IMG/VR virus record: IMGVR_UViG_3300047371_000046 | Coordinates: 1 to 43,772 of that record | Length of the DNA stretch: 43,772 nucleotides | Direction: 5' to 3' (one strand) | From: a virus | Shown here: positions 1-43,772 of the stretch, in pieces | How positions within the stretch are numbered: position 1 is the first letter of the stretch | Layout of the letters: each line of letters opens with the position of its first letter | Position numbers and translations under genes: made by a program | Notes under the pieces: generated by a model | Told to the model about the DNA's origin: nothing | Seen by the model: the letters and a program-made list of their open reading frames with translations, nothing else | Databases searched by the model: none

Positions 1-846
1 TGCGCCAAGTGTCGTATCGCTTGCAACTCTCTTATATGCAAATATCTGTGCATACTTAGCTCCCGCACTGTTATCTACTGGAGTTGACTGTGATCCTACA
101 AGTGATGGATCTGACCATGTGCCTGCGTTTACGGTTGTGTCTGGGTCAAGCGTAATAAAGGTTGTAGTAGACGCCCAGACATCTTCGTTTGCTGGAGTTG
201 AAGGAATACTTCTGTACCAGTTTGGACCCGTAGGTTCTGCAAAGGTTCCGGTCGAAAATGTATATGACCCATTGTTTGGTTTTGTAGGGGTAGTCTCTTT
301 TGGAGAACGAGCGTATACTGTGACTGTGTAGACAGATGTACCACCTGTCCCTGAACCGCCACCAGACTCATCATCAGCGATCCAAATAGATCCGTTCCAC
401 TTTAATACCTGTCCGAGAGTTTTACCTGTGGTATTGACATCTTCTAAGTCGTCTAGGGATTCAACATCCGAAGAACCTGTCCCTATGTCGCTTTTGTTTG
501 CAAGTTCTATCCATGAATTACTATGCGCAAAGTATGCTCCACCTGTTTCATGAACATGAGCAAACATACCGTGATAGGTGGATGCATTTGGTAGGTCTGA
601 CACTGACTGGTACATGTTGCCAAACAAAACTTTATTGCCGGACATATCCAAGTCGGAACCTTCGATGATTGCACGGACTGCAGCGGCATCAAGACTCACG
701 TCTAGACTATCGATCGCAGCCTGAATCAATGCATTGACTTCGGCCTCTGTCATCTTAGACGTATCTATCTCAGCGAAGTTTTGATTGATCTTTAAAATCG
801 CGGCGTTGATGTTGTCTGCAAGATTGACTACTTGTATGTTACTCAT
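1..846 (-). CDS. Tail fibre / virion structural protein, C-terminus cut by window edge
   Basis: The reading frame is open for 282 codons from ATG at 846 to the window edge, so the C-terminus is missing. The N-terminus (MSNIQVVNLADNINAAILKI) looks like the fibre-attachment starts common in marine T4-like phages, where a short segment ending in 'KINQNFAEID' recurs. A Gly/Ser-rich linker near residue 160 precedes a module with Trp/Pro-rich motifs ('YARSPKET', 'GPNWYRSIPS', 'DVWAST') typical of host-recognition fibre proteins. A GAGG ribosome site lies upstream, and the start overlaps the end of the small upstream gene by 8 nt. It is last in the late minus-strand cluster seen here. The fibre role is inferred from composition and position. 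Confidence 0.85.
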   Translation of the reverse strand, partial: MSNIQVVNLADNINAAILKINQNFAEIDTSKMTEAEVNALIQAAIDSLDVSLDAAAVRAIIEGSDLDMSGNKVLFGNMYQSVSDLPNASTYHGMFAHVHETGGAYFAHSNSWIELANKSDIGTGSSDVESLDDLEDVNTTGKTLGQVLKWNGSIWIADDESGGGSGTGGTSVYTVTVYARSPKETTPTKPNNGSYTFSTGTFAEPTGPNWYRSIPSTPANEDVWASTTTFITLDPDTTVNAGTWSDPSLVGSQSTPVDNSAGAKYAQIFAYKRVASDTTLGA

Positions 847-1072
847 TTTTATCCTCTACTAAACGAAAAAGCAATTCTTTTATTTGTGTCATATCTTCCT
901 TTAATCCTTTAACTTCTTTGGATAAATATTCAATATGATTTTGCTTTTCTTGATTTGATTTGCTTATCTTCCGTGCTTTATCTATCTCAGCCTTGTTGGT
1001 ATTTAGTAACACTCCAGTTCGTCTATCTCGCACTAGATTATTATGTCCTTCTACTTTTATATGATTATTCAT
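839..1072 (-). CDS. Small conserved T4-like phage protein with C-terminal coiled coil
   Basis: This 77-residue protein starts MNNHIKVEGHNNLVRDRRTG, a pattern I recognise from a small conserved protein in marine T4-like phages ('VEGH-NLVRD--TGA-LN'). Its function is unknown. The second half (about residues 40-74) is charged with heptad-spaced Leu/Ile and is likely a short coiled coil. It lies between the giant structural gene (stop 3 nt upstream) and the fibre gene, which it overlaps by 8 nt, so it is probably translated from the same late mRNA. The linkage suggests a role in virion assembly or fibre attachment, but nothing in the sequence proves it. Confidence 0.75.
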   Translation of the reverse strand: MNNHIKVEGHNNLVRDRRTGVLLNTNKAEIDKARKISKSNQEKQNHIEYLSKEVKGLKEDMTQIKELLFRLVEDKNE

Positions 1073-1074
1073 AA

Positions 1075-4000
1075 TTAGTTCTGCTGCGGATCGCCTTCAC
1101 CATCGCCACCATCGCCATTACTGCTACCACTGCCGCCGGCGCCAGGCGTAGATGTAGCACCTTCACCAACGATCATCTTGACTTCTCTGGTGAACGTTGA
1201 ACCAAGTAGAGTAGTGGTTGCTGTAACAGTAGCGTCAGTGCCCTGTGGAGCATTTGCAACGGTGAACGACGCGAAATCTCCACGGTTAAGTGTTACAGTA
1301 GTTCCTGAATTCGTCCATGCGGCTCCGAAAGTTACGTCGATAGTGCTGTTTTGTTCAGACCCCCACATCATATGGAAGTCGACAGAACTGTTTGCATCAA
1401 CTGTCAACACTTGGTCTGAAACGGTCGCGCCATAATGGAAGTTTTTAGGTTTAGTCGAATCCAGTGAATAGTGTGTTAGAGTAGGGTCTGGGTCATTAAC
1501 AAAACCATCATCCGCATTCAAAAGAACCAACTGAGACTCAAGTGAGTCATCAACCAGTGGGGCACCCTCTAGAGTATAGCTAACATCTAATGGTATAGAG
1601 GTAGTTCCTGTAAGGGTGGTTCCATTGTCTAGACTATTGTCTGGGCTAATGAATATTTCTATTCTTACTGTACCAGTGATGGCAACTTCTGGATCTAGAT
1701 GTAGTGAATCGACAGTCCACGATGCACCATTATCAAGCGAGTTGCTATGTTCATCGATAACGAGTCCATGCCCGCCCCAAGTAATCATGTTACCGCTAGA
1801 GTCAAGTTCACCAACATCAACGGAAATAACTTCCTGATAACCTATGTCTGCACCAGTACCTACGTTTCTTAGTTCTGCTCTAGGAGTGGCCTGGGTTGCA
1901 AAAGCACCAGAGTAAACAGGTAGTGCTACATCGTCAACATGAGTGATTCTGAAACCACATTCAAAAATCTCTCCCACTTCTACTGGTCTATCCAACCACT
2001 TACCTGTGGCCAGGATAGTACTTCCTGTTAGAGAATCGTCCCCAACATTGACACTTCCTTTTTTAGGGTCATTGGTGTATAGTTGGAAATCACCATTATT
2101 ATCGAACTTAGCAAACAATCGAACCCTTCGTGTACCTTGATGCCAGTACTCATTCGGAGTCATGTAATTATTGATGTCCGATTCTGGATTGTACTGACTT
2201 AGGATACGAGGAGCGCCTGTGATAGATACCGAAGTTGGTAATTGACTTATCTCAGGGAATGCAACTGCTGATAAAGAAGTTCCTGTATCTGTACCCGTAT
2301 CATCGCCACCTGTATTGGTTTCGCCGGCGGTGTCTGTGCTACTAGTAGTGTTTGTACTACCACTATTGCTACTTGAACTTGATGTGGTAGTAGTACCTGT
2401 GGAACCCGAACCTCCTGTTATCAGAGCAATTGCACGTAAGTCTTTAATTAAAGGAGACTTAGAAGAGTTCTCTGAATGCATTACGATCTTAATCTGGAAT
2501 GCGGTAAACTGCTCTGACTCATGAGTATACTCATACTCTGGGAAATTAGATGGGTTGTCGCTTGTAGGGATTTCTCTGTCTATATCGACCTTTACCCATT
2601 CGTGTATAGAATCTCCTTCTATAGCAGTAGACGCGACCAATGTATCTTCGTCTGGTGCTGTCTTAACATAAACTTCAAAGTCAGAACCAGATGGTCGGTT
2701 ACCTGAAAATATTACCTTTAGGCCAAGTGAGGACTCATCAACAACAACTGGTGTTGTAATGTGTTGCGCAGCATATGCAAACGTAGTATAATCCGGTGTA
2801 TCTGTATTAGGATCATATACATCATGATCAATTACGTTTTCTAATGTCATAACTGCAACACGTTGAAGGTCAATTACAGGAGAAACTTTTGGATCTGCTG
2901 TGACCAATGATAGGTTTAACTTTAGCGTTTCAGTTGATACGTTTTCAGAAGAAGCAACAATCTTCGGTTGTGAGTTCAAATTATATTCATTTATAAAGAC
3001 CGGAACTTCGTCCTGTAAAGTGTATACAAACTGATTTACTGTACGACTGTCTGAAGAAGAACCATAGGATTTTGCGACAGGCGCACTCAGGCCTGCATTT
3101 ATTTTAGTAGTGTTAGGTACTATTGCTTGGATCTGTGGAACGAACGTATCGTAATAGACTTGTTGTGAAGCGACAACCGTATTACCACCACCGGATGAAC
3201 TAGCAGTTGCGACAGTAGGAACCTTAATATAATAACCGTCCCATGTTGGTTGATATACTTCAAGTAGGCCATTCATTTCTGAAGCGGGAACTCCACCAAT
3301 ATCATTGACAACACCTGAGATAGAAACTATATCTTCGTTACTGAATCCGTGACCTTGATGATAAACCTTTACTATTCCGTTGTTAGCAATATCATCTGTA
3401 TGAGTCTGACCGGCAACGGTTTCAATAGGATTAAATTCTAATGTGACTTTAGGTAAAGATGTATTATCTAATACTAAATTACCCGATGTCTCAAAATGTG
3501 CTCGATGCAACTTGAACATCAAGTCTTTACTTTGATCCGGTGTCCATGTGCTAGAGTTTTGAGATAAGAATAATGAACCTAGAGTAGAAATTCTTGGAGC
3601 CTTGTCCTGATTACTTCCTATGACAAATTCTTCTGATTCAGAAATATATACGTTATACTCTACGGATTCACTGAATAGTATTATCGCATATTCTTTACCG
3701 CCTGTCAAGTAAATCGGTTCGTCAAACTTAACAGCAGTTGCGCCAGTAGTCAATAGTGTATTCATTCCTTGACTTTCGCCTGAAATAGAATCATATGAAG
3801 TAACTGTGACATCATCGGAATTGACAAACACAACCGAGCCTGGAACGACCTGATTGGTAGGAACTCCATTTTCTACTGTGCGAACCTCAACCTGTAGAGG
3901 GGCATTGCTATCCTTAGACTCCATGAATACGTCTAGCTGAGTTAGGAATATACCGTTAGGGTTTTCAATCTGGTCGACGAAGAATGTCTGCGCTAAAGGA

Positions 4001-7000
4001 TCATTACGTCCTTCACTTCTGTAGACCCTTCTTGTAGTATCGATATTACCCTGTGAGGTATCTAAAGCACCTTGAGACGAGTAGAACGCAGATGTAGATA
4101 TAGTAGACTCCGCGTCATATAGACTTACATCTAACAACTCAAACTTTTGAGTTCCTGTTCTAAACTTCAAAGATTCTGTATTAGGTAAGAAGAATGATCC
4201 GATTAGCTCACCCTTGCTATCTGTCTGCAAGAGAGTTGGTCCACCTAAGTCTGCTGGATATCCTGATTCGTTTGCATACTCACTACCAAATTCTTGTGGA
4301 TTATCCGCAAATCGTTGGGTAGTTGATTCCTGTCGAACCCAATTACTTACGTCTACACCGTCAAAGTATGCAAACATCTTAGTGTTAGGACGAAGTCCTT
4401 TGGCGACGAAGTTGATTCTACGAGAACGCATATACGGAATGATTTGCTGTCCACCAATAGTTTCACCAAGCAAGTCTTGTGCGTGAACCATATTTTCATA
4501 TTTGTATTGATATTCAGCCAAAGGCATATGTAAGTTACTATTGAATGACGTTACACTACCGTCGATCCAATTATAACTACCGCCGTACCACAAATCTTCT
4601 TGAGTGTGATAAATGCTTTGTATTACCGGAGGCAAATCTCTAGATTCTCTCCACTCATCCGATGATGGAGACAATTCTAAATTACCGATATACGATACTA
4701 CAGTATGAGGATTAACATTAATAAAACTAGTAGCAAGTTCCTGTTCGGTGAATTCGACTTCAACATATGGTAGGGTAACCAAATCACCCTTCTTGCTTAT
4801 TACGGTATCAACGTTATCTGTGCTATATGATAGTCGTACTGAATTTTCACGAAAAGATGCCTGTAACAATCCACTTCTATCAACGGACGCTCTATAGTTC
4901 TCGTTATTAATGTCAGAGTAGTCGAATGTACTAAAATTATCAGCGAAGAATCCTGACTTAACTCTTGACTGCCCTTGGTTATCAGTAATGACTAGGGACT
5001 GAGTATTAGTTTCCAAGAAACTCAATGCAGTCCTTTCATACAACTCATCCAAACGTCGTTCTAATTTTGCGATATCTTTCATAGTATATCGCTTGTTTGG
5101 AATATAAGCTGTCGAAACGTCAGATGCACTGAATGTGTAAGGGCTCAAAGTAAACGTATATAGAGACAGTGAACCTACTGGAATCTCTGGTTCCTTTGGA
5201 GTTATACTAGGAACCCCCTGTATAACCTGTAGTTCACCAAACCCAATGCCGCTGTTTACTGCGTTCGCCACTAAAACGTCAATACGAGGTAAGTAGTATT
5301 CTATATCATTAATAGTGATGGCAGATGCATTCTGAGGTAACTCTGCGACTACGTTGAATTCTCCGGTGTAACCAAATGTTCGGGAAGGTCGGAAGTCTAA
5401 TACATCTCTTAAAGAGATGGACTGACCTGTCGCACTGGTATGGTTAGGGATATTTTCATAACTATCGTCTGCATAAGATGAAGCAGAGAAGAACGTGCTT
5501 CCGCTTGGTCCAGTATGCGTATAATGTGTGTATGTAACCTTTATCTCAGATTGGTCACCTGTAGGTAAAAGATATCCTGGCTTCAAGTACACGACAGCTT
5601 CGTCATAGAAGTTATCACGTTGACCGCCGTCTAGATAAAACTGGTGAGTGATGTCTTCAGCAGCAGACCAATCTGTACCAGAACTATCTCTGAATAAAAC
5701 TGATTGAAGAGAGATACCATCTACGGTATCTGTAAATACAGGACGTTTCTCCCAGTCTGTCGATGGAAGAGTCTGTGTTTTTTCTGCAACCGTTATTGTC
5801 TTTGTGCGAGGTGTTGCGTTAGAGACCTCAACGTAATATGCAATATCATGATTAGTGTTTGGGGTTAGACCCGAATATACACCCGCCATACTTGGTACTG
5901 ATTCTGGACCAGTTAGAATAGAGGTTTCGGACTCTGCGATTATCCAACGATTATTTTCAACGCCAGACAAACTAATAACACCTTGACTATCAGACTGTAT
6001 TCTAGTGTATCTCTGTACTGTATAGTTTGCAGTAATCGAATCATCTTTTGGACTGGTTCTAGGTAGCGGGAACAGCAGACTATTGTTAGATGACTCATGT
6101 ATTGTGCTATCTACTAATTGAATTCTTGGGCTACCAGCGCCTGGAATATTATCCTGTAATGATACTGCATCAGCAAAACTATGATATCCTGTACCACCTT
6201 GTATTGAAGACATACGAATGTCAAAAATGTATAGTCGGTAACCAAATGAGTCGGATTGTATACCACGGACATTACAGTAACCTATTACAGATCCACCTGA
6301 TGCTGCGTCGTAGATAGCCAAATATCCAAATGCGTCTAATCTACCGAAACCTTCAGATGAGGTCGGGTCGATATAAACATAGTTACCATATGCAACTGGT
6401 ACTGGTTCGTTAAATGTTTGAAGAGTTTGTCTTGCTTTTGGTACGGTAATATCTGTTTGACCAAATTCTAATCGATAACCATCTACATATGCTATACCTT
6501 CAGAAACATCTAGATTTAAATTAGTGTTATCCAGAGGTTCGAATATCGCAGTAAACTTATCTACAACATAGTCACCAGACTCTTCTTTTGTTCTTCGTGC
6601 AAGCAGATCATTAACTCGACTGTATGCATCGAATGTACTTACTTCACGTGTGATAACACCTTTAACAACACGTGCGACAAATATAAAGTTTTGACTTATA
6701 TCGACTTGATCGCGAGTAGTGGGTGTTAGTTTGATCTGATATCGATGAGCGCCTGGCGCAGTGATGTCTGGAACTTCGCCTTGGTTATCATATAGATTAG
6801 AATCTTCGCTCTCATCTACGATTGATTCTTCAATCACAAAACCGATATCTGCTGTCGGTTCTGTGCTATACTTGGATAGGAAAGATTCTCCGCCTTCCAT
6901 ATAAACAAAGTGACCCTGTACAAAGAACTCGCCTGGCGCAAAGTACGCTTTAGTGCCACGACCTGCTGCCGGAATTTCATCTTCACTGTCGTCGATTACA

Positions 7001-7458
7001 GTAAGAGTAGAATTATCTGGGCGAGTTAAAACGTCTCCTGATTGAACGCGAGGTGCTTTATCTGTGTCGGTTACATTTGAGGTATCTGTATATCTAACAT
7101 AAAGAGTTGATGGATCTTGCTCTGGTACTGCATTATACGCCTCAAGGACAATAAACTGTATAGTACCGTTAGTTAGAGTCTCACCAACTAAACTAGGATC
7201 TATAACACTATTAGCATCAAGACGAATATATTCTATCCTATTATCAACTGTCGAACCACCTGGGCTGACTAGTGCACCTTCTGTAAATATGTTACGACCG
7301 AAACGTGCGATCTCTTCGTGTATTATTGTTTGTGATTCATTTAACTCACGTGCTTGAAGAGCCTTACCTGAATTATAGAGTACACGATAATAACCATCTT
7401 TCGGATCGTAAAAATCGCGGTAAGTTTCTCTGAACGTCTTATCTGTAAAATCTGCCAT
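1075..7458 (-). CDS. Giant DUF4815-type baseplate/tail structural protein (gp10-like position)
   Basis: The protein has 2127 residues. Its N-terminus ('FTDKTFRETYRDFYDPKDGYY', 'LYNSGKALQARELNESQTI') matches the DUF4815-type structural proteins of marine T4-like phages, which lie downstream of gp8 where T4 carries gp9/gp10. The middle is rich in beta-strand-forming sequence and an early segment ('YFAPGEFFVQGHFVYM') fits a virion surface protein. A low-complexity Ser/Thr/Gly linker lies around residues 1685-1727, and the C-terminus is a Gly/Asp/Ser-rich tail. The linker suggests appended fibre-like or adhesin modules. A strong ribosome site (AGGATAAATC) precedes the ATG, with gp8 ending 8 nt upstream. 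The structural assignment is firm; the exact T4 equivalent is not. Confidence 0.85.
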   Translation of the reverse strand: MADFTDKTFRETYRDFYDPKDGYYRVLYNSGKALQARELNESQTIIHEEIARFGRNIFTEGALVSPGGSTVDNRIEYIRLDANSVIDPSLVGETLTNGTIQFIVLEAYNAVPEQDPSTLYVRYTDTSNVTDTDKAPRVQSGDVLTRPDNSTLTVIDDSEDEIPAAGRGTKAYFAPGEFFVQGHFVYMEGGESFLSKYSTEPTADIGFVIEESIVDESEDSNLYDNQGEVPDITAPGAHRYQIKLTPTTRDQVDISQNFIFVARVVKGVITREVSTFDAYSRVNDLLARRTKEESGDYVVDKFTAIFEPLDNTNLNLDVSEGIAYVDGYRLEFGQTDITVPKARQTLQTFNEPVPVAYGNYVYIDPTSSEGFGRLDAFGYLAIYDAASGGSVIGYCNVRGIQSDSFGYRLYIFDIRMSSIQGGTGYHSFADAVSLQDNIPGAGSPRIQLVDSTIHESSNNSLLFPLPRTSPKDDSITANYTVQRYTRIQSDSQGVISLSGVENNRWIIAESETSILTGPESVPSMAGVYSGLTPNTNHDIAYYVEVSNATPRTKTITVAEKTQTLPSTDWEKRPVFTDTVDGISLQSVLFRDSSGTDWSAAEDITHQFYLDGGQRDNFYDEAVVYLKPGYLLPTGDQSEIKVTYTHYTHTGPSGSTFFSASSYADDSYENIPNHTSATGQSISLRDVLDFRPSRTFGYTGEFNVVAELPQNASAITINDIEYYLPRIDVLVANAVNSGIGFGELQVIQGVPSITPKEPEIPVGSLSLYTFTLSPYTFSASDVSTAYIPNKRYTMKDIAKLERRLDELYERTALSFLETNTQSLVITDNQGQSRVKSGFFADNFSTFDYSDINNENYRASVDRSGLLQASFRENSVRLSYSTDNVDTVISKKGDLVTLPYVEVEFTEQELATSFINVNPHTVVSYIGNLELSPSSDEWRESRDLPPVIQSIYHTQEDLWYGGSYNWIDGSVTSFNSNLHMPLAEYQYKYENMVHAQDLLGETIGGQQIIPYMRSRRINFVAKGLRPNTKMFAYFDGVDVSNWVRQESTTQRFADNPQEFGSEYANESGYPADLGGPTLLQTDSKGELIGSFFLPNTESLKFRTGTQKFELLDVSLYDAESTISTSAFYSSQGALDTSQGNIDTTRRVYRSEGRNDPLAQTFFVDQIENPNGIFLTQLDVFMESKDSNAPLQVEVRTVENGVPTNQVVPGSVVFVNSDDVTVTSYDSISGESQGMNTLLTTGATAVKFDEPIYLTGGKEYAIILFSESVEYNVYISESEEFVIGSNQDKAPRISTLGSLFLSQNSSTWTPDQSKDLMFKLHRAHFETSGNLVLDNTSLPKVTLEFNPIETVAGQTHTDDIANNGIVKVYHQGHGFSNEDIVSISGVVNDIGGVPASEMNGLLEVYQPTWDGYYIKVPTVATASSSGGGNTVVASQQVYYDTFVPQIQAIVPNTTKINAGLSAPVAKSYGSSSDSRTVNQFVYTLQDEVPVFINEYNLNSQPKIVASSENVSTETLKLNLSLVTADPKVSPVIDLQRVAVMTLENVIDHDVYDPNTDTPDYTTFAYAAQHITTPVVVDESSLGLKVIFSGNRPSGSDFEVYVKTAPDEDTLVASTAIEGDSIHEWVKVDIDREIPTSDNPSNFPEYEYTHESEQFTAFQIKIVMHSENSSKSPLIKDLRAIALITGGSGSTGTTTTSSSSSNSGSTNTTSSTDTAGETNTGGDDTGTDTGTSLSAVAFPEISQLPTSVSITGAPRILSQYNPESDINNYMTPNEYWHQGTRRVRLFAKFDNNGDFQLYTNDPKKGSVNVGDDSLTGSTILATGKWLDRPVEVGEIFECGFRITHVDDVALPVYSGAFATQATPRAELRNVGTGADIGYQEVISVDVGELDSSGNMITWGGHGLVIDEHSNSLDNGASWTVDSLHLDPEVAITGTVRIEIFISPDNSLDNGTTLTGTTSIPLDVSYTLEGAPLVDDSLESQLVLLNADDGFVNDPDPTLTHYSLDSTKPKNFHYGATVSDQVLTVDANSSVDFHMMWGSEQNSTIDVTFGAAWTNSGTTVTLNRGDFASFTVANAPQGTDATVTATTTLLGSTFTREVKMIVGEGATSTPGAGGSGSSNGDGGDGEGDPQQN

Positions 7459-7466
7459 GATTTATC

Positions 7467-8858
7467 CTAAACGGTTATTACGATCTTGATATCTTCTTGT
7501 TGTTCTTCGTCGCGTCTGATTCTTTTTCTTGTCTCAATATATAGGACTTCACCAGAGAAGCGATCTATACCATTTACTGGAGACAATCCACCCGTTGCAA
7601 TAACACCCGCAACCTGACCTTCTTGAACTACGGCCTCATTTTCTTCGAACTCGACAAACCCTGTCGATTCATTTTGATGGTAATGAACAACGTTACCATC
7701 GGACTGATCAACATATGCCTTGGCAATACTACTTCCGCCCGTTATAAGTTTTCCTGATATAAATGGTGAGGTATCTTCTAAGGTCAATGTAGGTAATACT
7801 TTTACCGAAGTTCCGGTGAACGGAGTAGATCCGTCTGGTAGTAGCGGAGATTTAATAAGACCCATTTCACGGAAAGTGTTTCGAGTGATAAATGTTCCGT
7901 TGACATTACCGTCTGGTTTGATACCTGCTAGAATAGAACTTGTTTTCAAATCATCTATAGGGTTCTTACCCAGACCTTCTGAGGTAGTTACTACTGGTAC
8001 TGCCGTACAGTTTTCGGTATCGCCATCGGTTACTGTAAGCGAAGCGTATGTGTATCCAGAACCGTAGTCCGTCATTTTAATTTCAGTGACCTTACCATCA
8101 GCGTCAATAACAGCAGTAGCAGTTGCGCCTGATCCATCACCGACTACCGTGACCGTAGGTTCGGTTACGTAACCAAGACCTTGTGTTATTACCTTTGCAC
8201 GGGTGACTTGGCCACCTACAGCAGCAAGATGAACATCACGCTGTAGGTCTTCGATTGAATCCCCACCGTGGTAATCTGGTTCTGTTTCTTGTATCGGAAA
8301 GTGGTTGGATGATAAGAACTGGTAGATTCGCTCCGGTGTTATGGAGTATAAGAACTTCCATGTATATCCATCTCCAGTTTCAAAAACTTTGGTATGGTCC
8401 CATGTGTTGGTAGGATCTATTGAATCTAGAAGATCTTTATGGTAGCCGTAATTAGGCTCGACCATAGATTGCTTTGGAGTACCATCTACATTCTTACCAT
8501 AATCAATACAAACGTATACTTCTTTAGCATCGTTTAATACGTAAAATGGCGTCCATGGCTCTACGATATCCGAAGAAGTTGCGTCATCCCATCCAGTGTA
8601 TATAGATCCCGATGACCAATTTACTCTCTTGGCAACGAATGTTGAACCCTCAATTTTCTTGATTGATTGTAGGTTATGTCGGAACTCTCTTTCATCACGT
8701 GGACAGTCTACTGGGTCTATAGTTGTTTCCGAATTTTCTGAAACTGGAAATTCGTCTGATTTACCGATACCAATATAGTAACTGTCAGAAGATTGCATAT
8801 CTATCAGCAGATCCTTCGCTAAGCTCCTACTTAATGTCTGTCTTACAATTGCTGCCAT
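7467..8858 (-). CDS. 8: Baseplate wedge protein gp8
   Basis: At 463 residues it is longer than T4 gp8 (about 334). The N-terminus ('IVRQTLSRSLAKDLLIDM', 'YYIGIGKSDEFP') and the motif 'GYTWKFLYSITPERIYQFL' are characteristic of gp8 in marine T4-like phages. The central segment, about residues 215-290, has Gly/Thr/Val-rich beta repeats ('QGLGYVTEPTVTVVGDGSGA', 'TDYGSGYTYASLTVTDGD') of the kind inserted in these longer versions. gp8 is a wedge component that links gp6, gp7 and gp10 in T4. It has its own late promoter at 8895-8902 and an AGGATAAGAAC ribosome site, so it can be transcribed separately from the oxygenase and glycosyltransferase upstream. Confidence 0.88.
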   Translation of the reverse strand: MAAIVRQTLSRSLAKDLLIDMQSSDSYYIGIGKSDEFPVSENSETTIDPVDCPRDEREFRHNLQSIKKIEGSTFVAKRVNWSSGSIYTGWDDATSSDIVEPWTPFYVLNDAKEVYVCIDYGKNVDGTPKQSMVEPNYGYHKDLLDSIDPTNTWDHTKVFETGDGYTWKFLYSITPERIYQFLSSNHFPIQETEPDYHGGDSIEDLQRDVHLAAVGGQVTRAKVITQGLGYVTEPTVTVVGDGSGATATAVIDADGKVTEIKMTDYGSGYTYASLTVTDGDTENCTAVPVVTTSEGLGKNPIDDLKTSSILAGIKPDGNVNGTFITRNTFREMGLIKSPLLPDGSTPFTGTSVKVLPTLTLEDTSPFISGKLITGGSSIAKAYVDQSDGNVVHYHQNESTGFVEFEENEAVVQEGQVAGVIATGGLSPVNGIDRFSGEVLYIETRKRIRRDEEQQEDIKIVITV

Positions 8859-8894
8859 GTTCTTATCCTACGCATGTTAGAAATATTATTCTTA

Positions 8895-8902
8895 TATTTA
8901 TA
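8895..8902 (-). promoter_or_regulatory. T4-type late promoter for gp8
   Basis: The minus strand reads TATAAATA, the T4 late -10 element recognised by gp55-bound RNA polymerase. It sits 37 nt upstream of the gp8 ATG, just past the stop codon of the glycosyltransferase gene. No -35 element is expected for this class. Confidence 0.75.
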
Positions 8903-8908
8903 ACGTTT

Positions 8909-9787
8909 TTATGAGTCATTTAAAAATTTGTTTAACCATGATTCTTTTTGATGATGATTCATCAATAAGTCTTTGTATATTACCGGAAGTTCATATGCAC
9001 TACTTCTCCACTGGGAGACATGTTTAAGTGCTTCGTCCTTCAGCGGCTGTAAATATTCTTCGTAACTATGAACCTTCTGAGCACTTCCTTCAGTCGTCCT
9101 ATCGATACAATATAAGTCGCTTGACATTGATAGGAAGTAACACAGATTTCCCTTCTGGTGTTCTGCTAATAACTTGTAGGTGTATGCGTGATCTTCTCCG
9201 TTACCAATATCTTCGTTCATTTTTATTTGTGCAGACTTACGACTCTGCAACATAATGAAGTCAACCGACACTGGACGTTCATCAATAAACAAATGACTTT
9301 CTTGTGGTCCTAAGTTTTCGTGAGGAGAGCACATCGATGTGCCCCATACACTTGCAAAGTAAGTTTCATTAACTTGCCAGTAATGTCCCGAAACCAATTC
9401 CCAACTGCAAATAGAATCACATGGTACCACACCTAGAACATCAATGCAAGGATAATGCTTATAATGATTCCACAACGACTGTAAGTATGACGGATATAAA
9501 AAATCATCTCCATCGATCTGAGATACAAAATCACAGTCACTTTCTAGAAATACATCTAGACATGCATTTTTACCACGGCCTGGTTTACCATTACTTTCCG
9601 TATTGACTACACGGAATGGTAAATTAAGTGCGCATACATCTTCATAGTATCCTTCATGAATACTATTTACAACGATCACCACTTCCCATTCGATTGGTTC
9701 AATTTTGATGACTTGTTGGGCAGATTTAACTAATCGTGCTAACTTAGGGATGTCGTTGGAAGTCAACAACGTTGTCATCAATTTCAT
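8909..9787 (-). CDS. GT-A fold glycosyltransferase, family 2-like
   Basis: The protein has 292 residues. The N-terminal half has a nucleotide-sugar-binding layout: a strand with 'WEVVIVVNS' (34-42), 'NGKPGRGKNACLD' (66-78) and the acidic metal/sugar-nucleotide motif 'QIDGDDFLYPSYL' with D92-x-D94-D95. This is typical of family 2 glycosyltransferases. Its start overlaps the oxygenase stop as TAATG, so the two are translationally coupled and share the collagen-like fibre's transcript. A virion-protein target, above all the collagen-like fibre, is the simplest inference, but host surface glycans or DNA cannot be excluded. No hydroxymethyl-pyrimidine enzyme is visible in the window, which argues against a T4-like HMC-glucosylation role. 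Confidence 0.8.
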   Translation of the reverse strand: MKLMTTLLTSNDIPKLARLVKSAQQVIKIEPIEWEVVIVVNSIHEGYYEDVCALNLPFRVVNTESNGKPGRGKNACLDVFLESDCDFVSQIDGDDFLYPSYLQSLWNHYKHYPCIDVLGVVPCDSICSWELVSGHYWQVNETYFASVWGTSMCSPHENLGPQESHLFIDERPVSVDFIMLQSRKSAQIKMNEDIGNGEDHAYTYKLLAEHQKGNLCYFLSMSSDLYCIDRTTEGSAQKVHSYEEYLQPLKDEALKHVSQWRSSAYELPVIYKDLLMNHHQKESWLNKFLNDS

Positions 9788-10341
9788 TATTCTGCCTCAA
9801 AGAAGAATGTCTGAAATAATCTACCGTCGTATTGGTTTGAACCAAAGCCGGGAACTACACTGCGATGATAGTACATCGCATCATATAATACCAGTCGGTT
9901 GTAAATATTTTTAGATTCTGCAACAATGTCCCAGTCACCTTCAACCAACTGGAATTCATTAAAATCTACTGGACATGAATCTTCATGTTTCATAATTCCA
10001 GTCTGTCTATGTTTATAGATTGCAGTTCCGGAATCTAGAGGCGCGTCAGGCGTTAGATACACGACTCCCGCATAGGACATTTTATCGTGATGAATCCATG
10101 TCTTGCAGTTTTCGGTAGTGTATTGGAAGGAAGTGTTATAGTTGTCTAGTGGAAAGTATGTTATTGCTTTTCCTATGATCCCCTCTAAAGAGTTTTTCAT
10201 AGAATCAACATATCCACCAGCATTGGTACATGGAGATGTTCTTAGGCCGGGATAGTTACCCGAAACATTAAAGTCTAGACTTAAAGCATAATCCCGAACT
10301 GAGTCGGGATCTGCATAAAAATTATCAATTACTGTAAACAT
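9787..10341 (-). CDS. 2-oxoglutarate/Fe(II)-dependent oxygenase (DUF6445-like)
   Basis: I place the start at ATG 10341 (MFTVIDNFYADPDSVR, 184 aa) because AGGTATATT precedes it; a longer frame would run into the upstream hairpin. The iron facial triad is visible as H84-x-D86 in 'WIHHDKMSYAGVVYLTP' and H159 in 'MYYHRSVVPGFG', with R174 in 'DGRLFQTFF' positioned to hold 2-oxoglutarate. These residues and the opening 'DNFYADPDSVRDYAL' match prolyl-hydroxylase-like DUF6445 proteins. Such enzymes hydroxylate protein, nucleic-acid or small-molecule substrates. It lies directly downstream of the collagen-like fibre gene and is coupled to a glycosyltransferase, which suggests residue hydroxylation on the fibre. 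The substrate is not shown by the sequence. Confidence 0.83.
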   Translation of the reverse strand: MFTVIDNFYADPDSVRDYALSLDFNVSGNYPGLRTSPCTNAGGYVDSMKNSLEGIIGKAITYFPLDNYNTSFQYTTENCKTWIHHDKMSYAGVVYLTPDAPLDSGTAIYKHRQTGIMKHEDSCPVDFNEFQLVEGDWDIVAESKNIYNRLVLYDAMYYHRSVVPGFGSNQYDGRLFQTFFFEAE

Positions 10342-10359
10342 AATATACCTGTATGTGGA

Positions 10360-10375
10360 ACCCCCTTTCGGGGGT
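10360..10375 (-). terminator. GNRA-loop hairpin after the collagen-like gene
   Basis: On the minus strand a 6-bp stem (ACCCCC/GGGGGT) closes a GAAA tetraloop, 9 nt beyond the stop codon of the collagen-like gene and just before the oxygenase ribosome site. No U-tract follows, so it may be an mRNA-stabilising or attenuating hairpin rather than a full terminator. Confidence 0.5.
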
Positions 10376-10383
10376 GTATTCAA

Positions 10384-13300
10384 TTACGATATTTTACCAA
10401 TCTTGACTCTTAGATTATTGCTATTGTCAAAGATATCAATACTGTTACTTGTGAACTCAATACGTTCATTGGGTGCTGTCCCTGTATTTAGTAGTCCACT
10501 CATATCCACAAATCCTTGGTTATTTGTCAACTCAGTAAAAGTGGAATTCGTCGTAGTATTTATTCTGTCAACTGTTGCCCTGTAAACACGACCAGTTCCA
10601 ATATGCCAATAAACATCCCCAGCATATATAGTGTTCACTGTACGGAACTGTCTAATCATAGCTGATGCAGTTGAGTTAATGTTACTAGGTAGATTTGAGC
10701 TGGTATCAAACAATACTGCATTACCAAATCCTCCGACTGGACCCTGTGCACCTACTGAACCAGAAACTCCCTGTGGTCCCTGATCTCCAACAGCACCTTG
10801 TCCACCCTGTTCACCCTGCGCTCCAGTTTCACCTTGGGCTCCTTTATCACCTACTCCACCTTGAGGTCCTTTATCACCCACCCCACCTTGAGGGCCTTGG
10901 TCACCTTGTGGTCCATCCTCACCTTGGGCACCTTTATTACCTACCTCACCTTGAGGACCTTTATTACCTACGGCACCTTGAGCACCTTGGTCACCTACAG
11001 ATCCTTGAGCACCTTTATTACCTACAGCACCTTGTCCACCCTGTTCACCTTGAGGACCATCTTCACCCTGAGCACCTTTATTACCTACCTCACCTTGAGC
11101 ACCTTTATTACCTACAGCACCCTGATTACCTACTAGACCCTGTGCACCTTGGAATCCAACTGCTCCCTGACCACCTTGTTCTCCCTGTGGTCCGACTAGA
11201 CCCTGTGCACCTTGGTAACCTACAGCACCCTGAGAACCTTGTTCTCCCTGTGGTCCAACTAGACCTTGGGCACCTTGGTAGCCTACGGGACCTTGACCAC
11301 CTTGTTCTCCCTGTGGTCCAACTAGACCTTGAGCACCTTGGTAACCAACTTCACCTTGGGCACCTTGTTCTCCTTGTGGTCCAACTAGACCTTGGGCGCC
11401 TTGGAATCCAACAGCACCTTGGGCACCCTGCTCACCTTGCGGTCCAACTAGACCTTGAGCACCTTGGTAACCAACTTCACCTTGGCCTCCCTGCTCACCT
11501 TGAGGACCAACTAGTCCCTGTGCACCTTGGAAACCTACAGCACCCTGTGCACCCTGTTCTCCTTGTGGTCCAACTAGACCTTGGGCGCCTTGGAATCCAA
11601 CAGCACCCTGAGAACCTTGTTCTCCTTGTGGTCCAACTAGACCCTGTGCACCTTGGAATCCAACCGCACCTTGGGCACCTTGTTCACCTTGATTACCTAC
11701 TAGACCCTGCGCCCCTTGGAATCCAACTTCACCTTGGGAACCTTGCTCACCTTGTGGTCCAACTAGACCCTGTGCACCTTGGAATCCAACTTCACCCTGA
11801 GAACCTTGTTCTCCTTGAGGACCTACTAAACCTTGAGCTCCACGCTCGCCTTGATTTCCTTTATCCCCTTGTTCTCCTTGATTACCTACTAGACCCTGTG
11901 CACCTTGGAATCCAACAGCACCTTGGGAACCTTGCTCACCTTGTGGTCCAACTAGACCTTGGGCACCTTGGAAACCTACAGCACCTTGGGAACCTTGTTC
12001 TCCTTGTGGTCCAACTAGTCCCTGTGCACCTTGGAATCCAACTGCGCCTTGAGCACCTTGCTCTCCTTGATTACCTACTAATCCCTGTGCACCTTGGAAA
12101 CCTACAGCACCTTGCGGTCCAGTGTCACCTTGAGCACCAGAATCACCTTGAGCACCCTGATCACCTACAGCACCTTGGTTACCTACTGCTCCTTGTGTAC
12201 CCGCATTACCCTGCGCACCAGTATCACCTTGAGCACCTTTATTACCTACAGCACCTTGATTACCTACTAGTCCCTGTGCACCTTGGAATCCAACCGCACC
12301 TTGGGCACCAGCTTGACCCTGTGCACCTGCACTACCTTGAGAACCAACTGTACCTTGCGGTCCTACAATACCCTGTGCGCCTGTTTCACCTTGTGCACCA
12401 GTATCACCTACAGCACCTTGTGGACCTGCGTCACCTGTAGCACCTTGTGGACCTACTGGGCCTGGGGTTGTACCTGCTGGTCCTTGAGGACCCGCATCGC
12501 CAGGCAATCCTTGTGGACCTACTGGGCCTGGCGTAGTTCCTGCTGGACCTTTAGGGCCTGGATCACCAGTAAGACCTTGACCACCCTGCGCTCCAGTTTC
12601 ACCAGTTGCACCTTTTTCTCCTGTGGCTCCAGTTTCACCTTGTGCACCAGTGTCTCCGACTGCACCTTGAGGACCAACTAGACCCTGTGCACCAGTGTCT
12701 CCCTGAGCACCTTTATCACCAACGTTACCTTGAACGCCAACAGAACCTTGAAAACCTTGACTACCTTGGACACCTTTGTCTCCAACGTTTCCTTGTAGAC
12801 CCTGCTCTCCTTGTTCTCCCTTATCGCCTTGAGAACCTTTGTCTCCGACGTTGCCCTGAATACCAGCAGATCCCTGTGGGCCTGCTTCACCCTGAGCACC
12901 TTTATCTCCTACTTCACCCTGTACGCCGGTAGAACCTTGTGGTCCATCTTCACCTTGTGCACCACGAACACCGACATTACCTTGAACACCGACAGTACCC
13001 TGTGATCCTTGGACACCCTGTCCACCCAATGGACCGACGTTACCTTGAAGTCCAGTGGACCCTTGAGCACCAGCTTCTCCTTGTGGTCCTATCTCACCGA
13101 CATTACCTTGAACACCCTGTGGACCAACCGTACCCGGCGAACCTTGAGGACCCAATAGACCAACATTACCTTGAATACCTTGGAAGCCCTGTGGTCCCCG
13201 ATCACCCTGAGCACCTAATGGACCAACATTACCTTGGATGCCCTGTTCACCTATAGCACCTTGTCCACCCTGTGGTCCTAGAGGTCCAACGTTTCCTTGA

Positions 13301-14385
13301 ACACCTTGTTCACCTTGAGAACCCTGAATGCCCTGAGCACCTAATGGACCAACATTACCTTGGACACCTTGTTCACCTTGTGCGCCGGCCTCACCTTGAG
13401 GACCCAATGGACCAACGTTACCTTGGACACCTTGTTCCCCTTGTGCGCCTTGCTGACCTTGTGCACCTAATGGACCAACATTACCTTGAACACCTTGTTC
13501 TCCTTGTGCACCTTGTTCCCCTTGTGCACCCAGTTCACCGACATTACCTTGGACACCTTGTTCACCTTGAGAACCCTGAATACCCTGAGCACCCAATGGT
13601 CCAACGTTACCCTGAACACCTTGTTCTCCTTGAGCACCAACGTTACCTTGTGGTCCTAGTTCACCGACATTACCTTGAACGCCTTGGAAACCCTGAGCAC
13701 CCCGCTCTCCTTGAGGACCTAGTTCACCGACGTTTCCTTGAACGCCTTGTTCTCCTTGAGCACCTCGTTCTCCTTGTGCACCTAATGGTCCAACGTTACC
13801 TTGGACACCTTGTTCTCCTTGTGCGCCCCGTTCTCCTTGTGGTCCTAGTTCACCAACGTTACCTTGGACACCCTGTTCGCCCTGAGCACCAACATTACCT
13901 TGTGGTCCTAGTTCACCAACGTTACCCTGAACACCTTGTTCTCCTTGAGCACCAACGCTACCTTGTGGTCCTATAGGTCCAACAGTACCTTGCCATCCTA
14001 GAGATCCTTGTGGTCCTATCGGGCCTGGATCACCCTGCGGGCCCTTTTCGCCGATATCAGTATTTTCAATTAATGTGTTGATGTCAGCGATTTGCTGATC
14101 AAGTGTTGTTATCAATCCTTCGTTCTGAGTTACCCGTGTACCTAAAGAACTTACTGTAGCACTATTACTAATAGCATCGCCTAGATCTGCACTTCCGATT
14201 GCTTTGCTTACAGAGCTATCAACGATATCACTAAGATCTCCTATAGTAATATCACCATCACCTGACAGTGTGGTTAGATCATAAAGTTCTTGGAAGTTTG
14301 CATTAATTTTTTCACTGGCTTCACGAAGAGTATCCCCCTTCCCGTCGTTGGCAGCTCCGCCTGTGTCTAGAATTCTTCTTGTCAT
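10384..14385 (-). CDS. Giant collagen-like tail fibre protein
   Basis: The protein has 1333 residues. Residues 1-111 form an attachment head ('[21 protein letters not shown]', then a helical stretch with heptad pattern at about 76-108) like marine T4-like phage fibres. Residues 112-1218 are almost uninterrupted Gly-X-Y, roughly 369 triplets, with one GTTP break occurring twice around residue 620-660. Residues 1219-1333 are a globular tip ('[16 protein letters not shown]'). Gln dominates the Y position, and Lys, where present, is usually at Y (GDK, GNK, GEK). The tract is built from seven-triplet (63-bp) repeats of two kinds. A trimeric collagen helix several hundred nanometres long would be expected if fully folded. 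Virion-fibre function is inferred from head, tip and baseplate-gene neighbours. Confidence 0.9.
11140..12120 (-). repeat. 63-bp tandem repeats, family B, in collagen-like gene
   Basis: The coding strand repeats a seven-triplet unit, [21 protein letters not shown], many times with small changes (S/A/G at the second triplet, A/E/P before V, F/Y before Q). At DNA level the period is 63 bp and neighbouring copies differ mostly at synonymous positions. These are coding repeats, not CRISPR. Confidence 0.85.
13010..13985 (-). repeat. 63-bp tandem repeats, family A, in collagen-like gene
   Basis: The coding strand repeats the unit [12 protein letters not shown](or GEL)-GAQ(or GPQ)-G(ER/NV/IQ)-GAQ(or GSQ), also seven triplets or 63 bp. 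It encodes the part of the helix next to the N-terminal head. It has the same period as family B but a different sequence, so the two blocks probably expanded independently from a common-length unit. Confidence 0.85.
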
Positions 14386-14399
14386 TTTGGATTCCGTTA

Positions 14400-15359
14400 T
14401 TAGTGGTCTGATGCGTCTAAAGTTTCATAATCTTGAGATAGGTCTAAACCTTCATCATCCAATGTTGGGGATTTCACGCCTGCCCATTCTGCGACTGTGG
14501 TGAAATCATCTACCAACTGCTGTAAAGAAATGTCATCATATTTGTCTAGTGTTTCTAAAGAACTCACGACAATACCTGTAGCAGTGTCTTTCTGATCCTG
14601 AGTTCGTTTATCAATATCGTCATTCTCTTCCATAGTAAGTAGAGAATATCTTGCTTGTACATGTGAACCCATCTGTCTGGTCTGGAGTTCGATAGCATAG
14701 TTAGGTACTTCTAGAGGATCTGTAACTTCTCCAGCTTCAAGACCAACCTCAGCAGAACTCTGAGTGACAGTCTCCACTGCAAGATAGAATCCTGCTGGAT
14801 GTATCAGTTTTTTATATAACGTTTCAAAATCTAATAACGATAGACCTGTTCTCAAAAGAACTGAGAATATTTGATATCGTCTATCGTCTTGAATATAGTG
14901 TAGTGACTGAGGTCCAATTAATGAACCGCCAGGTTTATCATTCAAAATAAAGAGATCTTTCTTAGGATAAGATACTTCAACATCTTCATTAAAGAATGCT
15001 TTGAAAAACTGTTCAGTTGATATTTGTGTTCCTTTTGCTCGATATAAGTCCGCAAGTAATCTTGTCATTAATCGCGGATTCTTATAGAACGAAGCAGATT
15101 CTAATCCATCGCTAAGCTCAGAAATTAATAGATCCAAATATCGTAGATCTGTTGATGCAATGTTTCTTATATTGAACAATCTTTGAATTTGTTCGTCAAA
15201 AGAAATAGATCCGTCTTCACCCGTATACTTATAATACGTCTCTAGAAAAGAAACTAGTTTAGGATATTCTGTTTGATAAAACTCAGGTAGAATACTCTTT
15301 ACTTGATTCTGGTGGAATTTAGGATTAATCCTATATTGATTCTCTAGAAATTCGGACAT
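14400..15359 (-). CDS. Baseplate wedge-associated virion structural protein
   Basis: The 319-residue protein resembles the conserved structural protein found directly after gp6 in marine T4-like phages. Recognisable segments are 'LPEFYQTEYPKLVSFLETYY' (24-43), 'SASFYKNPRLMTRLLADLYR', 'KGTQISTEQFFKAFF' and 'LYKKLIHPAGFYLAVE'. In T4 this place belongs to gp7, but the protein is far shorter and I see no clear gp7 match, so it may replace part of gp7 function. Its start overlaps the gp6 stop as TAATG, indicating translational coupling and probably stoichiometric production with gp6. The C-terminal 60 residues are acidic. Confidence 0.75.
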   Translation of the reverse strand: MSEFLENQYRINPKFHQNQVKSILPEFYQTEYPKLVSFLETYYKYTGEDGSISFDEQIQRLFNIRNIASTDLRYLDLLISELSDGLESASFYKNPRLMTRLLADLYRAKGTQISTEQFFKAFFNEDVEVSYPKKDLFILNDKPGGSLIGPQSLHYIQDDRRYQIFSVLLRTGLSLLDFETLYKKLIHPAGFYLAVETVTQSSAEVGLEAGEVTDPLEVPNYAIELQTRQMGSHVQARYSLLTMEENDDIDKRTQDQKDTATGIVVSSLETLDKYDDISLQQLVDDFTTVAEWAGVKSPTLDDEGLDLSQDYETLDASDH

Positions 15360-17212
15360 TATAATAAGACCTTAGTAGACCCTTGCTCTGTATTACTGAT
15401 TACTGTAGATCCACTTGAGTCTAGTTTTATGATGTAATTCCTCAGCGGGGATATTGTGCTCTGGTTGGCTGGAGTTGCAGATATTTTTAATCCGCTGCTC
15501 AAGTAACCGTCTACATCAATACGAAGGGCCCTGAGATTCACGGTACCTTTAGCTGCATCATAGAAACCTGCATTGCTTAATTTGACATCTCCGTTGACAT
15601 CAAACAATTGTAATCGGGTAGACCCCAGTTCATTTCTAACAAATACGTTTTTATCATACCACTTAAACATAGACGATTGAATAATATGATCATCTTTATC
15701 TGGCGAAGCGATAACGACTGGGTAGTTTATTGTAAAGTCTTTTTCCAAAAAAGTCAAGTCTTCTGACTGAGGATCTAGTGCTTTTCTAGCAACATTTAAA
15801 TCAGTAACTATAGAATCGATGTCCAATCGTTGTTGAACTTTGACTTCCATCTTAGAGTTTAGGATTGCGTTGGAGTGATTGTCTATCAGAGTTAATAGAT
15901 TAGATCGTCTGAATGATGAATCGAATGAACTCAATGTCAAATTTGTATATTCAGTAATAATAGATTCGACCGCAACTTCTAATTGTGAGGCAGGAATATT
16001 CTTGACTGGATCAACATTGAATCTAGTAACTAGTTCCAAATAAGTAATTTCAGGATTGACGAATTCTGTATCTATAGACATAATAGATAAGTTGGATGTC
16101 AACTGACTACGGATCAAGTTCTCAACCGTAGCTTTGGATTCTTCATTTATACCGTCAGCAAAATTTAAACTAACAAAAACTTTACCATATTGTGGGGGTA
16201 TGTTATCATTACCACCCCATGTTGAAACGTCTCTTAAATAACTACCATATTTACTCATGATCATACCCGTGTAATCGTCAGCAGTAACCAAACGGTTTTG
16301 TGCAGAGAATGCCAGAGGCGCGTTCATCTTGATCTGAGAAATAGACTCACGGGAAGAACCTCCCGCTGATGCAGATACCAAAGATATATTAGTCGAGTAG
16401 TCTTCTCCCGTATATTCATTCAGGTTGAATTCAGAACCACCATTTCCCTCTACCCCAGAGGTAGAGATATACTCGATTGAAATTATATTACCTGCTTGTG
16501 GTCGCTGACCAAGCACATTACCGTCACCGAACAATACTTCATAAAAACCATTCATTGATTCGCGTACGATGTAAACACGAGATTGATCGGTAATCGTCGC
16601 AACTTCTTTTATATTGAAATAACTATTAGACTCGCTTGAGTTTCCGTTAGGGAATACCGATATAGACATAGTAGAAACATCTATATTATTATCTGATATG
16701 ACGTATGGTACATCTATATTACTATCAGCCAAGAAAGTTTTTGTCTTGACTTTTCCTTCTACTAGTGTTACATTAGGAAATACAAACTTACCTGTGGTAT
16801 CATTAATCGCTTCATAGGTTTGTAGTGTAAAGAACTCATAGTTAGTTTCGTCGATTGTGACGAAGAACTTGGACCCTGCATTTAGTGGTAAAGATGTGGG
16901 CGCATTATTCAATACTGTTATTTCAACATCTACCACCGCACGAGCTGCAGTCATCGATGTAGGGAAATACCCTAGACTCTCTGCATGAGATACGACGGAT
17001 GAACGTAATTGAGATGTACTCAAGAACGATTCATTGATTGACATGTTTGCAATAAGACCATTGACGTGTGTATTGTATGCCAGCACATCCATAATATTAG
17101 ACAGCCCACTTGCCTCAAAGTCATAATCTGCAAACTCATCACTTTGTTTGAAGTACGTCTTTAGTTTAGACTTGATATCATAGAAATCTAAGTCAGATGA
17201 ATTAATAGTCAT
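15359..17212 (-). CDS. 6: Baseplate wedge protein gp6
   Basis: At 617 residues it is close to T4 gp6 (about 660). The N-terminus is diagnostic: 'DFYDIKSKLKTYFKQSDEF', 'YDFEASGLSNIMDVLAYNTH' and 'ANMSINESFLSTSQLRSSV' match gp6/J-like wedge proteins. A central part carries 'LVTADDYTGMIMSKYGSYLRDVSTWGGND' in the typical order, with the Baseplate_J-like core around residues 150-350. gp6 forms the inner iris ring of the baseplate and binds gp25 and gp53 in T4, and both genes are nearby. It begins directly after the gp25 stop. Confidence 0.92.
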   Translation of the reverse strand: MTINSSDLDFYDIKSKLKTYFKQSDEFADYDFEASGLSNIMDVLAYNTHVNGLIANMSINESFLSTSQLRSSVVSHAESLGYFPTSMTAARAVVDVEITVLNNAPTSLPLNAGSKFFVTIDETNYEFFTLQTYEAINDTTGKFVFPNVTLVEGKVKTKTFLADSNIDVPYVISDNNIDVSTMSISVFPNGNSSESNSYFNIKEVATITDQSRVYIVRESMNGFYEVLFGDGNVLGQRPQAGNIISIEYISTSGVEGNGGSEFNLNEYTGEDYSTNISLVSASAGGSSRESISQIKMNAPLAFSAQNRLVTADDYTGMIMSKYGSYLRDVSTWGGNDNIPPQYGKVFVSLNFADGINEESKATVENLIRSQLTSNLSIMSIDTEFVNPEITYLELVTRFNVDPVKNIPASQLEVAVESIITEYTNLTLSSFDSSFRRSNLLTLIDNHSNAILNSKMEVKVQQRLDIDSIVTDLNVARKALDPQSEDLTFLEKDFTINYPVVIASPDKDDHIIQSSMFKWYDKNVFVRNELGSTRLQLFDVNGDVKLSNAGFYDAAKGTVNLRALRIDVDGYLSSGLKISATPANQSTISPLRNYIIKLDSSGSTVISNTEQGSTKVLL

Positions 17213-17656
17213 TTATCTTGTCCTTGCAATAGTTAGTCCTAGACTTACTCGTTTAGTAGATCCTATAACATCAAATACAATAACCACATTAACGGCATTG
17301 TAATCTTCTTTGATGGTAACTTCCACGTCTACTAATTTTGCTCTAGGTTCATGTGCTTCAATAGTTTGTCGTACTCTGTTCTCAATATCGGATGGTTCTA
17401 GATCGGTTGATAGAGAGAATAGAAAAGTTTCCAAACCTCCACCATAATACGGACGGAAAGGTGTCTTACCTCTTTCCGTCATTAATAAATTTTTAACTGA
17501 TTGTTTGACTGCCGCAGCATCGGTGACCTTATAGATGTCACCTGTAGAAGGTTTTGCGGTAAAACTAGTATCGATATCTTTGTTGATTCGCTTAATCGAT
17601 GTAGTGATCGGAGCGTTATATAGATTACCATCTTCTATTGAAAAATTCTTTGCCAT
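17213..17656 (-). CDS. 25: Baseplate wedge protein gp25
   Basis: The 147-residue protein has the gp25/gpW 'lysozyme-like' baseplate fold by motif: 'DTSFTAKPSTGDIYKVTDAAAV', 'LLMTERGKTPFRPYYGGGL' (the E-R-G and P-F-x-P signature) and 'RVRQTIEAHEPRAKLVDVEV'. T4 gp25 is 132 residues. It nucleates sheath assembly and sits at the core of the wedge with gp6 and gp53. A late promoter lies 24 nt upstream, inside the end of the preceding gene, so gp25-gp6 and the downstream genes can be transcribed independently. Confidence 0.93.
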   Translation of the reverse strand: MAKNFSIEDGNLYNAPITTSIKRINKDIDTSFTAKPSTGDIYKVTDAAAVKQSVKNLLMTERGKTPFRPYYGGGLETFLFSLSTDLEPSDIENRVRQTIEAHEPRAKLVDVEVTIKEDYNAVNVVIVFDVIGSTKRVSLGLTIARTR

Positions 17657-17679
17657 TAGTCTATCAACTCTTTTTGTAC

Positions 17680-17687
17680 TATTTATA
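17680..17687 (-). promoter_or_regulatory. T4-type late promoter for gp25-gp6
   Basis: The minus strand reads TATAAATA 24 nt upstream of the gp25 ATG. It overlaps the stop codon region of the preceding structural gene (stop at 17683), so coding and promoter sequence share bases. Confidence 0.78.
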
Positions 17688-19080
17688 CAGGAATTGCAAC
17701 ATCGATTGGCGGCAATTCAGGTAAAGTTATATCGAATGAAGTTGGGATACCTATCATACCAAGAACGTCACATAAAGTCAAGTCAATAAAATCAAATATA
17801 GCACCTAATCCTATAGCATTGAAAAACTTCTTAACAATCTTAACCCAATCGAATAGTAGTCCTTTCTTTGCGTTTTCGAACCAATCCCTAGCCGCAGTAG
17901 TCAATTGATGTATCTCATCTTCTATACAGATAGTTTTCTTATCAATATCACCCCCGAACACATCCTTTAATGGTATATTGAATGGTGCGGGAAATGGTAG
18001 CGCAAGATCAGTGATCTGTGATAACATGTCATCTTTAATTTTAGTGATCTCTGCATCCATGTCAAAGTTCTCTATATCGGATTGTAGTTGTTCTGCCTGA
18101 TCCTCTATGCGTTTTATTTCACGTTCTGCCTTGACCTTTGCCGCCTCTACCTGAGCACGTATCCATGCTGCAATATCAAAGTCTAACGGTATAGGTAAAG
18201 AGGGTAATCCTAATGGGTCCCATATCGCTTTGAACTTACCGATTAATTTATCGAACAGTTCAAATAATGATCCGGTAACAAACGCCATGATCTCGTTCTT
18301 GATATAAGACCATGTTAGTTTTGCCTTCCACTCACCACATTCCACACCAAACTCACCGTTGAAGTATTGGTACTCGGCTGGAACTAAGCTATAAAAGGTA
18401 TCAACGATTTGATTCTTCGTTTCCTGTAGCGTATCCATCGCAGAGTCATAGGCATCTTGTTCTAACTTACCACTTTCAAAATCATCCTTCAGTTGCTGTA
18501 GACTTGCGCGGAACCCTTCGGTGTCTCCACTAATCTGTGCCTTGAGTCTCTCTTGTTCTTCAGCGGTAGATATTTTCAAAACATCTATGGATAGTCCAAG
18601 TATAGGCACAGTAAATGTCACTGGTATGATTGCACTGATAAGTTCCATGATCTTCATGGGAATGAATATATGGTAGTCCTGTATGAGTTCAGTGAATGCG
18701 TCTTCCGCTTCCTTTTCCCAATCTCGTACCTGACCTTTCTGCCACCACGGGGCCAGTAGATCACCAACTCCCTCTATCGTATCGGTAATCTCTTTTATCT
18801 GATCTTCTATTTCTTTCTGAATCTCCAGACCAATGTCCATTGATTCTAGTTTCTCAATCTCTGCGTCTAGTTGCGCACGTGCGTCACCCTCAGCCTCTCT
18901 CGCTTGACGTTTGAGATCTTCTATTTGGTCTAGTGTCTCTGTCTTCTGTGCTTCCAGTTGGGACTGTGCGTCCACTAGCATACTCTCCAAGTCCGACGGG
19001 ATCTTAGAGATCTGATTCATCATATTAACATAATCTGCTTTAGTGGGTAGGTTCCCACCACCACAAGGTAAACTAGTCAT
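17683..19080 (-). CDS. Coiled-coil virion protein between gp5 and gp25
   Basis: I do not recognise a named family for this 465-residue protein. Residues about 20-105 and 320-360 are long charged helices with Gln/Glu/Lys and heptad Leu/Ile ('LDQIEDLKRQAREAEGDA'), predicting coiled coil. Between and after them are hydrophobic stretches such as 'MELISAIIPVTFTVPILGLS', and the C-terminus is Pro-rich ('ITLPELPPIDVAIPV'). An early Cys-Gly-Gly-Gly follows the start. It overlaps gp5-like by 4 nt (ATGA) and precedes gp25, a position often filled in marine T4-like phages by a large virion protein of unknown role. A baseplate or tail-tip function is inferred from synteny only. Confidence 0.7.
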   Translation of the reverse strand: MTSLPCGGGNLPTKADYVNMMNQISKIPSDLESMLVDAQSQLEAQKTETLDQIEDLKRQAREAEGDARAQLDAEIEKLESMDIGLEIQKEIEDQIKEITDTIEGVGDLLAPWWQKGQVRDWEKEAEDAFTELIQDYHIFIPMKIMELISAIIPVTFTVPILGLSIDVLKISTAEEQERLKAQISGDTEGFRASLQQLKDDFESGKLEQDAYDSAMDTLQETKNQIVDTFYSLVPAEYQYFNGEFGVECGEWKAKLTWSYIKNEIMAFVTGSLFELFDKLIGKFKAIWDPLGLPSLPIPLDFDIAAWIRAQVEAAKVKAEREIKRIEDQAEQLQSDIENFDMDAEITKIKDDMLSQITDLALPFPAPFNIPLKDVFGGDIDKKTICIEDEIHQLTTAARDWFENAKKGLLFDWVKIVKKFFNAIGLGAIFDFIDLTLCDVLGMIGIPTSFDITLPELPPIDVAIPV

Positions 19081-19736
19081 GAGTTTATTTTAACAACAGT
19101 TCCGGATAAGGATATTTTATCGGACGCCCGTACTGTTACATTATTTGCAGAAATCTTCGCGTCACCTGTGACAATTATATTACAATCACCTTTAATAGTT
19201 ATGTTAGCGTCCTTATCTCCTCTGATCTCTATATCACCCTTGACCCGTAGAACGTCATTCTCCTGTATGGTGGTATCACGACTACCGTCGTCTTGCATCT
19301 CATAGTATGTACCTGACCTATGTTCTTCACGGATACGCCCATTTGAAGAATCGTCATATTCTTTAAAGTGACCTGTCTCAGTCTCATACACTTTATTGTA
19401 CGGATATGCATTCAATGCCTTCTCGTTTGTGTCATCTTCTTTCGGAATCGACCCCACAACCAACGGCAACTGAGAGTTCTGACCATCCAAGAAGATACCA
19501 AAAACCTGAGTACCCACTAACATACCAAGATTCTGTCCTTTGCCTTCATGTATTGCTGTTGTAACCGGAATGGTCACTTGTGCCCAAGGTAAATCTTTAT
19601 CCTTGATCTCATCGTATACACCGTGCACTTTGACCTTAACACGTCCTAGTTTCAGTGGATCAAAGATATCGACCACGGTACCTAGGAACCATCGTGTATG
19701 GTCTCCATAATACTCAACAAAACTTTTAGGTATCAT
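19077..19736 (-). CDS. 5: gp5-like baseplate hub/spike protein without lysozyme domain
   Basis: The 219-residue protein has an N-terminal OB-fold typical of gp5/gpV spike proteins: 'RWFLGTVVDIFDPLKLGRVKVKVHGVY' and 'LPWAQVTIPV', then 'GTQVFGIFLDGQNSQLPLVVGSI'. The C-terminal part (about 150-219) is a run of short alternating beta strands ('VKGDIEIRGDKDANITIKGD', 'GDAKISANNVTVRAS') that fits a trimeric beta-helix spike. T4 gp5 has about 575 residues because it carries a lysozyme domain between these two parts; none is present here. It sits beside the gp27-like hub gene with a 4-nt ATGA overlap, as expected for a hub-spike pair. Confidence 0.85.
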   Translation of the reverse strand: MIPKSFVEYYGDHTRWFLGTVVDIFDPLKLGRVKVKVHGVYDEIKDKDLPWAQVTIPVTTAIHEGKGQNLGMLVGTQVFGIFLDGQNSQLPLVVGSIPKEDDTNEKALNAYPYNKVYETETGHFKEYDDSSNGRIREEHRSGTYYEMQDDGSRDTTIQENDVLRVKGDIEIRGDKDANITIKGDCNIIVTGDAKISANNVTVRASDKISLSGTVVKINS

Positions 19737-21055
19737 AACAATTCTCCATTAGATAGTTTCATAGCAGATAGAGTTAGTGTATATGTTCTTGGGGATATTG
19801 TATGTTTACATGCGAAGATTAAAAAATCACCCGACTTCTTTCTATCATATATTCTGTCTTTTTGCTCAGTGTTGGTATTACGTAAAAACCGTATATCGAT
19901 CTTGTTACCGATAGTCTTGTTCGCGTTTCCGTCTAGGAATTCAACACCGTCAACGATTATGTCTATCTTATTATTAGTCAACATATACGCCATTGATCGA
20001 TTGACGATATTAAGTTTATACTGTCCACTGGTTTCACTTTCCATGTAAGACTTTTGTGTATCGTATGCGTTTGTACCGCCTATCTGTGTGATCTTTCTGC
20101 TAGTAATATCACCCTTCGTATCATCTAGCCTAGAACTATCAAATATAGGAGTACCCTTATTAACAATTTTATCTTGTCTTAGTAACTTAACAACTTCATT
20201 ATCGATATTAAAATCGAAGTCTACAACCTTATTCTTAGTTACATCTACATAAGAATACTTGGACCCTACCATACCTTCGCGAATCAATCCAAATATATTG
20301 TTGGTGTTCTTAGCTTGATGTCTCATTATTGTTCTATTGCGAGCGACTGTAGGTTGTTCATCATTACCAGATGCGCTTTCTGAAAAGGTGAAAGGCATAT
20401 CTGGATTTATTTTTATTCCTGTCATCATGCTTCGGAGATCATTGAAGTTTAACTCTTTATCTACTAAGGTCGAGTACAAATAAAATGGATACCCGTCACT
20501 GGTCGATGCGCGGTTCTTAATCCAACACATAGCCTCTATCGGAGTTAAGTTAGGTACAATGACCTTCATTGATTGAAAGTCAGTAGATGAACTCTTAATA
20601 TCTTTTGAAAAGAACTCGTTAGATATAGTCGAGATAATAGCACTAGGCTTGCCACTCATGGATCTATTCAAATTGTGTAGGTTAGATAGGTATCCGATAT
20701 CTTCGATCAGATGAAAGACGAACATCTCTACATTATCCGATGTCTTATCAGCGCTGACTATCTTATCAATAAAGAATGTTTTGGAAACAACTCGTGTTGA
20801 ACTGTTCTGCATACTCTTCAGATCTATAGTAATTTTCTCACCACCTGAAATATCTAATGATCCAATTATATCTTCTTGATCAACGTATGCCAGTGCGGCA
20901 GTTAGATAAGGTTTGTCGAGGTGTTCAAAAATGTCTATCCCACTAGTTGTACTGGATATCTCAATAGTTGGTTTAGAAGCAGAAGTTTCAAGTAATACAC
21001 GCTGTATAGAAAGGTTATCAGAAAAGTCCTGTTCTGCTGGGGCTTTATCACTCAT
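19733..21055 (-). CDS. 27: Baseplate hub protein, gp27-like
   Basis: The 440-residue protein lies between gp53 and the gp5-like spike and overlaps the latter by 4 nt. Length and position fit gp27 (T4: about 391 aa), the trimeric torus that holds gp5. The sequence has late-protein features of hub domains: 'LDISGGEKITIDLKS', 'SKTFFIDKIVSADK', 'MFVFHLIEDIGYLSN' and 'LTPIEAMCWIKNRASTSDGYPFYLY', the last being typical of gpD/gp27-type hub proteins. I rate the gp27 assignment as probable rather than certain, since the supporting motif is short and gene order carries much of the weight. Confidence 0.7.
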   Translation of the reverse strand: MSDKAPAEQDFSDNLSIQRVLLETSASKPTIEISSTTSGIDIFEHLDKPYLTAALAYVDQEDIIGSLDISGGEKITIDLKSMQNSSTRVVSKTFFIDKIVSADKTSDNVEMFVFHLIEDIGYLSNLHNLNRSMSGKPSAIISTISNEFFSKDIKSSSTDFQSMKVIVPNLTPIEAMCWIKNRASTSDGYPFYLYSTLVDKELNFNDLRSMMTGIKINPDMPFTFSESASGNDEQPTVARNRTIMRHQAKNTNNIFGLIREGMVGSKYSYVDVTKNKVVDFDFNIDNEVVKLLRQDKIVNKGTPIFDSSRLDDTKGDITSRKITQIGGTNAYDTQKSYMESETSGQYKLNIVNRSMAYMLTNNKIDIIVDGVEFLDGNANKTIGNKIDIRFLRNTNTEQKDRIYDRKKSGDFLIFACKHTISPRTYTLTLSAMKLSNGELL

Positions 21056-21771
21056 TACGATCTCAATGCTTCATTAAACAATGTTTGAATAGTGTTGATA
21101 GACGACGGTTTAATAACACGTATCTGTTTCAACTTATCATTTTCTTCAATATAGAAATCTAGATTGGTTTTTGGAACTGCACCTAAAGGAACACTCATAT
21201 TACTTAGATCAAGATCGACTCTTTCATTATTAAGTACATAATGGTTCGCTGCAAGATATTCTTTGGACGCCCCAGTTACAGTAACCATATCACCCTCACA
21301 TATGGCAACCTCGGCCACATGGAATTCTAAAGCACTTGATAACTTAACTACGATTTGACCTAGGTCCAAGTTCTTATGTACAATAGTACCCGTCGCGTTA
21401 CTATCACCCCCAGTTATGGTAGAGCCTATAGTAAATGTATCGTGTATAGGTCCGGTGGTTGTTATAGTAAAGTTCGAGTAATCTGATTTTGCCTTTTCTA
21501 CAACACCGCTATATTCTAGAGGCCAACCCTGTTCACGTATCTTATCATTCATTAAATAAAATGTCCAGTGCATATGAGGATTTCTATATAAAGTAAACGC
21601 AGTCTGATCTGGTCTTTCTCCACCTTGAACATAATAGTTTTGATAGAATGCTGAATTACCTTTAACATCATCTAGTATATCAACATAGGTTGCGATGTTT
21701 TGGACAACAGCCGATTCTTCGCTGTCGCCAAAGGAATAAAAGCTTAATGGGAAATTCTTAAAATATGACAT
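21055..21771 (-). CDS. 53: Baseplate wedge protein gp53
   Basis: The 238-residue protein has the gp53 signature in its first 90 residues: 'FKNFPLSFYSFGDSEE', 'VQNIATYVDILDDVKGNSAFYQNYYVQ' and 'ERPDQTAFTLYRNPHMHWTFYLMN'. The T4 protein is about 196 residues; the extra length comes from a middle beta-rich insert (about 120-170, 'TFTIGSTITGGDSNATGT') common in marine relatives. gp53 clamps adjacent wedges together. Start and stop codons overlap its neighbours as TAATG on both sides, so it is translated in a coupled gp48-gp53-hub series. Confidence 0.9.
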   Translation of the reverse strand: MSYFKNFPLSFYSFGDSEESAVVQNIATYVDILDDVKGNSAFYQNYYVQGGERPDQTAFTLYRNPHMHWTFYLMNDKIREQGWPLEYSGVVEKAKSDYSNFTITTTGPIHDTFTIGSTITGGDSNATGTIVHKNLDLGQIVVKLSSALEFHVAEVAICEGDMVTVTGASKEYLAANHYVLNNERVDLDLSNMSVPLGAVPKTNLDFYIEENDKLKQIRVIKPSSINTIQTLFNEALRS

Positions 21772-22901
21772 TAGTATCCATCATCCTCCATAATATCTGC
21801 GCGGGTCAGTGTTCTCTCTTCGACGAAGTTTAATGATAGGTCGATTTCTACAGGTTGACCGTCTGGGTGAAATGCCATACTACTGGCATTGTAGTTAGTA
21901 GCGATTGACTTTAGGTAACACTTTTTCATTCGATTACCAACACGAACCGGAGATCCTTCTTTCGGTTGATACATAATATCTAATTCGAACATGTGTGGGA
22001 ATTTATAACCCGCACTAACACCACCAACATCAATTGATTCCGGATAGGCATACATACGAAATCTTCGAATAATTTTCTTGACTGCCTTTGCTTCTTCAGC
22101 ACTCTTTGCAATAAATTTGAATGCGAATGAAAACTCTCTTATGTTCACACCCTTGAATAATGCACGTACGTTAGGGTTCACGGTTACACCACCCACTAGA
22201 GATGATGCCATATTCGCCTCTGCGCTAACTCCGCCAGCCTTACCTATTCTCGTTGCCATCTTGTTCATCGCAAGTGCTGCCTGAGCACCAGATAGGTTAC
22301 CCATAGCAAAATCCATGACTCCCGTCATTCCTTTTGATGCGGTGTCCGCTAAGGCTCCTAGGATACCTTTACCTCCACTGAATTGTTGGGCAAGTCCAGC
22401 ACCTATAGCACCCAGTTCAGGTGTTGCATAATTAAGACCGTCATTTTGTTGCAGTGATACAGGTAAATACAACTTTACAGATTCATCGGTGTCTCTCATT
22501 TCACTACTAGTAAAGGATAACTCACCCCCTTTCTCGACGAATCTGTTATCAATAGCCTTCTTATTTTCTTTAGACTTTCTTTCGTACTGAGCGTCGGTTA
22601 GTTCTCCATCCCTTCTCTTAGTCTTTAATTCGTCTTCTTCATTTAATAACTTTCTATATTCTTCATCTCCCTGTAGAGTAGAAGCAACATCTGCAGCGCT
22701 AGAAGTAAGACCCGGCGGGACTATCTCAAATATTTTAAAGGATATGCTTGCGCCATACCTGTCTTGAGAATGGACAGGAAATATTAATTTAGATGGAGCT
22801 TTATCAGCAACATTCTGTGGTTGTTCTTCTTTCTTTGCTGCTTCGGTTTTTTCTTCGGGTGATAGATCGAATATTTCCGACAAAAATTCTAGTATAGCCA
22901 T
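21771..22901 (-). CDS. 48: Baseplate tail-tube cap protein gp48
   Basis: At 376 residues it is near the T4 gp48 length (about 364). The C-terminal half carries the recognisable gp48 core: 'VNPNVRALFKGVNIREFSFAF', 'VKKIIRRFRMYAYPES' and 'SSMAFHPDGQPVEIDLSLNF', ending in 'RTLTRADI'. The N-terminal third is charged and probably flexible (Lys/Glu-rich up to residue 40, another around 80-120). gp48 caps the hub and starts tube growth with gp54. It is the first gene of the minus-strand virion cluster and is preceded by a late promoter. Confidence 0.88.
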   Translation of the reverse strand: MAILEFLSEIFDLSPEEKTEAAKKEEQPQNVADKAPSKLIFPVHSQDRYGASISFKIFEIVPPGLTSSAADVASTLQGDEEYRKLLNEEDELKTKRRDGELTDAQYERKSKENKKAIDNRFVEKGGELSFTSSEMRDTDESVKLYLPVSLQQNDGLNYATPELGAIGAGLAQQFSGGKGILGALADTASKGMTGVMDFAMGNLSGAQAALAMNKMATRIGKAGGVSAEANMASSLVGGVTVNPNVRALFKGVNIREFSFAFKFIAKSAEEAKAVKKIIRRFRMYAYPESIDVGGVSAGYKFPHMFELDIMYQPKEGSPVRVGNRMKKCYLKSIATNYNASSMAFHPDGQPVEIDLSLNFVEERTLTRADIMEDDGY

Positions 22902-22918
22902 GAGGGTGAACCTATGTT

Positions 22919-22926
22919 TATAAATA
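22919..22926 (+). promoter_or_regulatory. T4-type late promoter (plus strand)
   Basis: TATAAATA lies 27 nt upstream of the methyltransferase ATG. It is one of a divergent pair in the 52-bp gap before gp48. The predicted leader is about 20 nt and lacks an obvious Shine-Dalgarno sequence. Confidence 0.8.
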
Positions 22927-22935
22927 CTGTTTGAC

Positions 22936-22943
22936 TATTTATA
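22936..22943 (-). promoter_or_regulatory. T4-type late promoter for gp48-gp53-hub genes
   Basis: The minus strand reads TATAAATA 34 nt upstream of the gp48 ATG. Its start site falls near 22930, so the two divergent late transcripts begin within a few nucleotides of each other. Confidence 0.8.
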
Positions 22944-22953
22944 CATAAAAACA

Positions 22954-23556
22954 ATGAACTTAGTAAACGATACCAAATTCCTTACCGATGGATGGCCGCC
23001 TTATGAAGAAGGTCATGTTATACCAAACGACATGACCTGCCGAATGGTATATGTAATATTGAAGATGACTCGTTCCAAAAACATCTTGGAGATAGGATTC
23101 AACTACGGACACAGCGCATACGTTTTTCTAAACACCGACACCTCGCTTAAATATCATTCGATTGATATATGCCAATACGACCATACAGCGGTCAACGCTA
23201 ATAAACTCATTGATATGTACCCCGATAGGTTCGAGTTCACTCACATGAGTTCACACGATCTCGACCCATCTAAGGTGTCCCACTATGATATGATATTCAT
23301 TGATGGCGATCACAGCATCGATGGTATGTCACGGGACTTGAACCTATGTCAACAATCACACCCCAAGTACATTCTATTCGACGACTACGTCGGCCGACTG
23401 TCAATGGATGAGAAGATAGACTCACCTAATCCAAAAAGATTGGTACAACATTTTCTATCCAAATCAGACTTTCCATACGAAATAGAACGTGAGTTCACGT
23501 ACCCTGCTACCGATCGTATGAACCACATGGTGTTATTAAAACGTGAAGACATATAA
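22954..23556 (+). CDS. Class I SAM-dependent methyltransferase (Methyltransf_24-like)
   Basis: The 200-residue protein shows a Rossmann methyltransferase core: motif I 'NILEIGFNYGHSAYVFL' (47-63), acidic motif II 'YHSIDIC', 'HYDMIFIDGDHSIDGMSRDL' (about 109-128) and 'PKYILFDDYVG' (139-149). The 'FIDGDHSIDG' motif is typical of the Methyltransf_24 group, often small-molecule, glycan or protein O-/N-methyltransferases rather than DNA enzymes. It is the first gene of the plus-strand late operon and overlaps gp4 by 14 nt. Late timing and virion-gene neighbours suggest it may modify a virion component; the substrate is unknown. Confidence 0.8.
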   Translation: MNLVNDTKFLTDGWPPYEEGHVIPNDMTCRMVYVILKMTRSKNILEIGFNYGHSAYVFLNTDTSLKYHSIDICQYDHTAVNANKLIDMYPDRFEFTHMSSHDLDPSKVSHYDMIFIDGDHSIDGMSRDLNLCQQSHPKYILFDDYVGRLSMDEKIDSPNPKRLVQHFLSKSDFPYEIEREFTYPATDRMNHMVLLKREDI

Positions 23557-24061
23557 AGGACGGTTCAAACCAAAGAACCCAGAGAAGTATGCTGGGGACG
23601 TGGACAATGTCGTCTACCGTTCGGGGTGGGAACGACACGTTATGAAATGGTGTGATGACAGTCTGGACGTGGTACAATGGATGTCCGAAGAGTTGGTAAT
23701 CCCCTACATCTGTGAGACTGATAAGAAGCCGCATCGATACTTCATGGACTTCGTTATCAAGTACAAGTCTGGACGTGTTGTACTGGTCGAGGTCAAACCC
23801 CATAAGCAGACCCTACGTCCTGAACGCAAGCAGGGAAAGTCCCGTCACACTCTATTGAACGAGGGTATGACGTACGTCAAGAACCAATCCAAGTGGAAGG
23901 CAGCATCCGAATACGCAAAGGATAGAGGGTATCACTTTGAGATATGGACAGAGAACGAACTCACCGCAATGGGTATCATGCCCAAGTCTACCCAACGTAT
24001 GCGTACTAAAAAACCACTAAAGAAACTACCGCCGTTCAGAAAGAAGAAAAAATCGGTATAA
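23543..24061 (+). CDS. 4: Head completion protein gp4 (nuclease-fold)
   Basis: The 172-residue protein matches T4 gp4 (about 150 aa) along its length: 'GRFKPKNPEKYAGD', 'VVYRSGWERHVMKWCD', 'VQWMSEELVIPYICETDKKPH', 'RYFMDFVIKYKSGRVVLVEVKPHKQT' and 'KWKAASEYAKDRGYHFEIWTE'. The D-(x)n-E-V-K layout (in 'FMDF...LVEVKP') is a PD-(D/E)XK-type nuclease core, as noted for gp4/TnsA-like proteins. gp4 acts on the packaged head before neck attachment in T4. The C-terminal 25 residues are strongly basic and may bind DNA. It overlaps the methyltransferase gene by 14 nt, so the two are cotranscribed. Confidence 0.92.
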   Translation: MKTYKGRFKPKNPEKYAGDVDNVVYRSGWERHVMKWCDDSLDVVQWMSEELVIPYICETDKKPHRYFMDFVIKYKSGRVVLVEVKPHKQTLRPERKQGKSRHTLLNEGMTYVKNQSKWKAASEYAKDRGYHFEIWTENELTAMGIMPKSTQRMRTKKPLKKLPPFRKKKKSV

Positions 24062-24064
24062 ATA
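24057..24064 (+). promoter_or_regulatory. T4-type late promoter for 24092-27817 genes
   Basis: TATAAATA begins within the last codons of gp4, and its TAA is the gp4 stop. It lies 27 nt upstream of the next ATG, the same spacing as the promoter at 22919. Confidence 0.78.
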
Positions 24065-24091
24065 GAAGTACGAATTTTTTACGGTAGCGAC

Positions 24092-24682
24092 ATGTCTAAC
24101 ATATTTCAACGATTAGAACTACAAGCGTTCCGTGCGGGTATTACTCCTCGTACCAAAGAATCGCGAGAATGGTTTCGTAAGAAGATCAAGAATATGCGCA
24201 GTATCAAGCGCGAGGCCTTGATGAAAGAAGATCCGTTGAAGCAAACGGGTCAAGAAATCGTTGGTAGTATGTACATGTTCTTCTACGATCCGAAACATAA
24301 AGATACATTACCGTACTATGACACATTTCCATTAGTCGTCGTAGTAGGTCCGGCAGAAGGTGGGTTCTATGGGTTGAACCTACACTACCTTCCACCTATC
24401 CTACGTGCGAAGATGTTGGATGCGTTGATGGATATCACCACGAATACTAAGTTCAACAGTTCTACTCGATTCAAGATGTCGTATGAGTTGTTGGTCAAGA
24501 CAAGTAAGTTGAAGTACTTTAAACCGTGCTTCAAACATTATTTGAATGAACACGTACAAAGTAAGTTCGCAATGGTACCTGCACCAGAGTGGGAGATCGC
24601 TACATTCCTACCGACCGCAGACTTCCGTAAGGCAAACTCTAAGAAGGTCTACTACGACTCTAAACAGATGATAGGCGAATAG
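24092..24682 (+). CDS. Conserved marine T4-like virion-associated protein
   Basis: I recognise the pattern of this 196-residue protein ('LELQAFRAGITPRTKESREWFRKKI', 'GSMYMFFYDPKHKDTLPYYDTFPLVVVV', 'GFYGLNLHYLPPILRAKMLDALM') from marine T4-like phages, where it is a conserved structural or assembly protein of undefined role. It is rich in basic and aromatic residues; the first 50 are highly basic, consistent with nucleic-acid or lumen-side binding. It has a late promoter directly before it and is 2 nt ahead of the tail-tube-like gene. Its position between head-completion and tail genes suggests a connector or tail-completion function, which is inference. Confidence 0.7.
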   Translation: MSNIFQRLELQAFRAGITPRTKESREWFRKKIKNMRSIKREALMKEDPLKQTGQEIVGSMYMFFYDPKHKDTLPYYDTFPLVVVVGPAEGGFYGLNLHYLPPILRAKMLDALMDITTNTKFNSSTRFKMSYELLVKTSKLKYFKPCFKHYLNEHVQSKFAMVPAPEWEIATFLPTADFRKANSKKVYYDSKQMIGE

Positions 24683-24684
24683 AA

Positions 24685-25305
24685 ATGGCAGGAATAGAAG
24701 AGTTAAAAAGTAAACTGATAGCAAAGAATGGTATCGCAATGGCGAACCAGTTCGCGGTCAATCTACCTACCTTGGATAAGAATACCTCATCGGACACACT
24801 TAATGTCTTATGTAAAGAGGTAAGTCTGCCTGGCCGTCAAATGATGAGCCTGGATAGGACAGTCGGTATATTTCAAGAGAAGGTGGTGAATGGATTTGGT
24901 GTAGAGGATGTCACGATGACTTTCTATGTGCTGAATGACTATGGTGTCCGTAGATACTTTGATGAATGGACCAAGTTAATATACACCGACATAAAAAGAG
25001 GTGAGGTTAACTATAAGAACAACTACACCTTTGATGTCAACATTCGCCAACTACAAAAACCTTTAGCAAGATTTGGATTCGATATAGGTCCATTTGATAT
25101 AAATCTAGATGTGGGAAATAAGTCTATATACAGTGTAAAACTAATAGAGGCGTTTCCAACATCTATTGCAGCAATCCCACTGTCTAATGACGGTCAATTG
25201 GTCGAGTGTACTGTACAACTTTCATATACCGACTATGAAGTAATCAAGGATGAAAGAGAGTTGTTTGATCCTAGTATCAATATAAATCTAGGTGGATTAA
25301 TTTAA
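24685..25305 (+). CDS. Tail-tube-like protein (gp19/gp54 family)
   Basis: The 206-residue protein resembles the gp19 tail-tube fold: an N-terminal strand-rich start ('NGIAMANQFAVNLPTLDK'), 'LNVLCKEVSLPGRQMMSLDRTVG', then 'VEDVTMTFYVLNDYGVRRYFDEWTKLI' where tube proteins have 'F-VT---D---R--F--W'. Since gp48 is present and T4 gp54 is also tube-like, this is more likely the tube-initiator gp54 than the major tube protein (T4 gp19 is 163 aa, gp54 about 320). It lies directly before gp26 and the tape-measure-like gene, the usual tube-chaperone-tape order of contractile phages. Confidence 0.72.
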   Translation: MAGIEELKSKLIAKNGIAMANQFAVNLPTLDKNTSSDTLNVLCKEVSLPGRQMMSLDRTVGIFQEKVVNGFGVEDVTMTFYVLNDYGVRRYFDEWTKLIYTDIKRGEVNYKNNYTFDVNIRQLQKPLARFGFDIGPFDINLDVGNKSIYSVKLIEAFPTSIAAIPLSNDGQLVECTVQLSYTDYEVIKDERELFDPSININLGGLI

Positions 25306-25325
25306 TATACATTATAGGATAAATC

Positions 25326-26033
25326 ATGGCATTACCAAAACTGAATGAAAACCCAAGTTATAGCATTGAAGTACCGTCTACAGGACAGAAGACTACATTT
25401 AGACCTTTCCTAGTAAAGGAACAGAAAAACCTCCTGATTGCATATGAAACACAAGAGCGCAAAGATATGGTACGTGCGATATTGCGAACTATCGACGCTT
25501 GTGTTGAAGAACCTTTGGAAGGTACATTGACTACATTCGATGTAGACTATCTATTTACAAAAATTCGTGCCAAGTCGGTAGGCGAATCCGCAGATATTCA
25601 GGTATCATGTAGTGAATGCGGTGAAGCAAATAAGGTTTCGGTTGAGCTTGATGACATTAAGATGAGTGGGGAGACAACAAATAATCTGATCGAAATTACT
25701 GATAGTGTTTCTATACAGATGCGTTATCCATCATATGAAGAGTTCTTGAACAATGATTCATTGTTGTCTACCGAAACAACGACAGAGGGTCTATGGGAGT
25801 TATTAGTCGTTTGTATGGAAGCAGTGTTGACAGACGAAGAGCGAATCTCTATGAATGATCAGTCAAAAGAAGACGTGTCAGAATTCATTGACTCTATGAC
25901 TTCAGATCAGTTTGCGAAAGTATCTGAATTTATCAATTCGGTTCCTAGCGTAACACAAGATGTTAAATTTGAATGTACGTCTTGTGGCCATGCGAATGAA
26001 AGAACACTAAAGGGGATGGATGATTTTTTTTAG
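25326..26033 (+). CDS. 26: Baseplate hub/tail-assembly protein gp26 family (T4_baseplate)
   Basis: The 235-residue protein matches the T4 gp26 (PF12322-type) pattern: 'NPSYSIEVPSTGQKTTFRPFLVKEQKNLLIAYET' begins with the typical P-S-T-G-x-x-x-x-F-R-P-F-L-V-x-E-x-K core, then 'TTFDVDYLFTKIRAKSVGE'. Two CxxC pairs ('SCSECGEANKV', residues near 97, and 'ECTSCGHANER', near 220) should bind a zinc ion; T4 gp26 lacks them as I remember. The frame ends TTT-TTT-TAG within a T8 run that would allow a -1 shift into the next ORF. Gene order between tube-like and tape-measure-like genes suggests it is the phage's tail-assembly chaperone. The ribosome site is AGGATAAATC. Confidence 0.85.
   Translation: MALPKLNENPSYSIEVPSTGQKTTFRPFLVKEQKNLLIAYETQERKDMVRAILRTIDACVEEPLEGTLTTFDVDYLFTKIRAKSVGESADIQVSCSECGEANKVSVELDDIKMSGETTNNLIEITDSVSIQMRYPSYEEFLNNDSLLSTETTTEGLWELLVVCMEAVLTDEERISMNDQSKEDVSEFIDSMTSDQFAKVSEFINSVPSVTQDVKFECTSCGHANERTLKGMDDFF
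26024..26031 (+). promoter_or_regulatory. Candidate -1 programmed frameshift site (T8 run)
   Basis: Eight T residues include the heptamer T-TTT-TTT in the gp26 reading frame, directly before TAG. A -1 slip gives codon TTA at 26030 and continues in frame for 60 codons. A 7-bp perfect hairpin (AACTTGA/TCAAGTT, 26051-26074) starts 20 nt downstream and could stimulate shifting, although the usual spacing is shorter. Confidence 0.72.
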
Positions 26034-26212
26034 TAAATCTCTCTCATGATAACTTGACAAATTACTATCAAGTTAACTTCCAGCTTCTTAACAACTTTAA
26101 TTACTCACTGGAAGAGGTCGAAACAATGATTCCGTGGGAGAGAGAGATCTACTTAATGATGTTGATAGAAGACATCAAAGAGAAAAACGAAAGGGCGAAA
26201 CAACAAGGATAA
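26030..26212 (+). CDS. Frameshift extension of gp26 (chaperone T-like domain), no own start
   Basis: The -1 frame runs from the slip site to TAA at 26210 for 60 residues (starts LVNLSHDNLTNYYQVNF, ends 'KEKNERAKQQG'). The only ATG in this frame (near 26126) would leave 28 residues and cut off the conserved-looking 'LTNYYQ--F-LL-----YSLEEVETMIPWEREIYLMML'. The 'M-P-W/F-E-R-x-x-Y' motif is what I expect in the T-like parts of frameshifted tail chaperones and in small ORFs next to gp26 in related phages. The fusion product would be 295 residues (gp26 235 + 60). It ends 3 nt before the tape-measure-like ATG. Confidence 0.7.
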   Translation, partial: LVNLSHDNLTNYYQVNFQLLNNFNYSLEEVETMIPWEREIYLMMLIEDIKEKNERAKQQG

Positions 26213-26215
26213 TAA

Positions 26216-27817
26216 ATGTCTACTCTCAAAGAAGTGTCCGACAACTTAAAATCAGTTGACCAAAAAATGGCATCTGTTAGATCGGGACAATACGACCAGA
26301 ACAGATTGAATATTGATAATTCTGACAGATTGATAGCTGTTATGGAAGACGTTGTCATGCGTACTGGTCGTAGCGAAAATATCCTTAGTCAAATGTTTGG
26401 TCATCTTGGTTACATTAGACGCAAACTGCAAAAGGGCGTTTCTGTTGAAAAAGATTCTTTAGTCGTTGAAAGAGCTCCAGATCCGTCATTCGTAGGTCCG
26501 ATTCGACCAGACCCTGTCGCCACAGGAGATTCTTTAGAAGAACGGAGAGAGCAACAACAATGGCAGAATGATTTGTTAGATGCCATCCGTGCTCTTTCAG
26601 AGTCTAAAAAGGATGATAAGAATGAGTCGGAGCCAAAAAAGGAAGGTCTTAGAATAGGAGAAATGTTAAGATCCGTAGGACTTATTGGTGGTCTCTTAGC
26701 CGCATCTCTCGGCGCTGCCTTCGGTTCCTTCATGGCATATCTAACCCCTGTTACAAAGTTACTGGGCGGCATAGCCAATCGTCTAGGTCCCGTACAAGGA
26801 CTTTTCATTAGTTTCGTTGAGGGGATAAAAAATCTTGGAACTAGGATAAAGGAGATAGGTTCTAGTGTAGGTAAAACTTTAAAAAATGCATTCACTATTA
26901 ATCCAGACGGTAGATTAGGTAAAGCCTTGCAATTTATGAAGGACTTATTTGGGGGTAAAGGTAAAGGACCTATAGGAAAAATTATTGAAAGTATTACAAA
27001 AACATTTAAGTCTGTTGGTGGATATCTGTCGAAATTCTCCGGTATTTTTAAAACCTTTGCTGGTCTTGCCGGTAGATTATTTTATCCTATCGCAGGAATT
27101 ATAGTGTCGGTTAAGTCAGTATTCGATAGCATAAAAAGCGGATCTGGAATATTTGACACATTTAAAAATTTAGTTGACGACTTGTTTACATTTTTTGTTA
27201 CTGATCTATTGGATATGGTTAAGGGCGCAATTGGATGGATTTCTGGAAAACTTGGGTTCGAAGGAATTCAAGAATATCTCTCCTCTTTTAGTTTTAGTGA
27301 TATGTACTTGGTATTATCCGAAAAATTATTTGGTGTAATTGAAAGTATAGGTACCTATGCAAGTGATATATTTGGAGATCTCATCGGTGGATTTAAAAAA
27401 TTAATATCTGGAGATTTCATCGAGGGAATTGTAGGTATCTTTACTGCTATTAATAAACCATTTAAAGATCTGAGGGAATGGTTGGGAGATATAATAGCAA
27501 GAGTTTTAGAGACACTTGCTCCTAAAAATTTAGCATTACTTGCAGCTGGGTCGGAAAACGCCAAGGGGTTTGATTATATACTGAAGGGAGAAACGATACT
27601 GAAGGGAGATGCGGCCGCAGTGAAACCTATGACTGGATCAGAATTGGATAAAGCAGTAAAAGAGAATAATAAAACAAGCGACAATCCAATAATTATACAG
27701 GATAACAGTAACAATTCAACCAACACTTCAGGTGGAGGCGGGGGTGAAACTCATGTACATACCGGAGTCACTTCAACTGACGGTGCAGATCCAAACATTT
27801 TAGCATTTGGTAGATAA
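26216..27817 (+). CDS. 29: Tape-measure-like tail protein (gp29 position)
   Basis: The 533-residue protein has a polar helical N-terminus (residues 1-95), a charged linker to about 150, and then repeated hydrophobic helices rich in Gly/Ala/Ile/Phe ('IGGLLAASLGAAFGSFMAYL', 'LFYPIAGIIVSVKSVFDSIK', 'LDMVKGAIGWISGKL'), which is the usual make-up of tape-measure proteins. T4 gp29 has about 590 residues, so tail length should be near that of T4. The C-terminus is Asn/Ser/Gly-rich with 'GGGGGETHVHTG', which may lie at the hub. It follows the gp26 chaperone-like ORFs, as tape-measure genes do in other tailed phages. Confidence 0.82.
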   Translation: MSTLKEVSDNLKSVDQKMASVRSGQYDQNRLNIDNSDRLIAVMEDVVMRTGRSENILSQMFGHLGYIRRKLQKGVSVEKDSLVVERAPDPSFVGPIRPDPVATGDSLEERREQQQWQNDLLDAIRALSESKKDDKNESEPKKEGLRIGEMLRSVGLIGGLLAASLGAAFGSFMAYLTPVTKLLGGIANRLGPVQGLFISFVEGIKNLGTRIKEIGSSVGKTLKNAFTINPDGRLGKALQFMKDLFGGKGKGPIGKIIESITKTFKSVGGYLSKFSGIFKTFAGLAGRLFYPIAGIIVSVKSVFDSIKSGSGIFDTFKNLVDDLFTFFVTDLLDMVKGAIGWISGKLGFEGIQEYLSSFSFSDMYLVLSEKLFGVIESIGTYASDIFGDLIGGFKKLISGDFIEGIVGIFTAINKPFKDLREWLGDIIARVLETLAPKNLALLAAGSENAKGFDYILKGETILKGDAAAVKPMTGSELDKAVKENNKTSDNPIIIQDNSNNSTNTSGGGGGETHVHTGVTSTDGADPNILAFGR

Positions 27818-27841
27818 AAAAAAGGGAGTCCGAAGACTCCC
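27816..27841 (-). terminator. Rho-independent terminator of the gp32 operon
   Basis: On the minus strand, GGGAGTC-TTCG-GACTCCC forms a 7-bp stem with a UUCG tetraloop and is followed by eight U residues. It lies 20 nt past the stop of the membrane/SAP-like gene. It sits between convergent genes and overlaps the stop of the tape-measure-like gene; on the plus strand there is no U-tract after the hairpin. Confidence 0.85.
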
Positions 27842-27861
27842 AAATACTACCAAACAATCAA

Positions 27862-28125
27862 TTAGTTTGGATTGGACATATTAATAATCGTTTGTACGAT
27901 CCTTGCCTTGTTGGCAGATTTAGGTACAGACACTCCAAGATCACTAGCCCTTTCAACCAATTGAGCCTTTGTTAAGGACATCAACTCAGACTGATCTGGT
28001 TGAGTCGGAGTGGTAGGGGAAGTACCCCCACCCGTTGTCTTTTCCGGTTTACTTGATACTGATCGGTAGATCAGACCAAATGCGACTAATCCCGCTAGGA
28101 TTAGAATAATCATATTAGTATCCAT
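27862..28125 (-). CDS. Small membrane-anchored protein with SAP/LEM-like helix-extended-helix domain
   Basis: This 87-residue protein has an N-terminal transmembrane helix ('MIILILAGLVAFGLIYRSV', 5-23), a Pro/Thr/Gly linker, and a C-terminal domain of about 35 residues ('LMSLTKAQLVERASDLGVSV', then 'KARIVQTIINM') that resembles SAP/Rho-N helix-extended-helix domains that bind nucleic acid. It lies 2 nt after gp32 and is followed by the operon terminator. An orientation with the SAP-like domain in the cytoplasm would tether DNA or RNA to the membrane. Function is not known, and the domain call is by pattern only. Confidence 0.7.
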   Translation of the reverse strand: MDTNMIILILAGLVAFGLIYRSVSSKPEKTTGGGTSPTTPTQPDQSELMSLTKAQLVERASDLGVSVPKSANKARIVQTIINMSNPN

Positions 28126-28127
28126 TT

Positions 28128-29078
28128 TTAGTCCTCCGCAGCCATCTGCGCAAAGTAAGACAGTGTATCGTCCGCTTCCGCTGCAACCAAAGGTGCAGCC
28201 TCAACAGCAGGAGAAGATACCACAGTCGGTTCTGACGCCTCACGCATAGGTGCCGCTTCAGCAGTCTGCGCAAGTGCCTCGTTCTTGATAGTTGCACCAA
28301 CACCAGTTGCAAGACCTAGTACGGTCTCCAACTTGTTCTTCAACTCATCATAAGTCTTGAACCACTTGGCGTCGTGTGCATTCGGATAGTCCGGTACTAC
28401 AAACTCGTTTAAGTCATATAGTGTGTTATACACCGCTTCAAGTTTAGTCTCATCTGAACCTAGGTATGCAGAAGGAGACTTGAAGTCTGACTTATCATAG
28501 TTACGATATCCCGCAACATTACGGATCTTCAGTTCGAAGTCAGCGCCAGCCCAAAAGTCGAATGGGTTTACTGGTTCTTCGCCAGGAAATTCTGGTTGCA
28601 TCTGATCCATAATCTTATCAAAGATCTTCTTACCAAACTCATAGATGAAAGTCTTGCCGTTGTTGGCAGGGTTAGAAGGATCATTAATAACTTGGATGTT
28701 AGTAACGTAGTGTAGACGACGCTTCTGTCGACGTGCAGTTTCCTTATCCTCTTCGATACCGGAGTTCCATAGACGTGAGTTCAACTCACCTAATGGATCG
28801 TTCTGACCTAGAGTCGTTAGTGAACGCTCGATGTACCACTGTCCGGTTGGGCCTTTGAATGCGTGGTCCCAGTAACGTACCCACGGAAGATCTTGACCTT
28901 CCGTAGCAGGAAGAAAACGAATCACGGCGTAACCATTACCCTGTTCATCAACAGTTGGTTTCCACTTGCGATCGTCTTGGTATTTGTTGGTGTTAGTTGT
29001 CTGACCTGACGCTTCGGTAGCGGCAGTGACAAGTTTGGAGATGTCCATAGACTTGGACTTTAGATTTGCAAAAGACAT
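28128..29078 (-). CDS. 32: Single-stranded DNA-binding protein gp32
   Basis: The 316-residue protein (T4: 301) has the N-terminal basic LAST-type segment ('SFANLKSKSMDISKLV') used for cooperativity, then a core with 'NGYAVIRFLPATEGQDLPWVRYWDHAFKGPTGQWYIERS', 'RLWNSGIE', 'RQKRRLHYVTNIQVINDPSNP' and 'NPFDFWAGADFELKIRNVAGYRNYDKS', matching gp32 of T4-like phages. The acidic C-terminal tail ('AAEADDTLSYFAQMAAED') is where helicase, primase and polymerase partners bind. There are no cysteines, so the structural zinc of T4 gp32 is missing. A late promoter and an AU-rich structured leader lie upstream, suggesting translational autocontrol. Confidence 0.95.
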   Translation of the reverse strand: MSFANLKSKSMDISKLVTAATEASGQTTNTNKYQDDRKWKPTVDEQGNGYAVIRFLPATEGQDLPWVRYWDHAFKGPTGQWYIERSLTTLGQNDPLGELNSRLWNSGIEEDKETARRQKRRLHYVTNIQVINDPSNPANNGKTFIYEFGKKIFDKIMDQMQPEFPGEEPVNPFDFWAGADFELKIRNVAGYRNYDKSDFKSPSAYLGSDETKLEAVYNTLYDLNEFVVPDYPNAHDAKWFKTYDELKNKLETVLGLATGVGATIKNEALAQTAEAAPMREASEPTVVSSPAVEAAPLVAAEADDTLSYFAQMAAED

Positions 29079-29086
29079 AATATTTC

Positions 29087-29110
29087 CTTAAATATAAACT
29101 TAAATATAAA
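29087..29110 (-). repeat. 12-bp perfect tandem repeat in the gp32 leader
   Basis: CTTAAATATAAA occurs twice head-to-tail on the plus strand, reading UUUAUAUUUAAG twice in the mRNA. It abuts the gp32 ribosome site (AAGGA, 6 nt from ATG). Unstructured AU-rich leader of this kind is where T4 gp32 binds its own mRNA. Confidence 0.7.
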
Positions 29111-29123
29111 CAATGTATGAAAT

Positions 29124-29137
29124 TACCCATAAGGGTA
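29124..29137 (-). promoter_or_regulatory. 5' hairpin of the gp32 mRNA
   Basis: TACCC-TTAT-GGGTA forms a 5-bp stem on the minus strand right at the predicted 5' end of the late gp32 transcript. T4 gp32 mRNA also has a 5' structure (a pseudoknot) that nucleates gp32 binding. No pseudoknot partner was confirmed by eye. Confidence 0.55.
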
Positions 29138-29141
29138 TAAC

Positions 29142-29149
29142 TATTTATA
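29142..29149 (-). promoter_or_regulatory. T4-type late promoter for gp32
   Basis: The minus strand reads TATAAATA, overlapping the last codons and the TAA stop of gp33. It lies 64 nt upstream of the gp32 ATG, leaving a leader of about 57 nt that holds the hairpin and AU-rich repeat. Confidence 0.78.
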
Positions 29150-29381
29150 CGTCTAGTGTGTTCTGCTTTGGCAGAAAATTCAACTGACGTGCTTCACTCT
29201 CAAGATGTTCGACGATAGTTGGAGACAAGTACTTCTTGATGTCTTCCAGCTCTAATCCGTTCTTCTCACAGAGATGTACAATAGAATCCATGTACGACAT
29301 TCTGTTTTGAAATACGAAACTCTCGATCATCGCAGAGAATGATTTCTTGGTTATGAACTTCTCTTCTGTAGTCTCATCCAT
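29145..29381 (-). CDS. 33: Late-promoter transcription co-activator gp33
   Basis: The 78-residue protein has the compact gp33 pattern of marine T4-like phages: 'FVFQNRMSYMDSIVHLCEKNGLELEDIKKYLSPTIVEHLESEARQLNFLP' (the 'SYMDAVL-VCE--GLE-E---K-LS--I-E-I-AE---LNLLP' core). gp33 binds the RNA polymerase beta flap and the gp45 sliding clamp, linking replication to late transcription. Its presence matches the seven TATAAATA promoters in this window; gp55 and gp45 must lie elsewhere. T4 gp33 is 112 residues. Its start overlaps the upstream gene by 8 nt. Confidence 0.85.
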   Translation of the reverse strand: MDETTEEKFITKKSFSAMIESFVFQNRMSYMDSIVHLCEKNGLELEDIKKYLSPTIVEHLESEARQLNFLPKQNTLDV

Positions 29382-29634
29382 TGATTACCTCAATCGCCCT
29401 GACATTATCAACGCGGAATGACCGCCATGATTGTTTGTCGATTGCGAATGCTCGAATCACAGACTTATTTACAGAAAAGTCATCCACTTGATTGACCTTA
29501 GCCTCCGATAGTTCAGGCATATAATCAGTTTGGAGAGTGCAAGGCATAATGCGTTCCTCACCATTGACCTTACTAAATGTTACCTGAAGTACGTTAGACC
29601 GAAGTTGGTCAACAATATTATCATAATTAAACAT
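29374..29634 (-). CDS. WYL_2/DUF2693-like Sm-type small protein
   Basis: I choose ATG 29634 (MFNYDNIVDQLRSNVLQV, 86 aa), because AAGGAGG stands 5 nt ahead; a longer frame overlaps the upstream gene. The sequence 'LQVTFSKVNGEERIMPCTLQTDYMP' and 'VIRAFAIDKQSWRSFRVDNVRAIEV' fits the DUF2693/WYL_2 family, small Sm/SH3-like beta barrels common in T4-like phages. The function is unknown; an RNA- or DNA-associated role is a guess. It overlaps gp33 and is probably translated with it. Confidence 0.75.
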   Translation of the reverse strand: MFNYDNIVDQLRSNVLQVTFSKVNGEERIMPCTLQTDYMPELSEAKVNQVDDFSVNKSVIRAFAIDKQSWRSFRVDNVRAIEVING

Positions 29635-29644
29635 CGACTCCTCC

Positions 29645-29944
29645 TTAGAATCGTTCAAATTCAGCGTCCTCCGCTGTTGCTTCTTCATTAGACGCTTCTG
29701 AGTGTACTGCTTCAAGAAACTCTTCGCTACCATCTAGTACTGCAATGGTGTGTTCGAATGCTTCAAGTGTAGCGAGAACGTTCTTACGCGTCTCATCCTC
29801 TTCATCTAGACTCGCATAATCTTTACCAAAAGATTCTAGAGTATCTAGATAAACGCAACGCAAAAACTCACGCGAGATGAGCTCTACATCGTTACGAGTA
29901 TATTGACCTAAATCAATTAGGTTCTCAGGCATTGGTGTGGACAT
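29645..29944 (-). CDS. Hypothetical acidic protein
   Basis: I do not recognise this protein of 99 residues. I place the start at 29944 (MSTPMPENLIDLGQY), because it overlaps the upstream stop as TAATG with GAGG about 10 nt ahead; the earlier in-frame ATG is only 1 nt from GAGG. The middle is helical ('DVELISREFLRCVYLDTLESF'), and the last 25 residues are very acidic ('EASNEEATAEDAEFE'). It belongs to the same early/middle transcript as gp33. Confidence 0.65.
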   Translation of the reverse strand: MSTPMPENLIDLGQYTRNDVELISREFLRCVYLDTLESFGKDYASLDEEDETRKNVLATLEAFEHTIAVLDGSEEFLEAVHSEASNEEATAEDAEFERF

Positions 29945-30168
29945 TAATTCCATTCCTCGTTTTGGGTTGATTGATGGACATCGGAGAAGAGAGTGTTAAC
30001 GAACTTATCTTCATCTCCCCAGCGTACATCGGATTTATAGTCTTGACGATCAAGACCTACTACTTCGTTCGCTAGACGTTGGTTTGACTTGCGAACCTTA
30101 CTACGCTTCTGGACCTTGAGTGCTGCCGCACGAACCATTGCGTAACGTACTTCTTTACTTACTGCCAT
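29944..30168 (-). CDS. Hypothetical basic small protein
   Basis: This 74-residue protein has a basic N-terminal helix ('VRAAALKVQKRSKVRKSNQRLANEVVG'), followed by an acidic C-terminal third. I do not recognise the family. Its ATG lies 2 nt after a perfect -10 element, so the promoter at 30170-30198 would start transcription at or inside the start codon; translation may therefore rely on read-through mRNA, or start at an internal ATG ('MVRAAAL'). Confidence 0.65.
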   Translation of the reverse strand: MAVSKEVRYAMVRAAALKVQKRSKVRKSNQRLANEVVGLDRQDYKSDVRWGDEDKFVNTLFSDVHQSTQNEEWN

Positions 30169-30169
30169 A

Positions 30170-30198
30170 ATTATACCTTATATGTAGGGGGTTGTCAA
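30170..30198 (-). promoter_or_regulatory. Sigma70 promoter overlapping a start codon
   Basis: The minus strand has TTGACA (30198-30193), a 17-bp spacer and TATAAT (30175-30170), a perfect consensus. The expected +1, near 30163, falls just inside the gene that starts at 30168. Confidence 0.7.
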
Positions 30199-30202
30199 GT
30201 GG

Positions 30203-30352
30203 CTAGAATCCATTATTTGGATACAGTTCATCTTTGGTTAACTGACCGCGTTTCTTCGACTCCTTCTTACGGTCGACGTGGGTAGAGGCGCGATTGAATC
30301 GCCTCGCATACTTCGCGACCGGATTCGACCGCTTGGTAGATTTCTTCTTCAT
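30203..30352 (-). CDS. Small basic conserved phage protein (DUF7230-like)
   Basis: From ATG 30352 it has 49 residues: MKKKSTKRSNPVAKYARRFN, then 'ASTHVDRKKESKKRG'. The 'NPVAK-ARK-NKA--H-DRKK' pattern is that of small conserved proteins found across T4-like phages. It is strongly basic, so nucleic-acid binding is likely. GAGG lies 9 nt ahead of the chosen start; an upstream ATG is too close to it. The gene overlaps the end of the metallopeptidase gene by 86 nt in a different frame. Confidence 0.72.
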   Translation of the reverse strand: MKKKSTKRSNPVAKYARRFNRASTHVDRKKESKKRGQLTKDELYPNNGF

Positions 30353-30758
30353 TGTCATATGCCTCGTTTTCCCATGGCTGATCACAGTACTTCATATTCT
30401 CATACTCTTGACCATCAAATATCCATTTATAGGACATCACACCTTCATTCAGAGTTAGTCCAGTATGAATCAATCGACCACTTAGTATCTGTACTGCATG
30501 AATCATCTCATGGGCAATGTTGATTTTCATTTGTTTCTCATCGACCCGTTTGCCTTCGAAGTACTCAGCGATAGAGATATCAACTTGATCCTCATCGCCG
30601 TCAACTAGTCCAGCGAACGTACCTAGGTCATTGACGAATTCTAGCTCGACGTGGCCAGGCATGGTAGAGATTCCTAGAAACTGTGCAACCTTATGAACAT
30701 AGGTCGACATCTCATAACTGGGTGATTCTGCAACATCAACATTTTCGGCATACTTCAT
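30267..30758 (-). CDS. HExxH zinc metallopeptidase-like protein
   Basis: From ATG 30758 (MKYAENVDVAESPSYEMS, 163 aa) it has GGAG 8 nt upstream and starts 1 nt after the stop of the MazG-like gene. 'INIAHEMIHAVQILSG' carries the HEMIH zinc-binding motif, and a Glu-containing segment follows ('LTLNEGVMSYKWIFDG') that may hold the third ligand. It resembles small phage metallopeptidases or SprT-like proteins. The substrate is unknown; it is expressed early, so it probably acts on host or regulatory proteins in the cytoplasm. Its last 86 nt overlap the next gene. Confidence 0.75.
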   Translation of the reverse strand: MKYAENVDVAESPSYEMSTYVHKVAQFLGISTMPGHVELEFVNDLGTFAGLVDGDEDQVDISIAEYFEGKRVDEKQMKINIAHEMIHAVQILSGRLIHTGLTLNEGVMSYKWIFDGQEYENMKYCDQPWENEAYDNEEEIYQAVESGREVCEAIQSRLYPRRP

Positions 30759-30759
30759 T

Positions 30760-31065
30760 TCAGTTCTCCGACCTAACACTAGCGTCATAGTTGTCATCAC
30801 TGTCATAATCAAATAGACTAGACCAAGTACGAAGCTTGAACAACTTTTCTGTTCGCGCCTCCTCAACCGCAGTGTACGACACTACTTCCCATTGTTGTAA
30901 CAACTCAATCATGCAAACAAGGTCGCCGACCTCTTTAGCAAGTAGAGACAGGTTGTGTTGATCCTGACCGAACCGCTTTACCTTCGACACTCTTTGAATG
31001 ACCTCGGCACATTCTTCTTGCAGAATGGTGAGCAGTTCGGTACAGCTATCGTTATGTCGTAACAT
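30760..31065 (-). CDS. MazG-like nucleotide pyrophosphohydrolase
   Basis: The 101-residue protein has the MazG core: 'LLTILQEECAEVIQRVSKVKRFG' with E-E-x-x-E, then 'NLSLLAKEVGDLVCMIELLQ' with E-x-x-D, the Mg2+-binding acidic residues of all-alpha NTP pyrophosphatases. Phage MazG proteins are thought to alter nucleotide or (p)ppGpp pools during infection. Its ATG overlaps the upstream stop as TAATG. It is a normal length for a phage MazG. Confidence 0.85.
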   Translation of the reverse strand: MLRHNDSCTELLTILQEECAEVIQRVSKVKRFGQDQHNLSLLAKEVGDLVCMIELLQQWEVVSYTAVEEARTEKLFKLRTWSSLFDYDSDDNYDASVRSEN

Positions 31066-31385
31066 TAAAACTCCACTCGATCATGAAAAGGAACCGCACC
31101 GGAGAACTCAGCTCCAGTAATCTCACGAACCTTGTTTCTAAAACGACTGTCAGAAGTAGCGACGAACGTACCACCCATCATCGGACGTTCTTCACATAGA
31201 TAGGTTGGACGTACGAAACAGGTGCCGCGAGCGTAACCATCGACCAACTCGACCGCAGGGCGACCCACAGTTGGTTCGAAAGGACCTTCGATGTTCACTA
31301 TAGTCACTTCAGTGAATCGTGAACTCATACCACCAGCAGAAGAGTCGCGGTTATCTGCTCGATAAATGTTTGCAATTATACCCAT
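31065..31385 (-). CDS. Hypothetical protein
   Basis: I do not recognise a family for this 106-residue protein. It is strand-rich ('FTEVTIVNIEGPFEPTVGRP', 'CFVRPTYLCEERPMMGGTFVAT') with two cysteines, and may be a small beta barrel. It has an AGGAATATTG ribosome site and is coupled to the MazG-like gene by a TAATG overlap. Confidence 0.65.
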   Translation of the reverse strand: MGIIANIYRADNRDSSAGGMSSRFTEVTIVNIEGPFEPTVGRPAVELVDGYARGTCFVRPTYLCEERPMMGGTFVATSDSRFRNKVREITGAEFSGAVPFHDRVEF

Positions 31386-31395
31386 ATCAATATTC

Positions 31396-31587
31396 CTAGT
31401 GAAATGTTGCTTGTTGAGCTTCGAGTTCCTGTTCGATAAGACTCATCATCTCATCGTTATTCAGACCCATCGAAGATAGTGTCGCTATTGCAGTAGTAGA
31501 GTCGATGACATCATCAAGGAAAGAATCCATGACATCACGAACTGCCTCACCAATCTCGCCAGTGGCGAACCACGCTACAGTACTCAT
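31396..31587 (-). CDS. Hypothetical small helical protein
   Basis: This 63-residue protein is acidic and predicted to be helical ('GEIGEAVRDVMDSFLDDVID', 'NNDEMMSLIEQELEAQQATF'). It starts in a 4-nt ATGA overlap with the upstream gene, so it is cotranscribed from the promoter at 31856-31884. No family recognised. Confidence 0.62.
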   Translation of the reverse strand: MSTVAWFATGEIGEAVRDVMDSFLDDVIDSTTAIATLSSMGLNNDEMMSLIEQELEAQQATFH

Positions 31588-31820
31588 GACTTAGCCTTAA
31601 CAACTTTATTGTTCTTGAATTCAGTACCAACTGGACCGACCAACTTACCGACCAACCAGAAGTCTTCTGCTTGCAATTTAGAAACGTCGTTAGAGTAACC
31701 TTCTTGAACGAAGTCTGGACCTAACTCGTTGTAGTTGTTAAGGAACTGAACAGCAGCTTCGACAGTGTCGAAAGTCTGTGCATGGTGATTGTTTGACATT
31801 TTGGGTTTTGCGTAGAACAT
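31584..31820 (-). CDS. Hypothetical protein, first gene after an early promoter
   Basis: The 78-residue protein ('AQTFDTVEAAVQFLNNYNEL') has no family I recognise. It is preceded by GAGAGAGA 8 nt from ATG and lies at the head of the operon that runs through MazG-like and the metallopeptidase. Confidence 0.65.
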   Translation of the reverse strand: MFYAKPKMSNNHHAQTFDTVEAAVQFLNNYNELGPDFVQEGYSNDVSKLQAEDFWLVGKLVGPVGTEFKNNKVVKAKS

Positions 31821-31855
31821 AATTTAAATCTCTCTCTTCATTAGTTTATGTAGCC

Positions 31856-31884
31856 ATTGTACCTGTTTTTGAAACGTTTGTCAA
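31856..31884 (-). promoter_or_regulatory. Early sigma70 promoter (shared module)
   Basis: TTGACA (31884-31879), 17-bp spacer, TACAAT (31861-31856), followed by GGCTACATAAAC. An A/T-rich stretch (run of 8 A on the minus strand near 31900) lies upstream like an UP element. Confidence 0.85.
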
Positions 31885-31893
31885 GGGCTTTGC

Positions 31894-32055
31894 TTAATTT
31901 TTTTTAGCAATTGCATGTAAATATTCACGTTTCAGGAACCACTTGTATTTTGCAAAGTAATCCTTTGCCTTGTAGTCTGGACGTTTACCTGTGTAGAGTT
32001 CAACCTCATCACAGTGCTCGAACCACATTAGATCACACCAACGTCTAAAAGTCAT
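31894..32055 (-). CDS. Small conserved phage protein
   Basis: From ATG 32055 it has 53 residues, starting MTFRRWCDLMWFEHCDEVEL and including 'YFAKYKWFLKREYLH'. I recognise the 'W-L-MW-EHCDEV' plus 'YF-KYKW-L-REY' pattern from T4-like marine phages, where the function is unknown. The ATG overlaps the upstream stop region (TAATATG); a longer frame would lie inside the preceding gene. Confidence 0.7.
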   Translation of the reverse strand: MTFRRWCDLMWFEHCDEVELYTGKRPDYKAKDYFAKYKWFLKREYLHAIAKKN

Positions 32056-32056
32056 A

Positions 32057-32440
32057 TTATGCCACCAACTGATAAGGTTTGTTGAACTGTCCGACGTTGA
32101 TGTCGATGTAGTGACTTCTGAAGAAATAGTCAGTCGCGCTGTCGTCTTCACAGAAGAAGTCAGGCCCTTCCATAGCAGCCTTTAACTCAGTTAAGAACGC
32201 AACAACTTCTTCGTTGTCGTAGTTTTCAGCAATCCAGTACGGATTGACCTGAACGTAGTCACGAGGACCGTACTCACTGACAGGTAACGCTCCGATGATA
32301 TCGAGAGCACCACTCTTAATGTTACACACCAAAATGCTGTGATGACGAATGGCAAGAGTGCCTTTCATGTTGTACTTCTTGAGGACCGCTTTGATCGCGG
32401 GGGTTAATTTCTTTTTATCTTCTTGACTTACATATGCCAT
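32057..32440 (-). CDS. Conserved phage/plasmid protein of unknown function
   Basis: From ATG 32440 it has 127 residues (MAYVSQEDKKKLTPAIKAVL). The GAGAGA ribosome site would lie inside the gene if the earlier ATG were used, so the later one is chosen. 'MKGTLAIRHHSILVCNIKSG', 'YVQVNPYWI' and the C-terminal 'HYIDINVGQFNKPY' match a widespread protein family of phages and plasmids whose role is unknown. It is the first gene after the promoter at 32473-32500. Confidence 0.75.
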   Translation of the reverse strand: MAYVSQEDKKKLTPAIKAVLKKYNMKGTLAIRHHSILVCNIKSGALDIIGALPVSEYGPRDYVQVNPYWIAENYDNEEVVAFLTELKAAMEGPDFFCEDDSATDYFFRSHYIDINVGQFNKPYQLVA

Positions 32441-32472
32441 AACAAATTTCTCTCTCATTAATTTATGTAGCT

Positions 32473-32500
32473 ATTATACCAAATTCTGAATAATAGTCAA
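32473..32500 (-). promoter_or_regulatory. Early sigma70 promoter (shared module)
   Basis: TTGACT (32500-32495), 16-bp spacer, TATAAT (32478-32473), followed by AGCTACATAAATTAATGAGAGAG, which supplies the ribosome site of the next gene. Confidence 0.85.
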
Positions 32501-32511
32501 CACTTTTTTAG

Positions 32512-32694
32512 CTATTTCTTAGACCGATTTGATATAAGGGTATTCCAAAAAGTTCTTAACCAACCACCCTCTTCCCACATCAATGGTATGCGCTCTCCCA
32601 GTTCTTTCTCTTCTTCCATGTGTAGGTTGACGTATAACAGCAAAGCGAGGAACCCAAACAAACCAAAACCGATTATGTCGTAAACCAGTTCCAT
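32512..32694 (-). CDS. Small membrane protein
   Basis: From ATG 32694, overlapping the upstream stop as TAATG, the 60-residue protein has one transmembrane helix ('IIGFGLFGFLALLLYVNL', about 6-24) followed by an acidic then basic cytoplasmic-type tail ('MEEEKELGERIP', 'NRSKK'). No family recognised. It is coupled to the secreted or anchored protein encoded just upstream, so the pair may act together at the inner membrane. Confidence 0.65.
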   Translation of the reverse strand: MELVYDIIGFGLFGFLALLLYVNLHMEEEKELGERIPLMWEEGGWLRTFWNTLISNRSKK

Positions 32695-32894
32695 TACTTC
32701 ACCCACACATGGTTGTATTTCGTAGGAAGAACTTCACACGTGTAGCTATCGTTCTCAGCATAGTTGATAACCTTGACACACTCTCCAGTCATATTACTAA
32801 CATGAACATCGGGCATATCAATAACAGCAGTACAATAAACAAGGACAAGGGATACAGCAACAAGACTAAAAACAGTTTCAGACAAACCTTTCAT
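32694..32894 (-). CDS. Small exported or membrane-anchored protein with two cysteines
   Basis: The 66-residue protein opens with a signal-like helix ('SLVAVSLVLVYCTAVI') and continues with 'DMPDVHVSNMTGECVKVINY', 'SYTCEVLPTKYNHVWVK'. The two cysteines in the outer part could form a disulphide in the periplasm. The 'TGECVKV-N' and 'C--LP-KY-H-WVK' motifs look conserved, but I cannot name the family. It follows the promoter at 32927-32955. Confidence 0.65.
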   Translation of the reverse strand: MKGLSETVFSLVAVSLVLVYCTAVIDMPDVHVSNMTGECVKVINYAENDSYTCEVLPTKYNHVWVK

Positions 32895-32926
32895 AAATCA
32901 TTCCTCTTCTCAATTTCAATACAAGT

Positions 32927-32955
32927 ATTATAGATGTTTTGATAACAAAAGTCAA
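32927..32955 (-). promoter_or_regulatory. Early sigma70 promoter
   Basis: TTGACT (32955-32950), 17-bp spacer, TATAAT (32932-32927). The AAGTGTTGACT context is shared with the promoter at 32473, but the TAGCTACATAAA downstream block is absent. Confidence 0.8.
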
Positions 32956-32976
32956 CACTTTTCTTAGACCAATTTG

Positions 32977-33168
32977 TTATAAAACAATCCTTTCATATAA
33001 CGGATCTTCTTCCAGAACTTCGAGCAACATCTCCAAACGATTCCTATTCTTGACTAGAGGTTCCTTTAGATAATCAGGCAGTTCTTCATAATTATCATCT
33101 TCCATTAAGTAGAGGACTCTCTCCAAATCTTTAGTTAACTCATCGTGTGCTTCCATTATTTCATTCAT
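32977..33168 (-). CDS. Hypothetical small acidic helical protein
   Basis: The 63-residue protein is acidic and helical ('DELTKDLERVLYLMEDDNYEELPDYL'), with AAGGA 6 nt upstream of the ATG. It starts 9 nt after the metallopeptidase gene. No family recognised. Confidence 0.62.
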   Translation of the reverse strand: MNEIMEAHDELTKDLERVLYLMEDDNYEELPDYLKEPLVKNRNRLEMLLEVLEEDPLYERIVL

Positions 33169-33177
33169 TTGAATTCC

Positions 33178-33804
33178 TTATGCGACAATTTTTATAGGAG
33201 CACGTTGACAAGCTTTCAACCATGCTTCAGGTGATTTGATGATAGGTCTGGAAACTCGTAACTTTTTTTCACGGAAACATTTCTTCAACGCCTTAGCTTC
33301 CTCGCGGCCTAGAAATCTTGAGACCAATCGAATCAGGCACTCACGGAATCGGTAATCATGTTTACTAAATCCAGCAGCATGTGCGAGTTCATGTAAGACA
33401 ACGTACTTGTTCATGCCACTCTCACTCAATCGAATTAGTTCCCTATAGCAGACTCCGGATAAAGAGTTCGATCTCATCTTTTCTATCCGGACAGTCTTAC
33501 ATGCAGATCTCAGTCCAATCGCTGGATCATTTTTATGATTGAAATTCTCCCACAATTTAGATTTTAGTACACGTTTTGCAAACGTCCGACACTCTTTTAA
33601 TGTGAGTTCTTTTGTTACGTGAGGGTAGTTGGCTTCGAATTTCCATTCTGCATTATAAGTCTTGCTCCTCTCAGAATCTTTCCATCCATGAGAATTCTTT
33701 CGAACTGCATACTGATAATACTTGTATGCGATTTCTTCATCCATCACTTTGATAGCATCACTGTAGTAGTGACGGTATTTTTCATTCCAAACTCGATAAC
33801 CCAT
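33178..33804 (-). CDS. HExxH zinc metallopeptidase (SprT-like)
   Basis: The 208-residue protein has 'MNKYVVLHELAHAAGFSKHDYRFRECLIRLVSRFLG', where HELAH is the zinc site and the His in 'KHDYRF' is placed to be the third ligand, as in SprT-like/phage HELAH proteins. The N-terminal half is basic and aromatic. Ten or so cysteine and basic residues near the C-terminus do not form a clear zinc ribbon. Early expression and small size suggest action on a host or regulatory protein. It is the second HExxH protein in the window, unrelated in sequence to the one at 30267. Confidence 0.78.
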   Translation of the reverse strand: MGYRVWNEKYRHYYSDAIKVMDEEIAYKYYQYAVRKNSHGWKDSERSKTYNAEWKFEANYPHVTKELTLKECRTFAKRVLKSKLWENFNHKNDPAIGLRSACKTVRIEKMRSNSLSGVCYRELIRLSESGMNKYVVLHELAHAAGFSKHDYRFRECLIRLVSRFLGREEAKALKKCFREKKLRVSRPIIKSPEAWLKACQRAPIKIVA

Positions 33805-33816
33805 AAATCTCTCTCT

Positions 33817-34011
33817 CTAAATTATATCAAAGGACATTGTGTGCATTATGCGTCTTCCCTTCGAGGAAGTTACACTTTTATCACCCGACCACATGTCTAT
33901 AACGTGGCCACATGTAGTCACCATCTCATCTTCATTAGACGTTAAGATTTCGAAGTCTCTAACTATCTCTTGATTAGTGGTAATCGTTAATCCAATGCAT
34001 CTGATCTTCAT
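33817..34011 (-). CDS. Hypothetical protein
   Basis: The 64-residue protein ('MKIRCIGLTITTNQEIVRDF', 'SSKGRRIMHTMSFD') has GGAAGAGAA before ATG and is the first gene after the promoter at 34041-34068. It may be a small beta-rich protein; no family recognised. Confidence 0.6.
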   Translation of the reverse strand: MKIRCIGLTITTNQEIVRDFEILTSNEDEMVTTCGHVIDMWSGDKSVTSSKGRRIMHTMSFDII

Positions 34012-34040
34012 TTCTCTTCCTTCTTTGACTTTATGTAGCT

Positions 34041-34068
34041 ATTATACCACAGTGAGTATTAGAGTCAA
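34041..34068 (-). promoter_or_regulatory. Early sigma70 promoter (shared module)
   Basis: TTGACT (34068-34063), 16-bp spacer, TATAAT (34046-34041), then AGCTACATAAAG. It lies 5 nt after the stop of the histone-like-tail gene. Confidence 0.83.
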
Positions 34069-34072
34069 GGGC

Positions 34073-34423
34073 CTATGTGACCTTTTTTCTCTTAGAAGGC
34101 GTCTTTTTCTTGACCGGAGTTTTCTTTTTGGTCACGGCAGGTTTTTTGGCTGCGACAGTTTTACGCGGCTTCCTTTTGGGTTTGACCGCAGTTTTCTTCG
34201 GCATCACAAATTCTTTTCGAAGGAACTCATTCACAGAAAGACCGCAGTTTCTCAACTCCTTTTGGAAACGAGTGATATCTTCCATCCACCACCCGTGTGG
34301 AGTTTCTAAGAACTGACCGTAGTGGTCCATGATTTCATTAGCGAGTCGGTTGCACTCTTCGGTGTCCTTGTCGTAAAGGTACCGGACCTTTCGGTCATAA
34401 TTCAGTTTAACGATCTTAGGCAT
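34073..34423 (-). CDS. Protein with histone H1-like Lys/Pro/Ala tail
   Basis: Of 116 residues, the first 72 form a mixed domain ('DRKVRYLYDKDTEECNRLAN', 'HGWWMEDITRFQKELRNCGLSVNEFLRKEF'), which resembles small conserved phage domains. Residues 75-116 are a repetitive basic tail of Lys/Pro/Ala/Thr ('KKPAVTKKKTPVKKKTPSK'), as in histone H1 and AlgP-like proteins. A tail like this binds DNA nonspecifically. The protein may compact host or phage DNA or target the N-domain to the nucleoid; that is inference. Confidence 0.7.
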   Translation of the reverse strand: MPKIVKLNYDRKVRYLYDKDTEECNRLANEIMDHYGQFLETPHGWWMEDITRFQKELRNCGLSVNEFLRKEFVMPKKTAVKPKRKPRKTVAAKKPAVTKKKTPVKKKTPSKRKKVT

Positions 34424-34432
34424 TGTCTCTCC

Positions 34433-34654
34433 CTAGATTAGTTTGTAGACTTTCTTCATGGTGTACTCGCGAGCAGACGCAAACGGTGCCTCGAACCAAT
34501 CTGAGGAACCCATCACTTGAGGAGCAATACCATACTTCAAATATGCATTGACCAACTCAGCAACGTTGTTCGATTCGCACACAGGGCGCATCTCGTGTTC
34601 ATCGTAAAGACGAATCTCAGAGCCGTCTTCAGTACAAGAAATATAATCTATCAT
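34433..34654 (-). CDS. Hypothetical protein
   Basis: The 73-residue protein ('MIDYISCTEDGSEIRLYDEH') is acidic and starts in an ATGA overlap with the upstream gene. No family recognised; cotranscribed from the promoter at 35147. Confidence 0.6.
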   Translation of the reverse strand: MIDYISCTEDGSEIRLYDEHEMRPVCESNNVAELVNAYLKYGIAPQVMGSSDWFEAPFASAREYTMKKVYKLI

Positions 34655-34863
34655 GCTACTTCTCCAAAAAATATACCAATGGGTGAACCGTTAGGACTAC
34701 GGTATCCAAGCTCATGAATATCATCAACTCGAACCTCTTCACGGTAACCGTCTTCCCATTTTATTTCGACACTGTCGCGACCAACTTGACGATCGATTAG
34801 ACCGTGTGCGATGGGGTACATGGCACCCCAGTTACCTTCGACTTTCTGACCGATTAAATTCAT
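34651..34863 (-). CDS. Small SH3-like protein, unknown role
   Basis: The 70-residue protein has a beta-barrel-like pattern ('MYPIAHGLIDRQVGRDSVEIKWEDGYREEVRVDDIHELG'), as in Tudor/KOW/SH3-like folds. GGAGGTGC and an ATGA overlap with the previous stop mark the start. The fold is a guess from pattern. Confidence 0.62.
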   Translation of the reverse strand: MNLIGQKVEGNWGAMYPIAHGLIDRQVGRDSVEIKWEDGYREEVRVDDIHELGYRSPNGSPIGIFFGEVA

Positions 34864-35114
34864 GCGGCACCTCCAATAAATGCATAACGAGGATTCTTAC
34901 AAAACATTCCGATCTCATCGAAACCTAGGATACAGAAACCATCTAAAGGATCGGTACCCGCCTCATACTCAACCAGTTCGAAACCGGTACGGAAAGTTTT
35001 AACGTCTTTGATGTCTACTGGGATAACTTTCATGGCGACATCGTACTCTTCCTGTGTTAGGAAGGTAGCGTCTTCGTTGGTTTCTGTGTTGTCTGTCCAG
35101 TTCTCATTAGTCAT
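34860..35114 (-). CDS. Hypothetical protein, first gene after an early promoter
   Basis: From ATG 35114 (MTNENWTDNTETNEDATFLT, 84 aa) the conserved leader supplies GAGAG as ribosome site; the earlier in-frame ATG would place this site inside the gene. 'AMKVIPVDIKDVKTFRTGFE' and 'GFCILGFDEIGMFCKNPRYAF' suggest a small mixed domain. No family recognised. Confidence 0.62.
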   Translation of the reverse strand: MTNENWTDNTETNEDATFLTQEEYDVAMKVIPVDIKDVKTFRTGFELVEYEAGTDPLDGFCILGFDEIGMFCKNPRYAFIGGAA

Positions 35115-35146
35115 AATCAACTCTCTATTCATTAATTTATGTAGCT

Positions 35147-35175
35147 ATTATAGCATATTAAGAGATAAAACGCAA
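35147..35175 (-). promoter_or_regulatory. Early sigma70 promoter (shared module)
   Basis: TTGCGT (35175-35170), 17-bp spacer, TATAAT (35152-35147), then AGCTACATAAATTAATGAATAGAGAG. It has the weakest -35 element of the set. Confidence 0.75.
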
Positions 35176-35208
35176 GGGCTTTAGCCAAAATAAATGGCTT
35201 ATTTTTAG

Positions 35209-35246
35209 AACTTTTTGGCATAAGGATATAACTTTTTCGTATAAGG
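35209..35246 (+). repeat. Two imperfect 17-bp direct repeats
   Basis: AACTTTTTGGCATAAGG (35209-35225) and AACTTTTTCGTATAAGG (35230-35246) recur at 21-bp spacing in the gap between an early promoter and a terminator. Two helical turns of spacing suggests a protein-binding site, but no role is shown. Confidence 0.5.
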
Positions 35247-35250
35247 GACG

Positions 35251-35313
35251 AAAAAAAATAGAGGAGTCGTCCACGTACCTATCAGTCGGAATCTTCGAAA
35301 GACCAACTCCCCT
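35251..35313 (-). terminator. Probable terminator after the CxxCxGxG gene
   Basis: On the minus strand AGGGGAGTTG (35313-35304) pairs with CGACTCCTCT (35269-35260), a 10-bp stem with two wobbles and a large loop holding a smaller TCTT/AAGA hairpin, followed by T-A and eight U. It ends 9 nt downstream of the coding stop at 35322. Confidence 0.6.
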
Positions 35314-35321
35314 CCAAACTA

Positions 35322-35783
35322 TTAACTGGCGAATCCAGTACCGTCACACATATAACAGTCTTCATCTTCGTAGTCATCGTATCCATATCCCGAACACTCT
35401 TGGCATGTCTCATCGAGATCATCTTCAGAGTAGTCGAACATATCCTCAATGTTCTCCATTACCATCAACTGAGGATTGAAGGTCACCATCTTAGTGGTCA
35501 TCTCCACGATGCGATCGATGGCAACATGGAACAGGTCGTTCTCATACTTACCTTCATAGAGTCGACCCGTCGTGTAGGGTAGGACGTACTCAAACAACTC
35601 CTTATCGATCGCGCTTTTCTCGCGTAGGAACTTTAGGGCACCGGACGTATTGTTACCCATACCGTTGTTATAGAAATCATATTGCAGACGACCAGCCGCG
35701 CGGATCATCTCACCAGCGACAGTGTCACACTTGCCTTCGTTAGGTACCAACTCTGCAAAAATTCGTTTAAACGTAGCGCTCAT
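35322..35783 (-). CDS. Phage protein with C-terminal DnaJ-type CxxCxGxG zinc motif
   Basis: The 153-residue protein has a helical N-terminus ('GEMIRAAGRLQYDFYNNGMGNNTSGALKFL'), and an acidic C-terminus with 'TCQECSGYGYDDYEDEDCYMCDGTGF'. The two C-x-x-C-x-G-x-G repeats are those of DnaJ-type zinc fingers. The N-terminal domain is similar to small proteins in T4-like phages annotated only as hypothetical. It could act as a zinc-binding chaperone or DNA-binding accessory. A TAAGGAG site precedes the ATG, and a terminator follows the stop. Confidence 0.72.
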   Translation of the reverse strand: MSATFKRIFAELVPNEGKCDTVAGEMIRAAGRLQYDFYNNGMGNNTSGALKFLREKSAIDKELFEYVLPYTTGRLYEGKYENDLFHVAIDRIVEMTTKMVTFNPQLMVMENIEDMFDYSEDDLDETCQECSGYGYDDYEDEDCYMCDGTGFAS

Positions 35784-35793
35784 AATATACTCC

Positions 35794-35901
35794 TTAGTAG
35801 ACGTAGGGTTCGACTGGGTGACCAGCCGCGAGCATCATTCCAGAATAAATGAAACCCCAAATCACAACTTGACCAAAAACAAACTCAGTTAACTGACTCA
35901 T
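35794..35901 (-). CDS. 35-residue membrane micro-protein
   Basis: ATG 35901 overlaps the upstream stop as TAATG and reads MSQLTEFVFGQVVIWGFIYS, then 'GMMLAAGHPVEPYVY' to TAA at 35794. The central 18 residues form a single hydrophobic helix. Coupling to a neighbour and a following ribosome site (TAAGGAG) support a real gene. No family recognised. Confidence 0.6.
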   Translation of the reverse strand: MSQLTEFVFGQVVIWGFIYSGMMLAAGHPVEPYVY

Positions 35902-36089
35902 TACGCATACTCCTCTTGATACTCATCGTAAGTTAAATACATGTCGGTAGTAGGATTAAGATAGGCACCTTCACGTGCATCATAATACAAAGCACGTTGA
36001 CCATCATAAAAGAATGGACCCTCAAGACCTTCACGTTCAACGTACTGAGCGCGAAACTCTGGAGTGATGTTTAAAACTCGATAACCCAT
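35901..36089 (-). CDS. Hypothetical protein, first gene after a dyad-containing promoter
   Basis: From ATG 36089 (MGYRVLNITPEFRAQYVERE, 62 aa), with GAGG 5 nt upstream. It contains 'FFYDGQRALYYDAREGAYLN' and is Tyr-rich. No family recognised. It heads a three-gene unit with the micro-protein and the CxxCxGxG protein. Confidence 0.62.
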   Translation of the reverse strand: MGYRVLNITPEFRAQYVEREGLEGPFFYDGQRALYYDAREGAYLNPTTDMYLTYDEYQEEYA

Positions 36090-36121
36090 AAAAACCTCTT
36101 TCAACTCGACTTTATGTAGCT

Positions 36122-36151
36122 ATTGTACCACATGTTTCTACAACATGTCAA
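36122..36151 (-). promoter_or_regulatory. Early sigma70 promoter with operator-like dyad
   Basis: TTGACA (36151-36146), 18-bp spacer, TACAAT (36127-36122), then AGCTACATAAAG. The inverted repeat ACATGTT-TCTAC-AACATGT (36130-36148) fills the spacer and matches the dyad at 41719-41737. Confidence 0.82.
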
Positions 36152-36182
36152 GGCATTATGCTAAATTATTTTTTGGTAATAC

Positions 36183-36707
36183 TTACAGTTCGTCGAGCAT
36201 ATCGATGAAATCTTCAATATGCATATATCTCAAAATGATACCTTTCTTTGCACATCTCTCGATCCACTTATCGGCATCAACTTGTATATTTGTTAACTTA
36301 CGACGACCTTTAATACCTAGCGATAATAGATTATGATGATCGATTAAGATAATAACATGGTCTCCATAACAACCTGCTTCAGCGTTACAGAAATGATGGT
36401 CTAACTTGTCGGTGTGGGAACCGAAATCACTTAACTGCTTGAGTTCAAGCCAGTAAGGAGTATCGTCTAATGCGACTCTGAAGTCACCCTTTCTATTAGA
36501 GTTACCTTTATAGTCGGTGTATCGAGGTTGCTTTTCATAAGGGATGAGATGAGATTTTAACACGTCTTCGAAACGATCTTCAAATTCCCTACCTGCTTTA
36601 GATCCTCGTCCACCAGCAGTTAGTGAAGCGGCACTTGATCTCGCCACCACCCACTGCATGGTTTCTAGATTTAATACGGGTGTTTCTTGCTGTGTTGATA
36701 CTTTCAT
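36183..36707 (-). CDS. PD-(D/E)XK-type endonuclease in the modification island
   Basis: The 174-residue protein has a restriction-nuclease-like core: 'GREFEDRFEDVL' (39-50), a helix with acidic residues ahead of the core, 'KGDFRVAL' with D75 and 'YWLELKQL' with E88-x-K90, which fit the D-(x)n-E-x-K active site. Similar short phage proteins act as Type II-like endonucleases or recombination nucleases. It lies 88 nt downstream of the CmoA-like gene, with AGGTAATATA before ATG. Its neighbours suggest that it cleaves DNA lacking, or carrying, the island's base modification; which of these is not shown. Confidence 0.75.
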   Translation of the reverse strand: MKVSTQQETPVLNLETMQWVVARSSAASLTAGGRGSKAGREFEDRFEDVLKSHLIPYEKQPRYTDYKGNSNRKGDFRVALDDTPYWLELKQLSDFGSHTDKLDHHFCNAEAGCYGDHVIILIDHHNLLSLGIKGRRKLTNIQVDADKWIERCAKKGIILRYMHIEDFIDMLDEL

Positions 36708-36795
36708 ATTATATTACCTTTGGTTATGGGTTATGAGAACACTGGCATATCGCACGGGCCCTCATTTAGAAAATAGTTAAATTGTTTTTGTCGTA
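36708..36795. other. 88-bp gap inside the modification island
   Basis: The gap holds a GGGCCC palindrome near 36760 and the ribosome site of the nuclease gene. No -35/-10 pair or stable terminator is evident, so the nuclease is probably read from the promoter at 38682. Confidence 0.5.
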
Positions 36796-37518
36796 TTATT
36801 TGATAGCAATAGCACCTACGAAAAGATGGTTCTGCCAGAAGGGTTGAATCTTGGTAGAACAGAACCCAGCAGTCATACAGAGTGAGTGCAGTTCATTCCA
36901 AGTTGAACACTTCATCATTGAACGTAGCTCTCGTTCTTTTGATAACAAGTCATCAGCATCGAAGTTCTTAGACTTGTGATCATAGAATTGGAATGTCATG
37001 ATTTCCTGAAGACGAGCATCTCTCGCCATAGTTTTCTCTGCAAATATGAATGCGCCACCTGAGTTCAGACCGTGATAGATTTTCTTTACTAAGTCACGTC
37101 GTGAACGCGGCGGCATGAACTGTAGAGTGAACAGAGAAGTAATAAGAGAACAATTCGCGAATGATGCATTACGCACGTCCATGTTATGAAAGTCTACATC
37201 ACCCAGACCCTCATTATCAATCTGCTTGTGACGAGCATTCATATCATCAACAAATCCGGATGCGTACTCAATACCAGAGTAATGTGCTAGAGGTGCGAAT
37301 CGATTGTTCTGTTTCATCATTTCGTAGATAGTCTTACCCGTCGAACAACCGATGTCGACAACGTCGGTTAGATCCTCGACGAAGTATTCCGACAATCTGA
37401 CAATATCTGAATGTAGATTATTGTAACCACGAATCGAGTTTTCGATGTGATTATCGAATCCTTCCTCACGGTGGGCGAAACTAAAATCTGGTTTGTGGTA
37501 ATTCTCTCTATCTTTCAT
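36796..37518 (-). CDS. cmoA: CmoA-like carboxy-S-adenosylmethionine (Cx-SAM) synthase
   Basis: The 240-residue protein follows E. coli CmoA (247 aa) along its length: 'FDNHIENSIRGYNNL' (21-35), motif I 'VVDIGCSTGKTIYEM' (53-67), 'VDFHNMDVRNASFANCSLIT' (108-127), 'FTLQFMPPRSRRDLVKKIYH' (130-149) and 'NSGGAFIFAEKTMARDA' (152-168), where CmoA has V-L-N-F-T-L-Q-F and N-P-G-G-A-L-V-L-S-E-K. CmoA makes Cx-SAM from SAM and prephenate for wobble-uridine modification with CmoB. No CmoB is in this window. The gene overlaps the cytosine methyltransferase by 11 nt, so its product is probably used by that enzyme. R197/R199 in 'KERELR' lie near the Cx-SAM-binding Arg of CmoA, but the exact alignment is unresolved. 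Confidence 0.85.
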   Translation of the reverse strand: MKDRENYHKPDFSFAHREEGFDNHIENSIRGYNNLHSDIVRLSEYFVEDLTDVVDIGCSTGKTIYEMMKQNNRFAPLAHYSGIEYASGFVDDMNARHKQIDNEGLGDVDFHNMDVRNASFANCSLITSLFTLQFMPPRSRRDLVKKIYHGLNSGGAFIFAEKTMARDARLQEIMTFQFYDHKSKNFDADDLLSKERELRSMMKCSTWNELHSLCMTAGFCSTKIQPFWQNHLFVGAIAIK

Positions 37519-38656
37519 TGTACACCTTCAATACGTTCTCATAGACTGACTCAGCAATCTGTTTCATCATCAATGGTGGAACCATACGACCGATACGCTC
37601 TGCCTTCTGATTCCATTTACCCGTCAGTTTAAAGTCATCGGGAAGTGACATTATACGCTTTAATTCCCCTAGTGTCAACTTGCGAGACTCAGACCAGTGA
37701 AATGCACCAGCGGTTGTATCCCCGTTACCCATTGCAGTCAATGTAGGTGCAGGCGCCTCTAGAGACACACGCTTGAGATTGAAGTGATGACCCTTGGGAT
37801 GATAATCACCACCAGTCAAAACTTTATCGGGAAACTTAGGCATTAGAGATCCAGTGTCTTTCCAGTACGCGGTTCTCTCAAACTTCTCCGTCAGATACTT
37901 AACTTCTTCTTCGTCATACTCCAGACCGACCAAAGCATCTTTGAGTGGTATGGCAGTTCTTGCTGGTTCTGGAAACAAGTGATTCATGGTCAAGAAGTTT
38001 AGTCCCACTTCATCCGCAACGTCTTGGCGTACTGCAATAAAAATGACACGGGTACGCGTCTGTGATACTCCATAATAACGAGAATCCATGACTTCGGATA
38101 CCACTTCATACCCAATGTTCTCGAACTCATTGAGGATACGATTGTAGTACTCTTTTGCCTCACCGATCGTGAGACCTTTAACATTCTCTGCAACGATGAC
38201 TTTGGGTTGAATCTCGTTTGCCACACGTAGGAACTCAAAGAACAGATCTTCGATGTTCTCTACAATCTTACCATCGCTGTAGGACTTAGTCTGTCCCCAC
38301 CCGTCAGAGTGTTTACCGTCAGATGAATGAGACAGTTTACCCGCGACAGAGAATGCAGAGCATGGAGGCGAACCGTCGAGGATATCCAACTCGCCCTTCT
38401 CCAGACCAACAAGGTCCAGAAAGTCTTGACCTGTTAGTTCTTTGATGTCGTTCGGGACGATAGGTGTGTCGGGATAGTTTTCTTTGTAGGTGACTCGTGC
38501 CTCTTCTACAAACTCATTGATGGCGAGAATGTCCGCACCCGCAAGGCGGTAACCTGTGGAAGATCCACCGCCCCCCGCGAACGTAGAAACGACTTTGAAC
38601 TTTTTCTGGGATGCCGCGTCATAGACATCTTGTAAATTGTACGGGTTATAACTCAT
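37508..38656 (-). CDS. Cytosine-C5 DNA methyltransferase, probable Cx-SAM-using carboxymethyltransferase
   Basis: The 382-residue protein has all main C5-methyltransferase motifs: I 'FAGGGGSSTGYRLAG' (26-40), IV 'DGSPPCSAFSVAG' with catalytic C99, VI 'VAENVKG' (155-161), VIII 'QTRTRVIFIA' (199-208), a target-recognition region (about 215-300), then 'APAPTLTAMGNGD' and 'SLPDDFKLTG'. Motif X reads 'RIGRMVPPLM' (354-363), with Arg357 where the family has Asn in G-N-A-V-P-P. This pocket residue contacts cofactor; an engineered family member with a basic residue is reported to use Cx-SAM. The CmoA-like gene overlaps it by 11 nt. Together these suggest 5-carboxymethylcytosine as product. A consensus sigma70 promoter drives it. 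Confidence 0.9.
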   Translation of the reverse strand: MSYNPYNLQDVYDAASQKKFKVVSTFAGGGGSSTGYRLAGADILAINEFVEEARVTYKENYPDTPIVPNDIKELTGQDFLDLVGLEKGELDILDGSPPCSAFSVAGKLSHSSDGKHSDGWGQTKSYSDGKIVENIEDLFFEFLRVANEIQPKVIVAENVKGLTIGEAKEYYNRILNEFENIGYEVVSEVMDSRYYGVSQTRTRVIFIAVRQDVADEVGLNFLTMNHLFPEPARTAIPLKDALVGLEYDEEEVKYLTEKFERTAYWKDTGSLMPKFPDKVLTGGDYHPKGHHFNLKRVSLEAPAPTLTAMGNGDTTAGAFHWSESRKLTLGELKRIMSLPDDFKLTGKWNQKAERIGRMVPPLMMKQIAESVYENVLKVYNER

Positions 38657-38681
38657 AATATACCTTCATTTATTAACAGAC

Positions 38682-38710
38682 ATTATACAGTATATAGCAT
38701 TGTCTGTCAA
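38682..38710 (-). promoter_or_regulatory. Consensus sigma70 promoter of the modification genes
   Basis: TTGACA (38710-38705), 17-bp spacer, TATAAT (38687-38682), a perfect match. The TGA stop of the PP-loop gene (38707-38709) is embedded in the -35 element. Confidence 0.9.
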
Positions 38711-39573
38711 GTGATAAAATCAGATAGGTCGGACACAAAGGTTTGTTGATAGTGATCGCGACATAGGTCCATGACCCTGTTCCGACGTTTCCAGTTGATC
38801 TCAGTATCGAGCAACAATGACTCGAACAGTTTGTCTATTTGAGAACCCAACTGTAAATTGATGTGAGGCTTTACATTACCAAAGAGTTTTTCGATCTCGT
38901 ACTCTTCGCGTATGATGTTCTTCTGGTGTGGCGTGTTCAGTTCTTGCCATGAGAACTGCATAAGATAGTCACGGACTCGTTGGTCACCCCACGGGGCAAC
39001 ATGGATCTTACCGTGCATCTCCGCAACTTTGTTGTGGGTCGCAATACCAGCACAGTGTCCATTGAGATACGCTTCACGGAACTCATTCCAGTTGACGCGT
39101 TTGTCTCCACTTTCTTTACACCACTTCACATAGTTACGCTTCTTTTTAAAAGAAGAGTACCGTTGGGTTGCTTTACGAGACGCACCAAAGAATGCATCTG
39201 CGACCCATCCAGTGACCGAATACTTTTCGACCATGGCGTCATAAACATAAAGAAAAGGATATGCGGCTGCCTCGAACTCAGACTTTTTACGACAACCTAG
39301 TTCGACCAGTCGTTGGAAGTCTTGTTTAATGTTGGCGGTTGGTATAATGACCGGAGTGAATTCCCACCCCATAATATCTGCTACGTCACGTGCCTTGATA
39401 AAATCATAGGACTCATGACTATCCAGAGTGAAACTATATGCGTGGACCTTGCGTCCAGCATCCTGAGCACTGATACCTACAGATATGGAATCGACACCGC
39501 CGGACAGTAGAAGTCCGACAGTGCCGTGGTTGACATGAGTGTCAATGTGGTCAGTAATAAAGTCTCGTATCAT
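38707..39573 (-). CDS. Asparagine-synthase-like PP-loop ATP-pyrophosphatase
   Basis: The 288-residue protein carries the PP-loop 'LLLSGGVDSISVGISAQD' (21-38; S-G-G-V-D-S) and 'KVHAYSFTLDSHESYDFIKA', as in the synthase domain of asparagine synthase. There is no N-terminal glutaminase domain, so ammonia or another amine would have to be supplied directly. These enzymes adenylate a carboxylate and attack it with an amine. In this island a carboxymethylated base would be such a carboxylate, so amidation or conjugation is a reasonable guess; it is not shown. QueC-, ThiI- or DndC-like roles were considered, but the surrounding sequence fits asparagine synthase better. Its start overlaps the preceding nuclease gene as ATGA. 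Confidence 0.78.
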   Translation of the reverse strand: MIRDFITDHIDTHVNHGTVGLLLSGGVDSISVGISAQDAGRKVHAYSFTLDSHESYDFIKARDVADIMGWEFTPVIIPTANIKQDFQRLVELGCRKKSEFEAAAYPFLYVYDAMVEKYSVTGWVADAFFGASRKATQRYSSFKKKRNYVKWCKESGDKRVNWNEFREAYLNGHCAGIATHNKVAEMHGKIHVAPWGDQRVRDYLMQFSWQELNTPHQKNIIREEYEIEKLFGNVKPHINLQLGSQIDKLFESLLLDTEINWKRRNRVMDLCRDHYQQTFVSDLSDFIT

Positions 39574-40955
39574 GCAGCTTTATTTAGAAGAGATGCCTTG
39601 TACTCATTCAAGTCCATAGAACCCATCTCCTTATTGTATACAGCACGAACCATTGCAAGGTTACTGTATACAGTAAGACCGCCGTTAGTGTGTGCGACTA
39701 TGTGTGCAGCATGTGCGTCTTGCATATTTAACTTTCGACCATCAATAGCACACTTGAAGTTTTGCTCAGACAACTTTGCTTCACGATCTACAATAGAGAA
39801 GTTTCGACGAGGGTCCCTGATAGTAATCAAGGACTCTAGGTCAGGCATCTCTCGTATTAGATATGTGATTGCCCTTGTCACCTTCTTAGTATCCCAAGGT
39901 GCAGCAATGTACTTTGTATACATCGTAGGAACGTTGTAACCAGAATTGCCGGGTACTAGTTCTTTCTTAAACGGACCTTCTTGGTTTTTCAGTGCTTGGT
40001 TTGCTCGATTATATGCAAGGAAAAAATCTTCATAGTCATCAATACGGAAATTGTCGTAAGTGTCTTGAAGGTAGAAGTACAAGTAAGACAAAACCTTAGC
40101 ATCATGCTGACTCAAACCCTTTCCGTTAAAGCGAGGCTTTCTATATACAGCAATCTTGCGTAAGAACTCGCAGTGGTCGTAGACATTATCAGCAATCTTA
40201 GAGATCGCTTTATTGTCAATATCACTATCCTCGTACATATCCTTTAACTCTTTATCGTGAGAACCACCCAGCAGTCCAGTTGGGTGTACAAGGTAACGAT
40301 GTACGAGACGTGCCAAGAAGTGATCTTGCATCAAACGGTTGTTATCAAAGCTGAGGTAGGAATAGTTTGCTTTCTTTTCATCAGCGCTCAGATTAAACTT
40401 GAATAGGTTGTGAAATTCATTCTCGATTCCTGAGACGCTTCTCACAGTCTCGCGGACAAAGTTAGCGATAGGAGTATCACCATAGGAGTTCAGCATCTCG
40501 ATAAAGTTAACGTCTGTAGTCTTGTTTAGAGTACGGAAGATGTGCCCTTTAGTCTCAGAGTCCAACTCATTATATATCGCAAAGGATAGTTCGATATCCA
40601 GAAACGTATTCTGCTCTTCGATAGGTAGGTCAGAGAAAAAAGAACCTTTCACCTTGAATCTATTGTTTAGGTAGTCCCACAAATTTCGCTTGCGGTGACC
40701 TCCATCGATGGACTCAAAATCGTGCTTTACGGTACTTGCGATAGCACGTCGAGCTTTTCGATTAAGCTTCATAACGGTTATCTTACCGATATCATAGCCA
40801 TCGATAAGGGTTTCGATGATACCAATACCCTTCTCATTATTCTTAGAAAAGACTGGAAGTCGTTGACCGACTGGTTGACAGTCGATAGACCAGTACATAG
40901 TGTCTTTGAACTTGCGGATTGTTACGGATGTGTTTTCATATAAAGATGTAGCCAT
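39570..40955 (-). CDS. DUF262/ParB-like plus HNH nuclease (GmrSD-like)
   Basis: The 461-residue protein has an N-terminal DUF262-like domain ('YWSIDCQPVGQRLPVFSKNN', and 'FESIDGGHRKRNLWDYLNNRF' with DGGHRKR, 84-90, where the family has D-G-Q-Q/H-R) that binds or hydrolyses nucleotides. The C-terminal 67 residues form an HNH nuclease: C402, then 'DAHAAHIVAHTNGGLTVYSN' with H415/H418/H422 and a downstream Asn, and 'NKEMG'. GmrSD, BrxU and SspE are defence nucleases of the same plan (DUF262 + DUF1524-type HNH) that respond to DNA modification. It has its own promoter and is coupled to the PP-loop gene. A phage version could cut unmodified host or rival DNA, or recycle nucleotides. Confidence 0.8.
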   Translation of the reverse strand: MATSLYENTSVTIRKFKDTMYWSIDCQPVGQRLPVFSKNNEKGIGIIETLIDGYDIGKITVMKLNRKARRAIASTVKHDFESIDGGHRKRNLWDYLNNRFKVKGSFFSDLPIEEQNTFLDIELSFAIYNELDSETKGHIFRTLNKTTDVNFIEMLNSYGDTPIANFVRETVRSVSGIENEFHNLFKFNLSADEKKANYSYLSFDNNRLMQDHFLARLVHRYLVHPTGLLGGSHDKELKDMYEDSDIDNKAISKIADNVYDHCEFLRKIAVYRKPRFNGKGLSQHDAKVLSYLYFYLQDTYDNFRIDDYEDFFLAYNRANQALKNQEGPFKKELVPGNSGYNVPTMYTKYIAAPWDTKKVTRAITYLIREMPDLESLITIRDPRRNFSIVDREAKLSEQNFKCAIDGRKLNMQDAHAAHIVAHTNGGLTVYSNLAMVRAVYNKEMGSMDLNEYKASLLNKAA

Positions 40956-41022
40956 TGTATTGCCCTCCTAGGGACTTAGTTGATGGGCACGGACAAAAGC
41001 GTACTGACCCAATTCATTATGA

Positions 41023-41052
41023 ATGATATCACTATTTGATATCACCTGTCAA
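41023..41052 (-). promoter_or_regulatory. Sigma70 promoter of DUF262-HNH/PP-loop genes with paired palindromes
   Basis: TTGACA (41052-41047), 18-bp spacer, TATCAT (41028-41023). Two TGATATCA palindromes (41024-41031 and 41037-41044), 5 bp apart, cover the spacer and -10. This looks like a repressor operator, unique in the window. The TGA stop of the upstream gene lies within the -35. Confidence 0.75.
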
Positions 41053-41297
41053 GTGTTTTGCTCAATTATTTCCTTAATTTGTTTCTTGTTTAACTTCTTA
41101 AACTTACGTCCTTTAGTAGACCAAGATTTCTTAGGCGTATTAAAGAGTTGGAAAACTCCAGTACGACGTGGTACGTAACCGACAAGATCTGTACCTTTAC
41201 TCACGTAGATGTGGTTGGTGATATTTTCCTCACCCCAATCGGTTATCTCTTCGCGCCACAGGAAGTGACACGCTTCTTCAAGACTTATGATATTCAT
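41049..41297 (-). CDS. Hypothetical protein
   Basis: From ATG 41297 (MNIISLEEACHFLWREEITD, 82 aa), with GGAG 7 nt upstream and overlap with the preceding stop region (TAATATG). The C-terminus is basic ('KSWSTKGRKFKKLNKKQIKE'), possibly nucleic-acid binding. No family recognised. Confidence 0.65.
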   Translation of the reverse strand: MNIISLEEACHFLWREEITDWGEENITNHIYVSKGTDLVGYVPRRTGVFQLFNTPKKSWSTKGRKFKKLNKKQIKEIIEQNT

Positions 41298-41298
41298 A

Positions 41299-41679
41299 TT
41301 AAAACTCCATCGCAAGTTGTTGACCAGCAGAAATGTTGACGACCTTCATCATCTGCATCATGTTGCTGTTAAGATAGTGACGGTCCATTGGATTAGGACC
41401 AGTCGCAATGCTGTAGTAGTCAGCGTTACGTAGTGGATCACCCGTAGGCAAGTCACGGTGAACAAACATGACCTCACCTTCTTGAACACCTTTACCATTT
41501 GTAAACTGAATAATCTCACCTACTTCAGCGTAGTCAGAACGATTAGTGAACTCACGCGCACTAGAAACATACAGCGCAGCCGGGTTTGGATAAGACTCCA
41601 TATGATCATATGCGTCTTGGCGAGTTTCGAACGGACCTGCCGCTCTCATGTTTTTGTAGTTCTTCATAACGTAGTACAT
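41299..41679 (-). CDS. Hypothetical protein, first gene after a dyad-containing promoter
   Basis: From ATG 41679 (MYYVMKNYKNMRAAGPFETR, 126 aa); GAGAGAG lies 6 nt upstream, and the frame continues 2 codons further only to a TTG. 'FETRQDAYDHMESYPNPAALYVSSAREF' suggests a small alpha/beta domain, with several Met-rich stretches near the C-terminus. No family recognised. Confidence 0.65.
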   Translation of the reverse strand: MYYVMKNYKNMRAAGPFETRQDAYDHMESYPNPAALYVSSAREFTNRSDYAEVGEIIQFTNGKGVQEGEVMFVHRDLPTGDPLRNADYYSIATGPNPMDRHYLNSNMMQMMKVVNISAGQQLAMEF

Positions 41680-41710
41680 AATCAACTCTCTCTATCAATT
41701 CAATGTAAGC

Positions 41711-41740
41711 ATTATACCACATGTTTTTGCAACATGTCAA
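41711..41740 (-). promoter_or_regulatory. Early sigma70 promoter with operator-like dyad
   Basis: TTGACA (41740-41735), 18-bp spacer, TATAAT (41716-41711). ACATGTT-TTTGC-AACATGT (41719-41737) is a 7-bp perfect inverted repeat, and the upstream flank (GGCATTATGCTAAATTA) is shared with 36152 onwards. Confidence 0.85.
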
Positions 41741-41759
41741 GGCATTATGCTAAATTAAT

Positions 41760-42005
41760 TTACCAAACTTCATCGCCAGTGGTGCGGAATCGCAAAAGGG
41801 GGCGTAACTCTTGACCCAACTCACGAGTAGTCATGTTGTCTGCCTGACACAAACAAGTTTGGCTGCTGTGGAAGTCACGGAAAAACTGTTCATCGAGATC
41901 AGACTCGACGCAATCTTCAAGACTCCAGTCTGCGAACAAATCGTCTAGTATCATCTGGTTCTCTTCGCTCATGTATCGTGTGGGAGAGTTGTATTGCAGT
42001 TCCAT
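41760..42005 (-). CDS. Hypothetical acidic protein
   Basis: The 81-residue protein is acidic ('EENQMILDDLFADWSLEDCVESDLDEQFFRDF') with a basic short tail region. No family recognised. It is a monocistronic unit under the promoter at 42040. Confidence 0.62.
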   Translation of the reverse strand: MELQYNSPTRYMSEENQMILDDLFADWSLEDCVESDLDEQFFRDFHSSQTCLCQADNMTTRELGQELRPLLRFRTTGDEVW

Positions 42006-42039
42006 CTCTATTTCCTTATTAACTCGACTTTATGTAGCT

Positions 42040-42067
42040 ATTATACCAAATCTTAAAAGAAAGTCAA
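42040..42067 (-). promoter_or_regulatory. Early sigma70 promoter (shared module)
   Basis: TTGACT (42067-42062), 16-bp spacer, TATAAT (42045-42040), then AGCTACATAAAGTCGAGTT, the same initial transcribed region as at 36122. Confidence 0.82.
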
Positions 42068-42103
42068 CACTTAAGCGTGACTAATTTTAGGTAATAAGTC
42101 ACA

Positions 42104-42400
42104 CTATCTCCTCATTGACGCAAGGTCTTTCATCTGCTGTTCATCAATCACGGGGATTGCATTGGACTTGTGCATAGTTCCGATACCCTTGACTAGGGTT
42201 CCGGTGTAGTTCATTATTTCTTTTTTTTCGGTACTGAAAGTACCCGAATCGTGAGATTTATAAACTGGAGTCTCCCTTCGATAAGGTTCACTCTTTACTT
42301 CCATAGGCTGGAATGTGGGGGTAGGTTTCTTCTTGGTAGACCAAGCATTGTACGTCTTTTTTCTACCAGTGGTAGTGTGTCGCATTGAACCGTGTATCAT
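42104..42400 (-). CDS. Small conserved phage protein
   Basis: From ATG 42400 (98 aa; a later ATG in 'MRHTTTGRKKTYN' is also possible), with GAGAG upstream. The pattern 'KKTYNAWSTKKKPTP', 'YRRETPVYKS' and 'NYTGTLVKGIGTMHKSNAIPVI' is one I know from marine T4-like phages, function unknown. The N-terminal half is basic. Confidence 0.7.
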   Translation of the reverse strand: MIHGSMRHTTTGRKKTYNAWSTKKKPTPTFQPMEVKSEPYRRETPVYKSHDSGTFSTEKKEIMNYTGTLVKGIGTMHKSNAIPVIDEQQMKDLASMRR

Positions 42401-42438
42401 AATAACTCTCAAGTTGTTTCATAAAATATACAATGTGT

Positions 42439-42468
42439 ATTATACGACACATTCTAGGGTGCTGTCAA
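42439..42468 (-). promoter_or_regulatory. Early sigma70 promoter
   Basis: TTGACA (42468-42463), 18-bp spacer, TATAAT (42444-42439). It lacks the TAGCTACATAAA block. Confidence 0.83.
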
Positions 42469-42567
42469 GTGTACAATCCTTTTACATTCATCAAATCTTC
42501 GAATACTAGTAAGTACACCGAACAGGTCATCATCTGCCTTCTGGGCAAACCCTAACCAAAGTATCAA
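42454..42567 (-). CDS. Possible micro-protein without an ATG start
   Basis: This minus-strand frame encodes 'ILWLGFAQKADDDLFG' and 'LTSIRRFDECKRIVHLTAP' to TAG at 42454, with an upstream hydrophobic segment ('VWVLRILLILWLGF'). The composition (hydrophobic start, then amphipathic helix) looks coding. The only near-start codons are TTG at 42567 (37 aa) and ATA at the preceding gene's TAA, where an ATGA-type overlap would be expected. It may be a real gene or a remnant that lost its start. Confidence 0.4.
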   Translation of the reverse strand: MILWLGFAQKADDDLFGVLTSIRRFDECKRIVHLTAP

Positions 42568-42590
42568 TAAGATACGTAGTACCCAAACGC

Positions 42591-43139
42591 TTATCTCTCT
42601 AGGAACCACTCAGGAACCTCGCGGTTAGTCCACTTGGCAAAATACTTTTTCTCTTCACGATAATACTTGCGGTACCCTTCGGTAACGACAGTCTCCTTAC
42701 AGTGGTCTGGCATACACTGAGGCATGACGGTCTCTGGTCCAACTTGGTTGATGTTACGGGGAGAGAACCAAAGAAGTCCAGATAGTTTTTCATAGGTTGC
42801 ATGGACTCGGCCATATCGGTGAGTGTACTCTTTTGCACATGCGACAAAATGGTCGTACAACCATCGGTAATTCTTGTTGTTCTCACGACACCATATAGCA
42901 GATGGGTGGTTTTTGTGTGCAACTTTGTATAGCATATTCTCACGTGCTTCGCCATCGACTATATAATGGTCTACCATACGTTTTCCGGACTTGGAAGGTC
43001 GACGTTCGACAGACCCATCAAGAACCCGATGCGCAGTCGAGAGTAGCTGACCGTACTCGGTAACCATCTTGACTACATGCTTGTCACACATCATCTGTGC
43101 AGATATCACTGGATCATCATCTAATCTAAAAATATTCAT
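42591..43139 (-). CDS. Conserved marine phage protein
   Basis: I recognise the N-terminus of this 182-residue protein ('MNIFRLDDDPVISAQMMCDKHVVKMVTEYGQLLSTAHR') from marine phages; it faintly recalls pyrimidine-dimer glycosylase-like proteins ('D-D-P---AQ---DKHVVKM--E--Q-L'), but I see no catalytic proof. The middle has 'HKNHPSAIWCRENNKNYRWLYDHF', the end is basic. It is the first minus-strand early gene after the promoter at 43167, so it may be expressed very early. Confidence 0.72.
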   Translation of the reverse strand: MNIFRLDDDPVISAQMMCDKHVVKMVTEYGQLLSTAHRVLDGSVERRPSKSGKRMVDHYIVDGEARENMLYKVAHKNHPSAIWCRENNKNYRWLYDHFVACAKEYTHRYGRVHATYEKLSGLLWFSPRNINQVGPETVMPQCMPDHCKETVVTEGYRKYYREEKKYFAKWTNREVPEWFLER

Positions 43140-43166
43140 GTACTATATCCCCCATTTGGTTAGGAT

Positions 43167-43195
43167 ATTGTACAGTATAAATTAGGTTCTGTCAA
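43167..43195 (-). promoter_or_regulatory. Early sigma70 promoter
   Basis: TTGACA (43195-43190), 17-bp spacer, TACAAT (43172-43167). A run of seven C on the plus strand directly abuts the -35. Confidence 0.83.
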
Positions 43196-43257
43196 CCCCC
43201 CCCTTGAAGATTTTTTTAACGTAGATGCAAATTTTGCCTATATGCGAACTTATTTAG

Positions 43258-43265
43258 TATAAATA
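43258..43265 (+). promoter_or_regulatory. T4-type late promoter almost abutting ATG
   Basis: TATAAATA ends 5 nt before the ATG at 43271, so the expected +1 is at or in the start codon, giving leaderless mRNA. No ribosome site is visible. The sequence before it is AT-rich. Confidence 0.7.
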
Positions 43266-43270
43266 AACGT

Positions 43271-43522
43271 ATGAAAGAATTATTTGATTTTGGTTTCACC
43301 GCAGTAGATGAGTCAGAACTCGAAGCGTTTCAAGCGTTAGAGACCGTATCTGATGCTGTTGATGAAGCTCAAACCCGTCTCGATAATCTATACAATGCGA
43401 TTCAACCGCTCTTGACTAACCTCAAAGCGAATCCTGAAAAGGAATATATACTATGGCCAAATCGTTTAGATAAGATCGAGGAATTCGAAACACACATTCA
43501 AAACATCTATAAGGGATCCTAA
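43271..43522 (+). CDS. Small conserved T4-like phage protein
   Basis: The 83-residue protein begins MKELFDFGFTAVDESELEAF and includes 'LYNAIQPLLTNLKANPEKEYILWPNRLDKIEEFETHI'. The 'LYNA--PLL-NL--NPEKEYI-WP-R--KI--F' pattern is known to me from marine T4-like phages, role unknown. It is mostly helical. The N-terminal 'FDFGF' segment is conserved enough that the ATG at 43271 is the likely start even though the late promoter abuts it. Confidence 0.75.
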   Translation: MKELFDFGFTAVDESELEAFQALETVSDAVDEAQTRLDNLYNAIQPLLTNLKANPEKEYILWPNRLDKIEEFETHIQNIYKGS

Positions 43523-43525
43523 CCA

Positions 43526-43772
43526 ATGTTTTTTACTACAAAAGGCGAGTCCATCTTGACCGATGGATCAAAACATAAACAAGTCCGTGGAACATTCAAA
43601 GAATGGATGGCTACGACAATGAATTCATATTTAAACGAAATTACCGTTAGAAACGGTAAGTATTTACGTCACTCATCTACAGAAATTAATATGTCTGAGG
43701 AGATGTTGTCACGTGGGGCGATGTTCGCAAACGCATTGACATCTCAAGGATATAAGAACATCTTATTTGTTG
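43526..43772 (+). CDS. Hypothetical protein, cut by window edge
   Basis: From ATG 43526 the frame is open to the end of the window, 82 codons: MFFTTKGESILTDGSKHKQV, 'GTFKEWMATTMNSYLNEITV', 'INMSEEMLSRGAMFANALTS'. No family recognised. It follows the preceding late gene by 3 nt and is probably cotranscribed. Confidence 0.65.
   Translation, partial: MFFTTKGESILTDGSKHKQVRGTFKEWMATTMNSYLNEITVRNGKYLRHSSTEINMSEEMLSRGAMFANALTSQGYKNILFV

Follow-up and report, generated by a model that had tools for sequence, protein, structure and literature searches.

The window analyzed here, a 43,772-base viral contig of a marine T4-like phage, carries on its minus strand an operon of two genes, P0001 and P0002, together with their promoter, a paired palindrome and a leader with two hairpins (Table 1). 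On the 3' side of P0002 lies a gene for a C5-cytosine DNA methyltransferase and then one for a second methyltransferase (a tRNA methyltransferase according to PHROG).

Table 1. Features of the nuclease operon and its upstream region in the window
Feature	Position	Strand	Remark
-35 element TTGACA	41047..41052	-	reaches into the stop codon of the ORF lying upstream (41049-41315)
Spacer of the sigma70 promoter, 18 bp	41046-41029	-	
Palindrome TGATATCA within the spacer	41037..41044	.	putative upstream operator half
Palindrome TGATATCA over the extended -10	41024..41031	.	putative downstream operator half
-10 element TATCAT, extended (TG before it)	41023..41028	-	
Leader hairpin 1: outer stem and 2-bp inner stem, with a 4x4 internal loop between them	40984..41011	-	stems covary across homologues
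Leader hairpin 2: Shine-Dalgarno sequence in loop and 3' arm	40962..40975	-	
P0001, 461 aa; N domain ParB/Srx-like, carrying the DGGHR motif; C-terminal domain HNH	39570..40955	-	BrxU/GmrSD-like predicted fold
P0002, 288 aa, PP-loop ATPase	38707..39573	-	Asn_synthase PF00733, weak QueC; 4-base overlap with P0001

With two input sequences, structure prediction for P0001 gave an unusable model (mean pLDDT 39.6); with 30, the mean pLDDT was 88.1. In the latter model, a ParB/Srx-like NTPase domain is followed by an HNH domain, the order that defines GmrSD/BrxU proteins, with a helical middle between them, and D84 and R88 of the DGGHR motif are invariant. ParB-like matches to the model fall within residues 1-162 and HNH matches within 379-461, while BrxU and SspE span both. 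The best PDB match was BrxU (Foldseek E 5.6e-4), the HNH of Cas9 and ParB/Noc coming next; by VIA, the comparison with BrxU gave Z 8.6 over 208 residues, barely above the level that the tool calls common, with an rmsd of 16.4 and a poor whole-chain superposition. BrxU/GmrSD proteins are described as combining a C-terminal HNH with a ParB/Srx-like N domain that carries a DGQQR-like motif (PMC8565348). P0001 differs from them in being phage-encoded, in its pairing with a PP-loop ATPase, in its leader RNA, and in giving no match to DUF262 or DUF1524, both of which were unlisted at E up to 10 in a search whose HMMER filters drop most matches above 0.1. Judged by its model, P0001 looks like a GmrSD-like nuclease, but because the DUF262/DUF1524 match is absent, we do not file it as GmrSD. 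Of the 75 homologous loci long enough to contain it, 18 have a PP-loop gene starting within 400 bp past the gene end and 25 have one anywhere in the locus; tblastn found no P0001 match in isolate phages. The P0001 copy is intact in the window, open but cut at the contig end in L049, and split into three ORFs in the 137-kb relative (L050, 6001-7386), through either decay or sequencing error.

The sequence-only reading had placed two 8-bp palindromes 5 bp apart over the core of a near-consensus promoter, and this was confirmed by their positions and by a promoter scan. The centers of the two TGATATCA copies are 13 bp apart, and the downstream copy supplies the extended -10, TATCAT being the second palindrome plus T. 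The promoter is among 14 that score at least 10/12 within 29000-43772. The further claim that no other early promoter here has these palindromes was right for TGATATCA in the window, where the third copy, at 17173, is unpaired; the pair recurs only when the search is carried to other contigs and genomes.

A different spacer dyad, ACATGTT-N5-AACATGT, is present in two other window promoters (41740 and 36151). It is also found in promoters 3673, 4363 and 8802 of a sister contig (L052), so that several early promoters of the phage group carry it, and together with promoter elements it was seen in 14 of the 80 viral contigs examined (of at least 119 stretches), 11 of which have TTGACATGTT, as in the window. 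Looser matches to this dyad numbered 27 against 8 for a reversed-pattern control in the 137-kb relative G001 and 23 against 9 in G003, and equaled the control in phage C48C1 (17 vs 17). In a related phage (L057, 8880), a promoter spacer contains a perfect 7-1-7 dyad, ATACACTTAGTGTAT, which is operator-like.

The exact site TGATATCA-N5-TGATATCA was surveyed in 45 viral stretches and in a genome collection of bacteria and a few archaea, from which 80 loci of at least 120 stretches were examined; HicA/HicB or RHH/PIN coding sequences within 800 bp on either strand were taken as toxin-antitoxin neighbors. Such neighbors were present at 61 of the 80 genome loci examined, 16 of them HicAB and 45 RHH/VapBC, and HicAB adjoins the site in 10 of the 45 viral loci, while the control with a 6-bp gap between the copies, which covers this one gap length in viral contigs, gave 0 of 21. 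These counts include near-duplicates: around the site L009 and L024 look alike, as do L010 and L027, and L005/L035 and L025/L029 are closely similar. Of the examined genome loci, 40 share one RHH-gene cluster, mostly of Sphingomonadales. The RHH seeds were moreover drawn from the same loci as those counted, and Pfam confirmed nine of the ten submitted neighbors (HicA_toxin, HicB, RHH_1, FitA-like_RHH, PSK_trans_fac, Arc, PIN), the tenth having no match. In the seed search, 33 of the 45 viral loci and 19 of the 80 examined genome loci had no toxin-antitoxin match; 22 of these 33 viral pairs lie under a mechanical ORF of at least 60 aa, and L043, which is among the 33, is followed at 39 bp by an Arc-type RHH gene that the seeds missed. 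The two viral loci counted as RHH/VapBC (L010 and L027) were caught by their own seed; the 45-aa ORF after their operator is RHH-like by eye, gave no Pfam match, and was not counted as confirmed.

The register of the site on its promoter was compared as well, requiring TTGACA with at most two mismatches, a spacer of 16-18 bp, and a TATCAT made of the second palindrome plus T. It was the same as in the window in 13 of 45 viral loci, 17 of the 80 genome loci examined, and none of the 21 controls. Toxin-antitoxin matches accompany 16 of these 17 genome loci, and 8 of the 13 viral loci are hicAB promoters with the hicA start 6-49 bp downstream; the other five are two of the window lineage, two alike with the 45-aa ORF, and one without a match. 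Because the same site and register recur at HicAB and RHH-VapBC genes, we conclude from this sequence comparison that the TGATATCA pair of the window is probably an RHH-antitoxin-type operator. In many Sphingomonadales loci (L133-L212, e.g., L153 and L166), the site, frequently in the form of an overlapping TGATATCATGATATGATATCA, precedes an RHH gene that is often followed by a PIN (VapC) gene, and this site is a candidate lineage-wide antitoxin operator. The TGATATCA word also occurs in cloning primers listed in PMC11302019.

Known systems resemble this arrangement to different degrees. For autoregulated hicAB promoters with an RHH-type HicB, exemplified by Yersinia pestis HicAB3 and Burkholderia pseudomallei HicAB, a palindromic operator over the -10 is described, bound by HicB tetramers with two RHH units (PMC11594946); the eight viral hicAB loci have the identical TGATATCA-N5-TGATATCA in the register of the window. 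Unlike a hicAB operon, the window operon encodes a GmrSD-like nuclease and a PP-loop protein, has no antitoxin or toxin gene, and belongs to a T4-like phage. The vapBC operons with a CopG/VapB-type (RHH) antitoxin share the same paired palindrome, but there the site belongs to the toxin-antitoxin operon, which is not so in the window. In YefM-YoeB, two palindromes over the promoter have their centers 12 bp apart, against 13 in the window, with the core TGTACA, and the antitoxin is said to have no canonical DNA-binding motif (PMC3920265).

The operator is present in the window, in L006, and in L007/L050/G001. Since L006 and the window share 99.985% identity over 6.8 kb, the window lineage amounts to two occurrences. 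L007/L050/G001 are about 95% identical to the window, and full identity of the site in such a relative is weak evidence because the stretch is short; in phage C48C1, the best site has two mismatches. A homologue search started from 30 aligned homologues gave at least 101 viral relatives, 80 of which were kept and 73 of which have more than 150 bp upstream. The pair was found in 2 of these 73 upstream regions, both of the window lineage, the next best having at least three mismatches, and this ruled out a TGATATCA operator conserved across the nuclease family. In L057, whose P0001 homologue has 61% protein identity, the leader is common with the window and the spacer is unrelated. Four sister contigs (L052-L055) have the same upstream DNA as the window up to the -35; past it come another promoter with the ACATGTT-N5-AACATGT spacer, another DGGHR-HNH gene (its product in L052 is 23% identical to P0001), and then P0002 at 97%. 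Therefore, promoter core and gene have been exchanged together, and the operator goes with its gene. In L052, the exchanged cassette occupies 4363-5992, with its breakpoint at the -35 and the PP-loop gene kept. The window DNA at 40400-41700 had no match among isolate phages.

On another reading, the operator would be a relic, captured by recombination from a HicAB/VapBC-type promoter and now part of a strong constitutive early promoter that meets no repressor. The promoter block does swap with the gene between close relatives, the site is not conserved in homologues, and the phage records searched yielded no RHH gene. A relic is harder to reconcile with two palindromes that are perfect both in G001, at 95% identity, and in the window lineage itself, and no toxin or antitoxin gene that might have come along was recognized beside the operator. 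On balance, we consider a relic unlikely.

For an RHH-antitoxin-type operator, a binding protein is needed, and the sequence-only reading had proposed a search for a phage or host regulator. On the phage side, the search gave none. The RHH_1 and HicB models had no match in eight phage records and the Arc model none in five; three home-made RHH profiles, run on the window, G001, G003, G006 and 38.8 kb of C48C1, had no hit below E 0.67, so that neither the window nor the 137-kb G001 has yielded an RHH gene. Nor does the operator drive an RHH antitoxin gene of its own, the genes downstream being P0001 and P0002. Since these searches of the phage records gave no RHH gene, a host antitoxin is the simplest candidate for the repressor, and the same site does adjoin RHH toxin-antitoxin genes elsewhere. 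The host itself is not indicated to be cyanobacterial, because searches of the window and four other records gave no photosystem reaction-center gene (Photo_RC); the nearest isolate record is phage C48C1 of the family Kyanoviridae, which covers 12% of 20000-43772 at 76% identity.

The phage could also supply the repressor. A divergent RHH protein, or one encoded in the missing part of the genome, would fit a window that is a 43.8-kb genome fragment; another DNA-binding protein could do the same, and so could P0001 itself, acting through its ParB/DndB-like domain. DndB autoregulates, P0001 has a ParB/Srx-like N domain, and the operator travels with the gene. The blank RHH_1, HicB and Arc searches and the home-made profiles nevertheless count against an RHH protein of the phage, and upstream of the 61%-identical P0001 homologue such a site is lacking. 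We regard a phage-encoded repressor, autoregulation by P0001 included, as improbable, and keep the host antitoxin as the leading candidate.

Chance might have produced the same picture, since TG-TATCAT serves well as an extended -10, and coincidence or a small duplication could have placed the other copy in the spacer. The single word TGATATCA is indeed common: three copies in the window compare with 1.26 expected, at least three occurred in 12 of 100 dinucleotide shuffles, and 3.1 are expected from its own sub-words. One other identical palindrome pair, TGTATACA, lies in the window 30 bp apart (39635 and 39665, inside P0001), and the TGATATCA pair is absent from homologues outside the window lineage. 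We also dropped dyad enrichment as evidence, because only one of the 79 distinct strong promoters collected from the phage group reached a score of at least 8, with 0.46 expected, and a dyad of such size is thus not unusual. Against coincidence, 300 first-order simulations gave, per window, 0.067 identical 8-bp palindrome pairs with starts 8-28 bp apart and 0.0067 at exactly 13 bp, values that include no requirement of a strong-promoter location, which makes the pair rarer still. Together with the agreement in sequence, gap and register with RHH toxin-antitoxin promoters and the empty 6-bp-gap control, this leaves an accidental origin as improbable as a repressor from the phage. Avoidance of the EcoRV word GATATC was tried separately and rejected (29 in the window vs 24.0 expected; 72 in G001 vs 67.5 expected).

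Two hairpins between the -10 and the start codon are common to 12 distinct leaders. Leaders of this kind stand before GmrSD-like phage nuclease genes in the window (40953-41022), L073-L083 and L094, and the first hairpin only was found in L423, L418, L435 and L428. In hairpin 1, the internal loop is usually GAGA/CAGT and is CAGT/CCGT in the window; at six of its eight pairs both bases change while pairing is maintained, and 96.9% of cells pair. Its covariation score was reached by 0 of 500 shuffles and by no slid version, while the number of pair types did not exceed that of the shuffles, 328 of 500 reaching the observed value. All 12 hand-aligned versions of hairpin 2 pair, with different pairs. 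Most of these leaders come from one clade, and the hairpins were partly chosen and aligned by eye. A pseudoknot of the hairpin 1 loop with the 3' arm of hairpin 2 gained no support (permutation fraction 0.22).

A covariance model trained on the 12 leaders gave 16 strong matches in 57 sources (including all of G001 and G003), each preceding a P0001 homologue, and 14 strong matches in the 80 homologue loci; the strong matches are the training sequences or their duplicates. Six weak matches (E 0.04 to 0.91; L423, L418, L422, L435, L436 and L428) lie just before homologues of 32-33% identity, and other weak matches were found elsewhere, three at E 0.13 plus four (E 0.16 to 0.64) in the 57-source search. 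By eye, the core NAGA-GC-N6-GC-C(A/C)GN is present in 6 of 22 distant upstream regions (L423, L418, L422, L435, L428 and L415), where the outer stems are quite different, and absent from the other 16. When five of these six were added to the 12 (L415, not being a model match, was left out), the 17 hairpins had a covariation score of 0.70; shuffles gave 0.27, with none of the 500 reaching the observed score, and slid versions gave at most 0.22; six pairs changed on both sides, a number reached by 25 of 500 shuffles. Rfam 15 gave for 40900-41100 only a spurious TLS-PK2 (E 2.7, other strand, below the gathering score) and for four relatives no match at E up to 1. The leader was also sought before other genes by a 14-base pattern, and among the 80 stretches listed, of at least 120, none was a full-length model match (best E 0.014, partial); the open-access literature searched held nothing to the point on such a leader. 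It appears from these alignments that the regulation common to the relatives lies in the leader RNA and not in the operator, and the leader, of which the sequence-only reading made no mention, is a candidate new regulatory RNA.

According to the above-described analysis, the two palindromes may act as one operator for a repressor of the RHH-antitoxin type (HicB or a CopG-type VapB) that shuts off the nuclease operon, a proposal to which we give even odds. The repressor, presumably a host antitoxin, would bind as a dimer of dimers, with one RHH dimer on each palindrome and 13 bp between them, and would thereby cover the spacer and the -10 and keep RNA polymerase off the early promoter. Lon is reported to degrade HicB (PMC10865869); repression could then fade when host gene expression stops, and the operon would be turned on late. 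In part of the nuclease family, a second layer may be added by leader hairpin 2, which contains the ribosome-binding site. The dedicated repression of the nuclease that had been suggested from the sequence thus has partial support only, since the site is confined to one lineage and its binding protein is only a candidate, and the suggested delay until phage DNA is modified gained none. In favor of dedicated repression, the site is like RHH-antitoxin promoters and the downstream gene models as a nuclease, and against it stand the few homologous upstream regions with the pair and the other spacer of the 61%-identical homologue.

The broadest version of this idea, which we offer as speculative and would not expect to hold in full, is that an early nuclease operon of a lytic phage has come under a toxin-antitoxin repressor of the host. 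The antitoxin, alone or together with its toxin, would occupy the phage promoter and leave it when infection upsets the toxin-antitoxin balance, and an undescribed leader RNA of the same operon family would control nuclease translation. A phage promoter under the control of a host antitoxin was not found in the open-access literature searched; if a host antitoxin does bind the operator, a phage gene would be under host toxin-antitoxin control. The leader RNA is tied to a nuclease family of at least 101 viral loci, in part of which the full leader was matched. If the whole proposal is true, the phage would sense the state of host defense through a host antitoxin on its own promoter.
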